Source: Massilia atriviolacea (GTDB taxonomy: Bacteria > Pseudomonadota > Gammaproteobacteria > Burkholderiales > Burkholderiaceae_D). Taken from it: a stretch of 64,000 bases of DNA. The stretch lies in NCBI RefSeq assembly GCF_003953935.1, contig NZ_RXLQ01000002.1, positions 372,001 through 436,000 on the forward strand, in the 5' to 3' direction. Each line of letters opens with the position of its first letter. Positions within the stretch are counted from its first letter, which is position 1. The notes under the pieces were generated by a model, which had not been told where the DNA came from, did not search any database, and was given only the letters and a program-made list of their open reading frames with translations. The translations under genes and the position numbers were made by a program. Below are positions 1-64,000 of the stretch, in pieces.

Positions 1-1
1 C

Positions 2-1360
2 GCGCTGGCCATCACGGTCGTGGCCAGCGGACTGGAAGACGTCACCGGCACCGAGCCGCTATGCCCCGAAAAAGCCACCCTGCATGGGCTCTGCCAGGTC
101 ATCCCGCAAGAGTATCCGCAGATCGCCTGCCGCCTGCTCGACGTACTGGCCCCGGACGGCGACGAACACCGGCTGGCGCGCCAGATCGCTGCCGAAATCG
201 AGGCCGGCGCGGGCGAACCGCTGGTGGCGTATCGCGGCACGCATCGCTGGATCCGCAAATTCGTCCACGCGCCCGATGTGGCGGCAGGTCCGGCGCGGCT
301 GCGCCGCCAGGGCGTGTACCTGATTACCGGTGGCCTCGGCGGGGTCGGGCTGGCGCTGGCACGCCATCTGGCGGGTCAATGGCAGGCGCGCCTGGTGCTG
401 CTCGGACGGCGCGCCGCACCCGCGCAGGCAGTCGCCGGGCTGGAAGCGCTGGGCGCCGAGGTACTGGTGCTGCAGGCGGACGTCGCCGATGCCGCGCAAA
501 TGCGTGATGCGGTGGCAGCCGCCCGCAAACGCTTCGGCGCCCTGAACGGCATCGTGCATGCCGCTGGCGTGGCGGGGGGCGGCATGATCGCCGCGCACAG
601 CCGGGCCTCGGTGGAACAGGTCTTCGCGGCCAAGGTGCACGGTACCCAGGCACTGCTGGCGGCGAGCGCCGGCGTGCCGCTCGACTTCGTGGCCTTCTGC
701 TCATCGCTGGCCAGCCTCGCCGGCGGCTTGGGCAAGTCCGCCTACGCCGCGGCGAATGCCTACCTGGACGCCGCTGCAGCCAGCGCCAACCGCGCCGGCG
801 GCGGCATGGTGGTGTCGATCGGCTGGGATGGCTGGCGCGAGGTCGGCATGGCGGCCGGCATGCGCATGCCTGACGATGTCGGCATCGCGCCGGAGCAGGG
901 CGCGCAGCTGTTCGAGCGCATCGTCCAGGGCAGCAACCAGGCGCACGTGCTGGTCTCCAGCATCGATCTGGAGAGGCGTCTTGGGAGCAGCGGAGACGAG
1001 CTGCTGGCACTGATCGAGGCTCCCGCACCCGTCGAACGCCGTACCGAAGCGCGTCCGCAGCTCCCGACGCCCTTCGTCGCGCCGGACGGCGATATCGAGG
1101 AAAGCCTGGCGCGCTTGTGGAGCGGGTTTCTCGGCATTGCGCCGGTCGGGCGCCAGGACAATCTGTTCGAACTCGGCGCCGATTCGCTGCTGGCGGTCCA
1201 GCTGCTGGCCAGGGTGCGCCAGGAGTATGGGGTGGAAATCCATCCCGCCGCCTTCTTCAAGACGCCGACCGTGGCGGCCCTGGCCCTGCTGGTCGAGGAT
1301 CGCCTGATCGAACAGATCGAGCTGGCCGACGCCGATTCACATTCAACCGCGACACCTTGA
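2..1360 (+). CDS. Type I PKS, C-terminal part (KR-ACP), 5' end outside window
   Basis: The reading frame is open from the first bases, so this is the tail of a longer polyketide synthase. The first ~95 residues look like the structural half of a ketoreductase. A Rossmann core follows (VYLITGGLGGVGLALA, near nt 315-365), then the catalytic Ser, Tyr and Asn in FCSSLASLAGG and SAYAAANAYLDA (nt 695-770). The KR therefore looks active. An acyl carrier domain follows, with the phosphopantetheine serine in GADSLLAVQLL (about nt 1180). The gene stops 7 bases before the first NRPS, so it most likely extends or hydroxylates an acyl starter and passes it to the serine module downstream. KS, AT and any loading domain lie outside the window. 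Family assignment is firm; the role in siderophore acyl-tail formation is inferred from position. Confidence 0.9.
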   Translation, partial: ALAITVVASGLEDVTGTEPLCPEKATLHGLCQVIPQEYPQIACRLLDVLAPDGDEHRLARQIAAEIEAGAGEPLVAYRGTHRWIRKFVHAPDVAAGPARLRRQGVYLITGGLGGVGLALARHLAGQWQARLVLLGRRAAPAQAVAGLEALGAEVLVLQADVADAAQMRDAVAAARKRFGALNGIVHAAGVAGGGMIAAHSRASVEQVFAAKVHGTQALLAASAGVPLDFVAFCSSLASLAGGLGKSAYAAANAYLDAAAASANRAGGGMVVSIGWDGWREVGMAAGMRMPDDVGIAPEQGAQLFERIVQGSNQAHVLVSSIDLERRLGSSGDELLALIEAPAPVERRTEARPQLPTPFVAPDGDIEESLARLWSGFLGIAPVGRQDNLFELGADSLLAVQLLARVRQEYGVEIHPAAFFKTPTVAALALLVEDRLIEQIELADADSHSTATP

Positions 1361-1367
1361 GGTACCG

Positions 1368-7064
<5,697 letters not shown>

Positions 7065-7067
7065 TCG

Positions 7068-10000
7068 ATGGGTATCGCAGGCGAAGAAAATGCCGTTTCC
7101 CACCCGTTCAGCGCCGAGCAGCGCGCGCTGCTGGGCAAGCAGGAGCCCGGCCGGTTGATCCATGTGCTGCGCCTGAAGGCGGCTCCCGGCGTCACGCCGG
7201 ATGGTTTGCGCGCGGCCGTGGAACGGGCCTTGCAGCCGCACCTGATCCTTGCCAGCGCGATCGCGCCGGTGGCCGGCTATCGCGGCTTGCGCATGCTGGC
7301 GCTGGACAGCGCCGCGCCCGTGGCATGGCAGACCGACGCCACGGATGCAGTCATGCTGGCGCCGCTGGCGCTCGAACGCGGGGAGCTTGTTCGCGCCGCC
7401 GTGGCCGATGGCCCGGTGCTGGTGCTGGCCGTGAGCGCGCTGGTGGCCGACCGGGGCAGCCTGGCGGCGCTGTGCGGGCAGATCGCCCGCGCCAGCGCGC
7501 CCGAGGACGTATTCCAGTACCCGCACTACATCGAGTGGCGCCAGTCCATCGAACAGGATGACGAGGAGCAGGGAGGGGCTGGCCGCGACTACTGGCGGCG
7601 CTACCTGCAAGGCAGCGACAACTGGCAGGCGCCGCGCCTGGCCGGGCGGCGTCCGGGCAGCCGCATGCCGGCCACGCCGCGCCACGTCGTTGCCGCTCGT
7701 GTGGACGCGGATACGGCAGGCGCGATCGGCATGGCAGCCGACATGGTGCTGCAAGGCGCGTGGTGGGCGCTGCTGGCCAGGCTCACCGGCGACCAGCACC
7801 TTGCCGGGGGCTGGCAGCACGACTGCCGGCGCGACTACGCACCCATGCAGGGCGCGCTCGGCGTATTCGACAAGATCCTGCCGTTTTTTATTGACGGCAG
7901 CGCCGACGAATCGTTCACGGCGTGGATGGCGCGCATGGCGGCGGTGAGCGCGAGCCATCTGGAAGCCCAGGAGCTGTGCCCGATCGAGGCCCTCTCCGGC
8001 GCGGCCCATACGCTGGTCGGCTTCACCGTCCACGACGCGCCGGACGATGCACTGCCATGGCAAGTGCTGGAGCTGCCCGGACCCATGCCCTGTTTCGAAC
8101 TGGCCTTGCAGGCCGACCTCTCGTCCGCTGGCCTGACTCTGTCGCTGCACGCCGACACGGCGCTGTATTCGCGCCGCAGCGCCGAGCGCCTGCTGGCCCT
8201 GTACCTGAACTTCCTGCGCGAAGCGGTCCTCAATCCGGACATCCCGGTCGGGGACCTCGCCTGGCTGGACGAGGCGGAACGCAAGGCCCTGCTGGAAGAC
8301 GCCGCCGGCCCGGCCTTCGATGTCGGCCCGCACAGCATCGCGCAGCGCGTCGCCCATTGGGCCGGCGTCACGCCCGATGCCCCTGCCGTCGCCGATGCGG
8401 GCCGCACCTGGAGCTACGCGCAGCTCGACGCACGCGCCAATCGCCTTGCGCACGGCTTGCGTGCGCGCGGCCTGGCGGCAGGCTCGCTGCTGGCGCTCGA
8501 ACTGCCACGCTCGCCCGAGCTGATCGTGGCGATCCTGGCGGCCTGGCGCCTCGGCGCCGGCTACGTGCCGCTGGAACCGGCCTGGCCGGCGGCCCGGCGC
8601 CATGCCGTGCTGGCCGACGCCGCCCCGGCGCTGGTGCTGCGCGCGGAAGCGGCGGACGATGCCGGCCCTTGTCCGCAAGCGCTGCTGGGCGACTTCGATC
8701 TGGAGTCCGGCCCCGGCGCGGCTCCGGACCACGCGCCGCAGGCCGGCGAACTGGCCTACGTGCTCTATACCTCCGGTTCGACCGGACAGCCCAAGGGCGT
8801 GCCGATCGAACAGGCGCAGTTGCTCAACTACGTGGCCGCCGCCTCCGACGCCATGGAGCTGGCGCGCTGCCGCCGCTGGGCGCTGGCCAGTTCGGTCGCG
8901 GCCGACCTCGGAAACACGTCCCTGTTCGGGGCGCTGTTCAACGGCGCCTGCCTGGTGGTGGCCGACGCGCAGGCGGCTACCGACCCTGCCGCCTTTGCAC
9001 GCTTCATCGCCGCCCAGGACATCGACGCGATCAAGATCGTCCCGTCACACCTCGAAGCGCTGCTCGAAGGCGAGGGCGCATGCGTGCCCGCCACCCTGGT
9101 GCTGGGCGGCGAAGCCGCGCCGCGCGCGCTGATCGAGCGGATCGCGCAACTCGACCCCGGCGCCGTCGTCTACAACCACTACGGCCCGACCGAAACGACG
9201 GTCGGCGTCATGCTGCACCGGGTCGATCCGGGCCAGACGCTTCCCGATGTACTTCCGCTCACGCGCGTCCTGGCGAACAACCGCGTGCACGTGCTCGATG
9301 CGCGCCTTGAGCCGGTGCCGGCTGGCGCCATGGGCGAACTGTATGTGGGCGGCGCCCAGCTTTGCCGGGGCTACCTGAACCGCGCGGCCGACGGCGTGTT
9401 CGTCGCAGCCCCCTGGGATGGCGAACGCCTGTACCGCACCGGCGACCTGGCCTGGGTGCTGCCCGATGGCGGCGTGCGCCTGGCCGGACGCCGTGACCAT
9501 CAGGTCAAGATTCGCGGCTTCCGGGTCGAGCCGGCCGAAGTCGAGACGGCGCTTCTTGGCTTGCCGGGGGTGCGGCAGGCGGCGGTACTGGCCCGCGCCG
9601 GGAACGCGGGCGCCGAGCTGGCCGCCTTCGTGGCCGGCCACGGCGAACTGGCCCACTGGCGCGCGCAGCTTGCCCGCCAGCTGCCCGAGCACATGGTGCC
9701 GGCCGGGTGGACGCTGCTGGGCGAGTTTCCCCGTCTGGCCAACGGCAAGATCGATCGGCGCGCACTGGCGGAGATGCCCGATGCCGCACAGCCGCAAGGC
9801 GCCGGCGCGCAGCCGCAGGACGCGCTGGAAGCCCTGCTGGGCGGCGCCATGGCCGGCCTGCTCGGACGCGCCCACATCGCCGCCGACGCCGACTTCTTCG
9901 ACGAAGGCGGCCATTCGCTGCTCGTGATCCGCCTGGTGGCGCGCCTGCGCAAGCTGCTCGATATCGAGGTCGTACCCGGACTCGTGTTCGACCATCCGAC

Positions 10001-10109
10001 GCCGCAGGCATTGGCCGCGGCCCTGTGCGCCGGCGGCGAGCGCGAAGCGCTGCTGGCCAGGGCGCAGCACGCATCCAACACATTGCATACCCAAGGAATG
10101 CCACAATGA
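7068..10109 (+). CDS. NRPS: degenerate C (interface-like)-A(Asp)-PCP
   Basis: A 1013-residue module starting 3 bases after the previous stop, with GGAGGG upstream. Residues 15-420 have a C-domain fold pattern, but the HHxxxDG motif is replaced by SALVADRG near residue 123, so it should not condense. The A domain ([11 protein letters not shown] near 567) gives the residues DLTKVGHVG plus Lys, the aspartate code. A PCP follows (GGHSLLV near 948). A catalytically dead C-like domain in front of an Asp adenylation domain, beside a fused TauD hydroxylase, fits the 'interface' domain described for beta-hydroxyaspartate siderophores, which recruits the hydroxylase to Asp-PCP. The intact second C domain of the previous protein would then make the Ser-Asp bond. 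Domain identity is firm; the interface role is inferred. Confidence 0.9.
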
Positions 10110-13100
10110 ATACAGCAGTCATCGAGATCCCGGCAGAGGCCCTGAACGACGCCGTCCGGCTGTCGTTCGCGCAGGAGCAGCTCTGGTTCCTGCAGCGCCT
10201 CGAGCCGGCCCTGACCGCGTATAACCTGCCACGCGTATTCCGCCTGCGCGGCGCGCTCGATGCGGACGCTCTGGCGCGCGCTTTCGACGCCGTGATCGAA
10301 CGCCACGGCGTGCTGCGCACCCGCTTCCACGAGCAGGACGGGGTGCCGATGCAGCGCGTGGCGCCCGCCATGCCTTTCGTACTGCCGGCTGAAGACCTGT
10401 CGGCGTTGCCGGCCGGGGCGCGCGACGCCGCGCTGGAGCAGGCCATCGCCGCCATCGCCGGCCACGTCTTCGATCTCGGCGAGTCGTCCGCGCTGGTGGC
10501 GCGCCTGCTCAAGCTGGGCGAGGACGAGCATGTGCTGGCGCTGTGCCTGCACCACATCGTCTCGGACGGCTGGTCCAATCCCATCCTGGCGCGCGACCTG
10601 GGCGTCGCCTACCGGCAGGCACGCCGGCAGGCCGGCCCGGTGCGGCTCGATCCCTTGCCGCTGCAGTACGCCGATCACGCGGCCTGGCAGCGTTCACACG
10701 CCGCTGCGGGCGCGCTGGAAAGCGGCCTCGCGTACTGGAACGATTACCTGGGCGAGGCGGTGCCGGCGCTCGAACTGCCGCTCGACGGCAAGCGGCCCGA
10801 AAGCCAGAGCTTCGACGGCGACGCCGTCGACTTCGACATCGAAGCGGAACTTGGCGCCGCCTTGCTCGGTTTCTGCCGCGCCGAGCGCTGCACGCCCTTC
10901 GTGGTGCTGATGGCGGCCTGGCAGATGCTGCTGGCGCGCTACAGCGGCCAGGATACGTTTGCCATCGGCGTGCCCTCGTCCGGACGTGAACGCGAGGAAG
11001 TGCAGGACCTGATGGGATTTTTCGTGACGACCCAGGTTTATCGGGCGCGCCTGGCGCCGGGCATGCGCCTGCGCGACGTGTGCCGCCAGGTGCGCGCCGA
11101 TGCGATCGCCGCCATGAACCATGGTGACGTGCCGTTCGACCTGCTGCTGGCGAGCCGCAAGGACCGGCGCGAACCGGGCCGCAGCCCCCTGTTCCAGGTG
11201 ATGTTCGGGGTGCAGATGAGCGACGCGGCCGAAGAACTCGATTTCGACGGACTGGCGGCGACGCCGCTCGCCTTTGCCCAGCGCGGCGCCAAGTACGAGC
11301 TGTCGCTGGACGTGACGGTCGGCCGCGCGCGCACGCGTGCGCGCCTGGAATACAATACGCGCCTGTTCGAACGCGCCAGTGCGCAGCGGCTGGCGGCCTG
11401 CTACCTGGAAGTGCTGCAAGCCCTGGTGAGCGATGCCGACCGTCCGCTGGCAACGCTCTGTCTGCCCGACCAGGCCGAACGCGCCCGCTTGCAGCAGTGG
11501 GGGGCCATCGCCCACACCTGGCCGGATGCCGCACCGGTGCATCGACTGATCGCATCGTGGGCGCGGCGGCAGCCCGACGCGTCCGCCCTGGTGTGCGGCG
11601 AAGAGAGACTCGCTTACGCTGAACTGAACCGCCGCGCCAACCGCCTGGCGCACCATCTGATCGCGCTCGGCGTGGGAGCGGAGGTACGGGTGGGTATCGC
11701 GCTCGAACGCTCGACCACGATGATCGTCGCCCTGCTGGCGGTGCTGAAGGCGGGCGGCGCGTATGTGCCGCTCGACCCGGATTATCCGGCCGAACGCCTC
11801 GCGCACATGGTCGCGGACAGCGGCATCAAGCTGCTGCTGACGGACAGCCGGCTGCATGCGCGCATTCCCGCCGGCGCCGGAGTGGCGCCGCTCATGCTCG
11901 ATACCCTGTCGCTGGAGCACGAACCGGCGCACGATCCGGACGTTCCCGTGAATGCCGGCCAGCTGGCCTATGTGATCTACACCTCCGGTTCCACCGGCCG
12001 TCCCAAGGGCGCGCAGCTGTGCCACCGCAATCTCTCGCGCCTCTTGCAGGCGACCGAGCCGTGGTTCGATTTCGGTCCGGGCGACGTCTGGACCCTGTTC
12101 CATTCCTACGCCTTCGACTTTTCGGTGTGGGAGATCTTCGGCGCGCTCGCCACCGGCGGCAAGCTGGTGATCGTGCCGCACTGGGTCAGCCGCTCGCCGG
12201 AAGACTTCCTGCACCTGCTGCGCGCGCAGCGGGTCACGGTGCTGAACCAGACGCCGTCGGCGTTCGGACAACTGGTCGACCTGCCCGCCACCTACGAACA
12301 GGCGCTGGCGCTGCGGGTGGTGATCTTCGGCGGCGAGGCGCTCGAACCCGAGCGGCTGCGGCCATGGATCGATCGCTGGGGCGACCGGGAGCCGCGCCTG
12401 ATCAATATGTACGGCATCACCGAAACCACGGTCCACGTGACGTACCGCCCGATCACCCGGCAGGATCTCGTCGATGGCCGGCGCAGCCCGGTGGGCGGCG
12501 CCATTCCGGACCTCGGGATGCGGGTGCTGGACGGCGCCCTCAACGAGCTGCCCATCGGCGTGCCGGGCGAGCTGTATGTGGCTGGCGCCGGCCTGGCACG
12601 CGGTTACCTGAACCGCGCCGGCTTGAGCGCCGAACGCTTCATCGCCGACCCGTTCGGGAGCGCCGGCGAACGGCTGTACCGCACGGGCGACCTGGTTCGC
12701 TGGAGCGCCGGGGGGCAGCTGGAATACCTGGGCCGCATCGATCACCAGGTGAAGATACGCGGCTTCCGCATCGAGCTGGGCGAGGTGGAAGCGCAACTGC
12801 TGGCGCAGCCCGCCGTGCGCGAGGCGGTGGTGCTGGCCAAGGACGGCCCGGCCGGCACCCGGCTGGTGGCCTGGCTGTCGGCCAGGGCGGGGCAGGCGAT
12901 CGACGTGGCGCAGCTGCGCGAACGGCTTGCCCGCACGCTGCCCGACTACATGCTGCCGGCCGCGCTGGTGGTACTGGACGCGCTGCCCATCAACGCCAAC
13001 GGCAAGGTCGACCGGCGCGCGCTGCCCGAGCCCGAACTGGCCGCCCAGGCGGCGTACGAGCCGCCGCAAGGCGAGCGTGAGGAGACCGTGGCACGCATCT

Positions 13101-16100
13101 GGTCCGCGCTGCTGGGCGTCGAACGGGTCGGCCGGCATGACAACTTCTTCGAACTGGGCGGGCATTCCCTGCTGGCCCTCACCCTGCTCGAACGCATGCG
13201 CGCGCAGGGGCTGACGGCCCAGGTCCGCAGCCTGTTCCAGCGTCCGCAACTGGCCGCCTTCGCCGCCGAAGCGAGCGCGCTCGCGGCATCCGGCGCACCG
13301 GCCGTGCCGCCCAACCTGATTCCGCCAGCATGCAAGGCGATCACGCCGGACATGCTGACCCTGGTCGAACTCGACGCCGTCGAAATCGCCCGCATCGAAG
13401 CAGCGGTGCCGGGCGGCGCCGCCAACATCCAGGATATCTACCCGCTGGCGCCCCTGCAGGAAGGGATGCTGTTCCATCACGTGCTGCACCGCGACGAAGA
13501 CGCCTACGTCACCGCGCACACGCTCGCTTTCGACAGCAAGGAAGGCCTGGCGCGCTTCGCCGCGCACCTGGGCCGCGCCATCGGCCGCCACGACATCCTG
13601 CGCACGGCCGTCCTGTGGGAAGGCTTGCGCGAGCCGGTGCAGGTGGTGTACCGCCAGGCGGACTTCGGCCTCGACTGGCTGGCGCGGGAGGACGGTGGCG
13701 CCCTGGCGCAGCTGGACCGCGTTGCCAACCCGCGCCGCCAGCGCATCGACGTGCGGCGCGCGCCGATGTTCCACGGCTATGCGGCGCCCGACGGCGCGAG
13801 CGGCCGCTGGCTGCTGCGGCTCCTGGGCCACCATCTGGTGGACGACAACACGACCGTGAAACGCCTGGCCGAAGAAATCGCGCTCATGCAGCAAGGGCGC
13901 GATGGCGAGCTGGCCGAACCGATTCCGTTCCGGCGCTTCGTGGCCCAGGCCCGTGCGGGCGTGAGCCGCGCCGAGCATGGCGCCTTTTTCACGCGCATGC
14001 TGGGCGACGTGGTCGAGCCGACCGCGCCTTTCGGCCTGCTGGACGTGCAGGGCGGGGGCGGGGGCATCGAGCAGGCGCGCCTGGCGCTGGCGGACCAACT
14101 GGCCGCGCAGGTAAGGATCTTGGCGCAGCGCTGCGGCGTGAGCGCGGCCAGCCTGTTCCACCTGGCCTGGGCGCAGGTACTGGCGCGCACCAGCGGCAAG
14201 GACGACGTGGTGTTCGGCACCGTGCTGTTCGGCCGCATGCAGGGCGGGGAGGGCGCCGAGCGCGCGCTGGGCATGTTCATCAACACCTTGCCGATCCGGA
14301 TCCGGCTCGGCGCGCGCGGCGTGGCAGATAGCCTGCGCCAGACGCATGACGCCTTGAGCGCGCTGCTGCATCACGAGCATGCCAGCCTGGCGCTGGCCCA
14401 GCGCTGCAGCGGCTTGCCGGGCAATACGCCCTTGTTTTCCGCCTTGCTCAACTACCGCTACAGCGCGCGCAGCACGCCGGCGCAGGCGGGCCTCGGCTGG
14501 GAGGGCGTGCAGTCGCTGGGTGGCGAGGAACGCACCAATTACCCGGTCGGCATGTCGGTGAACGACCTGGGCGATGGCTTCGAACTGGTCGGACAGGTCA
14601 CGCGCGAAGTCGGCGCGCAGCGCCTGTGCGACTACATGCACCTGGCCGTGTGCGGCATCGTCGACGCGCTGGAACGCGATCCGGGCCGCGCGGCCGCCGA
14701 TATCGCGCTCCTGCCAGAGGACGAACGGCGGCAACTGGCGGCATGGGGTCTGGACGGCCGGCGCTACGGAGAACTGGAGAGCGTGCACCGGCTGTTCGAA
14801 CGGCGCGCCCAGCAGGCGCCGCACGCCACCGCATTGCTGTTCGGCGACGAGGTGCTCAGCTACCATGAGCTGAACGCGCGCGCCAACCGGCTGGCGCAGC
14901 GCCTGATCCGCAGCGGCGTGCGGCAGGAAAGCCTGGTCGGCATCGCACTCGAACGCTCGGTCGCGATGGTGGTCGGGATGCTGGCGATTCTCAAGGCGGG
15001 GGGCGCCTACGTGCCGCTGGACCCGGACTACCCGGACGAGCGGCTGGCCTACATGATCGAAGACAGCCGGATTTCGCTGCTGCTCACGCAGGGCGAGCTG
15101 CGCGCGCGCCTGGCCATCCCGGCCGGCGTGGCGGTGCTGGAACTCGACACCCTCGACCTGAGCGGGGAATCCGGCGACAACCCGCAGGTGGCCCTGCATG
15201 GCGAACATATCGCCTACGTGATCTATACATCCGGTTCGACCGGGCGGCCGAAAGGGGCGGCGGTGCGCCACCGCTCCCTGGCCAGCTGCATGACCTGGAT
15301 GCAGGAAACCTACGGCCTGACGCCGGCCGACACCGTGCTGCACAAGGCGCCGTTCGGCTTCGACGTGTCGGCGTGGGAGATTTTCTGGCCGCTGACCACG
15401 GGCGTGCGCCTGGTGCTGGCCAAGCCGGGCGACCAGCGCGACCCGGCCCGCATCACCGAACTGATTCGGCGCCATCAGGTCACCACCCTCAACTTCGTGC
15501 CGGCCATGCTGCAGGCCTTCCTGGCGCACGAGGGCATCGAGACGCAGACCCGCTTGCGCTATGTGATCTGCGGCGGCGAGGCGATGCCGGCGGCCACCCA
15601 GCACGAAGCGCTGCGCCGCTTGACCGGCATGAGCCTGCAAAACCTGTATGGTCCGACCGAAACGACCATCCACGTGACCCAGTGGACCTGCCGCGACGAT
15701 GGCCGCAGCATGGTGCCGATCGGGCGTCCCATCGCCGAAACCAAGGCCTATGTGCTGGACGCGTCGCTCAACCAGGTGCCGGCCGGCGTGCCGGGTGAAC
15801 TGTACATCGGGGGCGCGCTGCTCGGTCGCGGGTATCTGAACCGCGCCGGCCTGAGCGCCGAGCGCTTTGTCGCCGATCCTTTCGACGCCGACGGCGGGCG
15901 CCTGTACCGCACCGGCGACCTGGTGCGCTGGAACGGCGAAGGACAGATCGACTACCTGGGACGGATCGACCATCAGGTGAAGATTCGCGGCCTGCGCGTC
16001 GAACTGGGCGAGATCGAAGCCCAGCTTCAGGCGCAGCCGGAGGTGCGCGAAGCCGTGGTGGTGGCCCTGCAGGGCGCGGGCGGCACGCGGCTGGTCGGCT

Positions 16101-19100
16101 ACGTGGCGGCGGACGGGCCGGCGCTGGGCGCGGTCCTGCGCGAGCGCCTGGGCCGGGCGCTGCCCGACTACATGGTGCCGGGGATGATCGTGGTGTTGGA
16201 TACCCTGCCGCTGAACGCCAACGGCAAGGTCGATCGCAAGGCGCTGCCGCAACCGGCCGTCGAGAGCGCGCGTACCTACGTCGCGCCGCAGGGGGAGAGG
16301 GAGCAGGCGCTGGCGCGCATCTGGGCCGAGGTGCTCGGTGTCGAGCGGATCGGCCGTGACGACAATTTCTTCGAACTGGGCGGGCACTCCCTGCTGGCGC
16401 TGACGCTCCTCGAACGCATGCGCGCCGAGGGCATGGGCGCGCAGGTGCGCACCCTGTTCCAGCGGCCGGTGCTGGCGGCCTTCGCCCTGGCGATGGACGA
16501 GCACCCGGCGCGCGCCGATGTGGTCGTGCCGCCGAACCTGATTCCGGCCGCTTGCCAGGGAATCGCGCCGGAGATGCTGACCATGGTCGAACTCGACCCC
16601 GGCGAGATCGCCCGCATCGAAGCGGCCATTCCCGGCGGGGCCGCGAACATCCAGGATATCTATCCGCTCGCGCCCCTGCAGGAGGGCATCCTGTTCCACC
16701 ACATGCTGCAGCGCCAGGGCGACGCCTACGTGACGCCCCATCTGATCGGCTTCGACAGCCGGGAAAGGCTGGAGCGCTTCGTCGCCAGCTTCAACCGGGT
16801 GATCGCGCGCCACGACATCCTGCGCACGGCGGTGCTGTGGGAGCAATCGCGCGAGCCGGTGCAGGTCGTGTGCCGCCGGGCGCCGCTGCTGCTCGCATGG
16901 CTGGCCCCAGGCGCCAACGGCAGCGTGGAAGACCGGTTGCAGGCCGAGGTCGACCCGGCCGTGCACCGCATCGACGTGCGGCGCGCGCCGATGATGCGCG
17001 CCGTGGCGGCGCGCGATGCGGCCAACGGCCGCTGGCTGCTGCAACTGCCTAGCCACCATCTGGTGCTCGATCACACCACGCTGGCGCTGATGGTCGAGGA
17101 GATCGCACTGGTGCAGCAGGACAGGGAGAGCGAACTGCCCGAGCCGATCCCGTTCCGGCGCTTCGTGGCGCAAGCCAGGGCGGGCGTGAGCCAGGCCGAG
17201 CACACCGCCTTCTTCACACGCATGCTGGGCGACGTCGACCAGCCGACCGCGCCTTTCGGCCTGCTGGACGTGCAGGGCGGCGGCAGCGGCATCGAGCAGG
17301 CGCGCCTGGCGCTGGGCGGCGAGCTGGCGGCGCAGGTGCGCACCCAGGCGCAGCGCCATGGCGTGAGCGCGGCCAGCCTGTTCCACCTGGCCTGGGCGCA
17401 GGTACTGGCGCGCACCGGCGGCAGCGACGACGTGGTGTTCGGCACCGTGCTGTTCGGGCGCATGCAGGGCGGGGAGGGCGCCGGGCGCGCGCTGGGCATG
17501 TTCATCAATACCCTGCCGATGCGCGTCAAGCTGGGCGCGCGCGGCGTGGCCGACAGCCTGCGCCAGACCCACGAAGCCCTGAGCGCGCTGCTGCACCACG
17601 AGCATGCCAGCCTGGCGCTGGCCCAGCGCTGCAGCGGCTTGCCGGCCAATACGCCCTTGTTCTCGGCCCTGCTCAATTACCGCTACAGCCCGCGCAGCGA
17701 GGCCGGCGCCGTCATGCCCGGCCTGGAAGGCGTGGTCGCGCTGGGCGGCGAGGAACGCACCAACTACCCGGTCGGCATGTCGGTCAACGACCAGGGCGAC
17801 GGCTTCGAGCTGGTTGGCCACGTCAGTGCCTCGGTCGGCGCGCGGCAGCTGTGCGAGTTGATGCGCATCGCGCTGGACGGCATCGCCGCCGCCCTGGCGC
17901 AGCGGCCGGATGCGGTCCTGGGTCAACTGAGCCTGATCGGCGCGCAGGATTGGGAACGCCAGCTGCGCTGGGGCGGCGGCGCCGTGGCTGCGCAAGGAAT
18001 GACGAGCCTGGGCGCGTTGTTCGACGCCCAGGCGGCCCGCACCCCGGACGCGCCGGCCGTCCTGCACGGCGAGCGCGCGCTGTCGTATGCCGAGCTGGCC
18101 GGGCGCGCCAACCGCCTGGCGCATTACCTGGTCCGGGCCGGAGTCGGGCCGGACCAGCTGGTGGCGCTGTGCATGGAGCGTTCGGTGGAGCTGGTGGTGG
18201 CCCTGCTCGGCATTCTCAAGGCCGGCGCGGCCTACGTGCCGCTGGACCCGACTTACCCGGCCGAGCGGCTCAATTACATGCTCGACGACAGCCGCAGCCG
18301 CATGGTCCTGACGCAGGCGCATCTGCGCGAGCGGCTGGCCGGGCGCGCCATGCCGATCGTATGCGTGGACGCGCAATGGCAGTCGATTGCGGCCTGTCCG
18401 GCCGAGGCGCCCGCCGACACGCTCCATCCGGACAGCCTGGCATACTGCATCTATACCTCCGGCTCCACCGGCATGCCGAAGGGCGCGCTCAATACCCATC
18501 GGGGCCTGGCCAACCTGCTGCGCTGGTACGGCTCGCAGGCCCTCGGCGGGCAGGCGGGCGCGCGTACCGTGCTGGCGAGCGCGCTCGGTTTCGACCTGAC
18601 GCAGAAGAATATCCTCGGCCCGCTGGTGAGCGGCGGCGCCGTGGTGCTGCCGGTGGGCGAGGTGCGCGACGTGGCGGCCCTGGCCGATGCCGTCGAACGC
18701 CACGCCGCCACCCGCATGAACTGCACCCCGTCCGCTTGCCGCGCCTTCCTGGGCAGCCTGCCGGACAGCGCCCTGGACACGGTGGTCCTCGGCGGCGAGC
18801 CGATCGACGCGGCGCTGGCGGCCGAACTGGCGGCGCGCGGCACCATGCTGGTCAACTCCTACGGGCCGACCGAATGCGCGGACGTCGCCATGTACTTCGC
18901 CAAGCCGGCCCACGTGGCCGGTGCGGACCTGCCGCTGGGCGAGCCGATTCCCAATGTGCGGGTGTACGTGCTCGATGCGCAGCTCAATCCCGTGCCGGCC
19001 GGCGTGGCGGGCGAACTGCATATTGCCGGCGTCGGCCTGGCGCGCGGCTACGCCGGGCGGGCCGGTGTCACGGCGGACAAGTACATCGCCAATCCCTTCG

Positions 19101-20548
19101 ACGCACACGGCGCGCGCCTGTACCGCACGGGCGACCTGGTACGCTGGCGCGCAGACGGACAACTCGATTACCTGGGCCGGCTCGATCACCAGGTGAAGAT
19201 CCGGGGCTTCCGGATCGAACTCGGCGAAATCGAGGCCAGCCTGCTGGCGCAGGGCGCCGTGCGCGAAGCGGTGGTGCTGGCCCTGGGCCAGGGCGCCGAT
19301 GCGCGCCTGGTGGCGTACGTGGTGCCGCATGCGCAGCAGCGCATCGACGGCGCCGTCCTGCGCGAGCGGCTGGCGCGCGTACTGCCCGAGTATATGGTCC
19401 CGGGCGCCATCGTGACCCTGGACGCGCTGCCCCTCTCCGCGAACGGCAAGATCGACCGCAAGGCGCTGCCCGCGCCGCACGCGGGCGAGTTGCGACGCTA
19501 CCAGGCGCCGCAAGGCGAGGCCGAACAGGCGCTGGCCGCAATCTGGGCGCAGGTGCTGGGCCTGCCGCAGGTCGGCCGCGACGACAACTTTTTCGAACTC
19601 GGCGGGCATTCGCTGACGGCGATCCGCTTGGTGGCGGCCATGCGCAAGAGCGGGTGCTTCGATCCCTCGCCGAGCATCCAGGACCTGTATGCGCGCCCGA
19701 CCGTCGCCCGCATGGCCGCTGCCGGGAAGGGGGGCGAAGGCGCCGCCGTGGTGGTCCTGAACGGCGGGCGTCCCGGCGTGTCGCCGCTGATCGTCATCCA
19801 CGACGGCTACGGCAACCTGCTCGACTACATCGAACTGGCCAAGGCGCTCGACGGGCGCTGCCCGGTGCTCGGGCTGCCGTTCCGCCATCGCCCGGAGGGC
19901 GCGCCATACGCCTCGCTCGCTGCGCTGGCCACCGAGCATGCGAGCACCATCATGGCGGCCGGATTGACGGCGCCGTACCGGCTGTGCGGCTGGTCGCTCG
20001 GCGGCGCCCTGGCGCCGCTGGTGGCGGCGGCGCTCGAACGCGAGGGCAGGGAGGTCGAATTCGTCGGCGCGATCGACCCGTATGTCCAGGCACCGACCCC
20101 GTCCGAACCGGACACCGGGGTGATGCTGCTGGAGTTCCTGTCTTCCCTGCTGCCTTCCGGCGCCGAGGTGGGGCAGGCGCAGCAAGCCGCGATCCGCGCG
20201 CGGGTGGCGGCGGCGGGACCGGAGCCGGAGAACATCGCCGCACTGTTCGACGAGGTGCTGGCAACGCTGGAGGCCGGGGCGCTGGGTAGCTTGGGCGGCG
20301 CCGGGCTGGCCGACCTGTTTGCGGCGCGGCGCGCGCTGGACGCGCTGGCGCGCACGCGCATCGATGCGCCAGGCCTTGGCCTGCCGGTATCGGTGTGGTG
20401 GTCGCACCAGCGCGCACCCGGGGTGCGGGCGCACTTTGCCGCGTGGCTGAAACTGGAAAGGGTGTACGAGCATGAAGTGCAGGGGGACCACAAGGAGGCG
20501 GTCCGCCTGCCGGCGACGCTGGAGTCGATTGCCAGGGCCTTGAGTTGA
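10106..20548 (+). CDS. NRPS: C-A(Thr)-PCP-dualC/E-A-PCP-dualC/E-A-PCP-TE
   Basis: A 3480-residue synthetase with three modules and a thioesterase. The start is the ATG of an ATGA overlap with the previous stop, with AGGA just upstream. C1 has HHIVSDG at residue 149. A1 reads DFWNIGMVH plus Lys, the threonine code. A2 reads DVWNIGLIH plus Lys and A3 DLKNVGSDV plus Lys; I cannot assign either with certainty. PCP serines sit near residues 1017, 2089 and 3162. The second and third C domains start with [13 protein letters not shown] and carry HHVLHRDED and HHMLQRQGD, resembling the HH[I/L]xxxxGD signature of dual epimerisation/condensation domains, so Thr and the A2 residue are probably D-configured. 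The C-terminal TE has GWSLGG (Ser3297), an Asp in GAIDPYV and a His in GDHKEA, so it should release the chain by hydrolysis or cyclisation. One of A2/A3 is expected to take a hydroxyornithine derivative, given the neighbouring enzymes. Confidence 0.93.
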
Positions 20549-20553
20549 GGCAG

Positions 20554-20602
20554 GCCCGCCTCCGTGCCGCCTCATTGGCGCAACATGGGCAAGGAGGCGG
20601 GC
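20554..20602. terminator. Inverted repeat between convergent NRPS and receptor genes
   Basis: GCCCGCCTCC (20554-20563) and GGAGGCGGGC (20593-20602) are perfect 10-base complements with a 29-base loop. They lie in the 64-base gap where the NRPS operon and the TonB receptor gene converge. There is no clear T-run, so this is only a candidate bidirectional terminator. Confidence 0.35.
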
Positions 20603-20612
20603 AGGCTCGCGC

Positions 20613-22811
20613 TTACCAGTTGTACTTCAGGCTTGCCCGCGCCGAGCGGGACAGGCCGATGTAGCAGCTGTGGGTGGCGAAGCAGGAGGCGACATAGTCC
20701 TTGTCGGTCAGGTTGCTCACATTTAGCTCGGCCATCCAGTCGGCCATGCCCAGGCGGCGCAGGTCGTAGCGCAGCGCCAGGTCGAACAGGGTGCGGGCAG
20801 GCGCCGTGAAGCTGTTGATCGTGTCGCCCTGCGTCTTGCCGGTGTAGCGCGCGCCCAGGCCCATGCCCAGTCCCGCCAGCGCGCCGGTGCGCACGGCGTA
20901 GTTGGCCCACACGGCAGCGCTGTGGGTCGGGATCTGCGCGCGCCGCTTGCCAAGGTCGGTGCCGTTGCTGCGCGTGACTTCGTCGTCCAGGTAGGTGTAG
21001 GACGCGGTCAGGTCCAGGTCCTTGAGCAGCTGCGCCTTGCCTTCGAGCTCGATGCCGCGCGTGCTCACTTCGCCGGTCTGGATGCTGAAACCGGTGTGAT
21101 CGGGGTCGCCCGTGGTCATGTTCTTCTGGGTCAGGTCGAATACCGCCAGGGTCGCCAGGTGGGCGCTGCCGGCCGGCTGGTATTTGACGCCGGCTTCAAG
21201 CTGCTTGCCCTTCATCGGCTCGAACACATTGCCGTTGAAGGCGCGGCCGCCGATCGGTTCGAACGAGGTGGCGTAGCTGGCGTACGGCGCGACGCCGCTG
21301 GCGAAGTTGTAGATCGCGCCCACGCGGCCGGTAAAGGCGTCATCGTCCTGCAAGGTGGTGCTGTTGTTCATGCGGTTGAGCGTATTGCTGCGCGCCTTGT
21401 CGTGGCGGCCGCCCACCAGCACGGAGAGCGCGCCGAACTTGAGCTGGTCCTGTACGTACACGCCGAGCTGGCGTCCGACCACGTCTTCGCTCTGGAACAG
21501 CGCCTGCGCGGGAATGACCTGGTTGTACTTGGGCGCGAACAGGTCGAGCGCCGGCACGCCGGCGAAACCGAAGTGGCGCACCGCATCGTTGGTGCGGCGC
21601 TGGTAGTCGATCCCGGCCAGCACGGTGTGCTGCACGGCGCCGCTGCTGAACTTCCATTCGAGCTGGTTATCGAGGCTGATGTGGTTCGCATCCTCGACGG
21701 CGGAGAAGGCGCTGCGGTTCAGGGTGCGGCGGTCGGCCGCCAGCGCGCGCCGGTACAGCCACTGCGAATCGAGTTCGTTGCGGGTGTAGCGCAGGTTCTG
21801 GCGGATGGACAGCGTGTCGTTGACGGCATGGCTGAACAGATAGCCGATCGCCGCGCTCTTGCGGTCCCAGTTTTCGTGGCCCGGATCGCCGACGCGGAAA
21901 TCGCTCGGCACACGGCCGCCCGGATTGCCGAACAGGCCTGCGGCGGGAATCACATTGACCAGGGTGGCGTTGATGTCGTCGTGCTGGTAATGCGCCAGCG
22001 CGGTCAGCGATGTCTTGCCGTTCGACCAGGTGAACGACGGCGCGACCAGCTGGCGTTTGCGTTTGGCGGGATCCTGCTGCAGGTTTTCGTCGAGGGCCAG
22101 GCCGGTCACGCGCCAGTGCATATTGGCGCCGATGGCGCCGCCCAGGTCGACGCCGCCGTCGACGTGCGAAAGGGTGCCGGCGCCGAGGCGCACCTCGTTG
22201 ACCATGTCCGCGCCGGCGCGCTTGCTGACCATGTTGACGATGCCGCCGGGCTGGGTCTGGCCGAACAGGACCGAGGCCGGTCCCTTGACGATGTCGACGC
22301 GCTCGAACAGGTACGGGTCGAGGTTGCCGCCGTCGTAGCCGGTGCCCTGCAGCTTCATGCCGTCCAGGTATTCGTTGAATGAAAAGCCGGCGGTGCCGCC
22401 GCCGCCGAAGCCGCGCACGCGCACGCTGTTACCGCCGAAGAGGGTGGTTTCACCGGTGCCGCCCGAGGTCACCCCGGCGCTGTACGCGACCGCCTCGCCC
22501 AGGTCGCGCACGTTGCGCGCATCCATCTCGGCGCGCGTGATCACGGAAATGGCCTGCGGCGTTTCCATCAGCGGCGTGTCGGTCTTGGTCGCGGCGGCGC
22601 TGCGGCTGGCGACGTAGCCCTGCACCGGGGTGCCGGTGGCGATCACGCTGATGGCCGGCAGCACGACTTCCTGCCTGGCCGTGCTGGCGGCTTGCTGGGC
22701 GTGGCTTGCGGTCGAGGACAGGGCCAGGCCGAGGCATGCGGCGTGGAGGGCGGCGCTCATGACGGTGCGTCGGAACGGCGTGCAATGGTGGGCTGGTTGG
22801 TGTGTTTTCAT
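20613..22811 (-). CDS. TonB-dependent ferric-siderophore receptor
   Basis: A 732-residue outer-membrane receptor that would import the ferric form of the siderophore made next door. An N-terminal signal region ends near TASHAQQ. A plug domain follows (ETPQAISVITRAEMDARN, near residue 85), then a 22-strand-type barrel ending in the C-terminal aromatic SLKYNW. There is no N-terminal STN signalling domain: the plug begins soon after the signal peptide, so the receptor should not itself signal to an anti-sigma factor. It resembles the FpvA/FoxA/FhuE group in plug and barrel motifs. An alternative start at Met18 (MSAALHAACLG) would give a more standard signal peptide. It lies downstream of the ornithine monooxygenase on the same strand, separated by a hairpin, and may have its own promoter. 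Confidence 0.93.
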   Translation of the reverse strand: MKTHQPAHHCTPFRRTVMSAALHAACLGLALSSTASHAQQAASTARQEVVLPAISVIATGTPVQGYVASRSAAATKTDTPLMETPQAISVITRAEMDARNVRDLGEAVAYSAGVTSGGTGETTLFGGNSVRVRGFGGGGTAGFSFNEYLDGMKLQGTGYDGGNLDPYLFERVDIVKGPASVLFGQTQPGGIVNMVSKRAGADMVNEVRLGAGTLSHVDGGVDLGGAIGANMHWRVTGLALDENLQQDPAKRKRQLVAPSFTWSNGKTSLTALAHYQHDDINATLVNVIPAAGLFGNPGGRVPSDFRVGDPGHENWDRKSAAIGYLFSHAVNDTLSIRQNLRYTRNELDSQWLYRRALAADRRTLNRSAFSAVEDANHISLDNQLEWKFSSGAVQHTVLAGIDYQRRTNDAVRHFGFAGVPALDLFAPKYNQVIPAQALFQSEDVVGRQLGVYVQDQLKFGALSVLVGGRHDKARSNTLNRMNNSTTLQDDDAFTGRVGAIYNFASGVAPYASYATSFEPIGGRAFNGNVFEPMKGKQLEAGVKYQPAGSAHLATLAVFDLTQKNMTTGDPDHTGFSIQTGEVSTRGIELEGKAQLLKDLDLTASYTYLDDEVTRSNGTDLGKRRAQIPTHSAAVWANYAVRTGALAGLGMGLGARYTGKTQGDTINSFTAPARTLFDLALRYDLRRLGMADWMAELNVSNLTDKDYVASCFATHSCYIGLSRSARASLKYNW

Positions 22812-22841
22812 GTACGGATAAAAGACGGCCTACAAATGAAA

Positions 22842-22863
22842 TCAACAGGCCTCGGCCTGTTGA
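22842..22863 (-). terminator. Hairpin terminator candidate after the ornithine monooxygenase gene
   Basis: TCAACAGGCC and GGCCTGTTGA form a perfect 10-base inverted repeat separated by two bases. On the minus strand it is followed by TTTCATTTGT, a weak T-rich tail. It lies between the monooxygenase stop and the receptor start, so it could end or attenuate transcription before the receptor gene. Confidence 0.6.
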
Positions 22864-22924
22864 TGCGCTCCCGGATGGAGCCGAGCGCGCCGCTGGCGCG
22901 CTGGTGAAAACCTGCTGGATCGGC

Positions 22925-24223
22925 TCATTCTACTATGGCATGAAGGGCCCCTGCAGGAGTTGGTTTGGCCGAGCGGCGGTGGGCGTCGAGCGCGGCCAGG
23001 ATTTCGCCGCTGCGGATCGCCGTCACCGAGAGCAGGGTGTCGGACAGGCCGTGCGAGGCTTCGGAGACGCCCTGCACGAAGATCGATGGCTGGAATCCGG
23101 CCACGCTGGCCAGCCGGTAGTGGCGGTCCGCCTGGAAGCCGGGCAGGTAGGACGCCAGCGGCGCCAGCACGGACTGGTACTGGTCGCGCGCGTAGCCGGT
23201 GGCCAGCACCACCGCATCGTACCGCGCGGTCAGTTCGCGCCCGCCGTTGACGTCGTGCAGGCGCAGGGCGATGCCGTCGGCGTCCGCCTGCACGCCCATC
23301 ACCTCGTGGCGGCGCAGGAAGCGCTGGCGCTCCTCGCCCTTGACCTTCTGTTCGTACAGCAGCTTGAAGATCGCCTCGATCAGGGCCAGGTCCGGGCAGG
23401 CGTAGTTGGTATGCCTGAATTCGCGCAGCAGTTCGCCCCGTTCGGCTTCGCCCCGGCTGAACATGTGATCGACGAAGTCCGGGTTGAAGATCTCGTTGAC
23501 GAAAGGGCTGGCGTCGGACGGCTTGATGGTCCGCGCGCGCATGATCAGGTCCACTTGCGGCGCGTTCGGGCGGCCCTGCAGGTCCATGAAGATTTCGGCC
23601 GCGCTCTGGCCGGCGCCGATCACGGCGATGCGCCCGGCCCCGGCGTTGGCCGCGATGCTCGCCAGGTAGCTGTGCGAATGGAAGATGCGCGGGTCGTCCC
23701 TGAAAGGCTTGAAGCAGGCCGGGATGCTGGGGCCGCCGCCGATGCTCACCACCAGGTTGCGCGCCAGCCGCTCGTGCACGGCGCCGGCCCTGTCGCGCGA
23801 GCGCACGCGCAGCGCCGTCACTTCGCCGCCGCGCTGTTCCGGCGCCACCTCGAACACCTCGTCGCCGTAGACGCACTGGTCCTCGAACTGCGCCGCCGCC
23901 CAGGCGAAGTAGTCGTTGAACTCGTGGCGGCTGGGGAAAAAGGTCTTGAGGTTGATGAAGTCGTGCAGGCGCCGCTTTTCGTGCAGGTAGTTGATGAAGG
24001 TGAAGCGGCTGGCGGGGTTGCGCATGGTGACCAGGTCCTTGAGGAAGGACACCTGCATGTGCGCGTGGTCGAGCAGCATGTTCTGGTGCCAGACGAATCC
24101 CGGCTGGCGCTCGATGAACAGGGCGTCGATGCGCTCGCCGGCCTGGCGTTTCTCGTCCAGCGCGATCGCCAGCGCAATGTTGGATGGCCCGAAGCCGATA
24201 CCGATGAGATCGTGGATGAGCAT
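22925..24223 (-). CDS. L-ornithine N5-monooxygenase (PvdA/SidA type)
   Basis: A 432-residue flavin enzyme that hydroxylates the side-chain amine of ornithine with NADPH and O2, the first step toward hydroxamate iron ligands. The FAD motif GIGFGPSNIA is at residues 8-17. The NADPH motif IGAGQSAAEIF is near 205, and the ATGYARD motif typical of this family lies in the C-terminal third. Length matches PvdA/IucD-type enzymes. The ATG is preceded on its strand by AAAGGA at good spacing. Its promoter region is shared with the divergent formyltransferase gene and holds a strand-specific ECF-type box about 80 bases upstream. The product would be formylated by the divergent enzyme and then activated by one of the unassigned A domains. 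Confidence 0.95.
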   Translation of the reverse strand: MLIHDLIGIGFGPSNIALAIALDEKRQAGERIDALFIERQPGFVWHQNMLLDHAHMQVSFLKDLVTMRNPASRFTFINYLHEKRRLHDFINLKTFFPSRHEFNDYFAWAAAQFEDQCVYGDEVFEVAPEQRGGEVTALRVRSRDRAGAVHERLARNLVVSIGGGPSIPACFKPFRDDPRIFHSHSYLASIAANAGAGRIAVIGAGQSAAEIFMDLQGRPNAPQVDLIMRARTIKPSDASPFVNEIFNPDFVDHMFSRGEAERGELLREFRHTNYACPDLALIEAIFKLLYEQKVKGEERQRFLRRHEVMGVQADADGIALRLHDVNGGRELTARYDAVVLATGYARDQYQSVLAPLASYLPGFQADRHYRLASVAGFQPSIFVQGVSEASHGLSDTLLSVTAIRSGEILAALDAHRRSAKPTPAGALHAIVE

Positions 24224-24252
24224 GCTGCTTTCCTTTTTCTGGGATGCGTGGT

Positions 24253-24269
24253 TGCACCATCTCGGTGCA
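24253..24269 (-). other. Small hairpin in the monooxygenase 5' leader
   Basis: TGCACC (24253-24258) and GGTGCA (24264-24269) form a perfect 6-base inverted repeat with a 5-base loop, about 30 bases upstream of the monooxygenase start and within its predicted leader. It may be structural or a protein site; nothing else supports a function. Confidence 0.35.
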
Positions 24270-24307
24270 TCTGCCGGCGCCGTGGGAACTGCCGGACTGC
24301 GTTCTAC

Positions 24308-24334
24308 AAGACGAACCGGACGGCGCTTTGTTTA
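24308..24334 (-). promoter_or_regulatory. ECF (iron-starvation type) promoter box for the monooxygenase
   Basis: Read on the minus strand: TAAACA, 13 bases, TTCGTCTT. This fits the TAAAT-N16-CGT layout of PvdS-type iron-starvation promoters, with TAAAC, exactly 16 bases, then CGT. The same two words at the same spacing occur on the opposite strand at 24355-24381. The predicted transcript start lies about 75-80 bases before the monooxygenase ATG. Confidence 0.7.
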
Positions 24335-24356
24335 GTCGCTATTTTTTTAGTCGCTA
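24331..24356. repeat. Direct repeat TTTAGTCGCTA x2 between the divergent promoters
   Basis: TTTAGTCGCTA occurs at 24331-24341 and 24346-24356, 15 bases apart. The copies overlap the -35-like parts of the two divergent promoter boxes, so they could be an operator or part of extended -35 elements. Confidence 0.55.
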
Positions 24357-24381
24357 AACATCGGCGCAGCTGATTCGTCTT
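24355..24381 (+). promoter_or_regulatory. ECF (iron-starvation type) promoter box for the formyltransferase-acylase-exporter operon
   Basis: TAAACA (24355-24360), 13 bases, TTCGTCTT (24374-24381). This is an exact match in words and spacing to the minus-strand box at 24308-24334. It would start transcription near 24387, leaving a leader of about 65 bases before the formyltransferase ATG at 24453. Confidence 0.7.
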
Positions 24382-24452
24382 CAGTGGCGAGCCTGCCGAA
24401 ACGGCGCAAGCGGAGCGGGCGTTCTCGATTAATTCATGGTGATGGCACGAAC

Positions 24453-25292
24453 ATGGCAAAAACGAAGCTGGTGTATATCTGGTCCTTGAGGAATGCGGCT
24501 GCCGACAAGGCCGGGCAGTTCATCGCGTACAAGGGGGAGCAGCGCTACATGAAGTCGCCGCTCGAATACCTGGTCGAGGCGCTCAACGAGACCGAACTTG
24601 GCGACGCCTACGAACTGGTGACGGTGATCTACGACGACGACGAGGGCTCGGAGCGCGACCGCGACAAGGTGGGCGAGTACGGCTTCAGCTGCCGGCCTGA
24701 CGGCCAGTGGATCTATCCCGCGCAACTGGAGGTGCAGGGCAAGCTTGTCAACTCGCTGCTGCGCGCGGTGCCATCGACCTACCGCCGGATGGCGCTGGAC
24801 GCGCCCGAGCGGCGCGCCGCCAAGAGCGCCTGGGAGGCGCGCCTGATGGACAAGCTGCTGACGGTGGGCGCCGAACTGGTGGTGCTGGACGGGCTGCTGG
24901 TCATCCTCGATGAGCTGGTGCGCCCGGGCGCCGCCTTCGAGCGCAAGATCGTCAACATCCATCCCGGGATCACCCGGATCGCGTCGCCCTACGAGCGGCG
25001 CGGCGCCTGCGCGACCCTGGACGCGCTGTACGGCGCCAGGGGCTTGAAGGTGAGCGATTGGAACACCATGCAAACCAGGCCGGTGCCGGTGGTGGACATG
25101 ACGGGCGCCTCGTTTCACTACGTCGACAACGGCATCGATTCGGGCGAGGTGATCGCCGACGTGCTGGGTACCAGGATCGATCCGCAGGACACCATCCTCG
25201 AACTGCGCTGGAATAACTTTAACCACAGCCTGTTCCCGGCCCTGTACCAGGGCCTGGCGCAGATGGCTGGCATTCGGGATAGACAACAATGA
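24453..25292 (+). CDS. N5-hydroxyornithine formyltransferase (PvdF-like)
   Basis: A 279-residue formyltransferase-fold protein. The hallmark formyl-transfer residues are visible: Asn and His in KIVNIHPGI (near residue 168), and the Asp-containing loop FHYVDNGIDSGEV (near 225). PvdF of pyoverdine synthesis has similar length and formylates N5-hydroxyornithine using 10-formyl-tetrahydrofolate. The start at 24453 (MAKTKLVYIW) gives a compact protein beginning at the first beta strand; the frame is open further upstream, but those starts would overlap the promoter box. The gene overlaps the next by ATGA. The divergent ornithine monooxygenase makes its likely substrate, so the siderophore probably contains formyl-hydroxyornithine. 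Confidence 0.88.
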   Translation: MAKTKLVYIWSLRNAAADKAGQFIAYKGEQRYMKSPLEYLVEALNETELGDAYELVTVIYDDDEGSERDRDKVGEYGFSCRPDGQWIYPAQLEVQGKLVNSLLRAVPSTYRRMALDAPERRAAKSAWEARLMDKLLTVGAELVVLDGLLVILDELVRPGAAFERKIVNIHPGITRIASPYERRGACATLDALYGARGLKVSDWNTMQTRPVPVVDMTGASFHYVDNGIDSGEVIADVLGTRIDPQDTILELRWNNFNHSLFPALYQGLAQMAGIRDRQQ

Positions 25293-27790
25293 CAGTGCGT
25301 CGACACATTCGGCGGCGCCTGCCCGCCCTGGCCATGGCGGCCACCCTGTCGCTCGGGCTGTGCGCGCCCGGCGCGCAGGCGGAGTCGAACGCCGCAGGCC
25401 GGGCCGCGAAGCAGGACGCCAGGCAGGACGCCAGGCAGGACCCCAGGCGGGCCGGCAGCGGCGTGGAAATCCGCCGCACCACCGACGGCATCCCGCATCT
25501 GCGCGCCGCCAGCTGGCGCGGCCTGGGCACCGGCGCGGGCTATGTGCAGGCCGAGGATGCGCTGTGCACCCTGGCCGACGGCTTCGTCACCTACGAGGGA
25601 CGGCGCTCCTGGTATTTCGGCGCCGATGCGCGGGCCACGCGCAACTCCACCTACGGCAAGCCGAAGAACATCGACTCGGACTTCTTCTTCCGCGCCTTTG
25701 CCGACCAGAGCGTGACGGCGCGCTACCGCGCCGCCCATCCGGCCGAATTGAATCAGCTGATCGAAGGCTACGCGGCCGGCTACAACCGCTTCCTGGCGGA
25801 CGCACGCGCCAAACGCGTGGGCGCTGCGGGACGGACCTGCCTGGACCAGCCCTGGGTGCGCCCGATCGGCGCCGACGATATCTTCCGGCGCATGTACGCA
25901 GCCCAGGTGGGCGCCGGCTATGCGCGCTTTGTCGCCGCCATCGCCAACGCCGGGCCGGCCGCGCCGGCAACCGCCGACGCTGTCGATGCGAATGCGGTGC
26001 GCGCCACCCTGGCGCAGCGGATCGGCGACCAGCCCGGCATCGGCAGCAATATGCTGGCGCTCGGGCGCGAGGCGACCGGCGAGGCGGGCGCCGTCCTGCT
26101 CGGCAATCCGCACTGGTTCTGGGGCGGGCCGGACCGCTTTTACCAGATGCACCTGACGATTCCGGGCCGCTTCAATGCGGCGGGGGTGGCCTTGCTCGGG
26201 ATCCCGGTGATCATGATCGGCTTTAACGAGAACGTGGCCTGGAGCCACACGGTATCGGCCGCGCGCCGTTTCGGCCTGTTCGACCTGGCGCTGGAGGCGG
26301 ACCAGCCGACCCGCTACGTGGTCGACGGCGCCAGCGAGGCGATGCGCGGGCGCGAGTTCAGCGTCGATGTGCGCGGGGAGGACGGTGCGGCGCGCCGCGT
26401 CACGCGCACCTTGTACGGCACGCGCTTCGGGCCGGTGCTGGACCTGGCCGCCAGCGACCCGGCCTTCGGCTGGGGCAAGCGGCACGCGCTGGCGATCCGC
26501 GACGTCAACGCCGATAACTTCCGCATCTTCCGCAACTTCTTCTACTGGAACCAGGCAAGCTCGCTCGACGACTTCATCGCCATCCAGCGGCGCGAAGCGG
26601 CGGCGCCCTGGATCAACACGATGGCGATCGCGCGCGGCGACGGGCGCATCTGGTACGGCGACATCGGCGCGGTGCCGAATGTGCCGGACAGCCTGCGCGA
26701 AGCCTGCGCCACGCCGCTGGCCAAGGGCTTTGCGCGGGTCGACCCGCTCACGCCCTTCCTCGATGCCAGCCGCTCCGAATGCGGCTGGCGCAGCGATGGC
26801 GCGGCCGTGCAGGCCGGGGCCATGCCGGCGTCGGCCCAGCCCTGGCTGCTGCGCGAGGATTATGTGGCCAACATGAACGACAGCTACTGGCTCAGTAACG
26901 CGCGCCAGCCGCTGGAAGGCTTCCCCTCGGTACTCGGCGGCGAGCGCACGGCGCTGGAACTGCGTGGACGGCTGGGGCACCGGATCGCGGCGGAGCTGCT
27001 GGCGCAGCCGGCATCGTCGGCGGCGACCGTGAGCCGGCAACTGCGCCAGGCCGCGCTGAGCCCGCGCATCCATTCGGCCGAGTTGTTCAGGGACGAGCTG
27101 CTGGCGCAGGCCTGTACCGGATCCCAGGTGGTACTCGACCCCGCCAGCCTCAAGGCGGCCGGGGCCAAGCCGGATGCGGCGCCGGAGGTCGACCTGGCCG
27201 ACGCCTGCCGCACGCTGCGCGCATGGTCGGGCCAGGGCGATGCGGACGACCGCGGCGCCCTGCTGTGGGAAGCCTTCTGGGGGCGCCTGCGCACGATTCC
27301 CGCCGCGTCCTTGTACGGGACGGCGTTCTCCGGCGCCGCGCCGCTGGACACGCCGGCCAAGCCCACGCCGACGCCCGAACAGGCGGGGCAAGCCCTGGGG
27401 GCGGCGGTGCGGATACTCGAAGGGCAGGGCGTCGCGCTCGATGCCGCGCTCGGCAGCCGCCGCTACGTCGACAGCGGCGGGCGGCAGGTGCCGCTCTACG
27501 GCGGCTGTCATACGTCGGGCTATTTTGCGGTCGCCTGCAATTACGACGGCAGCTACCGCCTCGGACCGGATTCGATGGGCAACGCCTACCTGCAGGTCGT
27601 GCACTTCGGCCCCGGCGGGGTGGAGGCCCATACGCTGATGGCGCACGGCCAGGACGAGCTGGCCGTCTCCAACGGCCAGGGCAGCGCGCCGGTGGAGCGC
27701 TATGCGCGCAAGGACTGGCTGCGCTTCCCCTTCCACGAGAAGGAGATCGCGCGCGATCCGGGGCTCAGGCGCAGCGTGCTGCGGCCCTGA
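25289..27790 (+). CDS. Periplasmic Ntn-hydrolase acylase (penicillin/AHL acylase, PvdQ-like)
   Basis: An 833-residue precursor of the penicillin-acylase family. The signal peptide ends near PGAQAES (residue 32). A short alpha chain runs to the self-cleavage site Gly252|Ser253 in GIGSNMLALG; the new N-terminal Ser is the nucleophile of the beta chain. Other family marks include GNPHWFW and GFNENVAWSHT just after the site. In pyoverdine synthesis PvdQ removes the fatty acyl chain from the exported precursor in the periplasm. Here the acylase sits between the formyltransferase and the exporter, so a similar trimming step on the lipopeptide is the best guess. Acyl-homoserine-lactone cleavage is the main alternative. 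Near the mature N-terminus there is a threefold 12-base repeat encoding RQDARQDPR-type units. It starts by ATGA overlap. Confidence 0.87.
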   Translation: MTVRRHIRRRLPALAMAATLSLGLCAPGAQAESNAAGRAAKQDARQDARQDPRRAGSGVEIRRTTDGIPHLRAASWRGLGTGAGYVQAEDALCTLADGFVTYEGRRSWYFGADARATRNSTYGKPKNIDSDFFFRAFADQSVTARYRAAHPAELNQLIEGYAAGYNRFLADARAKRVGAAGRTCLDQPWVRPIGADDIFRRMYAAQVGAGYARFVAAIANAGPAAPATADAVDANAVRATLAQRIGDQPGIGSNMLALGREATGEAGAVLLGNPHWFWGGPDRFYQMHLTIPGRFNAAGVALLGIPVIMIGFNENVAWSHTVSAARRFGLFDLALEADQPTRYVVDGASEAMRGREFSVDVRGEDGAARRVTRTLYGTRFGPVLDLAASDPAFGWGKRHALAIRDVNADNFRIFRNFFYWNQASSLDDFIAIQRREAAAPWINTMAIARGDGRIWYGDIGAVPNVPDSLREACATPLAKGFARVDPLTPFLDASRSECGWRSDGAAVQAGAMPASAQPWLLREDYVANMNDSYWLSNARQPLEGFPSVLGGERTALELRGRLGHRIAAELLAQPASSAATVSRQLRQAALSPRIHSAELFRDELLAQACTGSQVVLDPASLKAAGAKPDAAPEVDLADACRTLRAWSGQGDADDRGALLWEAFWGRLRTIPAASLYGTAFSGAAPLDTPAKPTPTPEQAGQALGAAVRILEGQGVALDAALGSRRYVDSGGRQVPLYGGCHTSGYFAVACNYDGSYRLGPDSMGNAYLQVVHFGPGGVEAHTLMAHGQDELAVSNGQGSAPVERYARKDWLRFPFHEKEIARDPGLRRSVLRP
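25405..25448 (+). repeat. Three 12-base repeats at the acylase N-terminus
   Basis: Three consecutive near-identical 12-base units of the form CAGGACGCCAGG encode KQDARQDARQDPR just after the signal peptide. The region is probably a disordered spacer whose copy number could vary between strains. Confidence 0.6.
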
Positions 27791-27837
27791 TAACGGCCCT
27801 TTTTCCAACTTTTTCCCAACCGCCCGGAGAATCGCCC

Positions 27838-29496
27838 TTGCTTGCCCATTTGATCCGACAGTCCCGCCATTTGCTGATGGGAGCCGCGCTGGCCAGCATC
27901 GCCAGCGGCGTCTGCAGCGTGCTGCTGCTCACCCAGATCAATGCCGTCCTGAGCGCTCCCGGCGGCACCGACACCAGCGCGCTGGCCTGGCGCTTCGGCG
28001 CCTTCGCCGTGGCGGCGATGCTGGCCCGGATGGCGTCCTCGGTCCTGTTCGAACGCCTGAGCCAGGGCGCCCACGCCGAGCTGCGGCGCTTTATCTCGGC
28101 GCGCGTGATGGCGGCCGAGTTCCGCAAGCTGGAAGAAATCGGCGGGCCCAAGGTGCATGCGGCCCTGTCCGAGCACAGCGCGCGGGTGGCCGACTTTTTC
28201 GTCAGTTTTCCGGCGATCCTGGTCAATGCGGTGATCGTGCTCGGCTGCCTGGTGTACATGGCCTGGCTGTCGTGGCAAGTGTTCCTGGCGGCGGTGCTGG
28301 TGATCGGCCTCGGTTCGCTCGGCTACCATCTGGCGCATCTGAAGGCGATCGGGCACCTGGGCGCGGCGTCGAAGGAGCAGGACCGGCTGTACGACCATTT
28401 CCGCTCGCTGGTCGATGGCGCCAAGGAATTGCGGCTGCATTCCGCCAAGCGCGGCCGTTTCGCGCGCGACGTGCTGGGCGATTCGATCGAGAAAGTGCGC
28501 CAGGCGCGCACCTTCGGCATGTCGCTGTTCTCGATCTCTGTGGCGTGGGGCAATTTTCTGATCTATGCCTTCATCGGCCTGGTGTTGTTCATGCTGGTGG
28601 GCGAGGTGCCCGACCGGGCCCGCATCATGACCGGCTTTGCGCTGGTGTTCGTGTACATGGTGGTGCCGCTGGAGGGCCTGCTGCTGGCCTTGCCGCGCGC
28701 GAACCTGGCCAAGGTGTCGGGCGCGCGCATCGACGAGATCACGCGCCAGCTCGGCCAGCAGGGGGGCGAGGCGGAGGAGGATGCCGCCCCCGCACTGGCC
28801 AGCCTGGCCTTGCAGGGGATCGCGCATCGTTATTATCATGAAGGGACCGACGACCTGTTTACCCTCGGCCCGGTCGAGCTGAGTTTCGCTCCCGGCCAGA
28901 TCACCTACCTGGTGGGCGGCAATGGCAGCGGCAAGACCTCGCTGGCCAAGCTGCTGGTCGGCCTGTACCGGCCGGAGCAGGGCGCCATCGTGCTCAACGG
29001 CGTAGCGGTGGACGACGCCAGCCGCGACGGCTACCGCCAGCTGTTTTCGGCCATCTTCTCGGATTTTCACCTGTTCGATCAACTGCTCGACGGCACTTCG
29101 CCCGAACTGGACGCGCAGGGCAATGCCTTGATCGCCAAATTGAACCTGCAGCACAAGGTGCAGCTGCGCAACGGCGCCTTTACCACGCGGGCCTTGTCGC
29201 AGGGCCAGCGCAAGCGCCTGGCGCTGGTGGTGGTCTACCTGGAGGACCGGCCGTTCCTGGTGTTCGACGAGTGGGCGGCCGACCAGGATCCCTTGTTCAA
29301 GGATGTGTTCTACCGCGAACTGTTGCCGGAACTGAAGGCCAGGGGCAAGACGGTGCTCGTCATTTCCCACGACGACCGCTACTTCCATCTGGCCGACCGC
29401 CTGATCCGCATGGTCGACGGACAGATCGTGGCAATCGACACGCCGGCAGCGGCCGCCCCGGTCGTGCAGGAGTCGAGCCTGGAAACGGTTGCGTGA
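27838..29496 (+). CDS. Cyclic-peptide/siderophore ABC exporter (PvdE/SyrD family)
   Basis: A 552-residue fused membrane-ATPase half transporter. Six membrane helices fill residues 10-290, including the SWQVFLAAVLVIGLGSLGY and NFLIYAFIGLVLFMLVGEV stretches. The ATPase has Walker A GGNGSGKTSLAKL (near 360), a Q-loop in FSDFHLFDQL, the signature LSQGQRKRLAL (near 454) and Walker B FLVFDEW (near 476). Length and layout match PvdE, which exports the acylated pyoverdine precursor to the periplasm, where the neighbouring PvdQ-like acylase would act. The best start is TTG at 27838, preceded by CGGAGA at 8 bases; no ATG fits before the first helix. It follows the acylase by 47 bases, so probably shares its transcript. 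Confidence 0.9.
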   Translation: MLAHLIRQSRHLLMGAALASIASGVCSVLLLTQINAVLSAPGGTDTSALAWRFGAFAVAAMLARMASSVLFERLSQGAHAELRRFISARVMAAEFRKLEEIGGPKVHAALSEHSARVADFFVSFPAILVNAVIVLGCLVYMAWLSWQVFLAAVLVIGLGSLGYHLAHLKAIGHLGAASKEQDRLYDHFRSLVDGAKELRLHSAKRGRFARDVLGDSIEKVRQARTFGMSLFSISVAWGNFLIYAFIGLVLFMLVGEVPDRARIMTGFALVFVYMVVPLEGLLLALPRANLAKVSGARIDEITRQLGQQGGEAEEDAAPALASLALQGIAHRYYHEGTDDLFTLGPVELSFAPGQITYLVGGNGSGKTSLAKLLVGLYRPEQGAIVLNGVAVDDASRDGYRQLFSAIFSDFHLFDQLLDGTSPELDAQGNALIAKLNLQHKVQLRNGAFTTRALSQGQRKRLALVVVYLEDRPFLVFDEWAADQDPLFKDVFYRELLPELKARGKTVLVISHDDRYFHLADRLIRMVDGQIVAIDTPAAAAPVVQESSLETVA

Positions 29497-29516
29497 AGGG
29501 GGCCGCCAGCCACAAT

Positions 29517-29535
29517 GAGAATGATAGTGATTTTC
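29517..29535. promoter_or_regulatory. Fur box
   Basis: GAGAATGATAGTGATTTTC matches the 19-base Fur consensus GATAATGATAATCATTATC at 15 of 19 positions. It sits between the exporter stop and the DUF3649-PepSY-DUF3325 operon. A possible -10 (TAGTAT, 29550-29555) lies just downstream, so Fur binding would block this promoter when iron is plentiful. Confidence 0.85.
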
Positions 29536-29600
29536 ATTCCATTTTCGGCTAGTATGGCAGACCAGCGATGTCAGGCTGGGATCCTCTATCCACGATTGTC

Positions 29601-29906
29601 ATGTCCAAATTCGGCTTTAGCGGGCGGGCGGCCCTGGCGCGCGCACTGATCGGCACGCTGGGCGGCTATGTCCTGGCGATCTCCTTCATGGCTGCCGGCT
29701 CCGGCGTCCTGCTTGCCAGCGGCCTGATGCGGCGGGCCGATGCGGTCGTCGGCACCGGCATGCTGGCCTTTGTCGTCTGGACCGTCGCGCTGCTGGTGGC
29801 CTTCGGCGCCGCCACGACCGGGCGCGCCGCGGCCTGGGTGCTGGGCGCCGCGCTCGGCTTTGCCTTGCTCGGCTGGGCCAGCCTGTCGCTGGCGGGCGTG
29901 GCATGA
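29601..29906 (+). CDS. DUF3649 small inner-membrane iron-uptake protein
   Basis: A 101-residue protein with three hydrophobic helices (GTLGGYVLAISFMAAGSGVLL, VVGTGMLAFVVWTVALLVAF, AAAWVLGAALGFALLGWASL) and little else. The pattern fits the DUF3649 family, which commonly precedes PepSY and DUF3325 genes in iron-regulated operons. The start at 29601 (MSKFGFSG) is chosen because the promoter predicted after the Fur box would leave almost no leader for the alternative ATG at 29568. Its stop overlaps the next start (ATGA). The function is not established for the family; a helper role for the adjacent PepSY membrane protein is an inference from co-occurrence. Confidence 0.75.
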   Translation: MSKFGFSGRAALARALIGTLGGYVLAISFMAAGSGVLLASGLMRRADAVVGTGMLAFVVWTVALLVAFGAATTGRAAAWVLGAALGFALLGWASLSLAGVA

Positions 29907-31489
29907 CGGCGCCGGCCGCAACGTCCATGCCGCCGCGCCTGCGCCATGCCATGGATTACCTGCATACCTGGGCCGGGGTACTGTGCTCGACGCTGCTGTT
30001 CCTCGTGTTCTTCATGGGCACGCTCTCGGTGTTCGACCAGGAGCTCGACCGCTGGATGATGCCGGCGACCCGGGTGGCGCAGCCGGCGGCGGTATCGTTC
30101 GACAAGCTGGCTTTGCCCCATCTGGCGCGGCTGGCGCCTGGTGCGAAGCAATGGACCGTGCAGTATCCGACCAGCCGCGCACCCACGATGCGCCTGAGCT
30201 GGTTCGAGAACGGCGCGCTCCAGAGCCGCGAACTCGACGCCAATACCGGCCAACTGCTGCCGCCATCGGGCAGCAAGGGCGGCACCGGCTTCTTTTTCCC
30301 GTTTCATTACACCTTCCATATCAAGTGGATGGACCTCGGCTACTGGCTGCTGGCGCTGGTATCGATTGCGATGCTGGCGCTGCTGGTGTCGGGCGTGATC
30401 ATCCACAAGAAAATCTTCACCGACTTTTTCGCTTTTCGCCCGGCCAAGTCGCGCCAGCGCGCCACGCTCGACCTGCACCACGTGTCGGCCGTGCTGCTGC
30501 TGCCTTTTCATTTCACCATCACGCTGACCGGCCTGATCATCATGGTGTTCGTCTATGCCAAACCGGGCATCGCGCTGGTGTACGGCAAGCAGGCCGACCA
30601 GGCGAGCCGGGAGGCGTTCGCCCTGGTGCAGCGCGCCCCCGCCGGGCAGCCCGGCGAACTGGCCTCGGTCGACGCGATGGCGGCGCAGGCGCGCCTGCTC
30701 TGGGGCGGCGGCCAGATCCGCCGGGTCAGCGTGCGCAATCCGCACGACGCCCATGCCAGCGTCGACTTCCAGCGCCGCCCCCACGACCGGATCAGTTACG
30801 ACACCCAGATGCTGACCTTTGACGGCACGAGCGGCGCGCTGCTGGGCCGCTCGGAGCTGTCGTCGACGCTGGCGTTGCAGCGCTTTTTTACCGGCTTGCA
30901 CATGCTTCCTTTCGACCATTGGTGGCTGCGCTGGATGTATTTTGCGATGGGGCTGGTGAGCTGCGCGATGATCGGCACCGGCATGCTGCTGTGGGTGGAA
31001 AAGCGCCGGCTGCGGCAGGCGAAGGAAGGCCGCAGCAGCTATCTGGTGGTCAACGCGGTGGCGGCGGCGGGCAGCGTGGGCGTGCTGGTGGCAACCCTGG
31101 CCATGCTGGTGTCCAACAAGCTTTTGCCAGAGGGAATCGTCGGCCGGGCAGTGCTGGAGCAGTGCATCTTCTTCCTGGCCTGGATCGGCACCCTGGCCCA
31201 TGCGTTGGGGCGGGCGTGGCAGGCGCGCTCCACCGGCCAGCTCGCCACGGCGTGGCGCGAGCAGGCCTGGGCCAGCGCAGTGCTTGCGGTGCTGGCTGTG
31301 GTGCTCAATGGCGTGATGACGGGCGACCATCTGCTGCGCACCGTCAGCCAGGGGAATATGGCCGTGGCAGGAACCGACCTGGTCCTGCTGGCCAGCGCGG
31401 CGCTGGCGGTACTGACCGCGCGGCGTTTGCGTACGCGCGCCATGGCGGCGGCGCGCGCGCGGCCATTATTGAAGGAAGCGTCGGCATGA
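29903..31489 (+). CDS. PepSY-associated membrane protein (PiuB/FpvG-like)
   Basis: A 528-residue PepSY_TM-family protein. The first helix is near residues 22-45 (AGVLCSTLLFLVFFMGTLSVF), followed by periplasmic PepSY-type regions. Further helices occur near 145-170, 195-220 and in the last third. Histidines flank the helices, as in HTWAGVL, HYTFHIKWMDLGYW, LDLHHVSAVLLLPFHFT and GLHMLPFDHWW. Relatives in Pseudomonas are iron-regulated, and the FpvG type is linked to reduction of ferric siderophore in the periplasm. With a Fur box upstream and siderophore genes adjacent, release or reduction of imported ferric siderophore is a reasonable inference. It overlaps both neighbours by four bases, so the three genes form one operon. 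Confidence 0.87.
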   Translation: MTAPAATSMPPRLRHAMDYLHTWAGVLCSTLLFLVFFMGTLSVFDQELDRWMMPATRVAQPAAVSFDKLALPHLARLAPGAKQWTVQYPTSRAPTMRLSWFENGALQSRELDANTGQLLPPSGSKGGTGFFFPFHYTFHIKWMDLGYWLLALVSIAMLALLVSGVIIHKKIFTDFFAFRPAKSRQRATLDLHHVSAVLLLPFHFTITLTGLIIMVFVYAKPGIALVYGKQADQASREAFALVQRAPAGQPGELASVDAMAAQARLLWGGGQIRRVSVRNPHDAHASVDFQRRPHDRISYDTQMLTFDGTSGALLGRSELSSTLALQRFFTGLHMLPFDHWWLRWMYFAMGLVSCAMIGTGMLLWVEKRRLRQAKEGRSSYLVVNAVAAAGSVGVLVATLAMLVSNKLLPEGIVGRAVLEQCIFFLAWIGTLAHALGRAWQARSTGQLATAWREQAWASAVLAVLAVVLNGVMTGDHLLRTVSQGNMAVAGTDLVLLASAALAVLTARRLRTRAMAAARARPLLKEASA

Positions 31490-31836
31490 ACGCGGCCCTG
31501 ATGGCCGCAGGGTCGGCCTTTGCCGCCTGGGCCGGCATGGCCGTGCTGTGTTTTCAATCCTCGAGCCAACGCCAGCGCATGGGCCTGCGCGAGCAGAGCG
31601 GGCGCCAGCAGTGGGGTTTCATCCTCGCCGGAGCGGCCTTGCTCGCCGTCTCGCTGGCGGCCGCCGTCGTCGCGGACGGGAGCCAGTTCGGCCTGCTGCT
31701 CTGGCTGTGCCAGGCAGGGATGCTGGGCGTGGCGCTGATCTGCTGCCTGCCGTTTGCGCGCAGCGCGGTGAGCGCCAGCGCGCGCCTTGCAGCGCTGCTT
31801 GCGCCGCTGTCGCTCGGCGCCGCAAGCTGGGTCTGA
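31486..31836 (+). CDS. DUF3325 small inner-membrane protein
   Basis: A 116-residue protein starting by ATGA overlap with the PepSY gene. It has four predicted membrane helices (around AAGSAFAAWAGMAVLCF, WGFILAGAALLAVSLAAAVV, FGLLLWLCQAGMLGVALICC and ARLAALLAPLSLGAA). Size and position match the DUF3325 family, the usual third member of DUF3649-PepSY-DUF3325 operons. No catalytic residue can be seen and the biochemical role is unknown. Shared Fur control and translational coupling suggest it works with the PepSY protein. Confidence 0.75.
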   Translation: MNAALMAAGSAFAAWAGMAVLCFQSSSQRQRMGLREQSGRQQWGFILAGAALLAVSLAAAVVADGSQFGLLLWLCQAGMLGVALICCLPFARSAVSASARLAALLAPLSLGAASWV

Positions 31837-31859
31837 GCCACCTGCAAAGAAAGGACAAT

Positions 31860-32588
31860 ATGCGCCGTCTGTTCGCCCTGATGCCCTTGCTGTTTGGCAT
31901 GCCTCTGGCAATGGCCGCCATCCCTGTGGACATTCACCGGCCCGCCAGTGTTCACGCCTGTACGGCGGCGAAACCATGTCCGGTAGCAATCTTAAGCCCG
32001 GGGTATGGATTCTCGGGTTCGGACTATTCCTTCGTCACCAGCTATCTGAACGGCATGGCTTACCTGGTTGTCGCCCTGCAAGACAGTGCCGGCGGCGTGA
32101 CACTGGACAGGGATGCGCCCGTGGCGGAGCAGGTGCAGGCAATAGCCAGGGTAACTTCGCAGTCCATCTCCACCATGATCGACGAAACCGCAGAACGGTA
32201 TCCGCAGTTCGATTGGCGACAGCTGCTGCTGGTCGGGCACTCGCTAGGCGGGGATAGTTCGGCGCAGTTTGCCGCTGACAGGCCGAACCGCGTTTTCGCC
32301 CTGATCAGCCTGGACAGCCGGCGGGTTGCGTTGCCGCGCTCGGCCGAGATCCGCGTCCTGACCATTCGTGCCAGCGACACCGCTGCGGACCCCGGCGTCC
32401 TGCCGGACGAGGACGAGCGGAGTCGCTACCGTAGCTGCGTGGTTCGCATCGACGGCGCCCGTCACAACGATATGCGGGATGCTGGCAGTGAACAACTCAA
32501 GGCCAGAATTACCTCCGCTATCGATACCTTCCTCAGGCCAGGGCGCCATCCCGGTTTCGTTTGCGACCGCGACTCCAGGCTCGAATAA
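31860..32588 (+). CDS. Secreted alpha/beta hydrolase
   Basis: A 242-residue hydrolase with a signal peptide (MRRLFALMPLLFGMPLAMA). The nucleophile elbow GHSLGG is near residue 127, and a late His in GARHND probably completes the triad. CPVAILSPGYGFSG forms the oxyanion-side strand and loop seen in dienelactone-hydrolase- and lipase-like folds. ATG at 31860 has AAGGA just upstream and follows the DUF3325 stop by 23 bases. Two explanations fit: a periplasmic esterase that opens an imported ester siderophore to release iron, or an unrelated housekeeping esterase. The first is favoured only by position. The C-terminus (HPGFVCDRDSRLE) has two cysteines in the mature chain overall region, possibly disulfide-linked. 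Confidence 0.8.
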   Translation: MRRLFALMPLLFGMPLAMAAIPVDIHRPASVHACTAAKPCPVAILSPGYGFSGSDYSFVTSYLNGMAYLVVALQDSAGGVTLDRDAPVAEQVQAIARVTSQSISTMIDETAERYPQFDWRQLLLVGHSLGGDSSAQFAADRPNRVFALISLDSRRVALPRSAEIRVLTIRASDTAADPGVLPDEDERSRYRSCVVRIDGARHNDMRDAGSEQLKARITSAIDTFLRPGRHPGFVCDRDSRLE

Positions 32589-32621
32589 GAACCCGCATCG
32601 ATCTCCCTATGCCGGCATGCC

Positions 32622-32644
32622 CGACGCCGGGATCCGGCGCGTCG
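32622..32644 (+). terminator. Hairpin after the hydrolase gene, possible operon terminator
   Basis: CGACGCCGG pairs with CCGGCGCGTCG around a three-base loop, leaving a two-base bulge. It lies 33 bases after the hydrolase stop. There is no T-run, so termination is uncertain. Confidence 0.35.
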
Positions 32645-33025
32645 CGGCCCACCCACTGGCGGGTAAACGCCACATAAAAATCTGCTCGGGATAAATTTTT
32701 TGTGGCCGCACCATCGCGAAATTGACGCAGTGCAATTAACGCCGTTTTATGCAATGTGGGTATGCAAATCGCATCGATCCGCTGATATCAAAGTGAAAAC
32801 GATTGTCAAATTCGTTCCGGTCTTTTCTTTTGTTTTCGCCCGGATATTAGAAATGCTGGCGGTTATTAAACAGGCGAAAGTGGATATTCACAATGTCCGG
32901 ATTTGAACAGATATTGACCTTACGCCGGCCTTACAGCGCGCGAAATGACCGCGAGTTTAGCGGTTTTGACTGTGTTTGGTGACTTTTGGGGAGATTATGC
33001 ACGGAGGATAATGCAATATTTATAA

Positions 33026-33055
33026 TTGACAAAAATCTTCCAACCGTGATCTGAT
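33026..33055 (+). promoter_or_regulatory. Sigma-70 type promoter candidate for the NusG-like gene
   Basis: TTGACA (33026-33031) is a perfect -35 element. TCTGAT (33050-33055) is an acceptable -10 at an 18-base spacing. It would start transcription near 33062, about 25 bases before the NusG-like ATG, and could drive the whole polyketide operon. Confidence 0.55.
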
Positions 33056-33086
33056 GAGTTTTCGCATAGCCTTATGAGAAAACCGA

Positions 33087-33590
33087 ATGAACGATGACCG
33101 AGTCGATCCATGGTTGGTGCTGCGTACAAAAAGCCGTCACGAAAGCGTTGTCGAAAGCTTTTTGCAGCAGAAACGCATCACCTCCTATCTGCCGAAATGC
33201 AAGGTGGTACGGTCCGCTAAAGGCCGCAGCAAGGTGGTCGAGTTGCCGCTGTTTCCAGGCTATGTGTTTGTGCGGCCGACCGAGGCGCAATACGACAGCA
33301 TGCGCTATATCCGCGGTTCGTGCGGACTGGTACTGGCCGATAACAGGCCGGCCCGCATGCCGGAGAAGGACCTGGAATCGGTCAAGATCCTGGTCGACAG
33401 CGGCGTTTCGCTGATGGTCGACCCGGAATTGACCGCGGGCAAACGCGTGAGGATCGTCGCCGGCCCCCTGGCAGGCATGGAAGGCGAGCTGGTGTCGGTC
33501 AAATCGCAGGACCTGCTGGTCGTGAATATCGACATGCTCAATAGCAGCGTGCGTGTCGATATCGACCGCGATGCCATCGACGTGCTGTAA
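33087..33590 (+). CDS. Specialised NusG-family antiterminator (LoaP/RfaH/TaA-like)
   Basis: A 167-residue NusG paralogue. The N-terminal NGN domain begins with PWLVLRTKSRHESVVESFLQ and includes LPLFPGYVFVRP, the RNA-polymerase-binding face. The KOW domain follows near residue 115 (AGKRVRIVAGPLAGMEGELV). It is shorter and more divergent than housekeeping NusG. Its place as the first gene of an operon over 31 kb long matches LoaP of Bacillus difficidin/macrolactin loci and TaA of the Myxococcus myxovirescin locus. Such proteins let polymerase read through very long operons, usually after loading at a site in the leader. The 465-base gap to the PKS gene contains hairpins and repeats that could be that site. 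Family assignment is firm; the target is inferred. Confidence 0.92.
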   Translation: MNDDRVDPWLVLRTKSRHESVVESFLQQKRITSYLPKCKVVRSAKGRSKVVELPLFPGYVFVRPTEAQYDSMRYIRGSCGLVLADNRPARMPEKDLESVKILVDSGVSLMVDPELTAGKRVRIVAGPLAGMEGELVSVKSQDLLVVNIDMLNSSVRVDIDRDAIDVL

Positions 33591-33621
33591 ACGTCAGCGT
33601 ATTACCCAGCCGCAGCGCAGT

Positions 33622-33656
33622 TCACCTCAGTCGCAGGTGAGGGGATCGAAAAATCC
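33622..33656 (+). other. Two tandem hairpins just after the NusG-like gene
   Basis: TCACCT (33622-33627) pairs with AGGTGA (33635-33640) around a 7-base loop. GGGAT (33642-33646) then pairs with ATCCC (33652-33656) around five bases. There is no T-tract after them, so they resemble leader structure more than an intrinsic terminator. LoaP-type proteins act at RNA hairpins in leaders. Confidence 0.45.
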
Positions 33657-33717
33657 CAGGTAAGGAAGTTGTCACGATGTTTAATCAAGCTTGTTCCGCG
33701 CACAGTGCAACCTTGCA

Positions 33718-33738
33718 CTCGACAGGGCGGAGCATGCC
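33718..33738 (+). repeat. 21-base leader repeat, copy 1
   Basis: CTCGACAGGGCGGAGCATGCC. It differs from copy 2 at one position and contains GGGC...GCCC, able to form a small hairpin with the next base. Found only in the PKS leader as far as I could see. Confidence 0.7.
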
Positions 33739-33785
33739 CGGATATACCCGCAGTCCCCGGTTCCCCCGCACAGGTCCTCGATGGC

Positions 33786-33806
33786 CTCGACAGGGCGGAG
33801 CCTGCC
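33786..33806 (+). repeat. 21-base leader repeat, copy 2
   Basis: CTCGACAGGGCGGAGCCTGCC, 68 bases downstream of copy 1 with a single A-to-C difference. The change creates CAGG...CCTG pairing, so both copies can fold although the paired bases differ. Confidence 0.7.
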
Positions 33807-34055
33807 TGTATGGAAAACAGCCGCCCCCGTTGTAGCGGTTTCTTCCACAGACGTATGACCTCGACGAGGACAATACCAAGGCGTGGATGAACCGTTCCGG
33901 CGATCGATTCATGAAGTCGCGCAACCGCAGTAGATCGTCAGGTCCGAATGCTTCACCGTTGGAGTTCAGTGGGAACGTGATTTCCCGGCGCCAGGTCGCA
34001 GCTCCAACGATCTTCTTTCGAGTTTTCGTGTGTCCGCCTTTCCGCCGGAGATGAA

Positions 34056-37000
34056 ATGCTTAGCCAAGAAATGCTGCTCGAATACACCGAGTCCTACCTT
34101 AAATCCCTGGTCGCCGAGACGTCGGTGTCGCTGGGCACCAATTTCGATAGCGCCGCGCCGTTCGGCGAGCTCGGGATCGATTCCTTCCGCGTACTGAAGA
34201 TCATCAAGGCGCTCGAAGCGGATTTCGGCACGCTGCCGAAAACGCTGCTGTTCGAAAATTTCAACGTCGATGCGCTGGCGAACTACTTTGTCGACGAGCA
34301 CACCGATACGCTGCGCGACAAGTTCTCCAAAGGCCAGGCCAAACGTGCGGCATCGCCTGCAAAGGCCGCCGGCATGCCTGAAAAAGCGCGCAGTGGAAGC
34401 GCTCCCGGTTTCCCTTCGGCAACGCCAAATCCAAAGCCCAAGAAGTTCCTGCAGGCGCCGGTTCCGGTCCAGGCGTGGGCCCGTCCGGCAGCGCAGGCAA
34501 GCGCACCCGCGCCGGCGGCGCTGCCGGTGCGCGTCCTCGAAACCGATCTGCCCGCCTATCCGGCCCTGGCGGCCGTGGTCGCGGACTTGTTCGAGCGTTA
34601 CAAGAACGAAGGCTGCGTGTCGCGCGGCACCCGCAACATCGCTCCGAACCTGTTTATCGGCAGCGCGCGCAAGGGTTACTTCAATTACAGCCGCAGCAAT
34701 CGCATCATCCTCGTGTACGCCTTTACCGGCCCGGAAGACTACTTTGCCGAGCTCGCGGCCGAGATGCAGCGCTACTGCGTCGAGAAAAAATTCCAGCTCA
34801 ATATCTTCGGCGACGCACCCATTCCCGCGATCGACGGCGTGGCATTTTCGTCGACGCCGTTCGGCGCCCTGCAGCGCGTGCTCGACATCGGCAGTTTCAG
34901 CCTGGAAGGCGGGGCCATGCGGCGCCTGCGCTACCAGGTCGCCAAGTTCGACAAAGCCGGCGCCTGCCGCACCACGGAATACGCCTGCGGCACCGATCAC
35001 GCGGTCGACCGCGAGATCGCCGCCGTCATCGACCGCTGGTGCGCCGCCAAGACCATGGTCAACCCGCTGATCCACATCGTGCGCGAAGAAATCCTGGCCG
35101 GCACCTTGCATGCGCAACACCGCATCTTCCTGACCTACCTGGATGACAAGCTGCAAAACGTGATCCTGATTTCGGCCATGTGCGCCTCGCTCAACGGCTA
35201 CCTGATGGACCTCGAATTCTATGGCGACGACATGCCGCTCGGCGGCCTGGAATATGCCATCGCGCACATCATCGGCACGCTCAAGGCCGAGGGCTGCGCC
35301 ATGTTCAGCCTGGGCGGCACCTACGGCTGCCGGCTGGAGACCTCGCCGCACGCCGACCCGGCGGTGGACGCCATCCTCGACGACCTGCACAGGCAGGGCA
35401 TTTTCAGCGACGACGGCAACCTGCAGTTCAAGAACAAATTCCGCCCGGAGAACCGCACCATCTATCTGTGCCGGCCGGTCGGCAGCGGCAGCGGCGACAA
35501 CGTCATCGACCTGATCATGATGATCGCCGACCCGGCCAAGGCCCAGACCCCGGAAACCGACAACCGGAATGCCGACGCCGCCCAGGCGGGCAATGTCGCT
35601 GACGTCGTCCCCGCCGCTCCCACGGCCGCACCGGCTGCCGCGACCGTCAATCCAGCGCCTGTACCAAGGCCCGCGACACCGGTCGAGTCGACCGACTTCG
35701 CCGCCTGCGGCTACAACCCGCTCAATATGCCAGCCGGGCAGGTCGACTACGACCTCAAGACCGACTCCTGGGCGCAACTCGACCACGCCGGCTTCATCGG
35801 CAAACAGATGGCGCACCTGCACACGCAGTTGCAGCAGCCGGCCAATATCGACGACAGCCTGCGTGCGGTCTTCCCCTTCAAGTACTTCGTGCTGACCGAT
35901 TCGGGCCGCAGCGCGGACCACCTGTTCTGTAAAGCCTGGCCGAAGAAGGGCATCGTCGTCCAGAACCTGTTGTTTCCAACCTGCATCTATCACCAGATCG
36001 ACAAAGGCTACACGCCGCACGAGTTGCCGCACCCATCGGTGTTCGTCACCGATTCCGGCGACCCGCGCCAGTCCGAACTGGACTTGGACGCGCTGCACGC
36101 CTACGTCGCCGCCCACGCCGGCCGGATCGCCTACGTCTGCATCGAAGTGAGCGACAACGCGGCCGGCGGCCACCCGGTATCGCTCGCGCACCTGCGGCAG
36201 CTCAAGGACCTGCTCGCGCCGCATGCGATCGCCCTCGTGATCGACGGCACGCGCGTGCTCGAAAACGCCCAGTTCCTGATCGAACGCGACCCATCCTGCA
36301 AGGGCAGGGCGCTGTTCGACGTGGCCGCCGAGATCCTGGCGTATGCCGATGCCGTCATCGGCAGCCTGGCCAAGGACTTCAGCGTGAACAAGGGCGGCCT
36401 GATCGCCACCAACGATGAAACCCTGCTGCGCACGCTCCAGGACCTGATGCGGCGCGAAGGCGGCGGCCTCAACGTCATCGAGAAGAAGCTGGTCGCCTTG
36501 TCCCTGCAAAACCGCAGGCAGATCGAAGCGTCGGTGGTGCGCCGCATGCGCGCCGTCGAAACGATCTGGCAAGCGTTGGACAGCGCGCAGCTTCCCTTGG
36601 TTCGGCCGGCAGGCGCCCATTGCATATTGATCGATGTCAAACGGCTGCCGCAATTCGCCGGCTTCGCCCATCCGGTGCCATCCTTCCTGGCCTGGCTGTT
36701 CGCCAACACCGGCATCCGCGGTGGGGCGCACAGCACGGGCATGCAAACCCATGGCCCGCTCAGCGGACAGGTAAGGCTGGCGATTCCGGTCGGCCTGAAG
36801 AAAGAGCAGGCCGAGGACATCGCCGCCCGCCTGGTGCAACTGTTCCGCGACAACAGGAATATCCCCGAGCTCGCGCTGCCGGCCTCCAGCGCAAGCGCGT
36901 TCGGCGATGTGCACGAGCGCTACGAGCTGGTGCGCTATCACGGCGCCGTGGACGATGCGCAGGAACAAGTTGCCGACTCCGGCCCGGTGTTGCCGGCGCT

Positions 37001-40000
37001 GTCACTGCTGTCGAGGCCGGTGCAATCGGGCGCGCCCAAGGCGGCGCCGGCGGAAAGCCGGGTCGGCGATATCGCCATCGTCGGCATGGCCGGGCGCTAC
37101 CCCAAGGCGGCCAGCCTGGCCCAGTTCTGGGACAACCTCAAGGAGGGCGTCGACTGCGTCGGCGAACTGCCGCCCGAACGGCGCGCGCGGCGCCTGCAAA
37201 ATCCCTTCTCCACGGACTACCGGGGCGGCTTTGTCGACGATGTCGACAAATTCGATTCCCTGTTCTTTCATATTTCGCCGCGCGAAGCCGAGTTTCTCGA
37301 CCCACAGGAACGCCTGTTCCTCGAAGTGGCATGGGAAACCCTGGAAGACGCCGGTTACTACCCGGAAATCATGTCCAGCGAGGAAGGCGCGCGCCAGGTC
37401 GGCGTATTCGTCGGCGCCGTCTGGGCCATGTACCAGATGGCCGGGGTCGAGGAAAAAATTTGCGGCAACAACCTGAATCCGAATTCCTTCCTCTGGAGTA
37501 TCGCCAACCGCGTGTCGTACTGGATGAACCTGACCGGCCCGAGCCTGACGGTCGACACCGCCTGTTCGTCGAGCATGAGCGCGATCTACCTGGCGTGCGA
37601 GGCGATCCGCAATGGCGATTGCAGCAGCGCGATTGTCGGCGGCGTCAACCTGGACCTGCATCAGCACAAGTTCGACATCAACAACGCCGGCGGCGCGCTC
37701 TCGCCCGACGGCGTCTGCCGCAGCTTCGGCGCCGGCGCCAACGGCTATGTGGCGGGCGAGGGCGTCGGCGCCATCCTCATCAAGCCGCTGGCCCAGGCCA
37801 TTGCCGACCGTGACAATATTTACGGGGTAATCAAGAGCGCCGTCGTCAATCACGGCGGACGGACCAGCGGCTACACCGTGCCCAATCCCAAGGCCCAGGG
37901 CGAGCTGATCGCGGCAGCGCTGGCCAAGGCCAATGTCGATCCGCGCAGCATTGCCTACATCGAGGCGCACGGCACCGGGACGGAGCTGGGCGACCCGATC
38001 GAAATCGCCGGGCTGACGCGCGCCTTCGCCGGGCATGATGTAGGCCGGCAGAGTTGTCCGATCGGCTCGGTCAAGACCAATATCGGCCATCTGGAAGCGG
38101 CCGCCGGCGTCGTCAGCGTGAGCAAGGTGTTGCTGCAGATGAAACACCGCCTGCTGGTGCCGTCCCTGCATTCCGCCGAATTGAACGAACTGATCGACTT
38201 CAAGAATTCGCCGTTCTACGTCCAGCGCCGCCTGGAAGCGTGGAAGGAAAAGGACGTCGACGGCGTCAAGCAGGCGTTGCGCGCCGGACTGAGTTCCTTC
38301 GGCGCGGGCGGCGCCAACGCCCACATCGTGCTGGAAGCCTACACCGCGCCCGAGCGGGAAACCGCCGCCGTCGACGGCAGCCTGATCTTTCCTTTGTCGG
38401 CGCGCAACGACGCCCAGTTGCGCGAGATGGCGGCGCGCCTGCGCACCCATCTGCGGCGCGGGGACCGGCAGGCCAGCCTGGCCGATGTCGCCTTCACCCT
38501 GCAGAACGGGCGCAAGTCGTTCGAACATCGGGTGGCCGTGGTGGCCGCCAGCATGGACGAACTGATCGACAAGCTCGGCTTGTTCGTGGATGGGACCAAA
38601 GATGGCGACATCCTGTCCGGCCATGCAAAAAATGCGGATGGGGTCACCAAGCTGCTCAGCCGCGCCGAAAAAGAGCTGTTCGTCGCCTTGCTGTCGCAAG
38701 GCCGCGATCCGCACAAGCTGGCGCAGCTGTGGATCGATGGCTTGCTGGCCGATTGCAGCGGCTTGCCCGAGTCGGGCGGCAAGCGCACCTCCCTGCCGAC
38801 CTACCCGTTCGCCGACAAGCGTCACTGGATCGGCACCGGCAAGGCGGCGTCCGCCGCACCGGCAGCGCAGGTGCTGCCGAGCTTGCACCCGATGATCGAC
38901 AGCAACGAATCGACCTTCCAGCGCCAGTTGTTCAAAAAGACCTTCCATGCGCGCGAATTCTTCATCCGCGATCACGTCGTCTCGGGCGTGCCGACCTTGC
39001 CGGGCACCGCTTATCTGGACCTGGCGCGCATGGCCGGCGAGATCGCGGCGGGGCGCAAGGTGCGCAAGATCCGCAATGTCACCTGGGTCAGCCCGCTCGC
39101 GGTCGAGGGAGCGCTGCCGACCGAAGCCTTTGTCGAACTGAAACCGGGCGCCGATGCGGTGCAGTTCGAGGTCTTCGGCGAAGCGGCGGGCAAGAAGCGC
39201 CTGTATGCGCAAGGCAAGCTGGTGTACGCGAGCGACGATCACGGCACGTCCTTGCCGGAGCGTATTGACATCGATGCCATTCGCGCCCGCTGCGGCCGGC
39301 CGATTATGGCAAAAGAGGCTTATCCCCTGTTCGACGCCATGGGCATGCACTACGGGCCCAGTTTCCAGGTGCTGCAGGAAGTGGTGAAAAACGACGATGA
39401 AGTGCTGGGCCTGCTGACGATTCCCGAGGCGCGCAGCGGCGACTTCGACGATTTCGTGCTGCATCCCTGCGTGCTCGATGCGGCGATGCAAGCCGGGGTC
39501 ATGGCCCAGTTCGGCGCGGCGGCGGGCGAGATGAAGGTGCCGTACTCGATCGGCGAGGTCGAGCTGCTGTTTCCGCTCACGCGCACCTGCTACAGCTACC
39601 TGACGAAGGTAAAGAGCGAGCGCGGCGCGGGAGCGAACGTCGCGCGCGAAAACGTCACCATCGTCGACGAGACCGGCAAGGTGCTGGCGCGCATCCGCGA
39701 CTCGGTCGGCGTGTCCCTGAGCAGCGTGCACGACAAGCCGGCACCGCTTGCCCAGGGGTACGAGCAGCTGTACTACGCGCACCGCTGGCAGGCGGCGCCG
39801 CTGGCGCCTGTCGCCACCGACGTGCAGTCGCTGCTGCTGTTCGACACCGACGATTGCCTGCGCAATGCCTGCCTCGCCCGCAACATCGAGACCGTGCTGG
39901 TCTTGCCGCGCGAACGCTTCGAGGACCTGGGCAATGGCAGCTACGGCGTCAATCCGCGCGAGCGCAACGATGTCGCACGCTTGTTCGAGGCGCTGGAGCG

Positions 40001-43000
40001 CGCCAGCTTCTCCGCCGACAAGATCTGCTACGCCTGGCCGGAATCGGCCGAGCCGGACGCGGCGCAAGCGCTCGGTGCGGCGCTCGATCGCGGGGTCTAC
40101 GGTTTCCTGGCGGCCTGCCAGGGCGTGATCGAACAGAAACCCAAGGGCAGGGTGCAGCTGCTGTACCTGCACGCCGGCGCCAGCGCCCACAACGAGGCAG
40201 TCAACGGTTTCGCCCGCAGCCTGCGTCTCGAAAATCCCAAGATCGATTGCAAGGTGCTGGACATCGGCGCCCAGGGCGCGGACGCGGAGCAAACGCTGCC
40301 GGTCATCCTTGCCGAGCTGCACGCGGGCGCCCAGGACGACATGACCGTGCGCTACGACGGCGGCCTGAGGTCGATCCGCGTTCTCGGCAAACTCGACGTG
40401 GCGGCGCCGTCCGGCGCGTCCGCCATCGCCCTCAAGCAGAACGGGGTGTACCTGATTACCGGCGGCGTGGGGGGGCTGGGCCTGATCTTCGCGCAGTTCC
40501 TGGCCGCCGAATGCAAGGCGAGGCTGGTGCTGACCGGCCGCTCGACCCTGTCCGACGAGCAGGAAGCGCGGCTCGACACCTTGCGCAGCCTCGGCGCGCA
40601 GGTCATGTACGTGGCGGCCGACGTGTCCGACGCCGCCCAGGCCGAGCATCTCATTGCCGACACCAGGGCCCGTTTCGGCGCGCTGAACGGCATCATCCAC
40701 GGCGCCGGCGTGCTGCGCGACTCCTTGCTGCGCAAAAAGACCCGGGACGAGATGGCAGCCGTGTTCGCGCCGAAGGTGTTCGGCACCTTCCATCTGGACA
40801 ACGCGACCCGCAACGACGATCTCGACTTTGTTGTGCTGTTTTCCTCGCTGGCGGCGGTGGGCGGCAACGCCGGCCAATGCGATTACGCCTTCGCCAACCA
40901 CTATATGGACAGTGTCGCGGCCCGCCGCGAGCAACTGCGCGCCAGCGGCGAGCGGCGCGGCCGCACGGTCAGCATCAACTGGTCGCTGTGGGCCGACGGC
41001 GGCATGAAACTCGATGCCCAGACCGAAGAATTCTTCAAGAAAAACCTCGGCATCGTGCCGCTGAGGACGCAACTCGGCCTGGACGCCTTCATGAACGCGC
41101 TGTCCATGGCCCAGCCGCAACTTGCGGTGCTGGAAGGGGTGCGCGACAAGATCGAACTGGCATGGGGCATCACCAAGAAAGCCGCCCCTGCGCCGGTGGC
41201 GGCGAGCGTGCAGCCTGTGCAGGGCGACCTGGCCGCGCTGGTTACGGGCGAGCTGTCCGCCACGGTCATGGATTTGCTCAAGATCAGTGCCGACGACCTG
41301 TCGCTGGACGCCATCCTGCTCGACCTGGGTTTCGACTCGATCGGCCTGGCAAGCTTTGCCAATGCGATCAACGAGCGTTACCTGCTCGATATCAATCCGG
41401 TCATGTTCTTCGAATATCCGTCAATTCGCGCGATCGCCGAGGTACTTGCAGGCGATTACAAGGATGCGGTCGCCAAAGCGCATGGCAAGGCGACGCTCGC
41501 CAGCGTTGCCGCAGCGGCGCCGGCCGCAGCGGTGCCCCTCGGCGCCATCAACAAGGGCTGGGAAGCGCCGGCCGCGCCGCCGGCGGCGCCGGCTGGGCTG
41601 TCGCGCGCGCGCCGCTTTGCCGAGCAGCCGATTGCCATCGTCGGCATCGGCGGCGTGATGCCGCAGTCGGCCAACATGGAAGCGTTCTGGGACAACTTGA
41701 AGAACGGCCGCAACATGGTCACCGATATCCCGCGCGACCGCTGGATCTGGGAAGACGTCGACGGCAATCCCTTCAAGGAAACGAACAAATCGAACTCCAA
41801 ATGGGGCGGCTTCATGAAGGAGGTCGATAAGTTCGACCCGCTGTTCTTCGGCATCACCCCGCGCGAGGCGGAGATGATGGACCCGCAGCAACGTATCTTC
41901 ATCGAAACCGTGTGGAGCGCCATCGAGGATGCCGGGCACAAGGTGTCGGACCTGTCCGGTACCCGGACCGGGCTGTTCGTGGGCGCCTCGGCCAAGGACT
42001 ATATCGACGTATTGGCCGAGAACAAGTCGCCGCTGGACGGCTACTCTGCTTCCGGCAATTCGCACTCGATCCTGGCCAACCGCGTGTCTTTCCTGTTCAA
42101 CCTGCGCGGGCCGAGCGCGCCGCTCGATACCGCGTGCTCCAGCTCGCTGATTGCCTTGCACCGCGCCATCGAATCGATCCACACGGGCAGCAGCGACATG
42201 GCCATCGTGGGCGGCGTGCAAGTGATGCTGACCCCGATCGGGCATATTTCGCTCAGCTCGGCCGGCATGCTGAGCGTGGACGGCAAATGCAAGACCTTCA
42301 GCAAGGATGCCAACGGGTACGTGCGCGGCGAAGGGTCGGGCGCGATTTTCATCAAGCCGCTGGCGCAGGCCGAGCTGGACGGCAACCCGATCTACGCCGT
42401 CATCAAGTCCACTGCCGAGAACCACGGCGGCCGCGTCACCATGCTGACCGCCCCCAATCCGAAGGCGCAGGCGGAATTGCTGGTGGAAGCGTACGAGAAG
42501 GCGCAGATCGATCCGTCCACGGTCGGCTACATCGAGTGTCACGGCACCGGCACCAGCCTGGGCGATCCGATCGAGATCCAGGCCCTGAAAAAAGCCTTTG
42601 CGGACCTGTACAAGAAGCACGGCAAGGAGGCCCCGCGCGCGCCATCGTGCGGGCTCAGTTCGGTCAAGACCAACATCGGCCACCTCGAGCCTGCGGCCGG
42701 CATCGCCAGCCTGCTCAAAGTGCTGCTGTCGATCAGGCACCGCCAGATTCCGGCCTTGCTGCACTTCGAGCAGCTCAATCCCTACATCGACCTGTCCGGC
42801 AGCCCTTTCTATATCGTCGACAAGACGACCGCGTGGGAAGCGCCCGTCGGGCCGGACGGTGCGCCGCTGCCGCGCCGGGCGGGCGTGAGCTCGTTCGGCT
42901 GGGGCGGCGCCAATGCCCACGTCGTGCTGGAAGAATACATTGCGCCATCGCGCGCGCCGGGGCAGGCAGGCGCGCAACTGGTGCTGCTGTCGGCCAAGAG

Positions 43001-44810
43001 CGAAGAACGCCTGAAGGCCAGCGCCGCCTCCTTGCTGGCGCATATCGGCAAGCACGAGGCCGACCTGGGCGACCTGGCGTACACCCTGCAAGTCGGGCGC
43101 GACGCGATGGATCACCGGCTGGGCATGGTGGTCAATTCGCTGGCGGAACTGGTACAGCGGCTGCGCGCCTTCGGCGCCGGCGCAACTGCCGGCCTGCATC
43201 GCGGCCGCGTGCAGCGCAGCAAGCCGGAAGCGGCGCGCGGCGATCTCGACAGCGTGGCCGACGCGTGGGTGAGGGGCGCCGACGTGGACTGGCACGCACT
43301 CCACCCGCAAGGCCAGCGCCGCCGCATCAGCTTGCCGTCGTATCCCTTCGCCCGCGAGCGCTACTGGATTGCCGCCGCCGGCAAAACGGCGCCGAAACCG
43401 GCGCCGACCGTGTCCGTGCTGCATTCGCCGGACGTGGGCAGCCTGCTGGCGCGTCCGGTGTGGACCAGCACGGCCGGCGCGGTGGTCGGCAAGCAGGTCG
43501 GCGTGCAGCTGCACCGGGTGCTGGTGTGCGGCCTGCCGCAGCTCGATATCGGCCAGCTCGGCGCCGATGCGCGGCGCCTGCCGGCGCAGGAGGCTGGCGG
43601 CATCGCCGGGCACTTCGGCGCGACGGCCTCGGCCTGCTTCGAGCAACTGCAAGCGATCCTCAAGACCAAGCCCAAAGGCAAGGTGCTGTTCCAGGTTCTG
43701 GTCGGCAATCAGGGCCAGGACGCGCTGCTGGCGGGCCTGGCCGGCATGATGAAGAGCGCGCGCATGGAAAGCCCGAGCCTGGTCGGCCAGGTCATCCTGA
43801 CCGACGCGGCGGACCCGCGCACCGCCGCCGGCCAGCTGCTGGTGTGCCGCGCGCAGCCGGACGAATCGCTGTTCAGGTTCGAAGGCAGCACCCAGAGCGT
43901 GTTGCGCTGGCAGGCGCAGGTCAACCGGGGCCTTGCACCGCAGGCGTTCCGCGAAGGCGGCGTGTACCTGATCGCGGGCGGTCTGGGCGGCCTGGGACTG
44001 CTGTTCGCCAGGGACATCCTGGCCCATGCCCCGAGCGCGACTGTCGTGCTGACCGGGCGCGCGGCGCTCACCGCCGAGCAGCGCGCCATGCTGGCCGACC
44101 TGCCCGGCGCGGTGGCGTACCGCCAGCTGGACCTCGATCGCCAGGAGAGCGTGACGGCGCTTGTCGCCGAGGTGGTGGCCACGTACGGCGCCCTGAATGG
44201 CGTCATCCACAGCGCGGGGACGACGCGCGACAGCCTGATCGTCAACAAGACGCCGGCGCAGTTCGCGCAGGTGCTGGCGCCCAAGGTCGGCGGCACCGTG
44301 CATCTGGACCAGGCAAGCGCCGCCATCGCGCTCGACTTCATGGTGCTGTTCTCGTCGGTCACGGCGGTGATGGGCAACGTCGGGCAGGCCGATTACGCGG
44401 CCGCGAACGGCTTCATGGACCAATTCGCCGCTTACCGCAACACCTTGGTCGATCAGCAACAGCGGCACGGCCGCACCCTGTCGATCAACTGGCCGCTGTG
44501 GGAGGAGGGCGGCATGCAGGTCGACGCGCGCAGCCGCGCCATGCTGCTCAAGATGTCGGGCATGCTCCCGATGCGCACCGATACCGGCATGCAAGCCTTC
44601 CAGCGCAGCCTGGCGCTGCCGGTCGGGCAAACGCTGGTCATGGAAGGCCATGTCGAGCGCCTGACAACGCTGCTGTTCCCGGATCAGGCGCTCGAGCCCG
44701 CAGCCAGGCGCCTGCCTGCGGGCGGCAGCGTGACCACAATCGAGACCGACAGGCTGCGCGAACTGGTCCTGGCCGATCTGCGCCGCTTTCAAACTTCAAA
44801 CAAGGGGTAA
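34056..44810 (+). CDS. Trans-AT type PKS: ACP-LPGsynthase_C-tryptophanase-like-KS-DH-KR-ACP-KS-KR
   Basis: A 3584-residue synthase starting at ATG 34056 after CGGAG. ACP with GIDSF (Ser near 42). Residues 165-485 match the C-terminal domain of phosphatidylglycerol lysyltransferases (DUF2156): FSLEGGAMRRLRY, VIDRWC and the closing KAEGCAMFSLG. Residues 550-936 match beta-eliminating lyases such as tryptophanase: EVSDNAAGGHPVSLAHLR, the PLP lysine Lys773 in GSLAKDFSVNKGG, and QVRLAIP near 906. KS1 keeps Cys1170 and both His. The DH has His1640 in HVVSGVPTLP and Asp1808. KR1, ACP2 (GFDSI near 2427), KS2 (Cys near 2694, active pattern) and KR2 follow. No AT is present, so malonyl units must come from a separate enzyme. 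The final KR lacks its ACP; an ACP opens the next protein. The role of the transferase/lyase pair is unknown. Confidence 0.92.
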   Translation: MLSQEMLLEYTESYLKSLVAETSVSLGTNFDSAAPFGELGIDSFRVLKIIKALEADFGTLPKTLLFENFNVDALANYFVDEHTDTLRDKFSKGQAKRAASPAKAAGMPEKARSGSAPGFPSATPNPKPKKFLQAPVPVQAWARPAAQASAPAPAALPVRVLETDLPAYPALAAVVADLFERYKNEGCVSRGTRNIAPNLFIGSARKGYFNYSRSNRIILVYAFTGPEDYFAELAAEMQRYCVEKKFQLNIFGDAPIPAIDGVAFSSTPFGALQRVLDIGSFSLEGGAMRRLRYQVAKFDKAGACRTTEYACGTDHAVDREIAAVIDRWCAAKTMVNPLIHIVREEILAGTLHAQHRIFLTYLDDKLQNVILISAMCASLNGYLMDLEFYGDDMPLGGLEYAIAHIIGTLKAEGCAMFSLGGTYGCRLETSPHADPAVDAILDDLHRQGIFSDDGNLQFKNKFRPENRTIYLCRPVGSGSGDNVIDLIMMIADPAKAQTPETDNRNADAAQAGNVADVVPAAPTAAPAAATVNPAPVPRPATPVESTDFAACGYNPLNMPAGQVDYDLKTDSWAQLDHAGFIGKQMAHLHTQLQQPANIDDSLRAVFPFKYFVLTDSGRSADHLFCKAWPKKGIVVQNLLFPTCIYHQIDKGYTPHELPHPSVFVTDSGDPRQSELDLDALHAYVAAHAGRIAYVCIEVSDNAAGGHPVSLAHLRQLKDLLAPHAIALVIDGTRVLENAQFLIERDPSCKGRALFDVAAEILAYADAVIGSLAKDFSVNKGGLIATNDETLLRTLQDLMRREGGGLNVIEKKLVALSLQNRRQIEASVVRRMRAVETIWQALDSAQLPLVRPAGAHCILIDVKRLPQFAGFAHPVPSFLAWLFANTGIRGGAHSTGMQTHGPLSGQVRLAIPVGLKKEQAEDIAARLVQLFRDNRNIPELALPASSASAFGDVHERYELVRYHGAVDDAQEQVADSGPVLPALSLLSRPVQSGAPKAAPAESRVGDIAIVGMAGRYPKAASLAQFWDNLKEGVDCVGELPPERRARRLQNPFSTDYRGGFVDDVDKFDSLFFHISPREAEFLDPQERLFLEVAWETLEDAGYYPEIMSSEEGARQVGVFVGAVWAMYQMAGVEEKICGNNLNPNSFLWSIANRVSYWMNLTGPSLTVDTACSSSMSAIYLACEAIRNGDCSSAIVGGVNLDLHQHKFDINNAGGALSPDGVCRSFGAGANGYVAGEGVGAILIKPLAQAIADRDNIYGVIKSAVVNHGGRTSGYTVPNPKAQGELIAAALAKANVDPRSIAYIEAHGTGTELGDPIEIAGLTRAFAGHDVGRQSCPIGSVKTNIGHLEAAAGVVSVSKVLLQMKHRLLVPSLHSAELNELIDFKNSPFYVQRRLEAWKEKDVDGVKQALRAGLSSFGAGGANAHIVLEAYTAPERETAAVDGSLIFPLSARNDAQLREMAARLRTHLRRGDRQASLADVAFTLQNGRKSFEHRVAVVAASMDELIDKLGLFVDGTKDGDILSGHAKNADGVTKLLSRAEKELFVALLSQGRDPHKLAQLWIDGLLADCSGLPESGGKRTSLPTYPFADKRHWIGTGKAASAAPAAQVLPSLHPMIDSNESTFQRQLFKKTFHAREFFIRDHVVSGVPTLPGTAYLDLARMAGEIAAGRKVRKIRNVTWVSPLAVEGALPTEAFVELKPGADAVQFEVFGEAAGKKRLYAQGKLVYASDDHGTSLPERIDIDAIRARCGRPIMAKEAYPLFDAMGMHYGPSFQVLQEVVKNDDEVLGLLTIPEARSGDFDDFVLHPCVLDAAMQAGVMAQFGAAAGEMKVPYSIGEVELLFPLTRTCYSYLTKVKSERGAGANVARENVTIVDETGKVLARIRDSVGVSLSSVHDKPAPLAQGYEQLYYAHRWQAAPLAPVATDVQSLLLFDTDDCLRNACLARNIETVLVLPRERFEDLGNGSYGVNPRERNDVARLFEALERASFSADKICYAWPESAEPDAAQALGAALDRGVYGFLAACQGVIEQKPKGRVQLLYLHAGASAHNEAVNGFARSLRLENPKIDCKVLDIGAQGADAEQTLPVILAELHAGAQDDMTVRYDGGLRSIRVLGKLDVAAPSGASAIALKQNGVYLITGGVGGLGLIFAQFLAAECKARLVLTGRSTLSDEQEARLDTLRSLGAQVMYVAADVSDAAQAEHLIADTRARFGALNGIIHGAGVLRDSLLRKKTRDEMAAVFAPKVFGTFHLDNATRNDDLDFVVLFSSLAAVGGNAGQCDYAFANHYMDSVAARREQLRASGERRGRTVSINWSLWADGGMKLDAQTEEFFKKNLGIVPLRTQLGLDAFMNALSMAQPQLAVLEGVRDKIELAWGITKKAAPAPVAASVQPVQGDLAALVTGELSATVMDLLKISADDLSLDAILLDLGFDSIGLASFANAINERYLLDINPVMFFEYPSIRAIAEVLAGDYKDAVAKAHGKATLASVAAAAPAAAVPLGAINKGWEAPAAPPAAPAGLSRARRFAEQPIAIVGIGGVMPQSANMEAFWDNLKNGRNMVTDIPRDRWIWEDVDGNPFKETNKSNSKWGGFMKEVDKFDPLFFGITPREAEMMDPQQRIFIETVWSAIEDAGHKVSDLSGTRTGLFVGASAKDYIDVLAENKSPLDGYSASGNSHSILANRVSFLFNLRGPSAPLDTACSSSLIALHRAIESIHTGSSDMAIVGGVQVMLTPIGHISLSSAGMLSVDGKCKTFSKDANGYVRGEGSGAIFIKPLAQAELDGNPIYAVIKSTAENHGGRVTMLTAPNPKAQAELLVEAYEKAQIDPSTVGYIECHGTGTSLGDPIEIQALKKAFADLYKKHGKEAPRAPSCGLSSVKTNIGHLEPAAGIASLLKVLLSIRHRQIPALLHFEQLNPYIDLSGSPFYIVDKTTAWEAPVGPDGAPLPRRAGVSSFGWGGANAHVVLEEYIAPSRAPGQAGAQLVLLSAKSEERLKASAASLLAHIGKHEADLGDLAYTLQVGRDAMDHRLGMVVNSLAELVQRLRAFGAGATAGLHRGRVQRSKPEAARGDLDSVADAWVRGADVDWHALHPQGQRRRISLPSYPFARERYWIAAAGKTAPKPAPTVSVLHSPDVGSLLARPVWTSTAGAVVGKQVGVQLHRVLVCGLPQLDIGQLGADARRLPAQEAGGIAGHFGATASACFEQLQAILKTKPKGKVLFQVLVGNQGQDALLAGLAGMMKSARMESPSLVGQVILTDAADPRTAAGQLLVCRAQPDESLFRFEGSTQSVLRWQAQVNRGLAPQAFREGGVYLIAGGLGGLGLLFARDILAHAPSATVVLTGRAALTAEQRAMLADLPGAVAYRQLDLDRQESVTALVAEVVATYGALNGVIHSAGTTRDSLIVNKTPAQFAQVLAPKVGGTVHLDQASAAIALDFMVLFSSVTAVMGNVGQADYAAANGFMDQFAAYRNTLVDQQQRHGRTLSINWPLWEEGGMQVDARSRAMLLKMSGMLPMRTDTGMQAFQRSLALPVGQTLVMEGHVERLTTLLFPDQALEPAARRLPAGGSVTTIETDRLRELVLADLRRFQTSNKG

Positions 44811-44814
44811 TCAC

Positions 44815-47800
44815 GTGTCCAACGCTAATGTCTTGAATCGTTTGATCAGCATCATCGAGGCGACGTTGAAGTTGCCAGCGGAGAAGATCGATATCGATGT
44901 GCATCTGGAAACGATGGGCATCAATTCCCTGATCATGATGGAGTTGATCGAGAACATCGACGCCGAATTCGGCATCGCGCTCACGCCCGCCCTGTTCGTG
45001 GACGTGGAAACGCTGTCGGACCTGGCGGGCCTGGTGGACCGGCAGCTGCCGCGCGCCGATGCGGCGCCGGACATGCTCGGCTTCATCAACCAGACCTACG
45101 CGGTCGACCTGTCGCACATGGGGCTGGCCTCGGTCGACGCCATGGCCGACGCGCTGCTGGCCGATCACACCAGCGACCTGCTGCGCCACTACGGCATCGG
45201 CCTGGCGGACGCGCCCGCCGCGCCGGCCCGCTCGCAGGATGTGGCGATCGTCGGCATCAGTTGCCGCCTGCCGGACGCGCCCGACGCGCGCGCCTTCTGG
45301 GACAACCTGCTGGGCGAAAAGAACAGCGCCCGGGAAATTCCCGCGTCGCGCTGGAAGTGGGAGCAGCATCATTCGGACACCCCACAGCCCGGCAAGACGG
45401 TGTCGAAATGGGGTGCACTGGTCGACGACGTCGATTGCTTCGATCCGGCGTTTTTCAATATCCCCGTGCAGGAAGCGGCCATGATGGACCCGCAGCAGCG
45501 CCTGTTGTTGCAGGAAAGCTACCGCGCCGTGGAAGATGCGGGGATCGACATGGGCGCCCTGGCCGGATCGAAGACCGGCGTCTTCGTCGGCTATCAATAC
45601 TCGGAATACGAGCAGCTGCTGCGCAACAGCGGCAATCGGGAGGCGCAAGCAGGCCCGCTGTTCAGCTCGTCCAGTCCCTCGTACTACCTGTCCAACCGTG
45701 TCTCGTTCGCCTTCGACCTGCGCGGGCCGAGCGAGTCGTTCAATGTCAACTGCGCCTCGTCGGCGGTGGCGATCAACCGCGCCTACTTTTCGCTGGTCAA
45801 CGGCGAGTCGGACGCGGCGCTCGCCGGCGGCGTGTCGCTGAACCTGTTCGAGGGCGACTACATCGCATCGTCGCAGTACGGCCTGCTGTCGCCGGACGGC
45901 AGCAGCGGCGTGTTCGATAACGAGGCCAAGGGATTTACGCGCGGCGAAGGCGTGGCGGCGATCGTGCTCAAGCGCCTGGACGACGCCGAGCGCGACGGCA
46001 ACCGCATCTACGCCGTCATCAAGGCCTGCCACCAGAATTTCCGGGGCGCGGCGCGCAGCCAGTCGGAGATGAAGCACGAATCGATCACCGACGTGCTCGG
46101 CGCCTGCTACCGGCAGGCCGCGATCGATCCCGCCACCGTGCGCTACGTCGAGGTCGACGGCTACGCCACCAGATGGGCCGATTCCTTCGAGTACGAAGGG
46201 GTGAAGAATGCCTTCAAAGGCGGCCGCCCCGGCGAAAAACGCTGCGCCCTCGGCAGCGTGAAAGGCAACATCGGCAATGTGGAGGCCGCCAGCGGGGTGA
46301 GCAATGTGATCAAGCTGGCGCTGTCGCTGCATCACAAGGTGTTCCCGGCCACGATTTCCTGCAAGACTGTCAGCAGCTTCATCGATATCGACAACCCCGC
46401 GCATCCTCTGTATATCGCCAGCAAAGCCATCCCATTTGCCGACATCCGCGAAGCTGGCGTACCGCTGCGGGCGGGTGTCAATTCCTTCGCCGACAGCGGC
46501 AGCAATGTGCATATTTTGCTGGAAGAATACGTTCCCGCCGCTGCGCCCGCGCTCTCGCATGCCGACGGTAAACAGCTGTTCGTGCTGTCCGCAAAGACAC
46601 CCGGCCGTCTTGCCGCCTATGTGGACGAGCTCATCGCCTGCCTGACGCGTGCCCGGGACGTCGACTTCGGCAACATCGTCTATACCGCGCAGAGGGGGCG
46701 CGCGGCCATGGACGAGCGCCTGGCCATCGTCGCCGCCAACCGCGCCGAACTGCTGGAAAAGCTGGCCCTGGTGCGCCAGGCCGGCCAGCGCGCGCCGCTG
46801 GGACTGGACGCGAAGGAGATCTTCCGGGGCAGCGCCGCCCAGGGCGACAAGCAGCCGGTCGCCGCCCTGATCACGGCCGAGATGGCCCTGGCGCCCCTGA
46901 CGCAAGGCATCCGGACCCGCCAATGGAAACCGGTCGCGCAGCTGTGGGTGAACGGCGTGACGATGCCGTGGGAGGCGGTGTGGCAGGGTGCATCCATGCG
47001 CCCGGTGTCCCTGCCCGGCTATCCCTTTGCCCGCGAGCGCTACTGGATCGACAGCGTGGCCGCCCCCGTGGTCGATCTGCCTGTGCCCGCCGCCGTGGCG
47101 CATCGCGACCATGCGGCCGACGCCGCTCCGATGGACCGCAGCCAGAAGATTGCGCTGTTCCTCAGGCAGGAAGTGGCGCGCCAGCTCGGCCAACGGGTCG
47201 AGCAGATCGCGACCGGCAAGCCGCTGGTCGAGCTGGGCATGAGTTCGGTCGGCATCGCCGAGCTGATTACCCGCACCGATGCCTTGCTGGCCTGCCACCT
47301 GTCGCCTGGCGAGGTGTTGCGGCACCCCGACATCGCGCAATTGTCGGCCTACCTGGCGCACAGCTACCCGGAGACCGCGCGCCCGACGCCCGCGCGCGCA
47401 GCGGCCGAGATCCTGGTTGCGGTCCAGGCCAAGGGCGAGCGCGAGCCGATCTTCGCCATGCCAGGCGCTGGCGGGAATGCGCTGTCCTTGCAGCAACTGA
47501 GCCACGCGCTGGGCAAGGAGCAACCGTTCTACTGCCTGGAACCGGTCGGCCTGGACGGGCGCCTGGCGCCCATGACCAGCGTGCAAGAGATTGCCGAACT
47601 CAATATCGAGCGCCTCAAGACGGTGCAGGCGCGCGGTCCCTACCGCCTGCTGGGTTACTCGAACGGCGGCGTGGTCGCTTTCGAGATGGCGCGGCAACTG
47701 CTGGCGCGCAAGGACAAGGTGGCTTCCCTGATCCTGCTCGACAGCCTGTGCCCGACCGCGCGCGGCGGGCAAGCCATCGACGACATGGTGGTGGCGGTGT

Positions 47801-48249
47801 TCAAGAACTTCGCCAGCTCGCTCGGCGGCCATGTCGAGCTCGACGTCCAGACCCTGAAACGCATCCCCGAAGGCGAGCGCAGCGACTACCTGTACGACAG
47901 CCTGGTCATGCTCGGCCACGCCTTGCCGCGCGAGCAATTCGTTGCCACGTTCAACGTCGCCACGGCGAGCGAGCACGCCTGCCGCGCCTACCAGCCGCTG
48001 CCGCTCACGCAAAAGGTGGATGTGGTGCTGCTCAAGGCCATGGACGGCTTCAAGGGCGTGCCGAACGACTACGGCTGGGGCGAATTCGCCTCGGTGCCGG
48101 TGCGCATCTTTCCCTTGAAGGGCGATCACTTCTCGCTGATCGAGAAAGCGTCCGTGCAGGAGCTCGCACGAAAAATCCATGCCCTCGGCGGCAAGCCGGG
48201 CAAGGCGGGCAAGTCCGCAGCCGTGGACGAGCTGGTCGTCAGCATCTGA
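44815..48249 (+). CDS. PKS: ACP-KS0-ACP-TE (release protein)
   Basis: An 1144-residue protein starting at GTG 44815, four bases after the previous stop. ACP1 carries Ser38 in GINSLIMM and would complete the module split from the preceding KR. The KS-like domain keeps a cysteine (Cys313 in NVNCASSA), but the first catalytic His is Asp448 (VEVDGYAT in place of EAHGTGT) and the second is Asn488 (NIGNVEAASG in place of NIGH). It should therefore bind or pass on the chain but not extend it. ACP2 has Ser811 in GMSSVGI. The thioesterase has Ser949 in GYSNGG, an Asp in LILLDSL and a His in GDHFSLIE, so it looks able to release the product. The closing residues form a basic tail. Terminal placement is inferred from the TE. 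Confidence 0.9.
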   Translation: MSNANVLNRLISIIEATLKLPAEKIDIDVHLETMGINSLIMMELIENIDAEFGIALTPALFVDVETLSDLAGLVDRQLPRADAAPDMLGFINQTYAVDLSHMGLASVDAMADALLADHTSDLLRHYGIGLADAPAAPARSQDVAIVGISCRLPDAPDARAFWDNLLGEKNSAREIPASRWKWEQHHSDTPQPGKTVSKWGALVDDVDCFDPAFFNIPVQEAAMMDPQQRLLLQESYRAVEDAGIDMGALAGSKTGVFVGYQYSEYEQLLRNSGNREAQAGPLFSSSSPSYYLSNRVSFAFDLRGPSESFNVNCASSAVAINRAYFSLVNGESDAALAGGVSLNLFEGDYIASSQYGLLSPDGSSGVFDNEAKGFTRGEGVAAIVLKRLDDAERDGNRIYAVIKACHQNFRGAARSQSEMKHESITDVLGACYRQAAIDPATVRYVEVDGYATRWADSFEYEGVKNAFKGGRPGEKRCALGSVKGNIGNVEAASGVSNVIKLALSLHHKVFPATISCKTVSSFIDIDNPAHPLYIASKAIPFADIREAGVPLRAGVNSFADSGSNVHILLEEYVPAAAPALSHADGKQLFVLSAKTPGRLAAYVDELIACLTRARDVDFGNIVYTAQRGRAAMDERLAIVAANRAELLEKLALVRQAGQRAPLGLDAKEIFRGSAAQGDKQPVAALITAEMALAPLTQGIRTRQWKPVAQLWVNGVTMPWEAVWQGASMRPVSLPGYPFARERYWIDSVAAPVVDLPVPAAVAHRDHAADAAPMDRSQKIALFLRQEVARQLGQRVEQIATGKPLVELGMSSVGIAELITRTDALLACHLSPGEVLRHPDIAQLSAYLAHSYPETARPTPARAAAEILVAVQAKGEREPIFAMPGAGGNALSLQQLSHALGKEQPFYCLEPVGLDGRLAPMTSVQEIAELNIERLKTVQARGPYRLLGYSNGGVVAFEMARQLLARKDKVASLILLDSLCPTARGGQAIDDMVVAVFKNFASSLGGHVELDVQTLKRIPEGERSDYLYDSLVMLGHALPREQFVATFNVATASEHACRAYQPLPLTQKVDVVLLKAMDGFKGVPNDYGWGEFASVPVRIFPLKGDHFSLIEKASVQELARKIHALGGKPGKAGKSAAVDELVVSI

Positions 48250-48285
48250 CTGTAAGCGCCTGATTCAACCCTTTTGGAGAAATCG

Positions 48286-50862
48286 ATGAAGCGTTTGATG
48301 AACACCCTGATCGCTTACTTCGGGAACGTTCCCGACCAGCTCAGGAAGCGTAAATACCTCGCCTGGCTGTTTTTCGTGCTGGCGACGGCCTTCATGTTCG
48401 CCGGCCTGGGCCGGGCCAAGTTCGATGCCTCGATCGAGGGCTGGTTCGAAGCGGACGACCCGACCATCGTTGCCTTCGACTGGTTCCACCATGAGTTCGG
48501 CAGCGACGACCATCTGTACATCGTCTACAAGCCGAAAGACGGCAATGTGTTTTCCGAAGCCTCGCTCAAGACCCTGAAAGCGATGCAGGACGAGCTCGCC
48601 GCGAAGGTGGCGGCGGTGAAGGAGGGCGACAGTTCGCCGCTGAACCATGTGGTCAAGGTCACCTCGCTGATCAATGCCCCGGTGTTGCGGGCGGAACAGG
48701 ACGCGCTGATCTCCAAAAAGCTGGTCGGCAACACCGTTCCTGGCACCCAGGCCGAACTCGACGAGATCCGCAGGGTGGCCCTGTCGCAGAAGAGCTTCCC
48801 GCTGCTGTACTTCTCGAAAGACAACAAGTACGGCGGCATCATGGTCGAGACCAACTTCGGCGCGATTCCGGTCGAGTCCGCAGTCGCCACGGCCGACCTG
48901 GCCTTCTCGGACCTGACCTTCGACGACCCGGGCGCGGCGGCAAAGGAGCGCCGCCCCAAGTTCAAGCCGACCGACATGCCCGACTACATCGCCCTGATGG
49001 ACGCGGTCAAAAGCGTGCTCAACAAGCCGGCCTACGCCCGCCATTTCGAGTATTTCCCGGTGGGCAGCACCGCCATGGCCGAGTTCAACTGGGCGATGGT
49101 CACGGAAATGGGCATGCTCAACGTGGCGGCGCTGTGCATCATCACCTTGCTGCTGTGGTTCCTGTTCCGTTCGCTGAGCGCCGTCGTCTGGCCGGTCGTG
49201 ATCGTTGTCCTCAGCGTGATCTGGATGACCGGCATCACCGCCTGGCTGGGCCTGCCGATCACCTCCTTCGTGATGATCGCCGTCATGCTGACCCTGGCGG
49301 TGGGGGTGGCCGACACCGTGCACGTGCTGGCAGGCTATCTGTCGGGACGCAGGGAGGGCCAGGACCACGCGGCAGCGCTGCGCACGGGCTTTCGCCACGT
49401 GGCGGTCGCCTGCCTGCTGACCAGCATCATCAACATCGTGGCGGTGCTGGCGCTGAGCATCACCCCGGTGGTGCCGATCAAGGTGTTCGCCCTGATGTGC
49501 GCACTGGGCGTGGCGCTGCCCTTCCTGTTCTCGGTGTACCTGCTGCCGCTGATGCTGGACATCTGGGCGCCGACACTTGCTGTGCAGGCGCCCAGGGCAG
49601 GGCTGGCCGCCGCCATCGGCCGCCTGGTCCCCGACCTTGCCAGCTTTGTCGCGCGCCAGCTCGACAAGGTGCTGCCGGCCGTCGAAAAGCGCCCGCTCAG
49701 CTTCATTGCCATGTTCGTGTCGCTGTTCGCGGTCTGCGTGTACGGCGCCATGCTGACCAAGGTAGACACCGATCCTGTCGGTTCCTTCCCGCTCGATTCG
49801 CCCATCCGCCGCAACGTGCAGGTGGTGGACCAGAACATGATGGGCGCGCAGAGCATGGAAATCTTCCTCGACCTGGGCAAGGACAACGCTTTCCACGATC
49901 CCTTTGTGCTGCGCACGGTGGAGCAGCTGCAGCGCACCATCGAGGGCAAGTACGGGCACCTGGTGGTCAAGACCACGTCCCTGGTCGATACGGTCAAGCA
50001 CTCCTATAAAACCCTGAACGAGGGCCGGGAAGAGATGTACGTCATTCCGGAAAAGGAGGCGACGGTATCGCAGACGCTATTCCTGTTCAACCAGTCGAAT
50101 CCGGACGACCGCCGCAAGCTGGTGTCGGATAACTTCGATAAATCGCATATCAGCGTGCGCCTGTATAACGCCGGTTCCTACGAGTACGCCAAGACCTGGG
50201 ATGCGATGCGCAAGGATATCAACCAGTCGGTCGCGACCCTGCGCGGCAGCTATCCCGAGGCCGAGGTATCGATTACCGGCGTGCTGGCCTTGATGATGCA
50301 GGGCGCCGATTACCTGACCCGCTCCGAACTGCAAAGCTTCGGGCTGGCGCTGATTCTGATCAGCGTGATCCTGCTGATGCTGTTCGGCTCCGTCAAAGCC
50401 GGCGCGATCGCGCTCATTCCCAACCTGATTCCGGCCATCCTGGCGTATGGCGCCCTGGGCCTGCTCGGCAAACCGCTGGATATCACCACCATGATGATCG
50501 CACCGATCGTCATCGGCATCGCGGTGGACGACACGGTGCACTTCATCATGCGCTACCGCAACGAAGTGATTATCGACGGGAATATCCGGCGCGCGCTGCA
50601 TACGACCATTACCGATACCGGGCAGTCGATTGTGTTCACCACCATGATTCTCGGCCTGGGATTCGGCGTGATGGCCTTCGCTTCCGGTACCGGCATGGCC
50701 AACCTGGGCCTGTTCGGGTCGATGGCGATCCTGATCGGCCTGTTGAACGACCTGTTTTTCCTGCCCGCGATGATCCTGGTGTTCAAGCTGAAATTCAATA
50801 CCGTGGGCGCCGCTGCGCCGGCCGCCGTCGCCCCCGAACTGGCGCCCGCCAGTGCCGACTGA
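48286..50862 (+). CDS. RND/MMPL-family transporter
   Basis: An 858-residue inner-membrane protein with two similar halves. Each has one helix, a large periplasmic loop and five more helices. First-half helices include KYLAWLFFVLATAFMFAGLG and the cluster around residues 270-430; the second half repeats this near 470 and 690-845. Charged residues lie inside the membrane in GVADTVHV and IAVDDTVHF, the usual proton-relay positions. It resembles the lipid-exporting MMPL/HpnN group more than tripartite drug pumps. ATG 48286 is preceded by GGAG at 7 bases. The next genes encode a LolA-like periplasmic protein and an outer-membrane barrel, a combination that suggests export of a hydrophobic product. 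Confidence 0.88.
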   Translation: MKRLMNTLIAYFGNVPDQLRKRKYLAWLFFVLATAFMFAGLGRAKFDASIEGWFEADDPTIVAFDWFHHEFGSDDHLYIVYKPKDGNVFSEASLKTLKAMQDELAAKVAAVKEGDSSPLNHVVKVTSLINAPVLRAEQDALISKKLVGNTVPGTQAELDEIRRVALSQKSFPLLYFSKDNKYGGIMVETNFGAIPVESAVATADLAFSDLTFDDPGAAAKERRPKFKPTDMPDYIALMDAVKSVLNKPAYARHFEYFPVGSTAMAEFNWAMVTEMGMLNVAALCIITLLLWFLFRSLSAVVWPVVIVVLSVIWMTGITAWLGLPITSFVMIAVMLTLAVGVADTVHVLAGYLSGRREGQDHAAALRTGFRHVAVACLLTSIINIVAVLALSITPVVPIKVFALMCALGVALPFLFSVYLLPLMLDIWAPTLAVQAPRAGLAAAIGRLVPDLASFVARQLDKVLPAVEKRPLSFIAMFVSLFAVCVYGAMLTKVDTDPVGSFPLDSPIRRNVQVVDQNMMGAQSMEIFLDLGKDNAFHDPFVLRTVEQLQRTIEGKYGHLVVKTTSLVDTVKHSYKTLNEGREEMYVIPEKEATVSQTLFLFNQSNPDDRRKLVSDNFDKSHISVRLYNAGSYEYAKTWDAMRKDINQSVATLRGSYPEAEVSITGVLALMMQGADYLTRSELQSFGLALILISVILLMLFGSVKAGAIALIPNLIPAILAYGALGLLGKPLDITTMMIAPIVIGIAVDDTVHFIMRYRNEVIIDGNIRRALHTTITDTGQSIVFTTMILGLGFGVMAFASGTGMANLGLFGSMAILIGLLNDLFFLPAMILVFKLKFNTVGAAAPAAVAPELAPASAD

Positions 50863-50917
50863 CCCGGATCGACCGAACGACCAAGCGACTCAACGACCAA
50901 CGAATCAAGAGGACTGT

Positions 50918-51814
50918 ATGACATTCATCAAGACCAACCTGCCGATCATGTTGCTGGCCGCCATCGCTCCGCTGGCGCCCGTCATGGCGGCATCGACCGA
51001 ATCGGCCGACGCCATCATGGCCAAGGTCGATCACGCGACCCGCACCGCCTATTCGACCCAGCTGGCCAGCGTGAAAATCACGACCTGCAAATACATGCTG
51101 GCCGGCGGCAATGTGAAGTGCTCGGAAAAGCCGCGCGTGGTGGTGGCGGAGAACATCAAGAAAGGCGCCGTCGTCGACGGCAAATACAACGATAAATCGC
51201 TGCTGATCGTGCGCGAGCCGGTCAGCGACAAAGGCACCAGCCTGCTGGTCTACGAATACGGCGAACGCAATCGCGACAACGACAACTGGCTGTATTTGCC
51301 GGCGCTGGGCAAGGTCAATCGCGTCATTGCCAGCGACGACGATGCCGGCAGCGTGTTCGGCTCCGAATTCTCGGTCGAAACCACCGAGAATCCCGAGGCC
51401 CGCAAGATCTACGAATACACCTACAGGATCCTGGAAGAGACCAGTTACCAGAACCGTCCGGCCTGGGTCATCGAAATGATGCCGACCGAGGAAAAGGGCC
51501 GCAAGACCAGCTACGGCAAGGTGATTTCGTGGATCGACAAGGAAACCCACCTGCCGCTGAAAGAAGACCTTTACCGCAACGGCAAGATCCACAAGCAGCG
51601 CACCCAGACCGACATCAAGAATATCGACGGCGTGAACGTGATGCTCAAGGTCGTGATCAACAACCGCTCCTCGTCGCGCGTGAGCCAGATGGATTACATG
51701 GCGATGCGCCACAACACCGAGGTGCCGGACGAGTTCCTGAGCCAGCGCGGCCTGACCGACTTCGCCTTCCGCGAGCGCAGCCTGGCCGAGTACCGCGCCC
51801 GCCTGGCTAAATAG
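50918..51814 (+). CDS. LolA-like outer-membrane lipoprotein-sorting family protein
   Basis: A 298-residue periplasmic protein. The signal peptide ends near PVMAAS (residue 26). The remainder fits the LolA-like fold family often annotated as outer membrane lipoprotein-sorting protein: WLYLPALGKVNRV, SEFSVETTENPEA, GKVISWIDKETHLPLKEDLY and a C-terminal MDYMAMR...VPDEFLSQRGL segment. Such proteins commonly sit next to MMPL transporters and are thought to carry lipids across the periplasm in a half-barrel. The start at 50918 follows AAGAGGA. It is 55 bases after the transporter and 11 before the barrel gene. The substrate is unknown; the polyketide is the likely cargo. Confidence 0.83.
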   Translation: MTFIKTNLPIMLLAAIAPLAPVMAASTESADAIMAKVDHATRTAYSTQLASVKITTCKYMLAGGNVKCSEKPRVVVAENIKKGAVVDGKYNDKSLLIVREPVSDKGTSLLVYEYGERNRDNDNWLYLPALGKVNRVIASDDDAGSVFGSEFSVETTENPEARKIYEYTYRILEETSYQNRPAWVIEMMPTEEKGRKTSYGKVISWIDKETHLPLKEDLYRNGKIHKQRTQTDIKNIDGVNVMLKVVINNRSSSRVSQMDYMAMRHNTEVPDEFLSQRGLTDFAFRERSLAEYRARLAK

Positions 51815-51825
51815 GCTGTCACCGG

Positions 51826-53151
51826 ATGAACGTTCATTGTCGAGCAGCATATCTTGCGTGCGGCCTTGCCTTCGGTTCCGTGGCGCTGGCGCAGGATGCA
51901 ACGAGCGCCGCGCAGCTGGCGCCGTCCGAAAACATCGATCTGTCGGGAGACGACAAAGTCAATCCAGTCACCAGGGCCCTGCGCACCACCCTGGGCCACC
52001 AGGGCGCTTACCTGGTACGGGGCGACAAGGGCGTGGTGAATCAGCGCAGCTGGTTGCGCCTGGAGTACGCCAAGTTCTTCCTCGACAGTTTTTACGTGCA
52101 GCTCGATTCGAAACTGAACGGGTTCTGGAAAAAGGATCACCGCGCCCGTGCCGAGAACCGCAGCACCCTGTTCGACACCATGACGCCTGAAGCGTTTTTG
52201 CAGTACAGCGCGGCCGGCGGCCAGACCAGCGTCAAGGTGGGCATCCAGAAAATCATCTGGGGCGAATCGGAAGCGGGCGCGATCACCGATGAAGTCAGTC
52301 CGCGCAATTATTCGGAACTGTTCCTGGTGCCGCTGGAGGAATCGCGCCTCGGCCAGATGATGGTCAGCGTCGATCACTTCACCAGCTATGGGGACCTGAG
52401 CCTGTTTTATGTGCCCAAGCCGAAGTTCAATCGCTACGCGGCGCCGCGTTCCGCCTACGACACCTATCCGTTCAACGGCACGGTGTCGATCACCGAAGAG
52501 GAATCGGGCGCGAACGACCATGAATTCGGGATGCGCTGGAAAAAGACCTTCGGCAAGAGCGATATCAGCTTCATGGCCGCCAGCCTGATCGACAACAACT
52601 ACGGCGTGCGCGTTTCCGGCGTCAACGCGGCGGGCGAGATGGAGCTGCTGCGTTCCCGGCAGCGCACGCGCCTGGCCGGAGTGACCTTCAATTACACGCG
52701 CGGGCATTTTCTGGTCAAGGGCGAGTCGGCCTACAAGACGCCCAAGGACTTTGCCGAATTGGGCGGCGGCCTGACCGACCGCGACGTGGTCGATTCCTCG
52801 CTCGGCGTGACGTACGCGCTGGGGCAGTCGAACACCATCGGCCTGGAAGCGGTGAACAGCCATGTGCGCGATTGGAGCGAGTCGATCATGGGGATTCCGA
52901 AAAACGCCAATTCGCTGGTCTTGAATGCGAATTTCCTGTTCATGAACGACAACCTGTCGGTGAACTGGCTGACGATCCGCTCAAGGCCGTATTCGAGCAT
53001 CCAGTCGTCCCTGCGTACCTCGTACAAATGGAACGACAACACCACGTTCAGCATCGATGCCCACCTGATCGATGCGCAGCATCCGAAGAGCCAGCTGGTG
53101 ACCTTCCGCCAGCGCGACCAGATCGTGTTCAGGGTCCAGTACCAATTTTAA
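51826..53151 (+). CDS. Outer-membrane beta-barrel protein (DUF1302-like)
   Basis: A 441-residue protein with a signal peptide cleaved near SVALAQDA (residue 22), repeated amphipathic strands, and a C-terminus ending in aromatic residues (VFRVQYQF) as in barrels inserted by BamA. Strand-like segments such as SWLRLEYAKFFLDSFYVQL and VSVDHFTSYGDLSLFYV recur at regular spacing. The general layout resembles DUF1302 proteins that accompany MMPL transporters and LolA-like carriers; I am less sure of the exact family. It would be the outer-membrane end of the export path, or a surface channel. It starts 11 bases after the previous stop with a weak ribosome site, suggesting coupled translation. Confidence 0.8.
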   Translation: MNVHCRAAYLACGLAFGSVALAQDATSAAQLAPSENIDLSGDDKVNPVTRALRTTLGHQGAYLVRGDKGVVNQRSWLRLEYAKFFLDSFYVQLDSKLNGFWKKDHRARAENRSTLFDTMTPEAFLQYSAAGGQTSVKVGIQKIIWGESEAGAITDEVSPRNYSELFLVPLEESRLGQMMVSVDHFTSYGDLSLFYVPKPKFNRYAAPRSAYDTYPFNGTVSITEEESGANDHEFGMRWKKTFGKSDISFMAASLIDNNYGVRVSGVNAAGEMELLRSRQRTRLAGVTFNYTRGHFLVKGESAYKTPKDFAELGGGLTDRDVVDSSLGVTYALGQSNTIGLEAVNSHVRDWSESIMGIPKNANSLVLNANFLFMNDNLSVNWLTIRSRPYSSIQSSLRTSYKWNDNTTFSIDAHLIDAQHPKSQLVTFRQRDQIVFRVQYQF

Positions 53152-53178
53152 ACGGCGCCATTCTCTCCAGGGAAAGAC

Positions 53179-54459
53179 ATGAAAATCAAAAAAGACAATG
53201 AATTCGATGCCATCGTGATCGGCTCGGGAACCTGCGGAGCGACCATTGCCAGGGAGCTGACGCGGCAGAACAAGACAGTGCTGATCCTCGAACGGGGCGG
53301 CAATACGGTGCTGAAAGAGAGCTTCATGGGCCTGGCCACCATCGCCGACCAGGTATTCCTGGGCGACGATAAATTGTCCACGGTGCGGGCGCTGACGACG
53401 GGCGGCTCGACCAGCCTGTATTTCGGGGTCGTCAATTACCCGCAGGAGGAAACCTTCCGCAAGGTCGGCATCGACCTGTCGCAGGAACTCGATGCCGTAC
53501 GCAAGGAATTGCCGATCGCTCCCGTGCCCGATTCCCTGCTCGGATCGCAGGCCATCAAGCTGCGCGAGAGCGCCAACGCGCTCGGCCACGCCTGGCTGAA
53601 GAACGACATGCTGGTCGACCTGTCCAAGTGCGGCGCCGGTTATTCGTACGACGCCAAATGGAAAGCCAGAAGCTATGTCGACGACGCCGTCGCCCAGGGC
53701 GCCACGCTGGTCAACCGCGCCACGGTCCTGTCCATCATCATCGAAGACAAGGTGGCCGTGGGGGTCGAATACCGGGTCAAAAAGAGCATGTTCGGCTCCG
53801 AGATCAAGCGGGCCTACGGCGCCAGGATCGTGGTGGCGGCGGGCGAACTGGCAAGCCCGAAGCTGCTGCGCGACAGCGGCGTGCAGGGCATCGGCCAGCG
53901 CGGCTTTTACTGCAATCCGGGCTATGCCATCTACGGACTGGTGCCGGGACTGAACGCCAGCAGCGGCTTCGTGGGCAGCATGGGCTGCGTGTACGAAGAC
54001 GGCATCGAACTGGGCGACGCCAACATTCCCCAGTCCCTGCACCGGCCGATGATGATCGGCGGCATGAAATTGCGCCACCTGATGGGCTTTTCCGACTGCA
54101 TCGGCATCGGCGTCAAGGTCAAGGACAAGCTGTCCGGCCGGCTGAAGGAAGACGGCCGCTTCTTCAAGGACTTCGACAAGGAAGACATCGCCAAGCTCGA
54201 CAAGGGCAAGGACGCCGCCATCCGCATCCTGAAGCAGGCAGGCGCCGGGCACATCGTCGACTTCGGCCTGACCGCCGCCGGACGGGTAGGGGGCCTGCTC
54301 AGCATCGGCGAGCACGTCGATCACAAGCTGGAAACGCAATTTCGCAACCTGCACGTGTGCGACGGATCGGTGATTCCCGACGACATGCGCGGCACGCCCA
54401 CGGTGACCCTGGTCAGCATGGGACGCTATCTCTCCAGGCACCTCCTGAAGGCGCTGTAA
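53179..54459 (+). CDS. GMC-family FAD-dependent oxidoreductase
   Basis: A 426-residue flavoprotein. The dinucleotide fold at the N-terminus has GSGTCGATIA (residues 15-24) and an acidic ILERGG that ends the FAD-binding strand. Substrate-side segments include ALTTGGSTSLYFGVVNYP and AAGELASPKLLRDSGV. The C-terminal motif VCDGSVIPDDMRGTPTVTLVSM fits the GMC group, including the position where the catalytic His or Asn normally lies. It is shorter than most members (500-560), so a cap region may be reduced. GGGAAAG precedes the ATG. Within this operon it probably oxidises an alcohol or a ring in the polyketide. The electron acceptor is unknown. Confidence 0.85.
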   Translation: MKIKKDNEFDAIVIGSGTCGATIARELTRQNKTVLILERGGNTVLKESFMGLATIADQVFLGDDKLSTVRALTTGGSTSLYFGVVNYPQEETFRKVGIDLSQELDAVRKELPIAPVPDSLLGSQAIKLRESANALGHAWLKNDMLVDLSKCGAGYSYDAKWKARSYVDDAVAQGATLVNRATVLSIIIEDKVAVGVEYRVKKSMFGSEIKRAYGARIVVAAGELASPKLLRDSGVQGIGQRGFYCNPGYAIYGLVPGLNASSGFVGSMGCVYEDGIELGDANIPQSLHRPMMIGGMKLRHLMGFSDCIGIGVKVKDKLSGRLKEDGRFFKDFDKEDIAKLDKGKDAAIRILKQAGAGHIVDFGLTAAGRVGGLLSIGEHVDHKLETQFRNLHVCDGSVIPDDMRGTPTVTLVSMGRYLSRHLLKAL

Positions 54460-54498
54460 GCGCGCCAGGCACAGCCGATGGCTACACGACGAACTTGG

Positions 54499-54518
54499 GT
54501 TCCCGCCTTTGCGGGAAC
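54499..54518. repeat. Short palindromic intergenic element
   Basis: GTTCCCGC and GCGGGAAC form a perfect 8-base stem with a CTTT loop in the 92-base gap before the first START-like gene. The shape and the following GACGATTCATT resemble small dispersed palindromic repeats frequent in Burkholderiales. It could reduce or stabilise the transcript between genes. Confidence 0.55.
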
Positions 54519-54551
54519 GACGATTCATTTCACTCACTCTACGGAGCCTCA

Positions 54552-55316
54552 ATGGAAACCTTGACACCAACCCAAGACGTCACGCCGGCCGCCGCGGCGC
54601 CGCCGGCAACGCCGAAGCGCAAAAGCCGCTTCGCCCGCTTCGCCCGCTTTGCCCTCTACGGTTTGCTGGCGCTGGCCGTCATCCTGGCGCTGTCGCACGT
54701 GCTCTGGAACCGCTCCGGCTCGAACGCATGGGAGCTGGCGATGGACAAGGAGGGCGTGAAGGTGTGGACCATGAAGACGCCCGGCACCGACCTGGTCCGG
54801 ATCAAGGCCGCCACCCGCATCAAGTCGAGCCTGGCGGGCATGGTGAAATTGCTGGAAGACCTGGAAAGCTGCGTCGACGCCAAGTGCTACGACGCCAGCG
54901 TAATCCAGCCGATTGCGACAATGCCGAACCAGTACGCCGCCTTCGTCCAGTTCAAGTTCGACATTCCGGGCCTCAAGACGCGCGAATACGTCCTGCTGCA
55001 GGAGCACATCCAGGACCCGGTCAGCAAAAAGCTCGACATCAACATCATCGCCGCGCCGAACCGGATTCCCCGCGACGCCTGCTGCGTGCGCATTACCCAC
55101 CTGCACAACCACTGGACCCTGACGCCGCTGAAAAACGGCGAACTCGACATCGAATTCATGCAGGACACCGACATCGGCGGCCTGCCTTACTTCCTGGCGA
55201 ACCCGGCGCTGACCTACGGCACCCACGAAATCCTGCTCGGCATGCAAGGCCTGATGAACATGGCCAAGTACCGCGATGCGCGCCTCGCCAACATCCAAGA
55301 ACTGTCCGCCGACTAA
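54552..55316 (+). CDS. Membrane-anchored START-like lipid-binding protein 1
   Basis: A 254-residue protein. A basic Pro/Ala-rich start is followed by one membrane helix (FALYGLLALAVILALSHVLW, residues 33-52), then a START-like domain. The domain begins SNAWELAMDKEGVKVWTM and includes RIPRDACCVRITHLHNHWTLTPL and IEFMQDTDIGGLPYFLANP, the typical pattern of a lipid-binding alpha/beta pocket with a long C-terminal helix. The soluble part should be periplasmic. The next gene is a paralogue with the same layout. START domains bind one hydrophobic molecule in a cavity, so the pair could hand the product from enzymes or the inner membrane to the exporter. Start at 54552 is the first ATG giving the anchor. 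Confidence 0.8.
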   Translation: METLTPTQDVTPAAAAPPATPKRKSRFARFARFALYGLLALAVILALSHVLWNRSGSNAWELAMDKEGVKVWTMKTPGTDLVRIKAATRIKSSLAGMVKLLEDLESCVDAKCYDASVIQPIATMPNQYAAFVQFKFDIPGLKTREYVLLQEHIQDPVSKKLDINIIAAPNRIPRDACCVRITHLHNHWTLTPLKNGELDIEFMQDTDIGGLPYFLANPALTYGTHEILLGMQGLMNMAKYRDARLANIQELSAD

Positions 55317-55335
55317 ACCAACACCGGGAGAAAAC

Positions 55336-56118
55336 ATGCAAGCGCAAATCACCACACCGATGGCCGAAGCGGTCGCTCCAGCGGCCCACGGCAAGGCTGG
55401 CCCGTCGCGGCTGCGGCGTTACCTGAAGAACACCCTGAAGTTCCTGCTGGGCCTGATCGTCCTGAGCTTTTTCGCCAACTGGCTGTGGATACTGTCCGGT
55501 TCGAATCAGTGGGAGCTCAAGATCGACGAGGGCGGCACCCAGGTCTACACCCTCAAGGCGCCGGGCGCGACGATGCTCAAGATCCGGGCAGTGATGCAGA
55601 CCAAGGAATTCACCCTCAGCAACCACCTGGCGCCCTTGCTCGACACCAGCATCCAGGACGACTGCGCCAGGTGGGTGCCTGGCTGCCTGAGCTACAAGAT
55701 CCTGACACCCTGGAACCCCAAGACCCAGAGCAATGTGACCATGTGGACCCTGGGCATGCCGGGTCCGTTCTCGCCGCGCGAAATCCTGCTGCAAGGCCAG
55801 CTGACCCAGGACCCGGCGAGCAAGGTGCTGACCCTGGAAAATATCGCTGTGCCGAACAGGATCGCCCCGAACGACTGCTGCGTGCGCCTTTCGCATGTGC
55901 ACAACGTGTGGCGCTACACCCCGGTGGGGGACGGCAACATCAAGGTGGAATTCGTCAACGACATGGACATGGGCGGTGCGTTTCCCAAGTTCCTGCTGAA
56001 CCTGGGCGCCCCCGGAGAAATCCACAAGATGCTGACCGTCGACAACCCCAAGCTGCTGCGCCAGGAAAAATACCGCAATGCGCGCCTGGATTTCATCGAT
56101 GAAGGCCTGGCCAAATGA
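55336..56118 (+). CDS. Membrane-anchored START-like lipid-binding protein 2
   Basis: A 260-residue paralogue of the preceding protein with the same design: a short basic N-terminus, one membrane helix near residues 35-55 (FLLGLIVLSFFANWLWILSG), then a START-like domain. Matching segments are NQWELKIDEGGTQVYTLKAPG, NRIAPNDCCVRLSHVHNVW and VEFVNDMDMGGAFPKFLLN. Both copies keep the cysteine pair DCCVR/ACCVR. ATG 55336 follows GGGAG. The stop overlaps the ligase start. Two diverged copies suggest either a heterodimer or two successive lipid-handling steps. Confidence 0.8.
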   Translation: MQAQITTPMAEAVAPAAHGKAGPSRLRRYLKNTLKFLLGLIVLSFFANWLWILSGSNQWELKIDEGGTQVYTLKAPGATMLKIRAVMQTKEFTLSNHLAPLLDTSIQDDCARWVPGCLSYKILTPWNPKTQSNVTMWTLGMPGPFSPREILLQGQLTQDPASKVLTLENIAVPNRIAPNDCCVRLSHVHNVWRYTPVGDGNIKVEFVNDMDMGGAFPKFLLNLGAPGEIHKMLTVDNPKLLRQEKYRNARLDFIDEGLAK

Positions 56119-57521
56119 TGGCGGCGGCAATCAACTGGACGGGCGAGCGGCTGGCGCAGTTCGGCCGGCGCCTGGTCGCCATCGACGAATCGGGCGCTGT
56201 CACGTATGCCGAGTTCCTCGACAAGGTGGTGCTGTGGCGCGCCACTGTGGCGCAGTGGGGCGTGACGGCGGGCGAGCGGGTGGGACTGGTCTCGCACTAC
56301 CACATCGACGTGGTGGCGCTGCTGCAGGCGCTGGTGGAGGCCGGCTGCATCGTGATTCCCCTGTCCGAAGACGACCGCAGCCTGTTCGACGAACGCCTGC
56401 TTACCGTGTGCGCCACCAGGCTGGTGACGGTGCCGGCCTTTGGTGAGATCGGCCCGGCCAGCGTCGCCTGCCGGGCGCTCCCGCCAGGCCCGCTGCATGG
56501 CTTGCTGGAACCGATGGTGGCGGCGGGGCGGCCCGGTGTCGTCATCTTTACCTCGGGCAGCACCGGCAAGGGCAAGGCCGTGCTGCTGGACTACGAACGC
56601 ATGACGCAAAAGTTTCGCGGCAAGGTGCGCGATGCCTTCCGTACGCTGCTGTTCCTGAAACTCGACCACATCGGCGGCCTGAACACGCTGTTTTCGGTGA
56701 TCTTTAACGGCGGCACCATCGTCACCTGCGCCTCGCGCCAGGCCAGGGATATCTGCGCCTGCATCGAGCAGTACCGGGTGGAACTGCTGCCGACCACGCC
56801 GTCGTTCCTGACCATGCTGCTGATGTCGGGGGTGCAGCGCCAGTTCGACCTGTCTTCGCTCAAGGTCATTACCTACGGCACCGAAGCAATGCCGGCCTCG
56901 ACGCTGGCGAGCCTGCACAGCGCGCTGCCGGGGGTGCTGCTCAAGCAGACCTACGGCCTGTCCGAGCTCGGCATCCTGGCCACCAGGTCGAAGGATTCCA
57001 CATCCAGATGGATGAAGATCGGCGGCGAGGGCTTCGAGGTGCAGGTGCGCGACGGCGTGCTGTGGATCAGGAGCGCGCAAGCCATGCTGGGCTACCTGAA
57101 CGCGCCCAGCCCCTTCGATGCGGACGGCTGGTACAACACCGGCGACCGGGTCGAGGTCGATGGCGAGTACCTCCACATCCTGGGCCGCGAGTCGGAAATC
57201 ATCAACGTCGCCGGCGAGAAAGTCTTTCCGATTGAAGTGGAGAGTTTTCTTCTCACCATCGACAACGTCAGGGACGTGCTGGTGCGCGCCAAAAAGAGTC
57301 CGGTGGTGGGCCAGATGGTCTGGGCCGAGTTTCTGCTGGACCAGGCAGAAGACAGCGCCACCTTCAAGAAGCGCGTCATCGAGCAATGCCAGCGCCATCT
57401 GGCGCCGTTCAAGGTGCCCGGCTTCATCACCATCGGCGACGACGACAGCCTGGTCGGCGCCCGCTTCAAGAAGATTCGCCTGGATAAGCCATTACCCGCA
57501 ACAACCACACACGGAGCATGA
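56115..57521 (+). CDS. Adenylate-forming acid-CoA/ACP ligase
   Basis: A 468-residue ANL-family enzyme that activates a carboxylic acid as its adenylate. The phosphate-binding loop is FTSGSTGKGKAV (near residue 142). The aryl/acyl pocket region follows (PTTPSFLTMLL), then the adenine motif YGLSELG near 288, the hinge GRESEIINVAGEKVFPIEVE near 358, and a C-terminal lysine in GARFKKIRLDKP. It is shorter than fatty-acyl-AMP ligases (about 580) and lacks their insertion, so an aryl or short-chain acid is plausible. It overlaps the START gene by ATGA and the reductase gene likewise. With the free ACP two genes on, it probably supplies the starter unit. The substrate cannot be read from sequence. 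Confidence 0.85.
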   Translation: MMAAAINWTGERLAQFGRRLVAIDESGAVTYAEFLDKVVLWRATVAQWGVTAGERVGLVSHYHIDVVALLQALVEAGCIVIPLSEDDRSLFDERLLTVCATRLVTVPAFGEIGPASVACRALPPGPLHGLLEPMVAAGRPGVVIFTSGSTGKGKAVLLDYERMTQKFRGKVRDAFRTLLFLKLDHIGGLNTLFSVIFNGGTIVTCASRQARDICACIEQYRVELLPTTPSFLTMLLMSGVQRQFDLSSLKVITYGTEAMPASTLASLHSALPGVLLKQTYGLSELGILATRSKDSTSRWMKIGGEGFEVQVRDGVLWIRSAQAMLGYLNAPSPFDADGWYNTGDRVEVDGEYLHILGRESEIINVAGEKVFPIEVESFLLTIDNVRDVLVRAKKSPVVGQMVWAEFLLDQAEDSATFKKRVIEQCQRHLAPFKVPGFITIGDDDSLVGARFKKIRLDKPLPATTTHGA

Positions 57522-58261
57522 CCATGTCGGAATTGGCAAAGAAAGTCGCTGTCGTCAGCGGCGGCAGCAAGGGTTTGGGGTTCGGCATCTGCAAGAGCCT
57601 GCTGGCGGACGGTTACCACGTGGCCACTTTCAGCCGCAAGAGCACGCCCGAACTGGACGAATTGCTGATGCGTAGCGAAGGCCGGCTGTACTGGGAGGCG
57701 CTGGACATCTGCGACGACGGCCAGCTGGGCGGCTATCTGCGCCGCGTGAAAGACAAGCTCGGCCGCGTCGGCTACCTCGTCAACAGCGCCGGCATGGCCC
57801 ACGAGGGCTTGCTCACGATGATGAAGAGCAAGGAAGTGGCGCGCATGATCCAGGTCAACCTGGAAGGCGCCATCAACCTGGCGCAAGCCTGCGTCAAGCA
57901 GATGATGGTCGGCCAGTTCGGCGTGATTCTCAACGTCTCCTCGGTGGTCGGGGTGCGCGGCTTCAAGGGCGTGGCGGCGTACAGCGCCACCAAGGCCGCC
58001 CTCGACGGCCTGACCCGCAGCATGGCCAAGGAGCTGGGGCCGGTCGGCATCCGCGTCAACTCGGTCGCGCCCGGCTTCATGGAAACGGACATGACGTCCG
58101 AGCTGACCGAGGCGCAAAAAGCCCGCCTGGTGCGGCAGACCCCGCTGGCCCGCCTGGGCCGGGTGGACGACGTGTCGTCCGTGGTGCGGTTTTTACTTTC
58201 CGATGCATCCGGTTTCATCACCGGTCAAACGCTCGTCGTCGACGGCGGCCTAACAGTCTGA
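57518..58261 (+). CDS. Short-chain dehydrogenase/reductase, FabG-like
   Basis: A 247-residue SDR. The cofactor motif GGSKGLGFG is at residues 15-23, then NSAGMAH, the catalytic Ser in ILNVSSVVG, and Tyr/Lys in AAYSATKAAL. The C-terminal FITGQTLVVDGGL is typical of 3-oxoacyl-ACP reductases. The start is the ATG of an ATGA overlap; an alternative ATG six bases on (MSELAKK) is equally possible. In this operon it probably reduces a beta-keto intermediate on the free ACP or on the polyketide. NADPH preference cannot be judged firmly. Confidence 0.9.
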   Translation: MTMSELAKKVAVVSGGSKGLGFGICKSLLADGYHVATFSRKSTPELDELLMRSEGRLYWEALDICDDGQLGGYLRRVKDKLGRVGYLVNSAGMAHEGLLTMMKSKEVARMIQVNLEGAINLAQACVKQMMVGQFGVILNVSSVVGVRGFKGVAAYSATKAALDGLTRSMAKELGPVGIRVNSVAPGFMETDMTSELTEAQKARLVRQTPLARLGRVDDVSSVVRFLLSDASGFITGQTLVVDGGLTV

Positions 58262-58274
58262 ACAGGAGATTTGC

Positions 58275-58544
58275 ATGATGAGCAGCGAAGTGAGGAGTGT
58301 GATCGACAAGGTCATCCGAAAAATTGCCGAGGAACGCAGCCTGAGCCTGCCGGCGTTGAAGGACGACACCGAAATCGTGGACGAACTCGGGTTCTCTTCG
58401 ATGATGGTGGCCGGCCTGATCGCCAACCTGGAAGAAGAGCTCGGCGTCGATCCGTTCCAGGACGAGGACGTGATGATCACCGACATCCGCACCATCAAAC
58501 ACCTTTGCGATGTGTATGTGAGCTGCCTCGCCCGCAGCCGCTGA
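58275..58544 (+). CDS. Free-standing acyl carrier protein
   Basis: An 89-residue acidic carrier protein. The phosphopantetheine serine is most likely Ser42 in ELGFSSMMVAG, where the usual Asp of the DSL motif is replaced by Ser. Helices II and III follow (LIANLEEELGVDPF, IRTIKHLCDVYVSCL). AGGAGA precedes the start. It lies between the ligase/reductase pair and the third PKS, which begins directly with a KS and has no ACP of its own at the N-terminus. It is therefore the natural donor of the starter to that KS. All this is from layout; no partner interaction can be seen. Confidence 0.88.
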   Translation: MMSSEVRSVIDKVIRKIAEERSLSLPALKDDTEIVDELGFSSMMVAGLIANLEEELGVDPFQDEDVMITDIRTIKHLCDVYVSCLARSR

Positions 58545-58579
58545 GCACGGCGCTTCCGTTTTTCGAGAGATAGGACCGC

Positions 58580-61500
58580 ATGAATATCAAGGACCAACGT
58601 GTTGCCGTTATCGGGATGTCGGGGAAATTCCCCGGTGCCAATAGTGTTGCCGAGTTCTGGGAGAACATCTGCGCGAAGAAGGACAGCATTCGCGCGCTAT
58701 CGGACGAAGAACTGCGAAGCGCCGGCGTGCCCGAGCGCGATATCGCCGACAGCGCCTACGTGAAAGCGTCGGCCCTGCTGGACGACGTGGCGATGTTCGA
58801 CCCCGGCTTCTTCAGGATCTCGCCGCTGGAGGCGGAGCTGATGGATCCGCAGATCCGCCTGCTGCTGCAATGCGCGTGGGAAACGCTGGAAGATGCCGGC
58901 CACGCCCGCAAGGAAGCCCAGAACATCGGCGTGTTTGCCGGCGCGGGCGGGGTCACGACCAGCTATTTCGCCAATTTCGTCAATCTCGACCAGCGCTTCA
59001 AGAAGATCACGGCGGGTGCTACGCACCTGGGCAACGACAAGGATTTCCTTGCGACCTATATTTCGTACAAGCTGAACCTGACCGGTCCGAGCATGACCGT
59101 GCAGACCGCGTGCTCGACCTCGCTGGTGGCCCTGCATCAGGCGTGCCAGAGCGTCTTGCATGGCGAATGCGCCATGGCGCTTGCCGGCGGCGTCACCGTG
59201 CGCGTGCCGCACGTGCAGGGCTATCACTATCAGGAAGGCTACATTTTTTCGCGCTCCGGGCAGATCAGGGCCTTCGACGAGGCGGCCGACGGCGTGGTGT
59301 TCGGCAGCGGGCTGGGCTTGGTGCTGGTCAAGCGCCTGGCCGACGCGATTGCCGACGGCGACCATATTTACGCCGTCATCAAGGGCTCGGCCATCATGAA
59401 CGACGGCAAGGGCAAGATGAGCTATGCCGCCAGCAGCGCCAAGGGGCAGATCGCCTGCGTGCGCGCGGCGCTGGCCAGGGCCGATGTGGAGGCGGGGTCG
59501 ATCGGCTTCGTCGAGTCGCACGGCACCGGCACGCTCATGGGCGACCCGGAAGAGGTCAAGGCCCTGTCCGCCGCCTTCAAGGAGCAGACCGACAAGAAGG
59601 CGTTTTGCGCGCTGGGCGCGGTCAAGGCCAACATCGGCCACCTGGAGGCGGCGGCCGGCATTGCCGGCTTCATCAAGGCGGTGCTCGCGGTCAGGCACGG
59701 CCTGATTCCGCCGACCGCGCACTACGCCACACCGAATCCCCGTATCAAATTCGACAATACGCCGTTTTTCATCAATGGCGGCCTGCAGCAATGGGACGAT
59801 GGCGGCAAGCCACGGCGCGCGGCGGTCAACAGCCTGGGCGTCGGCGGGACCAATGCGTTTGTGATTATCGAGAATTATGTCGCGCCAAAACGGTCCGGCA
59901 AGAAAGTTGCCAGCGGGCCGGTCGTGGTGCCGCTGTCGGCAAAATCGTCCGCCAGCCTGCATGGCCAGGTGCAGAAGCTGGCCGCTTTCCTCGCCAGCGA
60001 ACCCGTGCTCGATCTTGCCGACCTGGCCTACACCCTGCAGACCGGACGCGAGGCCATGGGCATGCGCGCTGCCTTCGTGGCCGGGTCGCTGGCCGAACTG
60101 CGGACGCGGCTCGCCAATTTCCTCGACGGCAATCCGGACAGCCTGCCCGAAGGCGAAACGGCCGCAGCGTGGGTCGGCGGCGCCGACATCGACTGGCATG
60201 CGCTCAATGGGAGCGCCAGGCGCAAGCGCGTCAGCCTGCCGACCTACGCGTTCGCCAGACAGCGCTGTTGGATCGATCCTGTTGCTGCCGCTCCCGCCGC
60301 GGCGATGCTGCATCCACTGCTGCACGTCAACAAGTCCGATCTGAACGAGCAAAAGTACAGCTCGACCTTCAACGGCGAAGAATTCTTCCTGAAGGACCAT
60401 CTGGTGCGCACCAAACCGGGCGCATCGGCGCTGCAGAAGGTGCTGCCGGCGGTCGCCTGCCTTGAAATGGCGCGCGCCGCCATCGAGCAGGCCGCGCCCG
60501 TCCACGCGGACGCCAGCGTGCTGGAACTGCGCGACATCGTCTGGCTGCGGCCCATCCCGGTCGACGCCGACACGCAGGTCAACATCGCCATCGTGGCGGA
60601 CCAGCGCATCGGCTTCGAGATCTACGCATCGGACGACCAGATTCACTGCCAGGGCTGGTGCCAGTTCAGCACCGGTGTCACGGCCGAACGCTTCGATCCC
60701 GCGCAGTTGACCGAATCGATGGGGCAGGGCCACTGGTCCGGGCCCGCGCTGTACGCCGCGTTCGAGACAATGGGACTGGCCTACGGGCCGGCGCACCGGC
60801 CGATCGCCGGCATCGAGCGCGGCGACCGGGCCTTGCTCGCCCGTCTGAACCTGCCGGCCAGCGTGCAGGCCGGCGGCGCGGCCTATGTGCTGCATCCGAG
60901 CCTGATGGACGGCGCCTTGCAGGCGGCCACGGTGCTGATGTTCGATCCGGCCCGTCCGCCACGCGCGCCGATCGTGCCGTTCGCGATCGACAGCGTGCAG
61001 CTGCTGGCCCCATGCAGCGCCGAGATGCTGGTCTGGGCACGCCATGCGGACGGCGACAAGGCGGCCAGCTTCGATATCGACATGCTCGACGTTGACGGCA
61101 ATCTGTGCGTGCGCATCCGTGGCTTTGCGCCGCGCCCGCTGGGCCGCGAAGTACCCGGCAGCCTGCTGGCCACCCGCGAATGGCAGCGCAACGACGCGGC
61201 GGCCGGCCAGGCGGCGCACGCCGAGCAGCATGTGATGCTGTGCGGGCTGCCGCAGGTCGACGCCGACAGGATCGCGCGCGACTGCCTGGTGCGGCCGCTC
61301 GATTCCGGCGAGGACGCCGCAACGCGCTACGCCGACATGGCGCTGGCCTGCTTCGACAAGCTCCAGTCGCTCGTCAACAGCAAGCCGCAAGGAAAAACCC
61401 TGTTGCAGCTGGTGCTGCCGAACACGGAAGAAAATACCCTGTACGCCGGCCTGTCCGGCATGTTCAAGACCGCCACCCTGGAAAACCCGCAGGTGGCCGG

Positions 61501-64000
61501 CCAGATCGTGCTGGTCGACGCCGGCGTGCAGACCGACGCCCTGGCGGCCCTGCTGCTGGCCGAACGCGCCCACGCGCACGATACGCTGATCAAATACGAG
61601 GGCGGCGCCCGCCACACGGCGGGATGGCGCTTCCTGAGCGAAGACGCGCCTGCCGAAAGCCCGTTCAAGGATCATGGCGTGTACCTGATCACGGGCGGGC
61701 TTGGCGGGCTGGGTGTGCTGTTCGCAAAAGAGATCCTGTCCCGCTGCGCGACGGCGACCATCGTCCTGACCGGGCGCGCCGCGATGGCGGACCTCGGCCA
61801 GAAGCAGGCGGTCCTGGCGTCGCTCCAGGCGGACGGCGCGCGCGTCGAGTACCGCCAGGTCGACCTGGAAGATGCAGGGCAGGTGGACGCCCTGATTGCA
61901 GCGATCCGCACCGAGCACCGTCAGCTCAACGGCATCATCCACAGCGCCGGCATGACCGCCGACGCCTTCATCCTCAAGAAGACGGCGCAGCAAATGCGCC
62001 AGGTGCTCGGACCCAAGGTGGCCGGCACCGTCCATCTGGACCAGGCCACGCGCGACCTGGACCTGGACTTTTTGGCGCTGTTCTCGTCGCTGACGGCGTC
62101 CGTGGGCAACCTGGGACAGGCCGATTACGCGGCGGCCAACGGCTTCCTGAACGAATTCGCTGTCAGCCGGGGCAACGGCAGGACCGTCGCCATCGGCTGG
62201 CCGCTGTGGGAAGACGGCGGCATGCAGGTCGACGCCGCGGCGCGCGACCAGCTGCACGAGGCGACCGGCATCCATCCGATGCGGTCAAGGACCGGCATGC
62301 GCATGTTCTACCGCAGCCTCGCGCTCGGCGTGGGGCACACGCTGGTCATGGAAGGGAACCTGAACGCCATGCAGCGGGCGCTCGGCGTCGGCGCCGCGCT
62401 GCACGTGGCCGCGCCGGCAGCGCCGGCCGTGCCGTCCGATGGCCTGGCGCAGCAATGCGAAGCCTTCCTGTGCACGCAACTGGCAGGTTTGCTCAAGCTG
62501 GCGGCCGACATGGTCGACCCGCGCGCGCCGCTGGGCGACTACGGCATCGATTCGATCCTCGCACTGGACCTGACGCGCGTGCTGGAGAACAGCTTCGGCG
62601 CGCTGCCGAAAACCCTGTTCTTCGAATACCTGAACATCCGCGAACTGGCCGGCTACTTCGCCGCATCGCACGGCGCGACCCTGGCCGCGCTGTTCTCGGG
62701 CGCGGCCAAGGCGCCGCTGAGCGCGCCGACCGGACAGGAGCCGACATCGAGCATCCGCAGCCGCCGCCGCGCCGAGGACAGGGCGCCGCAGCCGGCGCTG
62801 CCCGACACCGATGCCATCGCAATCGTGGGCCTGAGCGGCCGCTACCCGGAAGCGCGCGACCTGGACGCCTTCTGGGACAATCTGCGCGACGGCAAGGACT
62901 GCATCGTCGAAGTGCCGGGCAATCGCTGGGACTGGCGCGAATACTACACCGACGACCGCACCAAAAAGGGTCACCATTTCAGCAAATGGGGCGGCTTCAT
63001 CGACGGCGTGGACGAATTCGACGCGCGCTTCTTCAATATCTCGCCGCTCGAAGCGGAAACCATCGATCCGCAGGAACGCCTGTTCCTGGAACACGCGTGG
63101 ATGGCAATCGAAGACGCCGGCTACACCCGCGCTTCGCTGCAAAGCCCGAACGGCAGCGACTTGCCGGGGCAGGTCGGCGTGTACGCCGGCGTGATGTACG
63201 GCGAATACCAGCTGCTGGGGGCCGAGGCTAGCATGCAGGGCAAGCGCATGGGCATGGCCAGCAACGTGGCGAGCATCGCCAACCGCGTGTCGTACGCGCT
63301 GAACCTGCACGGCCCGAGCATGGCGGTCGATACGATGTGCTCTTCGTCGCTGACGGCGATCCACCTCGCGTGCCAGGACCTCAAGCTTGGCCGCACGCCG
63401 GTGGGCATTGCCGGTGGCGTGAACGTGACGATCCACCCGAACAAATACCTGATGCTCAGTTCCGGCCAGTTCATCTCCGGCGACGGCCATTGCCAGAGCT
63501 TCGGCGAGGGCGGCGACGGGTATATTCCGGGCGAAGGCGTTGGCGTGGTGGTCCTCAAGCGGCTGGCGGACGCTCAGCGCGACGGCAATCATATCCATGG
63601 CGTCATCCGCGCCAGTGCGTTGAGCCATGGCGGCCGCACCAACGGCTACACCGTGCCCAATCCGCAGGCGCAGGCCAGCGCGATCCGCCAGGCGCTGGCG
63701 CAGGCCGGGGTCGAGCCGCGCCACATCAGCTATATCGAGGCGCACGGCACCGGCACCAAACTGGGCGACCCGATCGAGATCGCCGCCCTCAGCCGCGTGT
63801 TCCAGGAGAGTACCGAGGACACGGGCTTCTGCCTGATCGGCTCCGCCAAATCGAACATCGGCCATTGCGAGGCTGCCGCCGGCATCGCCGGACTGACCAA
63901 GGTCCTGCTGCAGATGAAGCACCGGCAGATCGTGCCGTCGCTGCATTCGACGCGCCTTAATCCGCACATCGATTTTGCCAGCACGCCGTTCGTGGTCAAT
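58580..64000 (+). CDS. Trans-AT type PKS: KS-DH-KR-ACP-KS..., 3' end outside window
   Basis: At least 1807 residues, open to the right edge. KS1 begins at once (QRVAVIGMSGKFPGANS), with Cys178 in TVQTACSTS and His in ESHGTGT and NIGHLE. The DH has His607, but its motif is altered to HLVRTKPGASALQKVLP; Asp777 in LMDGALQ is kept. The KR has VYLITGGLGGLG near 1034 and catalytic Ser, Tyr and Asn in FSSLTASVGNLGQADYAAAN. The ACP has Ser1325 in GIDSILAL. KS2 has Cys1587 in DTMCSSS and both His. No AT is found between KS and DH; the linker ends in the usual LPTYPFARQRCW pattern. The protein should make at least one reduced, possibly dehydrated extension. It starts with a KS and follows the free ACP gene, so it may be first in the assembly line. 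Confidence 0.92.
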   Translation, partial: MNIKDQRVAVIGMSGKFPGANSVAEFWENICAKKDSIRALSDEELRSAGVPERDIADSAYVKASALLDDVAMFDPGFFRISPLEAELMDPQIRLLLQCAWETLEDAGHARKEAQNIGVFAGAGGVTTSYFANFVNLDQRFKKITAGATHLGNDKDFLATYISYKLNLTGPSMTVQTACSTSLVALHQACQSVLHGECAMALAGGVTVRVPHVQGYHYQEGYIFSRSGQIRAFDEAADGVVFGSGLGLVLVKRLADAIADGDHIYAVIKGSAIMNDGKGKMSYAASSAKGQIACVRAALARADVEAGSIGFVESHGTGTLMGDPEEVKALSAAFKEQTDKKAFCALGAVKANIGHLEAAAGIAGFIKAVLAVRHGLIPPTAHYATPNPRIKFDNTPFFINGGLQQWDDGGKPRRAAVNSLGVGGTNAFVIIENYVAPKRSGKKVASGPVVVPLSAKSSASLHGQVQKLAAFLASEPVLDLADLAYTLQTGREAMGMRAAFVAGSLAELRTRLANFLDGNPDSLPEGETAAAWVGGADIDWHALNGSARRKRVSLPTYAFARQRCWIDPVAAAPAAAMLHPLLHVNKSDLNEQKYSSTFNGEEFFLKDHLVRTKPGASALQKVLPAVACLEMARAAIEQAAPVHADASVLELRDIVWLRPIPVDADTQVNIAIVADQRIGFEIYASDDQIHCQGWCQFSTGVTAERFDPAQLTESMGQGHWSGPALYAAFETMGLAYGPAHRPIAGIERGDRALLARLNLPASVQAGGAAYVLHPSLMDGALQAATVLMFDPARPPRAPIVPFAIDSVQLLAPCSAEMLVWARHADGDKAASFDIDMLDVDGNLCVRIRGFAPRPLGREVPGSLLATREWQRNDAAAGQAAHAEQHVMLCGLPQVDADRIARDCLVRPLDSGEDAATRYADMALACFDKLQSLVNSKPQGKTLLQLVLPNTEENTLYAGLSGMFKTATLENPQVAGQIVLVDAGVQTDALAALLLAERAHAHDTLIKYEGGARHTAGWRFLSEDAPAESPFKDHGVYLITGGLGGLGVLFAKEILSRCATATIVLTGRAAMADLGQKQAVLASLQADGARVEYRQVDLEDAGQVDALIAAIRTEHRQLNGIIHSAGMTADAFILKKTAQQMRQVLGPKVAGTVHLDQATRDLDLDFLALFSSLTASVGNLGQADYAAANGFLNEFAVSRGNGRTVAIGWPLWEDGGMQVDAAARDQLHEATGIHPMRSRTGMRMFYRSLALGVGHTLVMEGNLNAMQRALGVGAALHVAAPAAPAVPSDGLAQQCEAFLCTQLAGLLKLAADMVDPRAPLGDYGIDSILALDLTRVLENSFGALPKTLFFEYLNIRELAGYFAASHGATLAALFSGAAKAPLSAPTGQEPTSSIRSRRRAEDRAPQPALPDTDAIAIVGLSGRYPEARDLDAFWDNLRDGKDCIVEVPGNRWDWREYYTDDRTKKGHHFSKWGGFIDGVDEFDARFFNISPLEAETIDPQERLFLEHAWMAIEDAGYTRASLQSPNGSDLPGQVGVYAGVMYGEYQLLGAEASMQGKRMGMASNVASIANRVSYALNLHGPSMAVDTMCSSSLTAIHLACQDLKLGRTPVGIAGGVNVTIHPNKYLMLSSGQFISGDGHCQSFGEGGDGYIPGEGVGVVVLKRLADAQRDGNHIHGVIRASALSHGGRTNGYTVPNPQAQASAIRQALAQAGVEPRHISYIEAHGTGTKLGDPIEIAALSRVFQESTEDTGFCLIGSAKSNIGHCEAAAGIAGLTKVLLQMKHRQIVPSLHSTRLNPHIDFASTPFVVN

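Follow-up and report, generated by a model that had tools for sequence, protein, structure and literature searches.

A DUF-SH didomain at the start of a Massilia atriviolacea polyketide synthase is probably the second half of a split, mid-line module

Introduction

What does a polyketide synthase do with an aminoacyltransferase-like domain and a tryptophanase-like lyase set between an ACP and a KS? The question is raised by PKS1, encoded in a 64,000-nucleotide stretch of Massilia atriviolacea DNA (hereafter the window). An original prediction, made from the sequence, likened the pair to the DUF-SH didomain of leinamycin-family synthases. It proposed that the pair may load an amino acid, perhaps cysteine, on the ACP-bound chain and cleave it to leave SH or NH2, or may make a starter from an amino acid. 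Here we compare PKS1 with known DUF-SH synthases and with related clusters, and weigh what the didomain may do in the assembly line.

Results

PKS1 starts with an ACP, a DUF2156 domain and a PLP lyase

PKS1 reads as one uninterrupted frame, 3584 codons long (34056-44810, + strand). Profile searches of its N-terminus find a PF09924 domain and an adjoining PF01212 lyase, with an ACP before them and a KS (residues 1004-1430) after them. The observation of an ACP-aminoacyltransferase-like-lyase-KS start is confirmed, including the predicted position of both domains between an ACP and a KS. The ACP (ACP1) matches PP-binding over residues 30-77 (E 6.4e-7, excised piece). It carries Ile at position six after Ser43 and is without the Trp flag. 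Features of PKS1 are as follows.

34056..44810, + strand: PKS1, ACP-DUF-SH-KS-DH-KR-ACP-KS-KR, C-terminus without an ACP
34065..34298 (approximate bounds), + strand: ACP1, phosphopantetheine Ser43 (GIDSF)
34533..35534, + strand: DUF domain (DUF2156/PF09924, LPG_synthase_C-like), residues 160-493, FKNKF at 458-462
35697..36878, + strand: SH domain, fold-type-I PLP lyase, nearest solved relative 9cen
36372..36374, + strand: codon of Lys773, Schiff-base lysine (SLAKDF)
36774..36776, + strand: codon of Arg907 (RLAIP), carboxylate-binding arginine, role by homology
37065..38345, + strand: KS after DUF-SH, residues 1004-1430, which would receive the sulfur-bearing chain
38871..39725, + strand: DH of the first extension after DUF-SH (HxxxGxxxxP and HPxxxD present)
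40206..41015, + strand: KR of the first extension after DUF-SH
41241..41465, + strand: ACP of the first extension after DUF-SH
41631..42938, + strand: KS of the second extension after DUF-SH
43743..44525, + strand: KR of the second extension after DUF-SH

The profile check suggested with the original prediction matched the two regions to LPG_synthase_C and to beta-eliminating lyases far beyond chance. LPG_synthase_C aligns with residues 224-473 (E 3.4e-14 in the whole protein, 6.8e-16 in the excised piece), in agreement with the domain predicted at 165-485; the conserved block, about 160-493, is slightly wider. The lyase, predicted to be tryptophanase-like at 550-936, matches PF01212 (E 7.5e-25 in the whole protein, 3.3e-26 excised) and the NCBIfam tryptophanase model PRK13238 over residues 548-941 (E 1.6e-45, 155.7 bits, below the model cut-off of 285). 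Together with the fold matches, these results rule out an ordinary linker or another fold in this region. At E 0.001 the host genome holds one PF09924 match, the DUF of PKS1, and its one lyase match is the PKS1 lyase itself.

The lyase is closest to a thiocysteine lyase domain

The best PDB sequence match of the lyase is 9cen (E 7.2e-60, 206.7 bits), whose title names the thiocysteine lyase domain from guangnanmycin biosynthesis; the best tyrosine phenol-lyase (TPL) scores E 3.8e-41 (145.0 bits). Fold ranking also puts 9cen first (E 3.8e-29) and TPL next (7.3e-27). By sequence and by fold, the lyase is closer to 9cen than to TPL. TPL and tryptophanase have the fold and the PLP-binding residues in common with SH, but score below 9cen against it.

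The PLP lysine Lys773 and the RLAIP arginine Arg907 are present as predicted. With Asp730 and Arg733 they are identical in 13/13 aligned DUF-SH rows (nine of PKS1's class and four leinamycin-type, two of these four nearly identical). The PLP lysine, the PLP-contacting Asp and Arg and the carboxylate Arg of a DUF-SH lyase are therefore all conserved, the four roles being ones that we take from TPL. PLP beta-elimination by such a lyase requires a substrate with a free amine and a free carboxylate. His589 of PKS1 stands at the position of TPL Tyr71 (counted on the alignment), which over the 13 rows is occupied by His (6), Arg (5), Ser (1) and Tyr (1). A survey of PKS and NRPS PLP domains published in 2013 reports that embedded PKS lyases lack Arg381 and have another residue in place of the catalytic Tyr (numbered Tyr53 there and equated with Tyr71) (PMC3870968).

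The DUF is related to aminoacyl-tRNA-dependent transferases

Both AlphaFold models, made with six sequences each, are of low quality (pLDDT 57.9 and 57.6); the DUF model has pLDDT 57.9 and pTM 0.48. For this weak model the best 17 fold matches are all DUF2156, A-PGS, L-PGS or MprF structures, headed by PDB 5vrv (named DUF2156 and lysylphosphatidylglycerol synthase domain). FemX comes after these, streptothricin peptide synthases appear further down, and TM-scores are about 0.35, in keeping with the weak model. Profile and fold, the latter from a low-confidence model, both relate the DUF to the aminoacyl-tRNA-dependent transferases of LPG_synthase_C. The DUF has profile and fold family in common with LPG synthase C-terminal domains (A-PGS, L-PGS, MprF), but its sequence match to them is weak (best PDB chain E 2.8e-4) and it is fused to an ACP and a lyase. 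Its FKNKF motif is invariant in 13/13 aligned rows. Compared with five other loci in distant hosts, the DUF is 62-73% identical and the lyase 53-59% (taken from the best segments of the matches). By sequence identity, the DUF is the more conserved half of the didomain.

PKS1 belongs to a DUF-SH class outside the leinamycin family

The comparison with leinamycin DUF-SH was right. What is called DUF in that didomain is a DUF2156 domain, DUF2156 being the older name of PF09924 (LPG_synthase_C). In PKS1 a Beta_elim_lyase-type PLP domain comes right after this domain; as judged by sequence, it carries the DUF-SH didomain of leinamycin-type synthases. LnmJ, GnmT and WsmR agree with PKS1 in the two domains and their order, in the ACP directly before the DUF, and in the catalytic residues. 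Among 80 matching plasmid records, the match extends over 80% or more of the DUF-SH query in four, three from Streptomyces and one from Kitasatospora, and PKS1's DUF-SH aligns end to end with these four didomains. Identity to the four leinamycin-type relatives is 42-48% for the DUF and 39-41% for SH. LnmK-family, ACP and HMGS genes lie just downstream of the didomain in 3/3 annotated plasmid records, the fourth being unannotated.

The original statement that no synthase with this pair had been described does not stand. The 2013 survey tabulates CP-DUF2156-PLP3-KS (PMC3870968), and in Meng et al. 2021 a network of 109 DUF-SH clusters includes three non-leinamycin families (PMC8479088). In the former, LnmJ ends CP-CP-DUF2156-PLP3-ABHy1, whereas Kordia algicida A9ECY5 (CP-DUF2156-PLP3-KS-KR-CP-KS) and Lysobacter sp. 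ATCC 53042 F8TUA6 (the same string plus a further KR) have the same starting domain string as PKS1 (PMC3870968). The latter reports GnmT-SH, LnmJ-SH and WsmR-SH, of guangnanmycin, leinamycin and weishanmycin, to be thiocysteine lyases: the chain is left with -SSH, and the thiocysteine adduct is favoured 50- to 106-fold. The role of the DUF is left open there (PMC8479088). An earlier proposal has the DUF join thiocysteine to an unsaturated acyl-ACP, according to the available part of Phillips et al. 2024 (PMC7618002). There, the annotated non-leinamycin DUF-SH modules have one ACP and no TE, as in PKS1, and the leinamycin terminal module is KS-ACP-ACP-DUF-SH-TE, with unsaturation via beta-branching (PMC7618002). 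PKS1's placement of DUF-SH is therefore already tabulated, and its chemistry is undescribed within the open-licence literature searched.

PKS1 does not have the leinamycin-type terminal module KS-ACP-ACP-DUF-SH-TE. Its ACP-DUF-SH is N-terminal, with one ACP at the subunit start, a KS downstream and a KS-DH in the presumed partner subunit. In a tree of 14 DUF-SH stretches, a 100/100 branch splits nine N-terminal rows from five near-protein-end rows. For the plasmid rows, the presence of a TE is taken from the published type, a TE profile (built on the TE of PKS2) having reported none there. Searches for LnmK and LnmL at 1e-5 found nothing in the cluster stretches that were fetched. Each of seven clusters has one HMGS, 43-45% identical to the LnmM-type protein of L051.

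The didomain is sparsely distributed

Searches at E 0.001 among 60 relatives gave five matches. The whole didomain is present in G010, G012 and the host itself, and the two others match by the lyase part only, in ordinary lyase-sized frames. At E 1e-60 the DUF-SH query finds 3/17 genomes of the genus, 2/369 of the class sample (the host and G203) and 1/296 of the Fulvivirga phylum sample, this one being the centre genome itself. Short peptide patterns, a method that misses distant relatives, found five loci in the genome_contigs collection. The 16S of the host is about 91% identical to Burkholderia records and 92% to Cupriavidus records, and we therefore place the host outside both genera. The Fulvivirga locus (L011) is cut off by a contig end.

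The G203 locus (contig C32, about 72358-94544, L058-L060) has a leinamycin-type end module, in which ACPs-DUF-SH precedes an alpha/beta-hydrolase stretch recognised by eye. Beside it lie genes homologous to LnmK, LnmL and LnmM (40%, 48% and 57% identity). As its sequence reads, this is a leinamycin-like cluster outside actinomycetes, in the same class as the host. That it holds a DUF without SH, as a DUF-only match might imply, is ruled out, for SH and the hydrolase stretch follow in the DNA. A Lysobacterales MAG has a second DUF-SH locus (G060b, L033-L034, G060:C32) with ACP, DUF and SH in different frames. It was kept out of the module claims, since the split frames could be an assembly error.

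A presumed partner subunit ends in KS-DH without an ACP

The cluster continues past the window to contig position 472747, and the PKS genes are followed by those for HMGS, ECH, two ATs and a KS-like protein. A profile search found no AT domain inside PKS1-5, so the line is of the trans-AT type. The other subunits that matter here are listed below.

44815..48249, + strand: PKS2, ACP-KS0 (DGYAT replacing HGTGT)-ACP-TE, presumably releases the chain
58580..64000, + strand: start of PKS3, first PKS in the proposed order, continuing to contig 445570
contig 459653-472747, outside the window: PKS5, C-terminal KS-DH without an ACP

A PKS that ends KS-KR-ACP-KS-DH without an ACP is encoded in 7/7 clusters whose sequence takes in the partner gene: G000 (the host), G010, G012, G060 (L007), G061 (L008), G062 (L009) and G063 (L010). 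The Fulvivirga locus, on a 16-kb contig, and G060b are outside this count. The last KS of the partner has EGHGTGT and an intact C-H-H in all seven. Its DH has HPxxxD in 7/7 and HxxxG in 6/7, the pattern not being found in G063. Because the partner regularly ends in this way, ACP1-DUF-SH most likely completes, as the domain strings suggest, a split KS-DH//ACP-DUF-SH module in mid-line.

Subunit ends lead to the same placement. PKS3 begins with KS and ends KS-DH, PKS4 begins KR-ACP and ends with KS, PKS5 begins DH-KR-ACP and ends KS-DH, PKS1 begins with ACP and ends KS-KR, and PKS2 begins with ACP and ends with TE. If each subunit is used once, the assumption on which the deduced order stands, PKS3-4-5-1-2 is the sole order that completes every split module. 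Enumeration covered five clusters, with one completing order each in G000, G010 and G012 and two each in G060 and G062; in G061 and G063 other subunits also end KS-DH. In every completing order of the five, ACP1 comes after a subunit that ends KS-DH and never takes the first place.

In a KS tree (96 rows, G010 omitted as a near copy, quick method, SH-aLRT, some other rows carrying a long-branch warning), the KSs before DUF-SH (six rows) form one group with SH-aLRT 100 and those after DUF-SH (eight rows) form another with support 100. Leinamycin KS8 lies outside both, indicating that the didomain occurs in two module types. Leinamycin KS8 is not supported as the ancestor of the partner's KS, since the two fall in different parts of this quick, SH-aLRT-only tree.

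None of the seven clusters has a KR in the KS-DH//ACP1 module. As the KS keeps C-H-H, a beta-keto chain is expected there, which the DH cannot dehydrate without an outside reductase. KS0-type dehydrating bimodules follow the pattern KS-KR-ACP, KS0-DH-ACP; such an arrangement would account for the missing KR but is unsupported here, the KS keeping C-H-H in 7/7. HMGS beta-branching on ACP1 is not favoured either, in view of the absent Trp flag, the single HMGS per cluster and the presence of Trp-flag ACPs in PKS3/PKS4. The Trp-flag argument is weak, since leinamycin ACPs are also without the flag in the available text of PMC7618002.

Proposed mechanism and alternatives

We consider it probable that the didomain acts in mid-line, in a split module in which a DH makes an enoyl chain, the DUF aids addition of sulfur, and SH eliminates to leave -SSH or -SH. 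The C-terminal KS-DH of PKS5 would be the first half of this module and ACP1-DUF-SH the second. The PKS5 DH would render the ACP1-bound chain alpha,beta-unsaturated; we favour the DH over a beta-branching cassette as source of the electrophile because ACP1 is without the Trp flag and LnmK and LnmL have no match. The DUF, an aminoacyl-tRNA transferase relative presumably recruited to a different task, may then help to attach L-thiocysteine (or cysteine) through its sulfur to the beta carbon. SH would form an aldimine with the amine of the adduct, the carboxylate being held by Arg907, and beta-elimination would release pyruvate and ammonia and leave the chain with -SSH (or -SH), -SSH being the more plausible. 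The next KS would elongate the sulfur-bearing chain, and PKS2 would release it after two extensions. The missing KR is an unexplained gap that counts against this explanation. It might be supplied in trans or by a neighbouring module, and the FabG-like gene at 57518-58258, with homologues in 3/6 other clusters (G010, G060, G062), is a candidate. No thiocysteine-supply gene was recognised among the scanned genes.

As PKS1 is the first PKS gene of the row, directly behind an antiterminator gene, plain colinearity would favour a loading role. ACP1-DUF-SH would then be a loading module in which the DUF moves a tRNA-borne amino acid to ACP1 and the lyase makes a starter acid, as PF09924 membership and the fold matches to A-PGS, L-PGS, MprF, FemX and Sbb17 would allow. 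We regard this as quite improbable. An amino acid linked by its carboxyl group would give Arg907 nothing to bind, and the chemistry of the neighbouring lyase would speak against tRNA-dependent amino acid transfer by the DUF. Loading of an amino acid on the chain, the first route in the original prediction, becomes less likely if it goes through the carboxylate, since Arg907, named as carboxylate-binding in that prediction, is kept and the lyase should require a free carboxylate and amine. The other route, a starter made from an amino acid, loses ground because ACP1, and PKS1 with it, is never first in the completing orders of five clusters. Further, PKS3 has a first KS of its own in a separate deep group (a KS-tree join with a long-branch warning), and the TE-bearing PKS2 comes directly after PKS1. 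The idea that the didomain is decayed and merely structural we hold to be most improbable: the frame is open, catalytic residues are kept in all 13 rows, and the DUF is closely similar in distant hosts.

With sulfur addition in mid-line as the preferred reading, the identity of the SH substrate allows for another outcome. SH might be a plain cysteine lyase leaving -SH, or might act on the adduct of some other beta-substituted amino acid, which we think rather unlikely, though much less so than a loading role. The SH domains assayed within the open-licence literature are those of LNM, GNM and WSM only, the 100/100 branch splits PKS1's class from the leinamycin class, and LnmJ-SH has weak cysteine lyase activity in the available text of PMC8479088. 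The marked preference of all three assayed domains for the thiocysteine adduct argues the other way, as do the active-site lysine, aspartate and arginines common to PKS1 and the leinamycin-type rows.

The open-licence literature searched demonstrates no reaction for the DUF and names no product of the non-leinamycin DUF-SH families. What is new here is the module context, namely the KS-DH end of the presumed partner in 7/7 clusters and the probable mid-line placement of DUF-SH. If a DH, and not a beta-branching cassette, does feed the didomain, this would suggest that the DUF needs only an unsaturated acyl-ACP; its role could then be tested with simple enoyl-ACPs, and the didomain would be a candidate for transfer between modules. 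The analysis also extends DUF-SH to further members from a Burkholderiales genus, whose whole clusters can be compared.

Later modules and possible product

In the host cluster and in G010, DUF-SH is followed by KS-DH-KR-ACP, KS-KR//ACP, and then a non-elongating KS, ACP and TE. Active-site motifs are present in the DH and KRs that follow DUF-SH in PKS1. The KS of PKS2 looks non-elongating, having DGYAT in place of HGTGT, plus KGNIGN; similar motifs occur in G010, G060, G061 and G062. In the host, and in G010 by its like domain string, the chain end would be 3-hydroxy-4-ene-7-thio. Such an end would resemble the thiol arm of a histone deacetylase inhibitor, which is that compound's zinc-binding arm. 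An independent arrival at such an arm, perhaps delivered as a persulfide, is a speculative and improbable reading; the match requires a beta-sulfur at ACP1 and a supplied KR. In G060, G061 and G062, profile searches of the final module in the protein that carries DUF-SH detected a DH (weak in G060) but no KR, so their product end would differ.

Neighbouring genes

Directly upstream of PKS1 lies a gene for a UpxY/LoaP-type transcription antiterminator (33087-33590); the cluster stretches fetched from G010, G060, G062 and G063 have homologues of it. Between PKS2 and PKS3 (48274-58261) are genes for an MMPL transporter, a LolA-like protein, a DUF1302 protein, a GMC oxidoreductase, an AMP ligase, the FabG-like reductase and a protein without family match that looks lipid-binding by eye. 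Several have homologues in related clusters. By their predicted families, these genes suggest outer-membrane export of a lipid-like product. A separate NRPS/PKS cluster occupies 1-32588, with a TauD-type domain and genes for a formyltransferase, a penicillin amidase-like protein, PepSY_TM and a TonB receptor; from this gene content it looks like a siderophore cluster.
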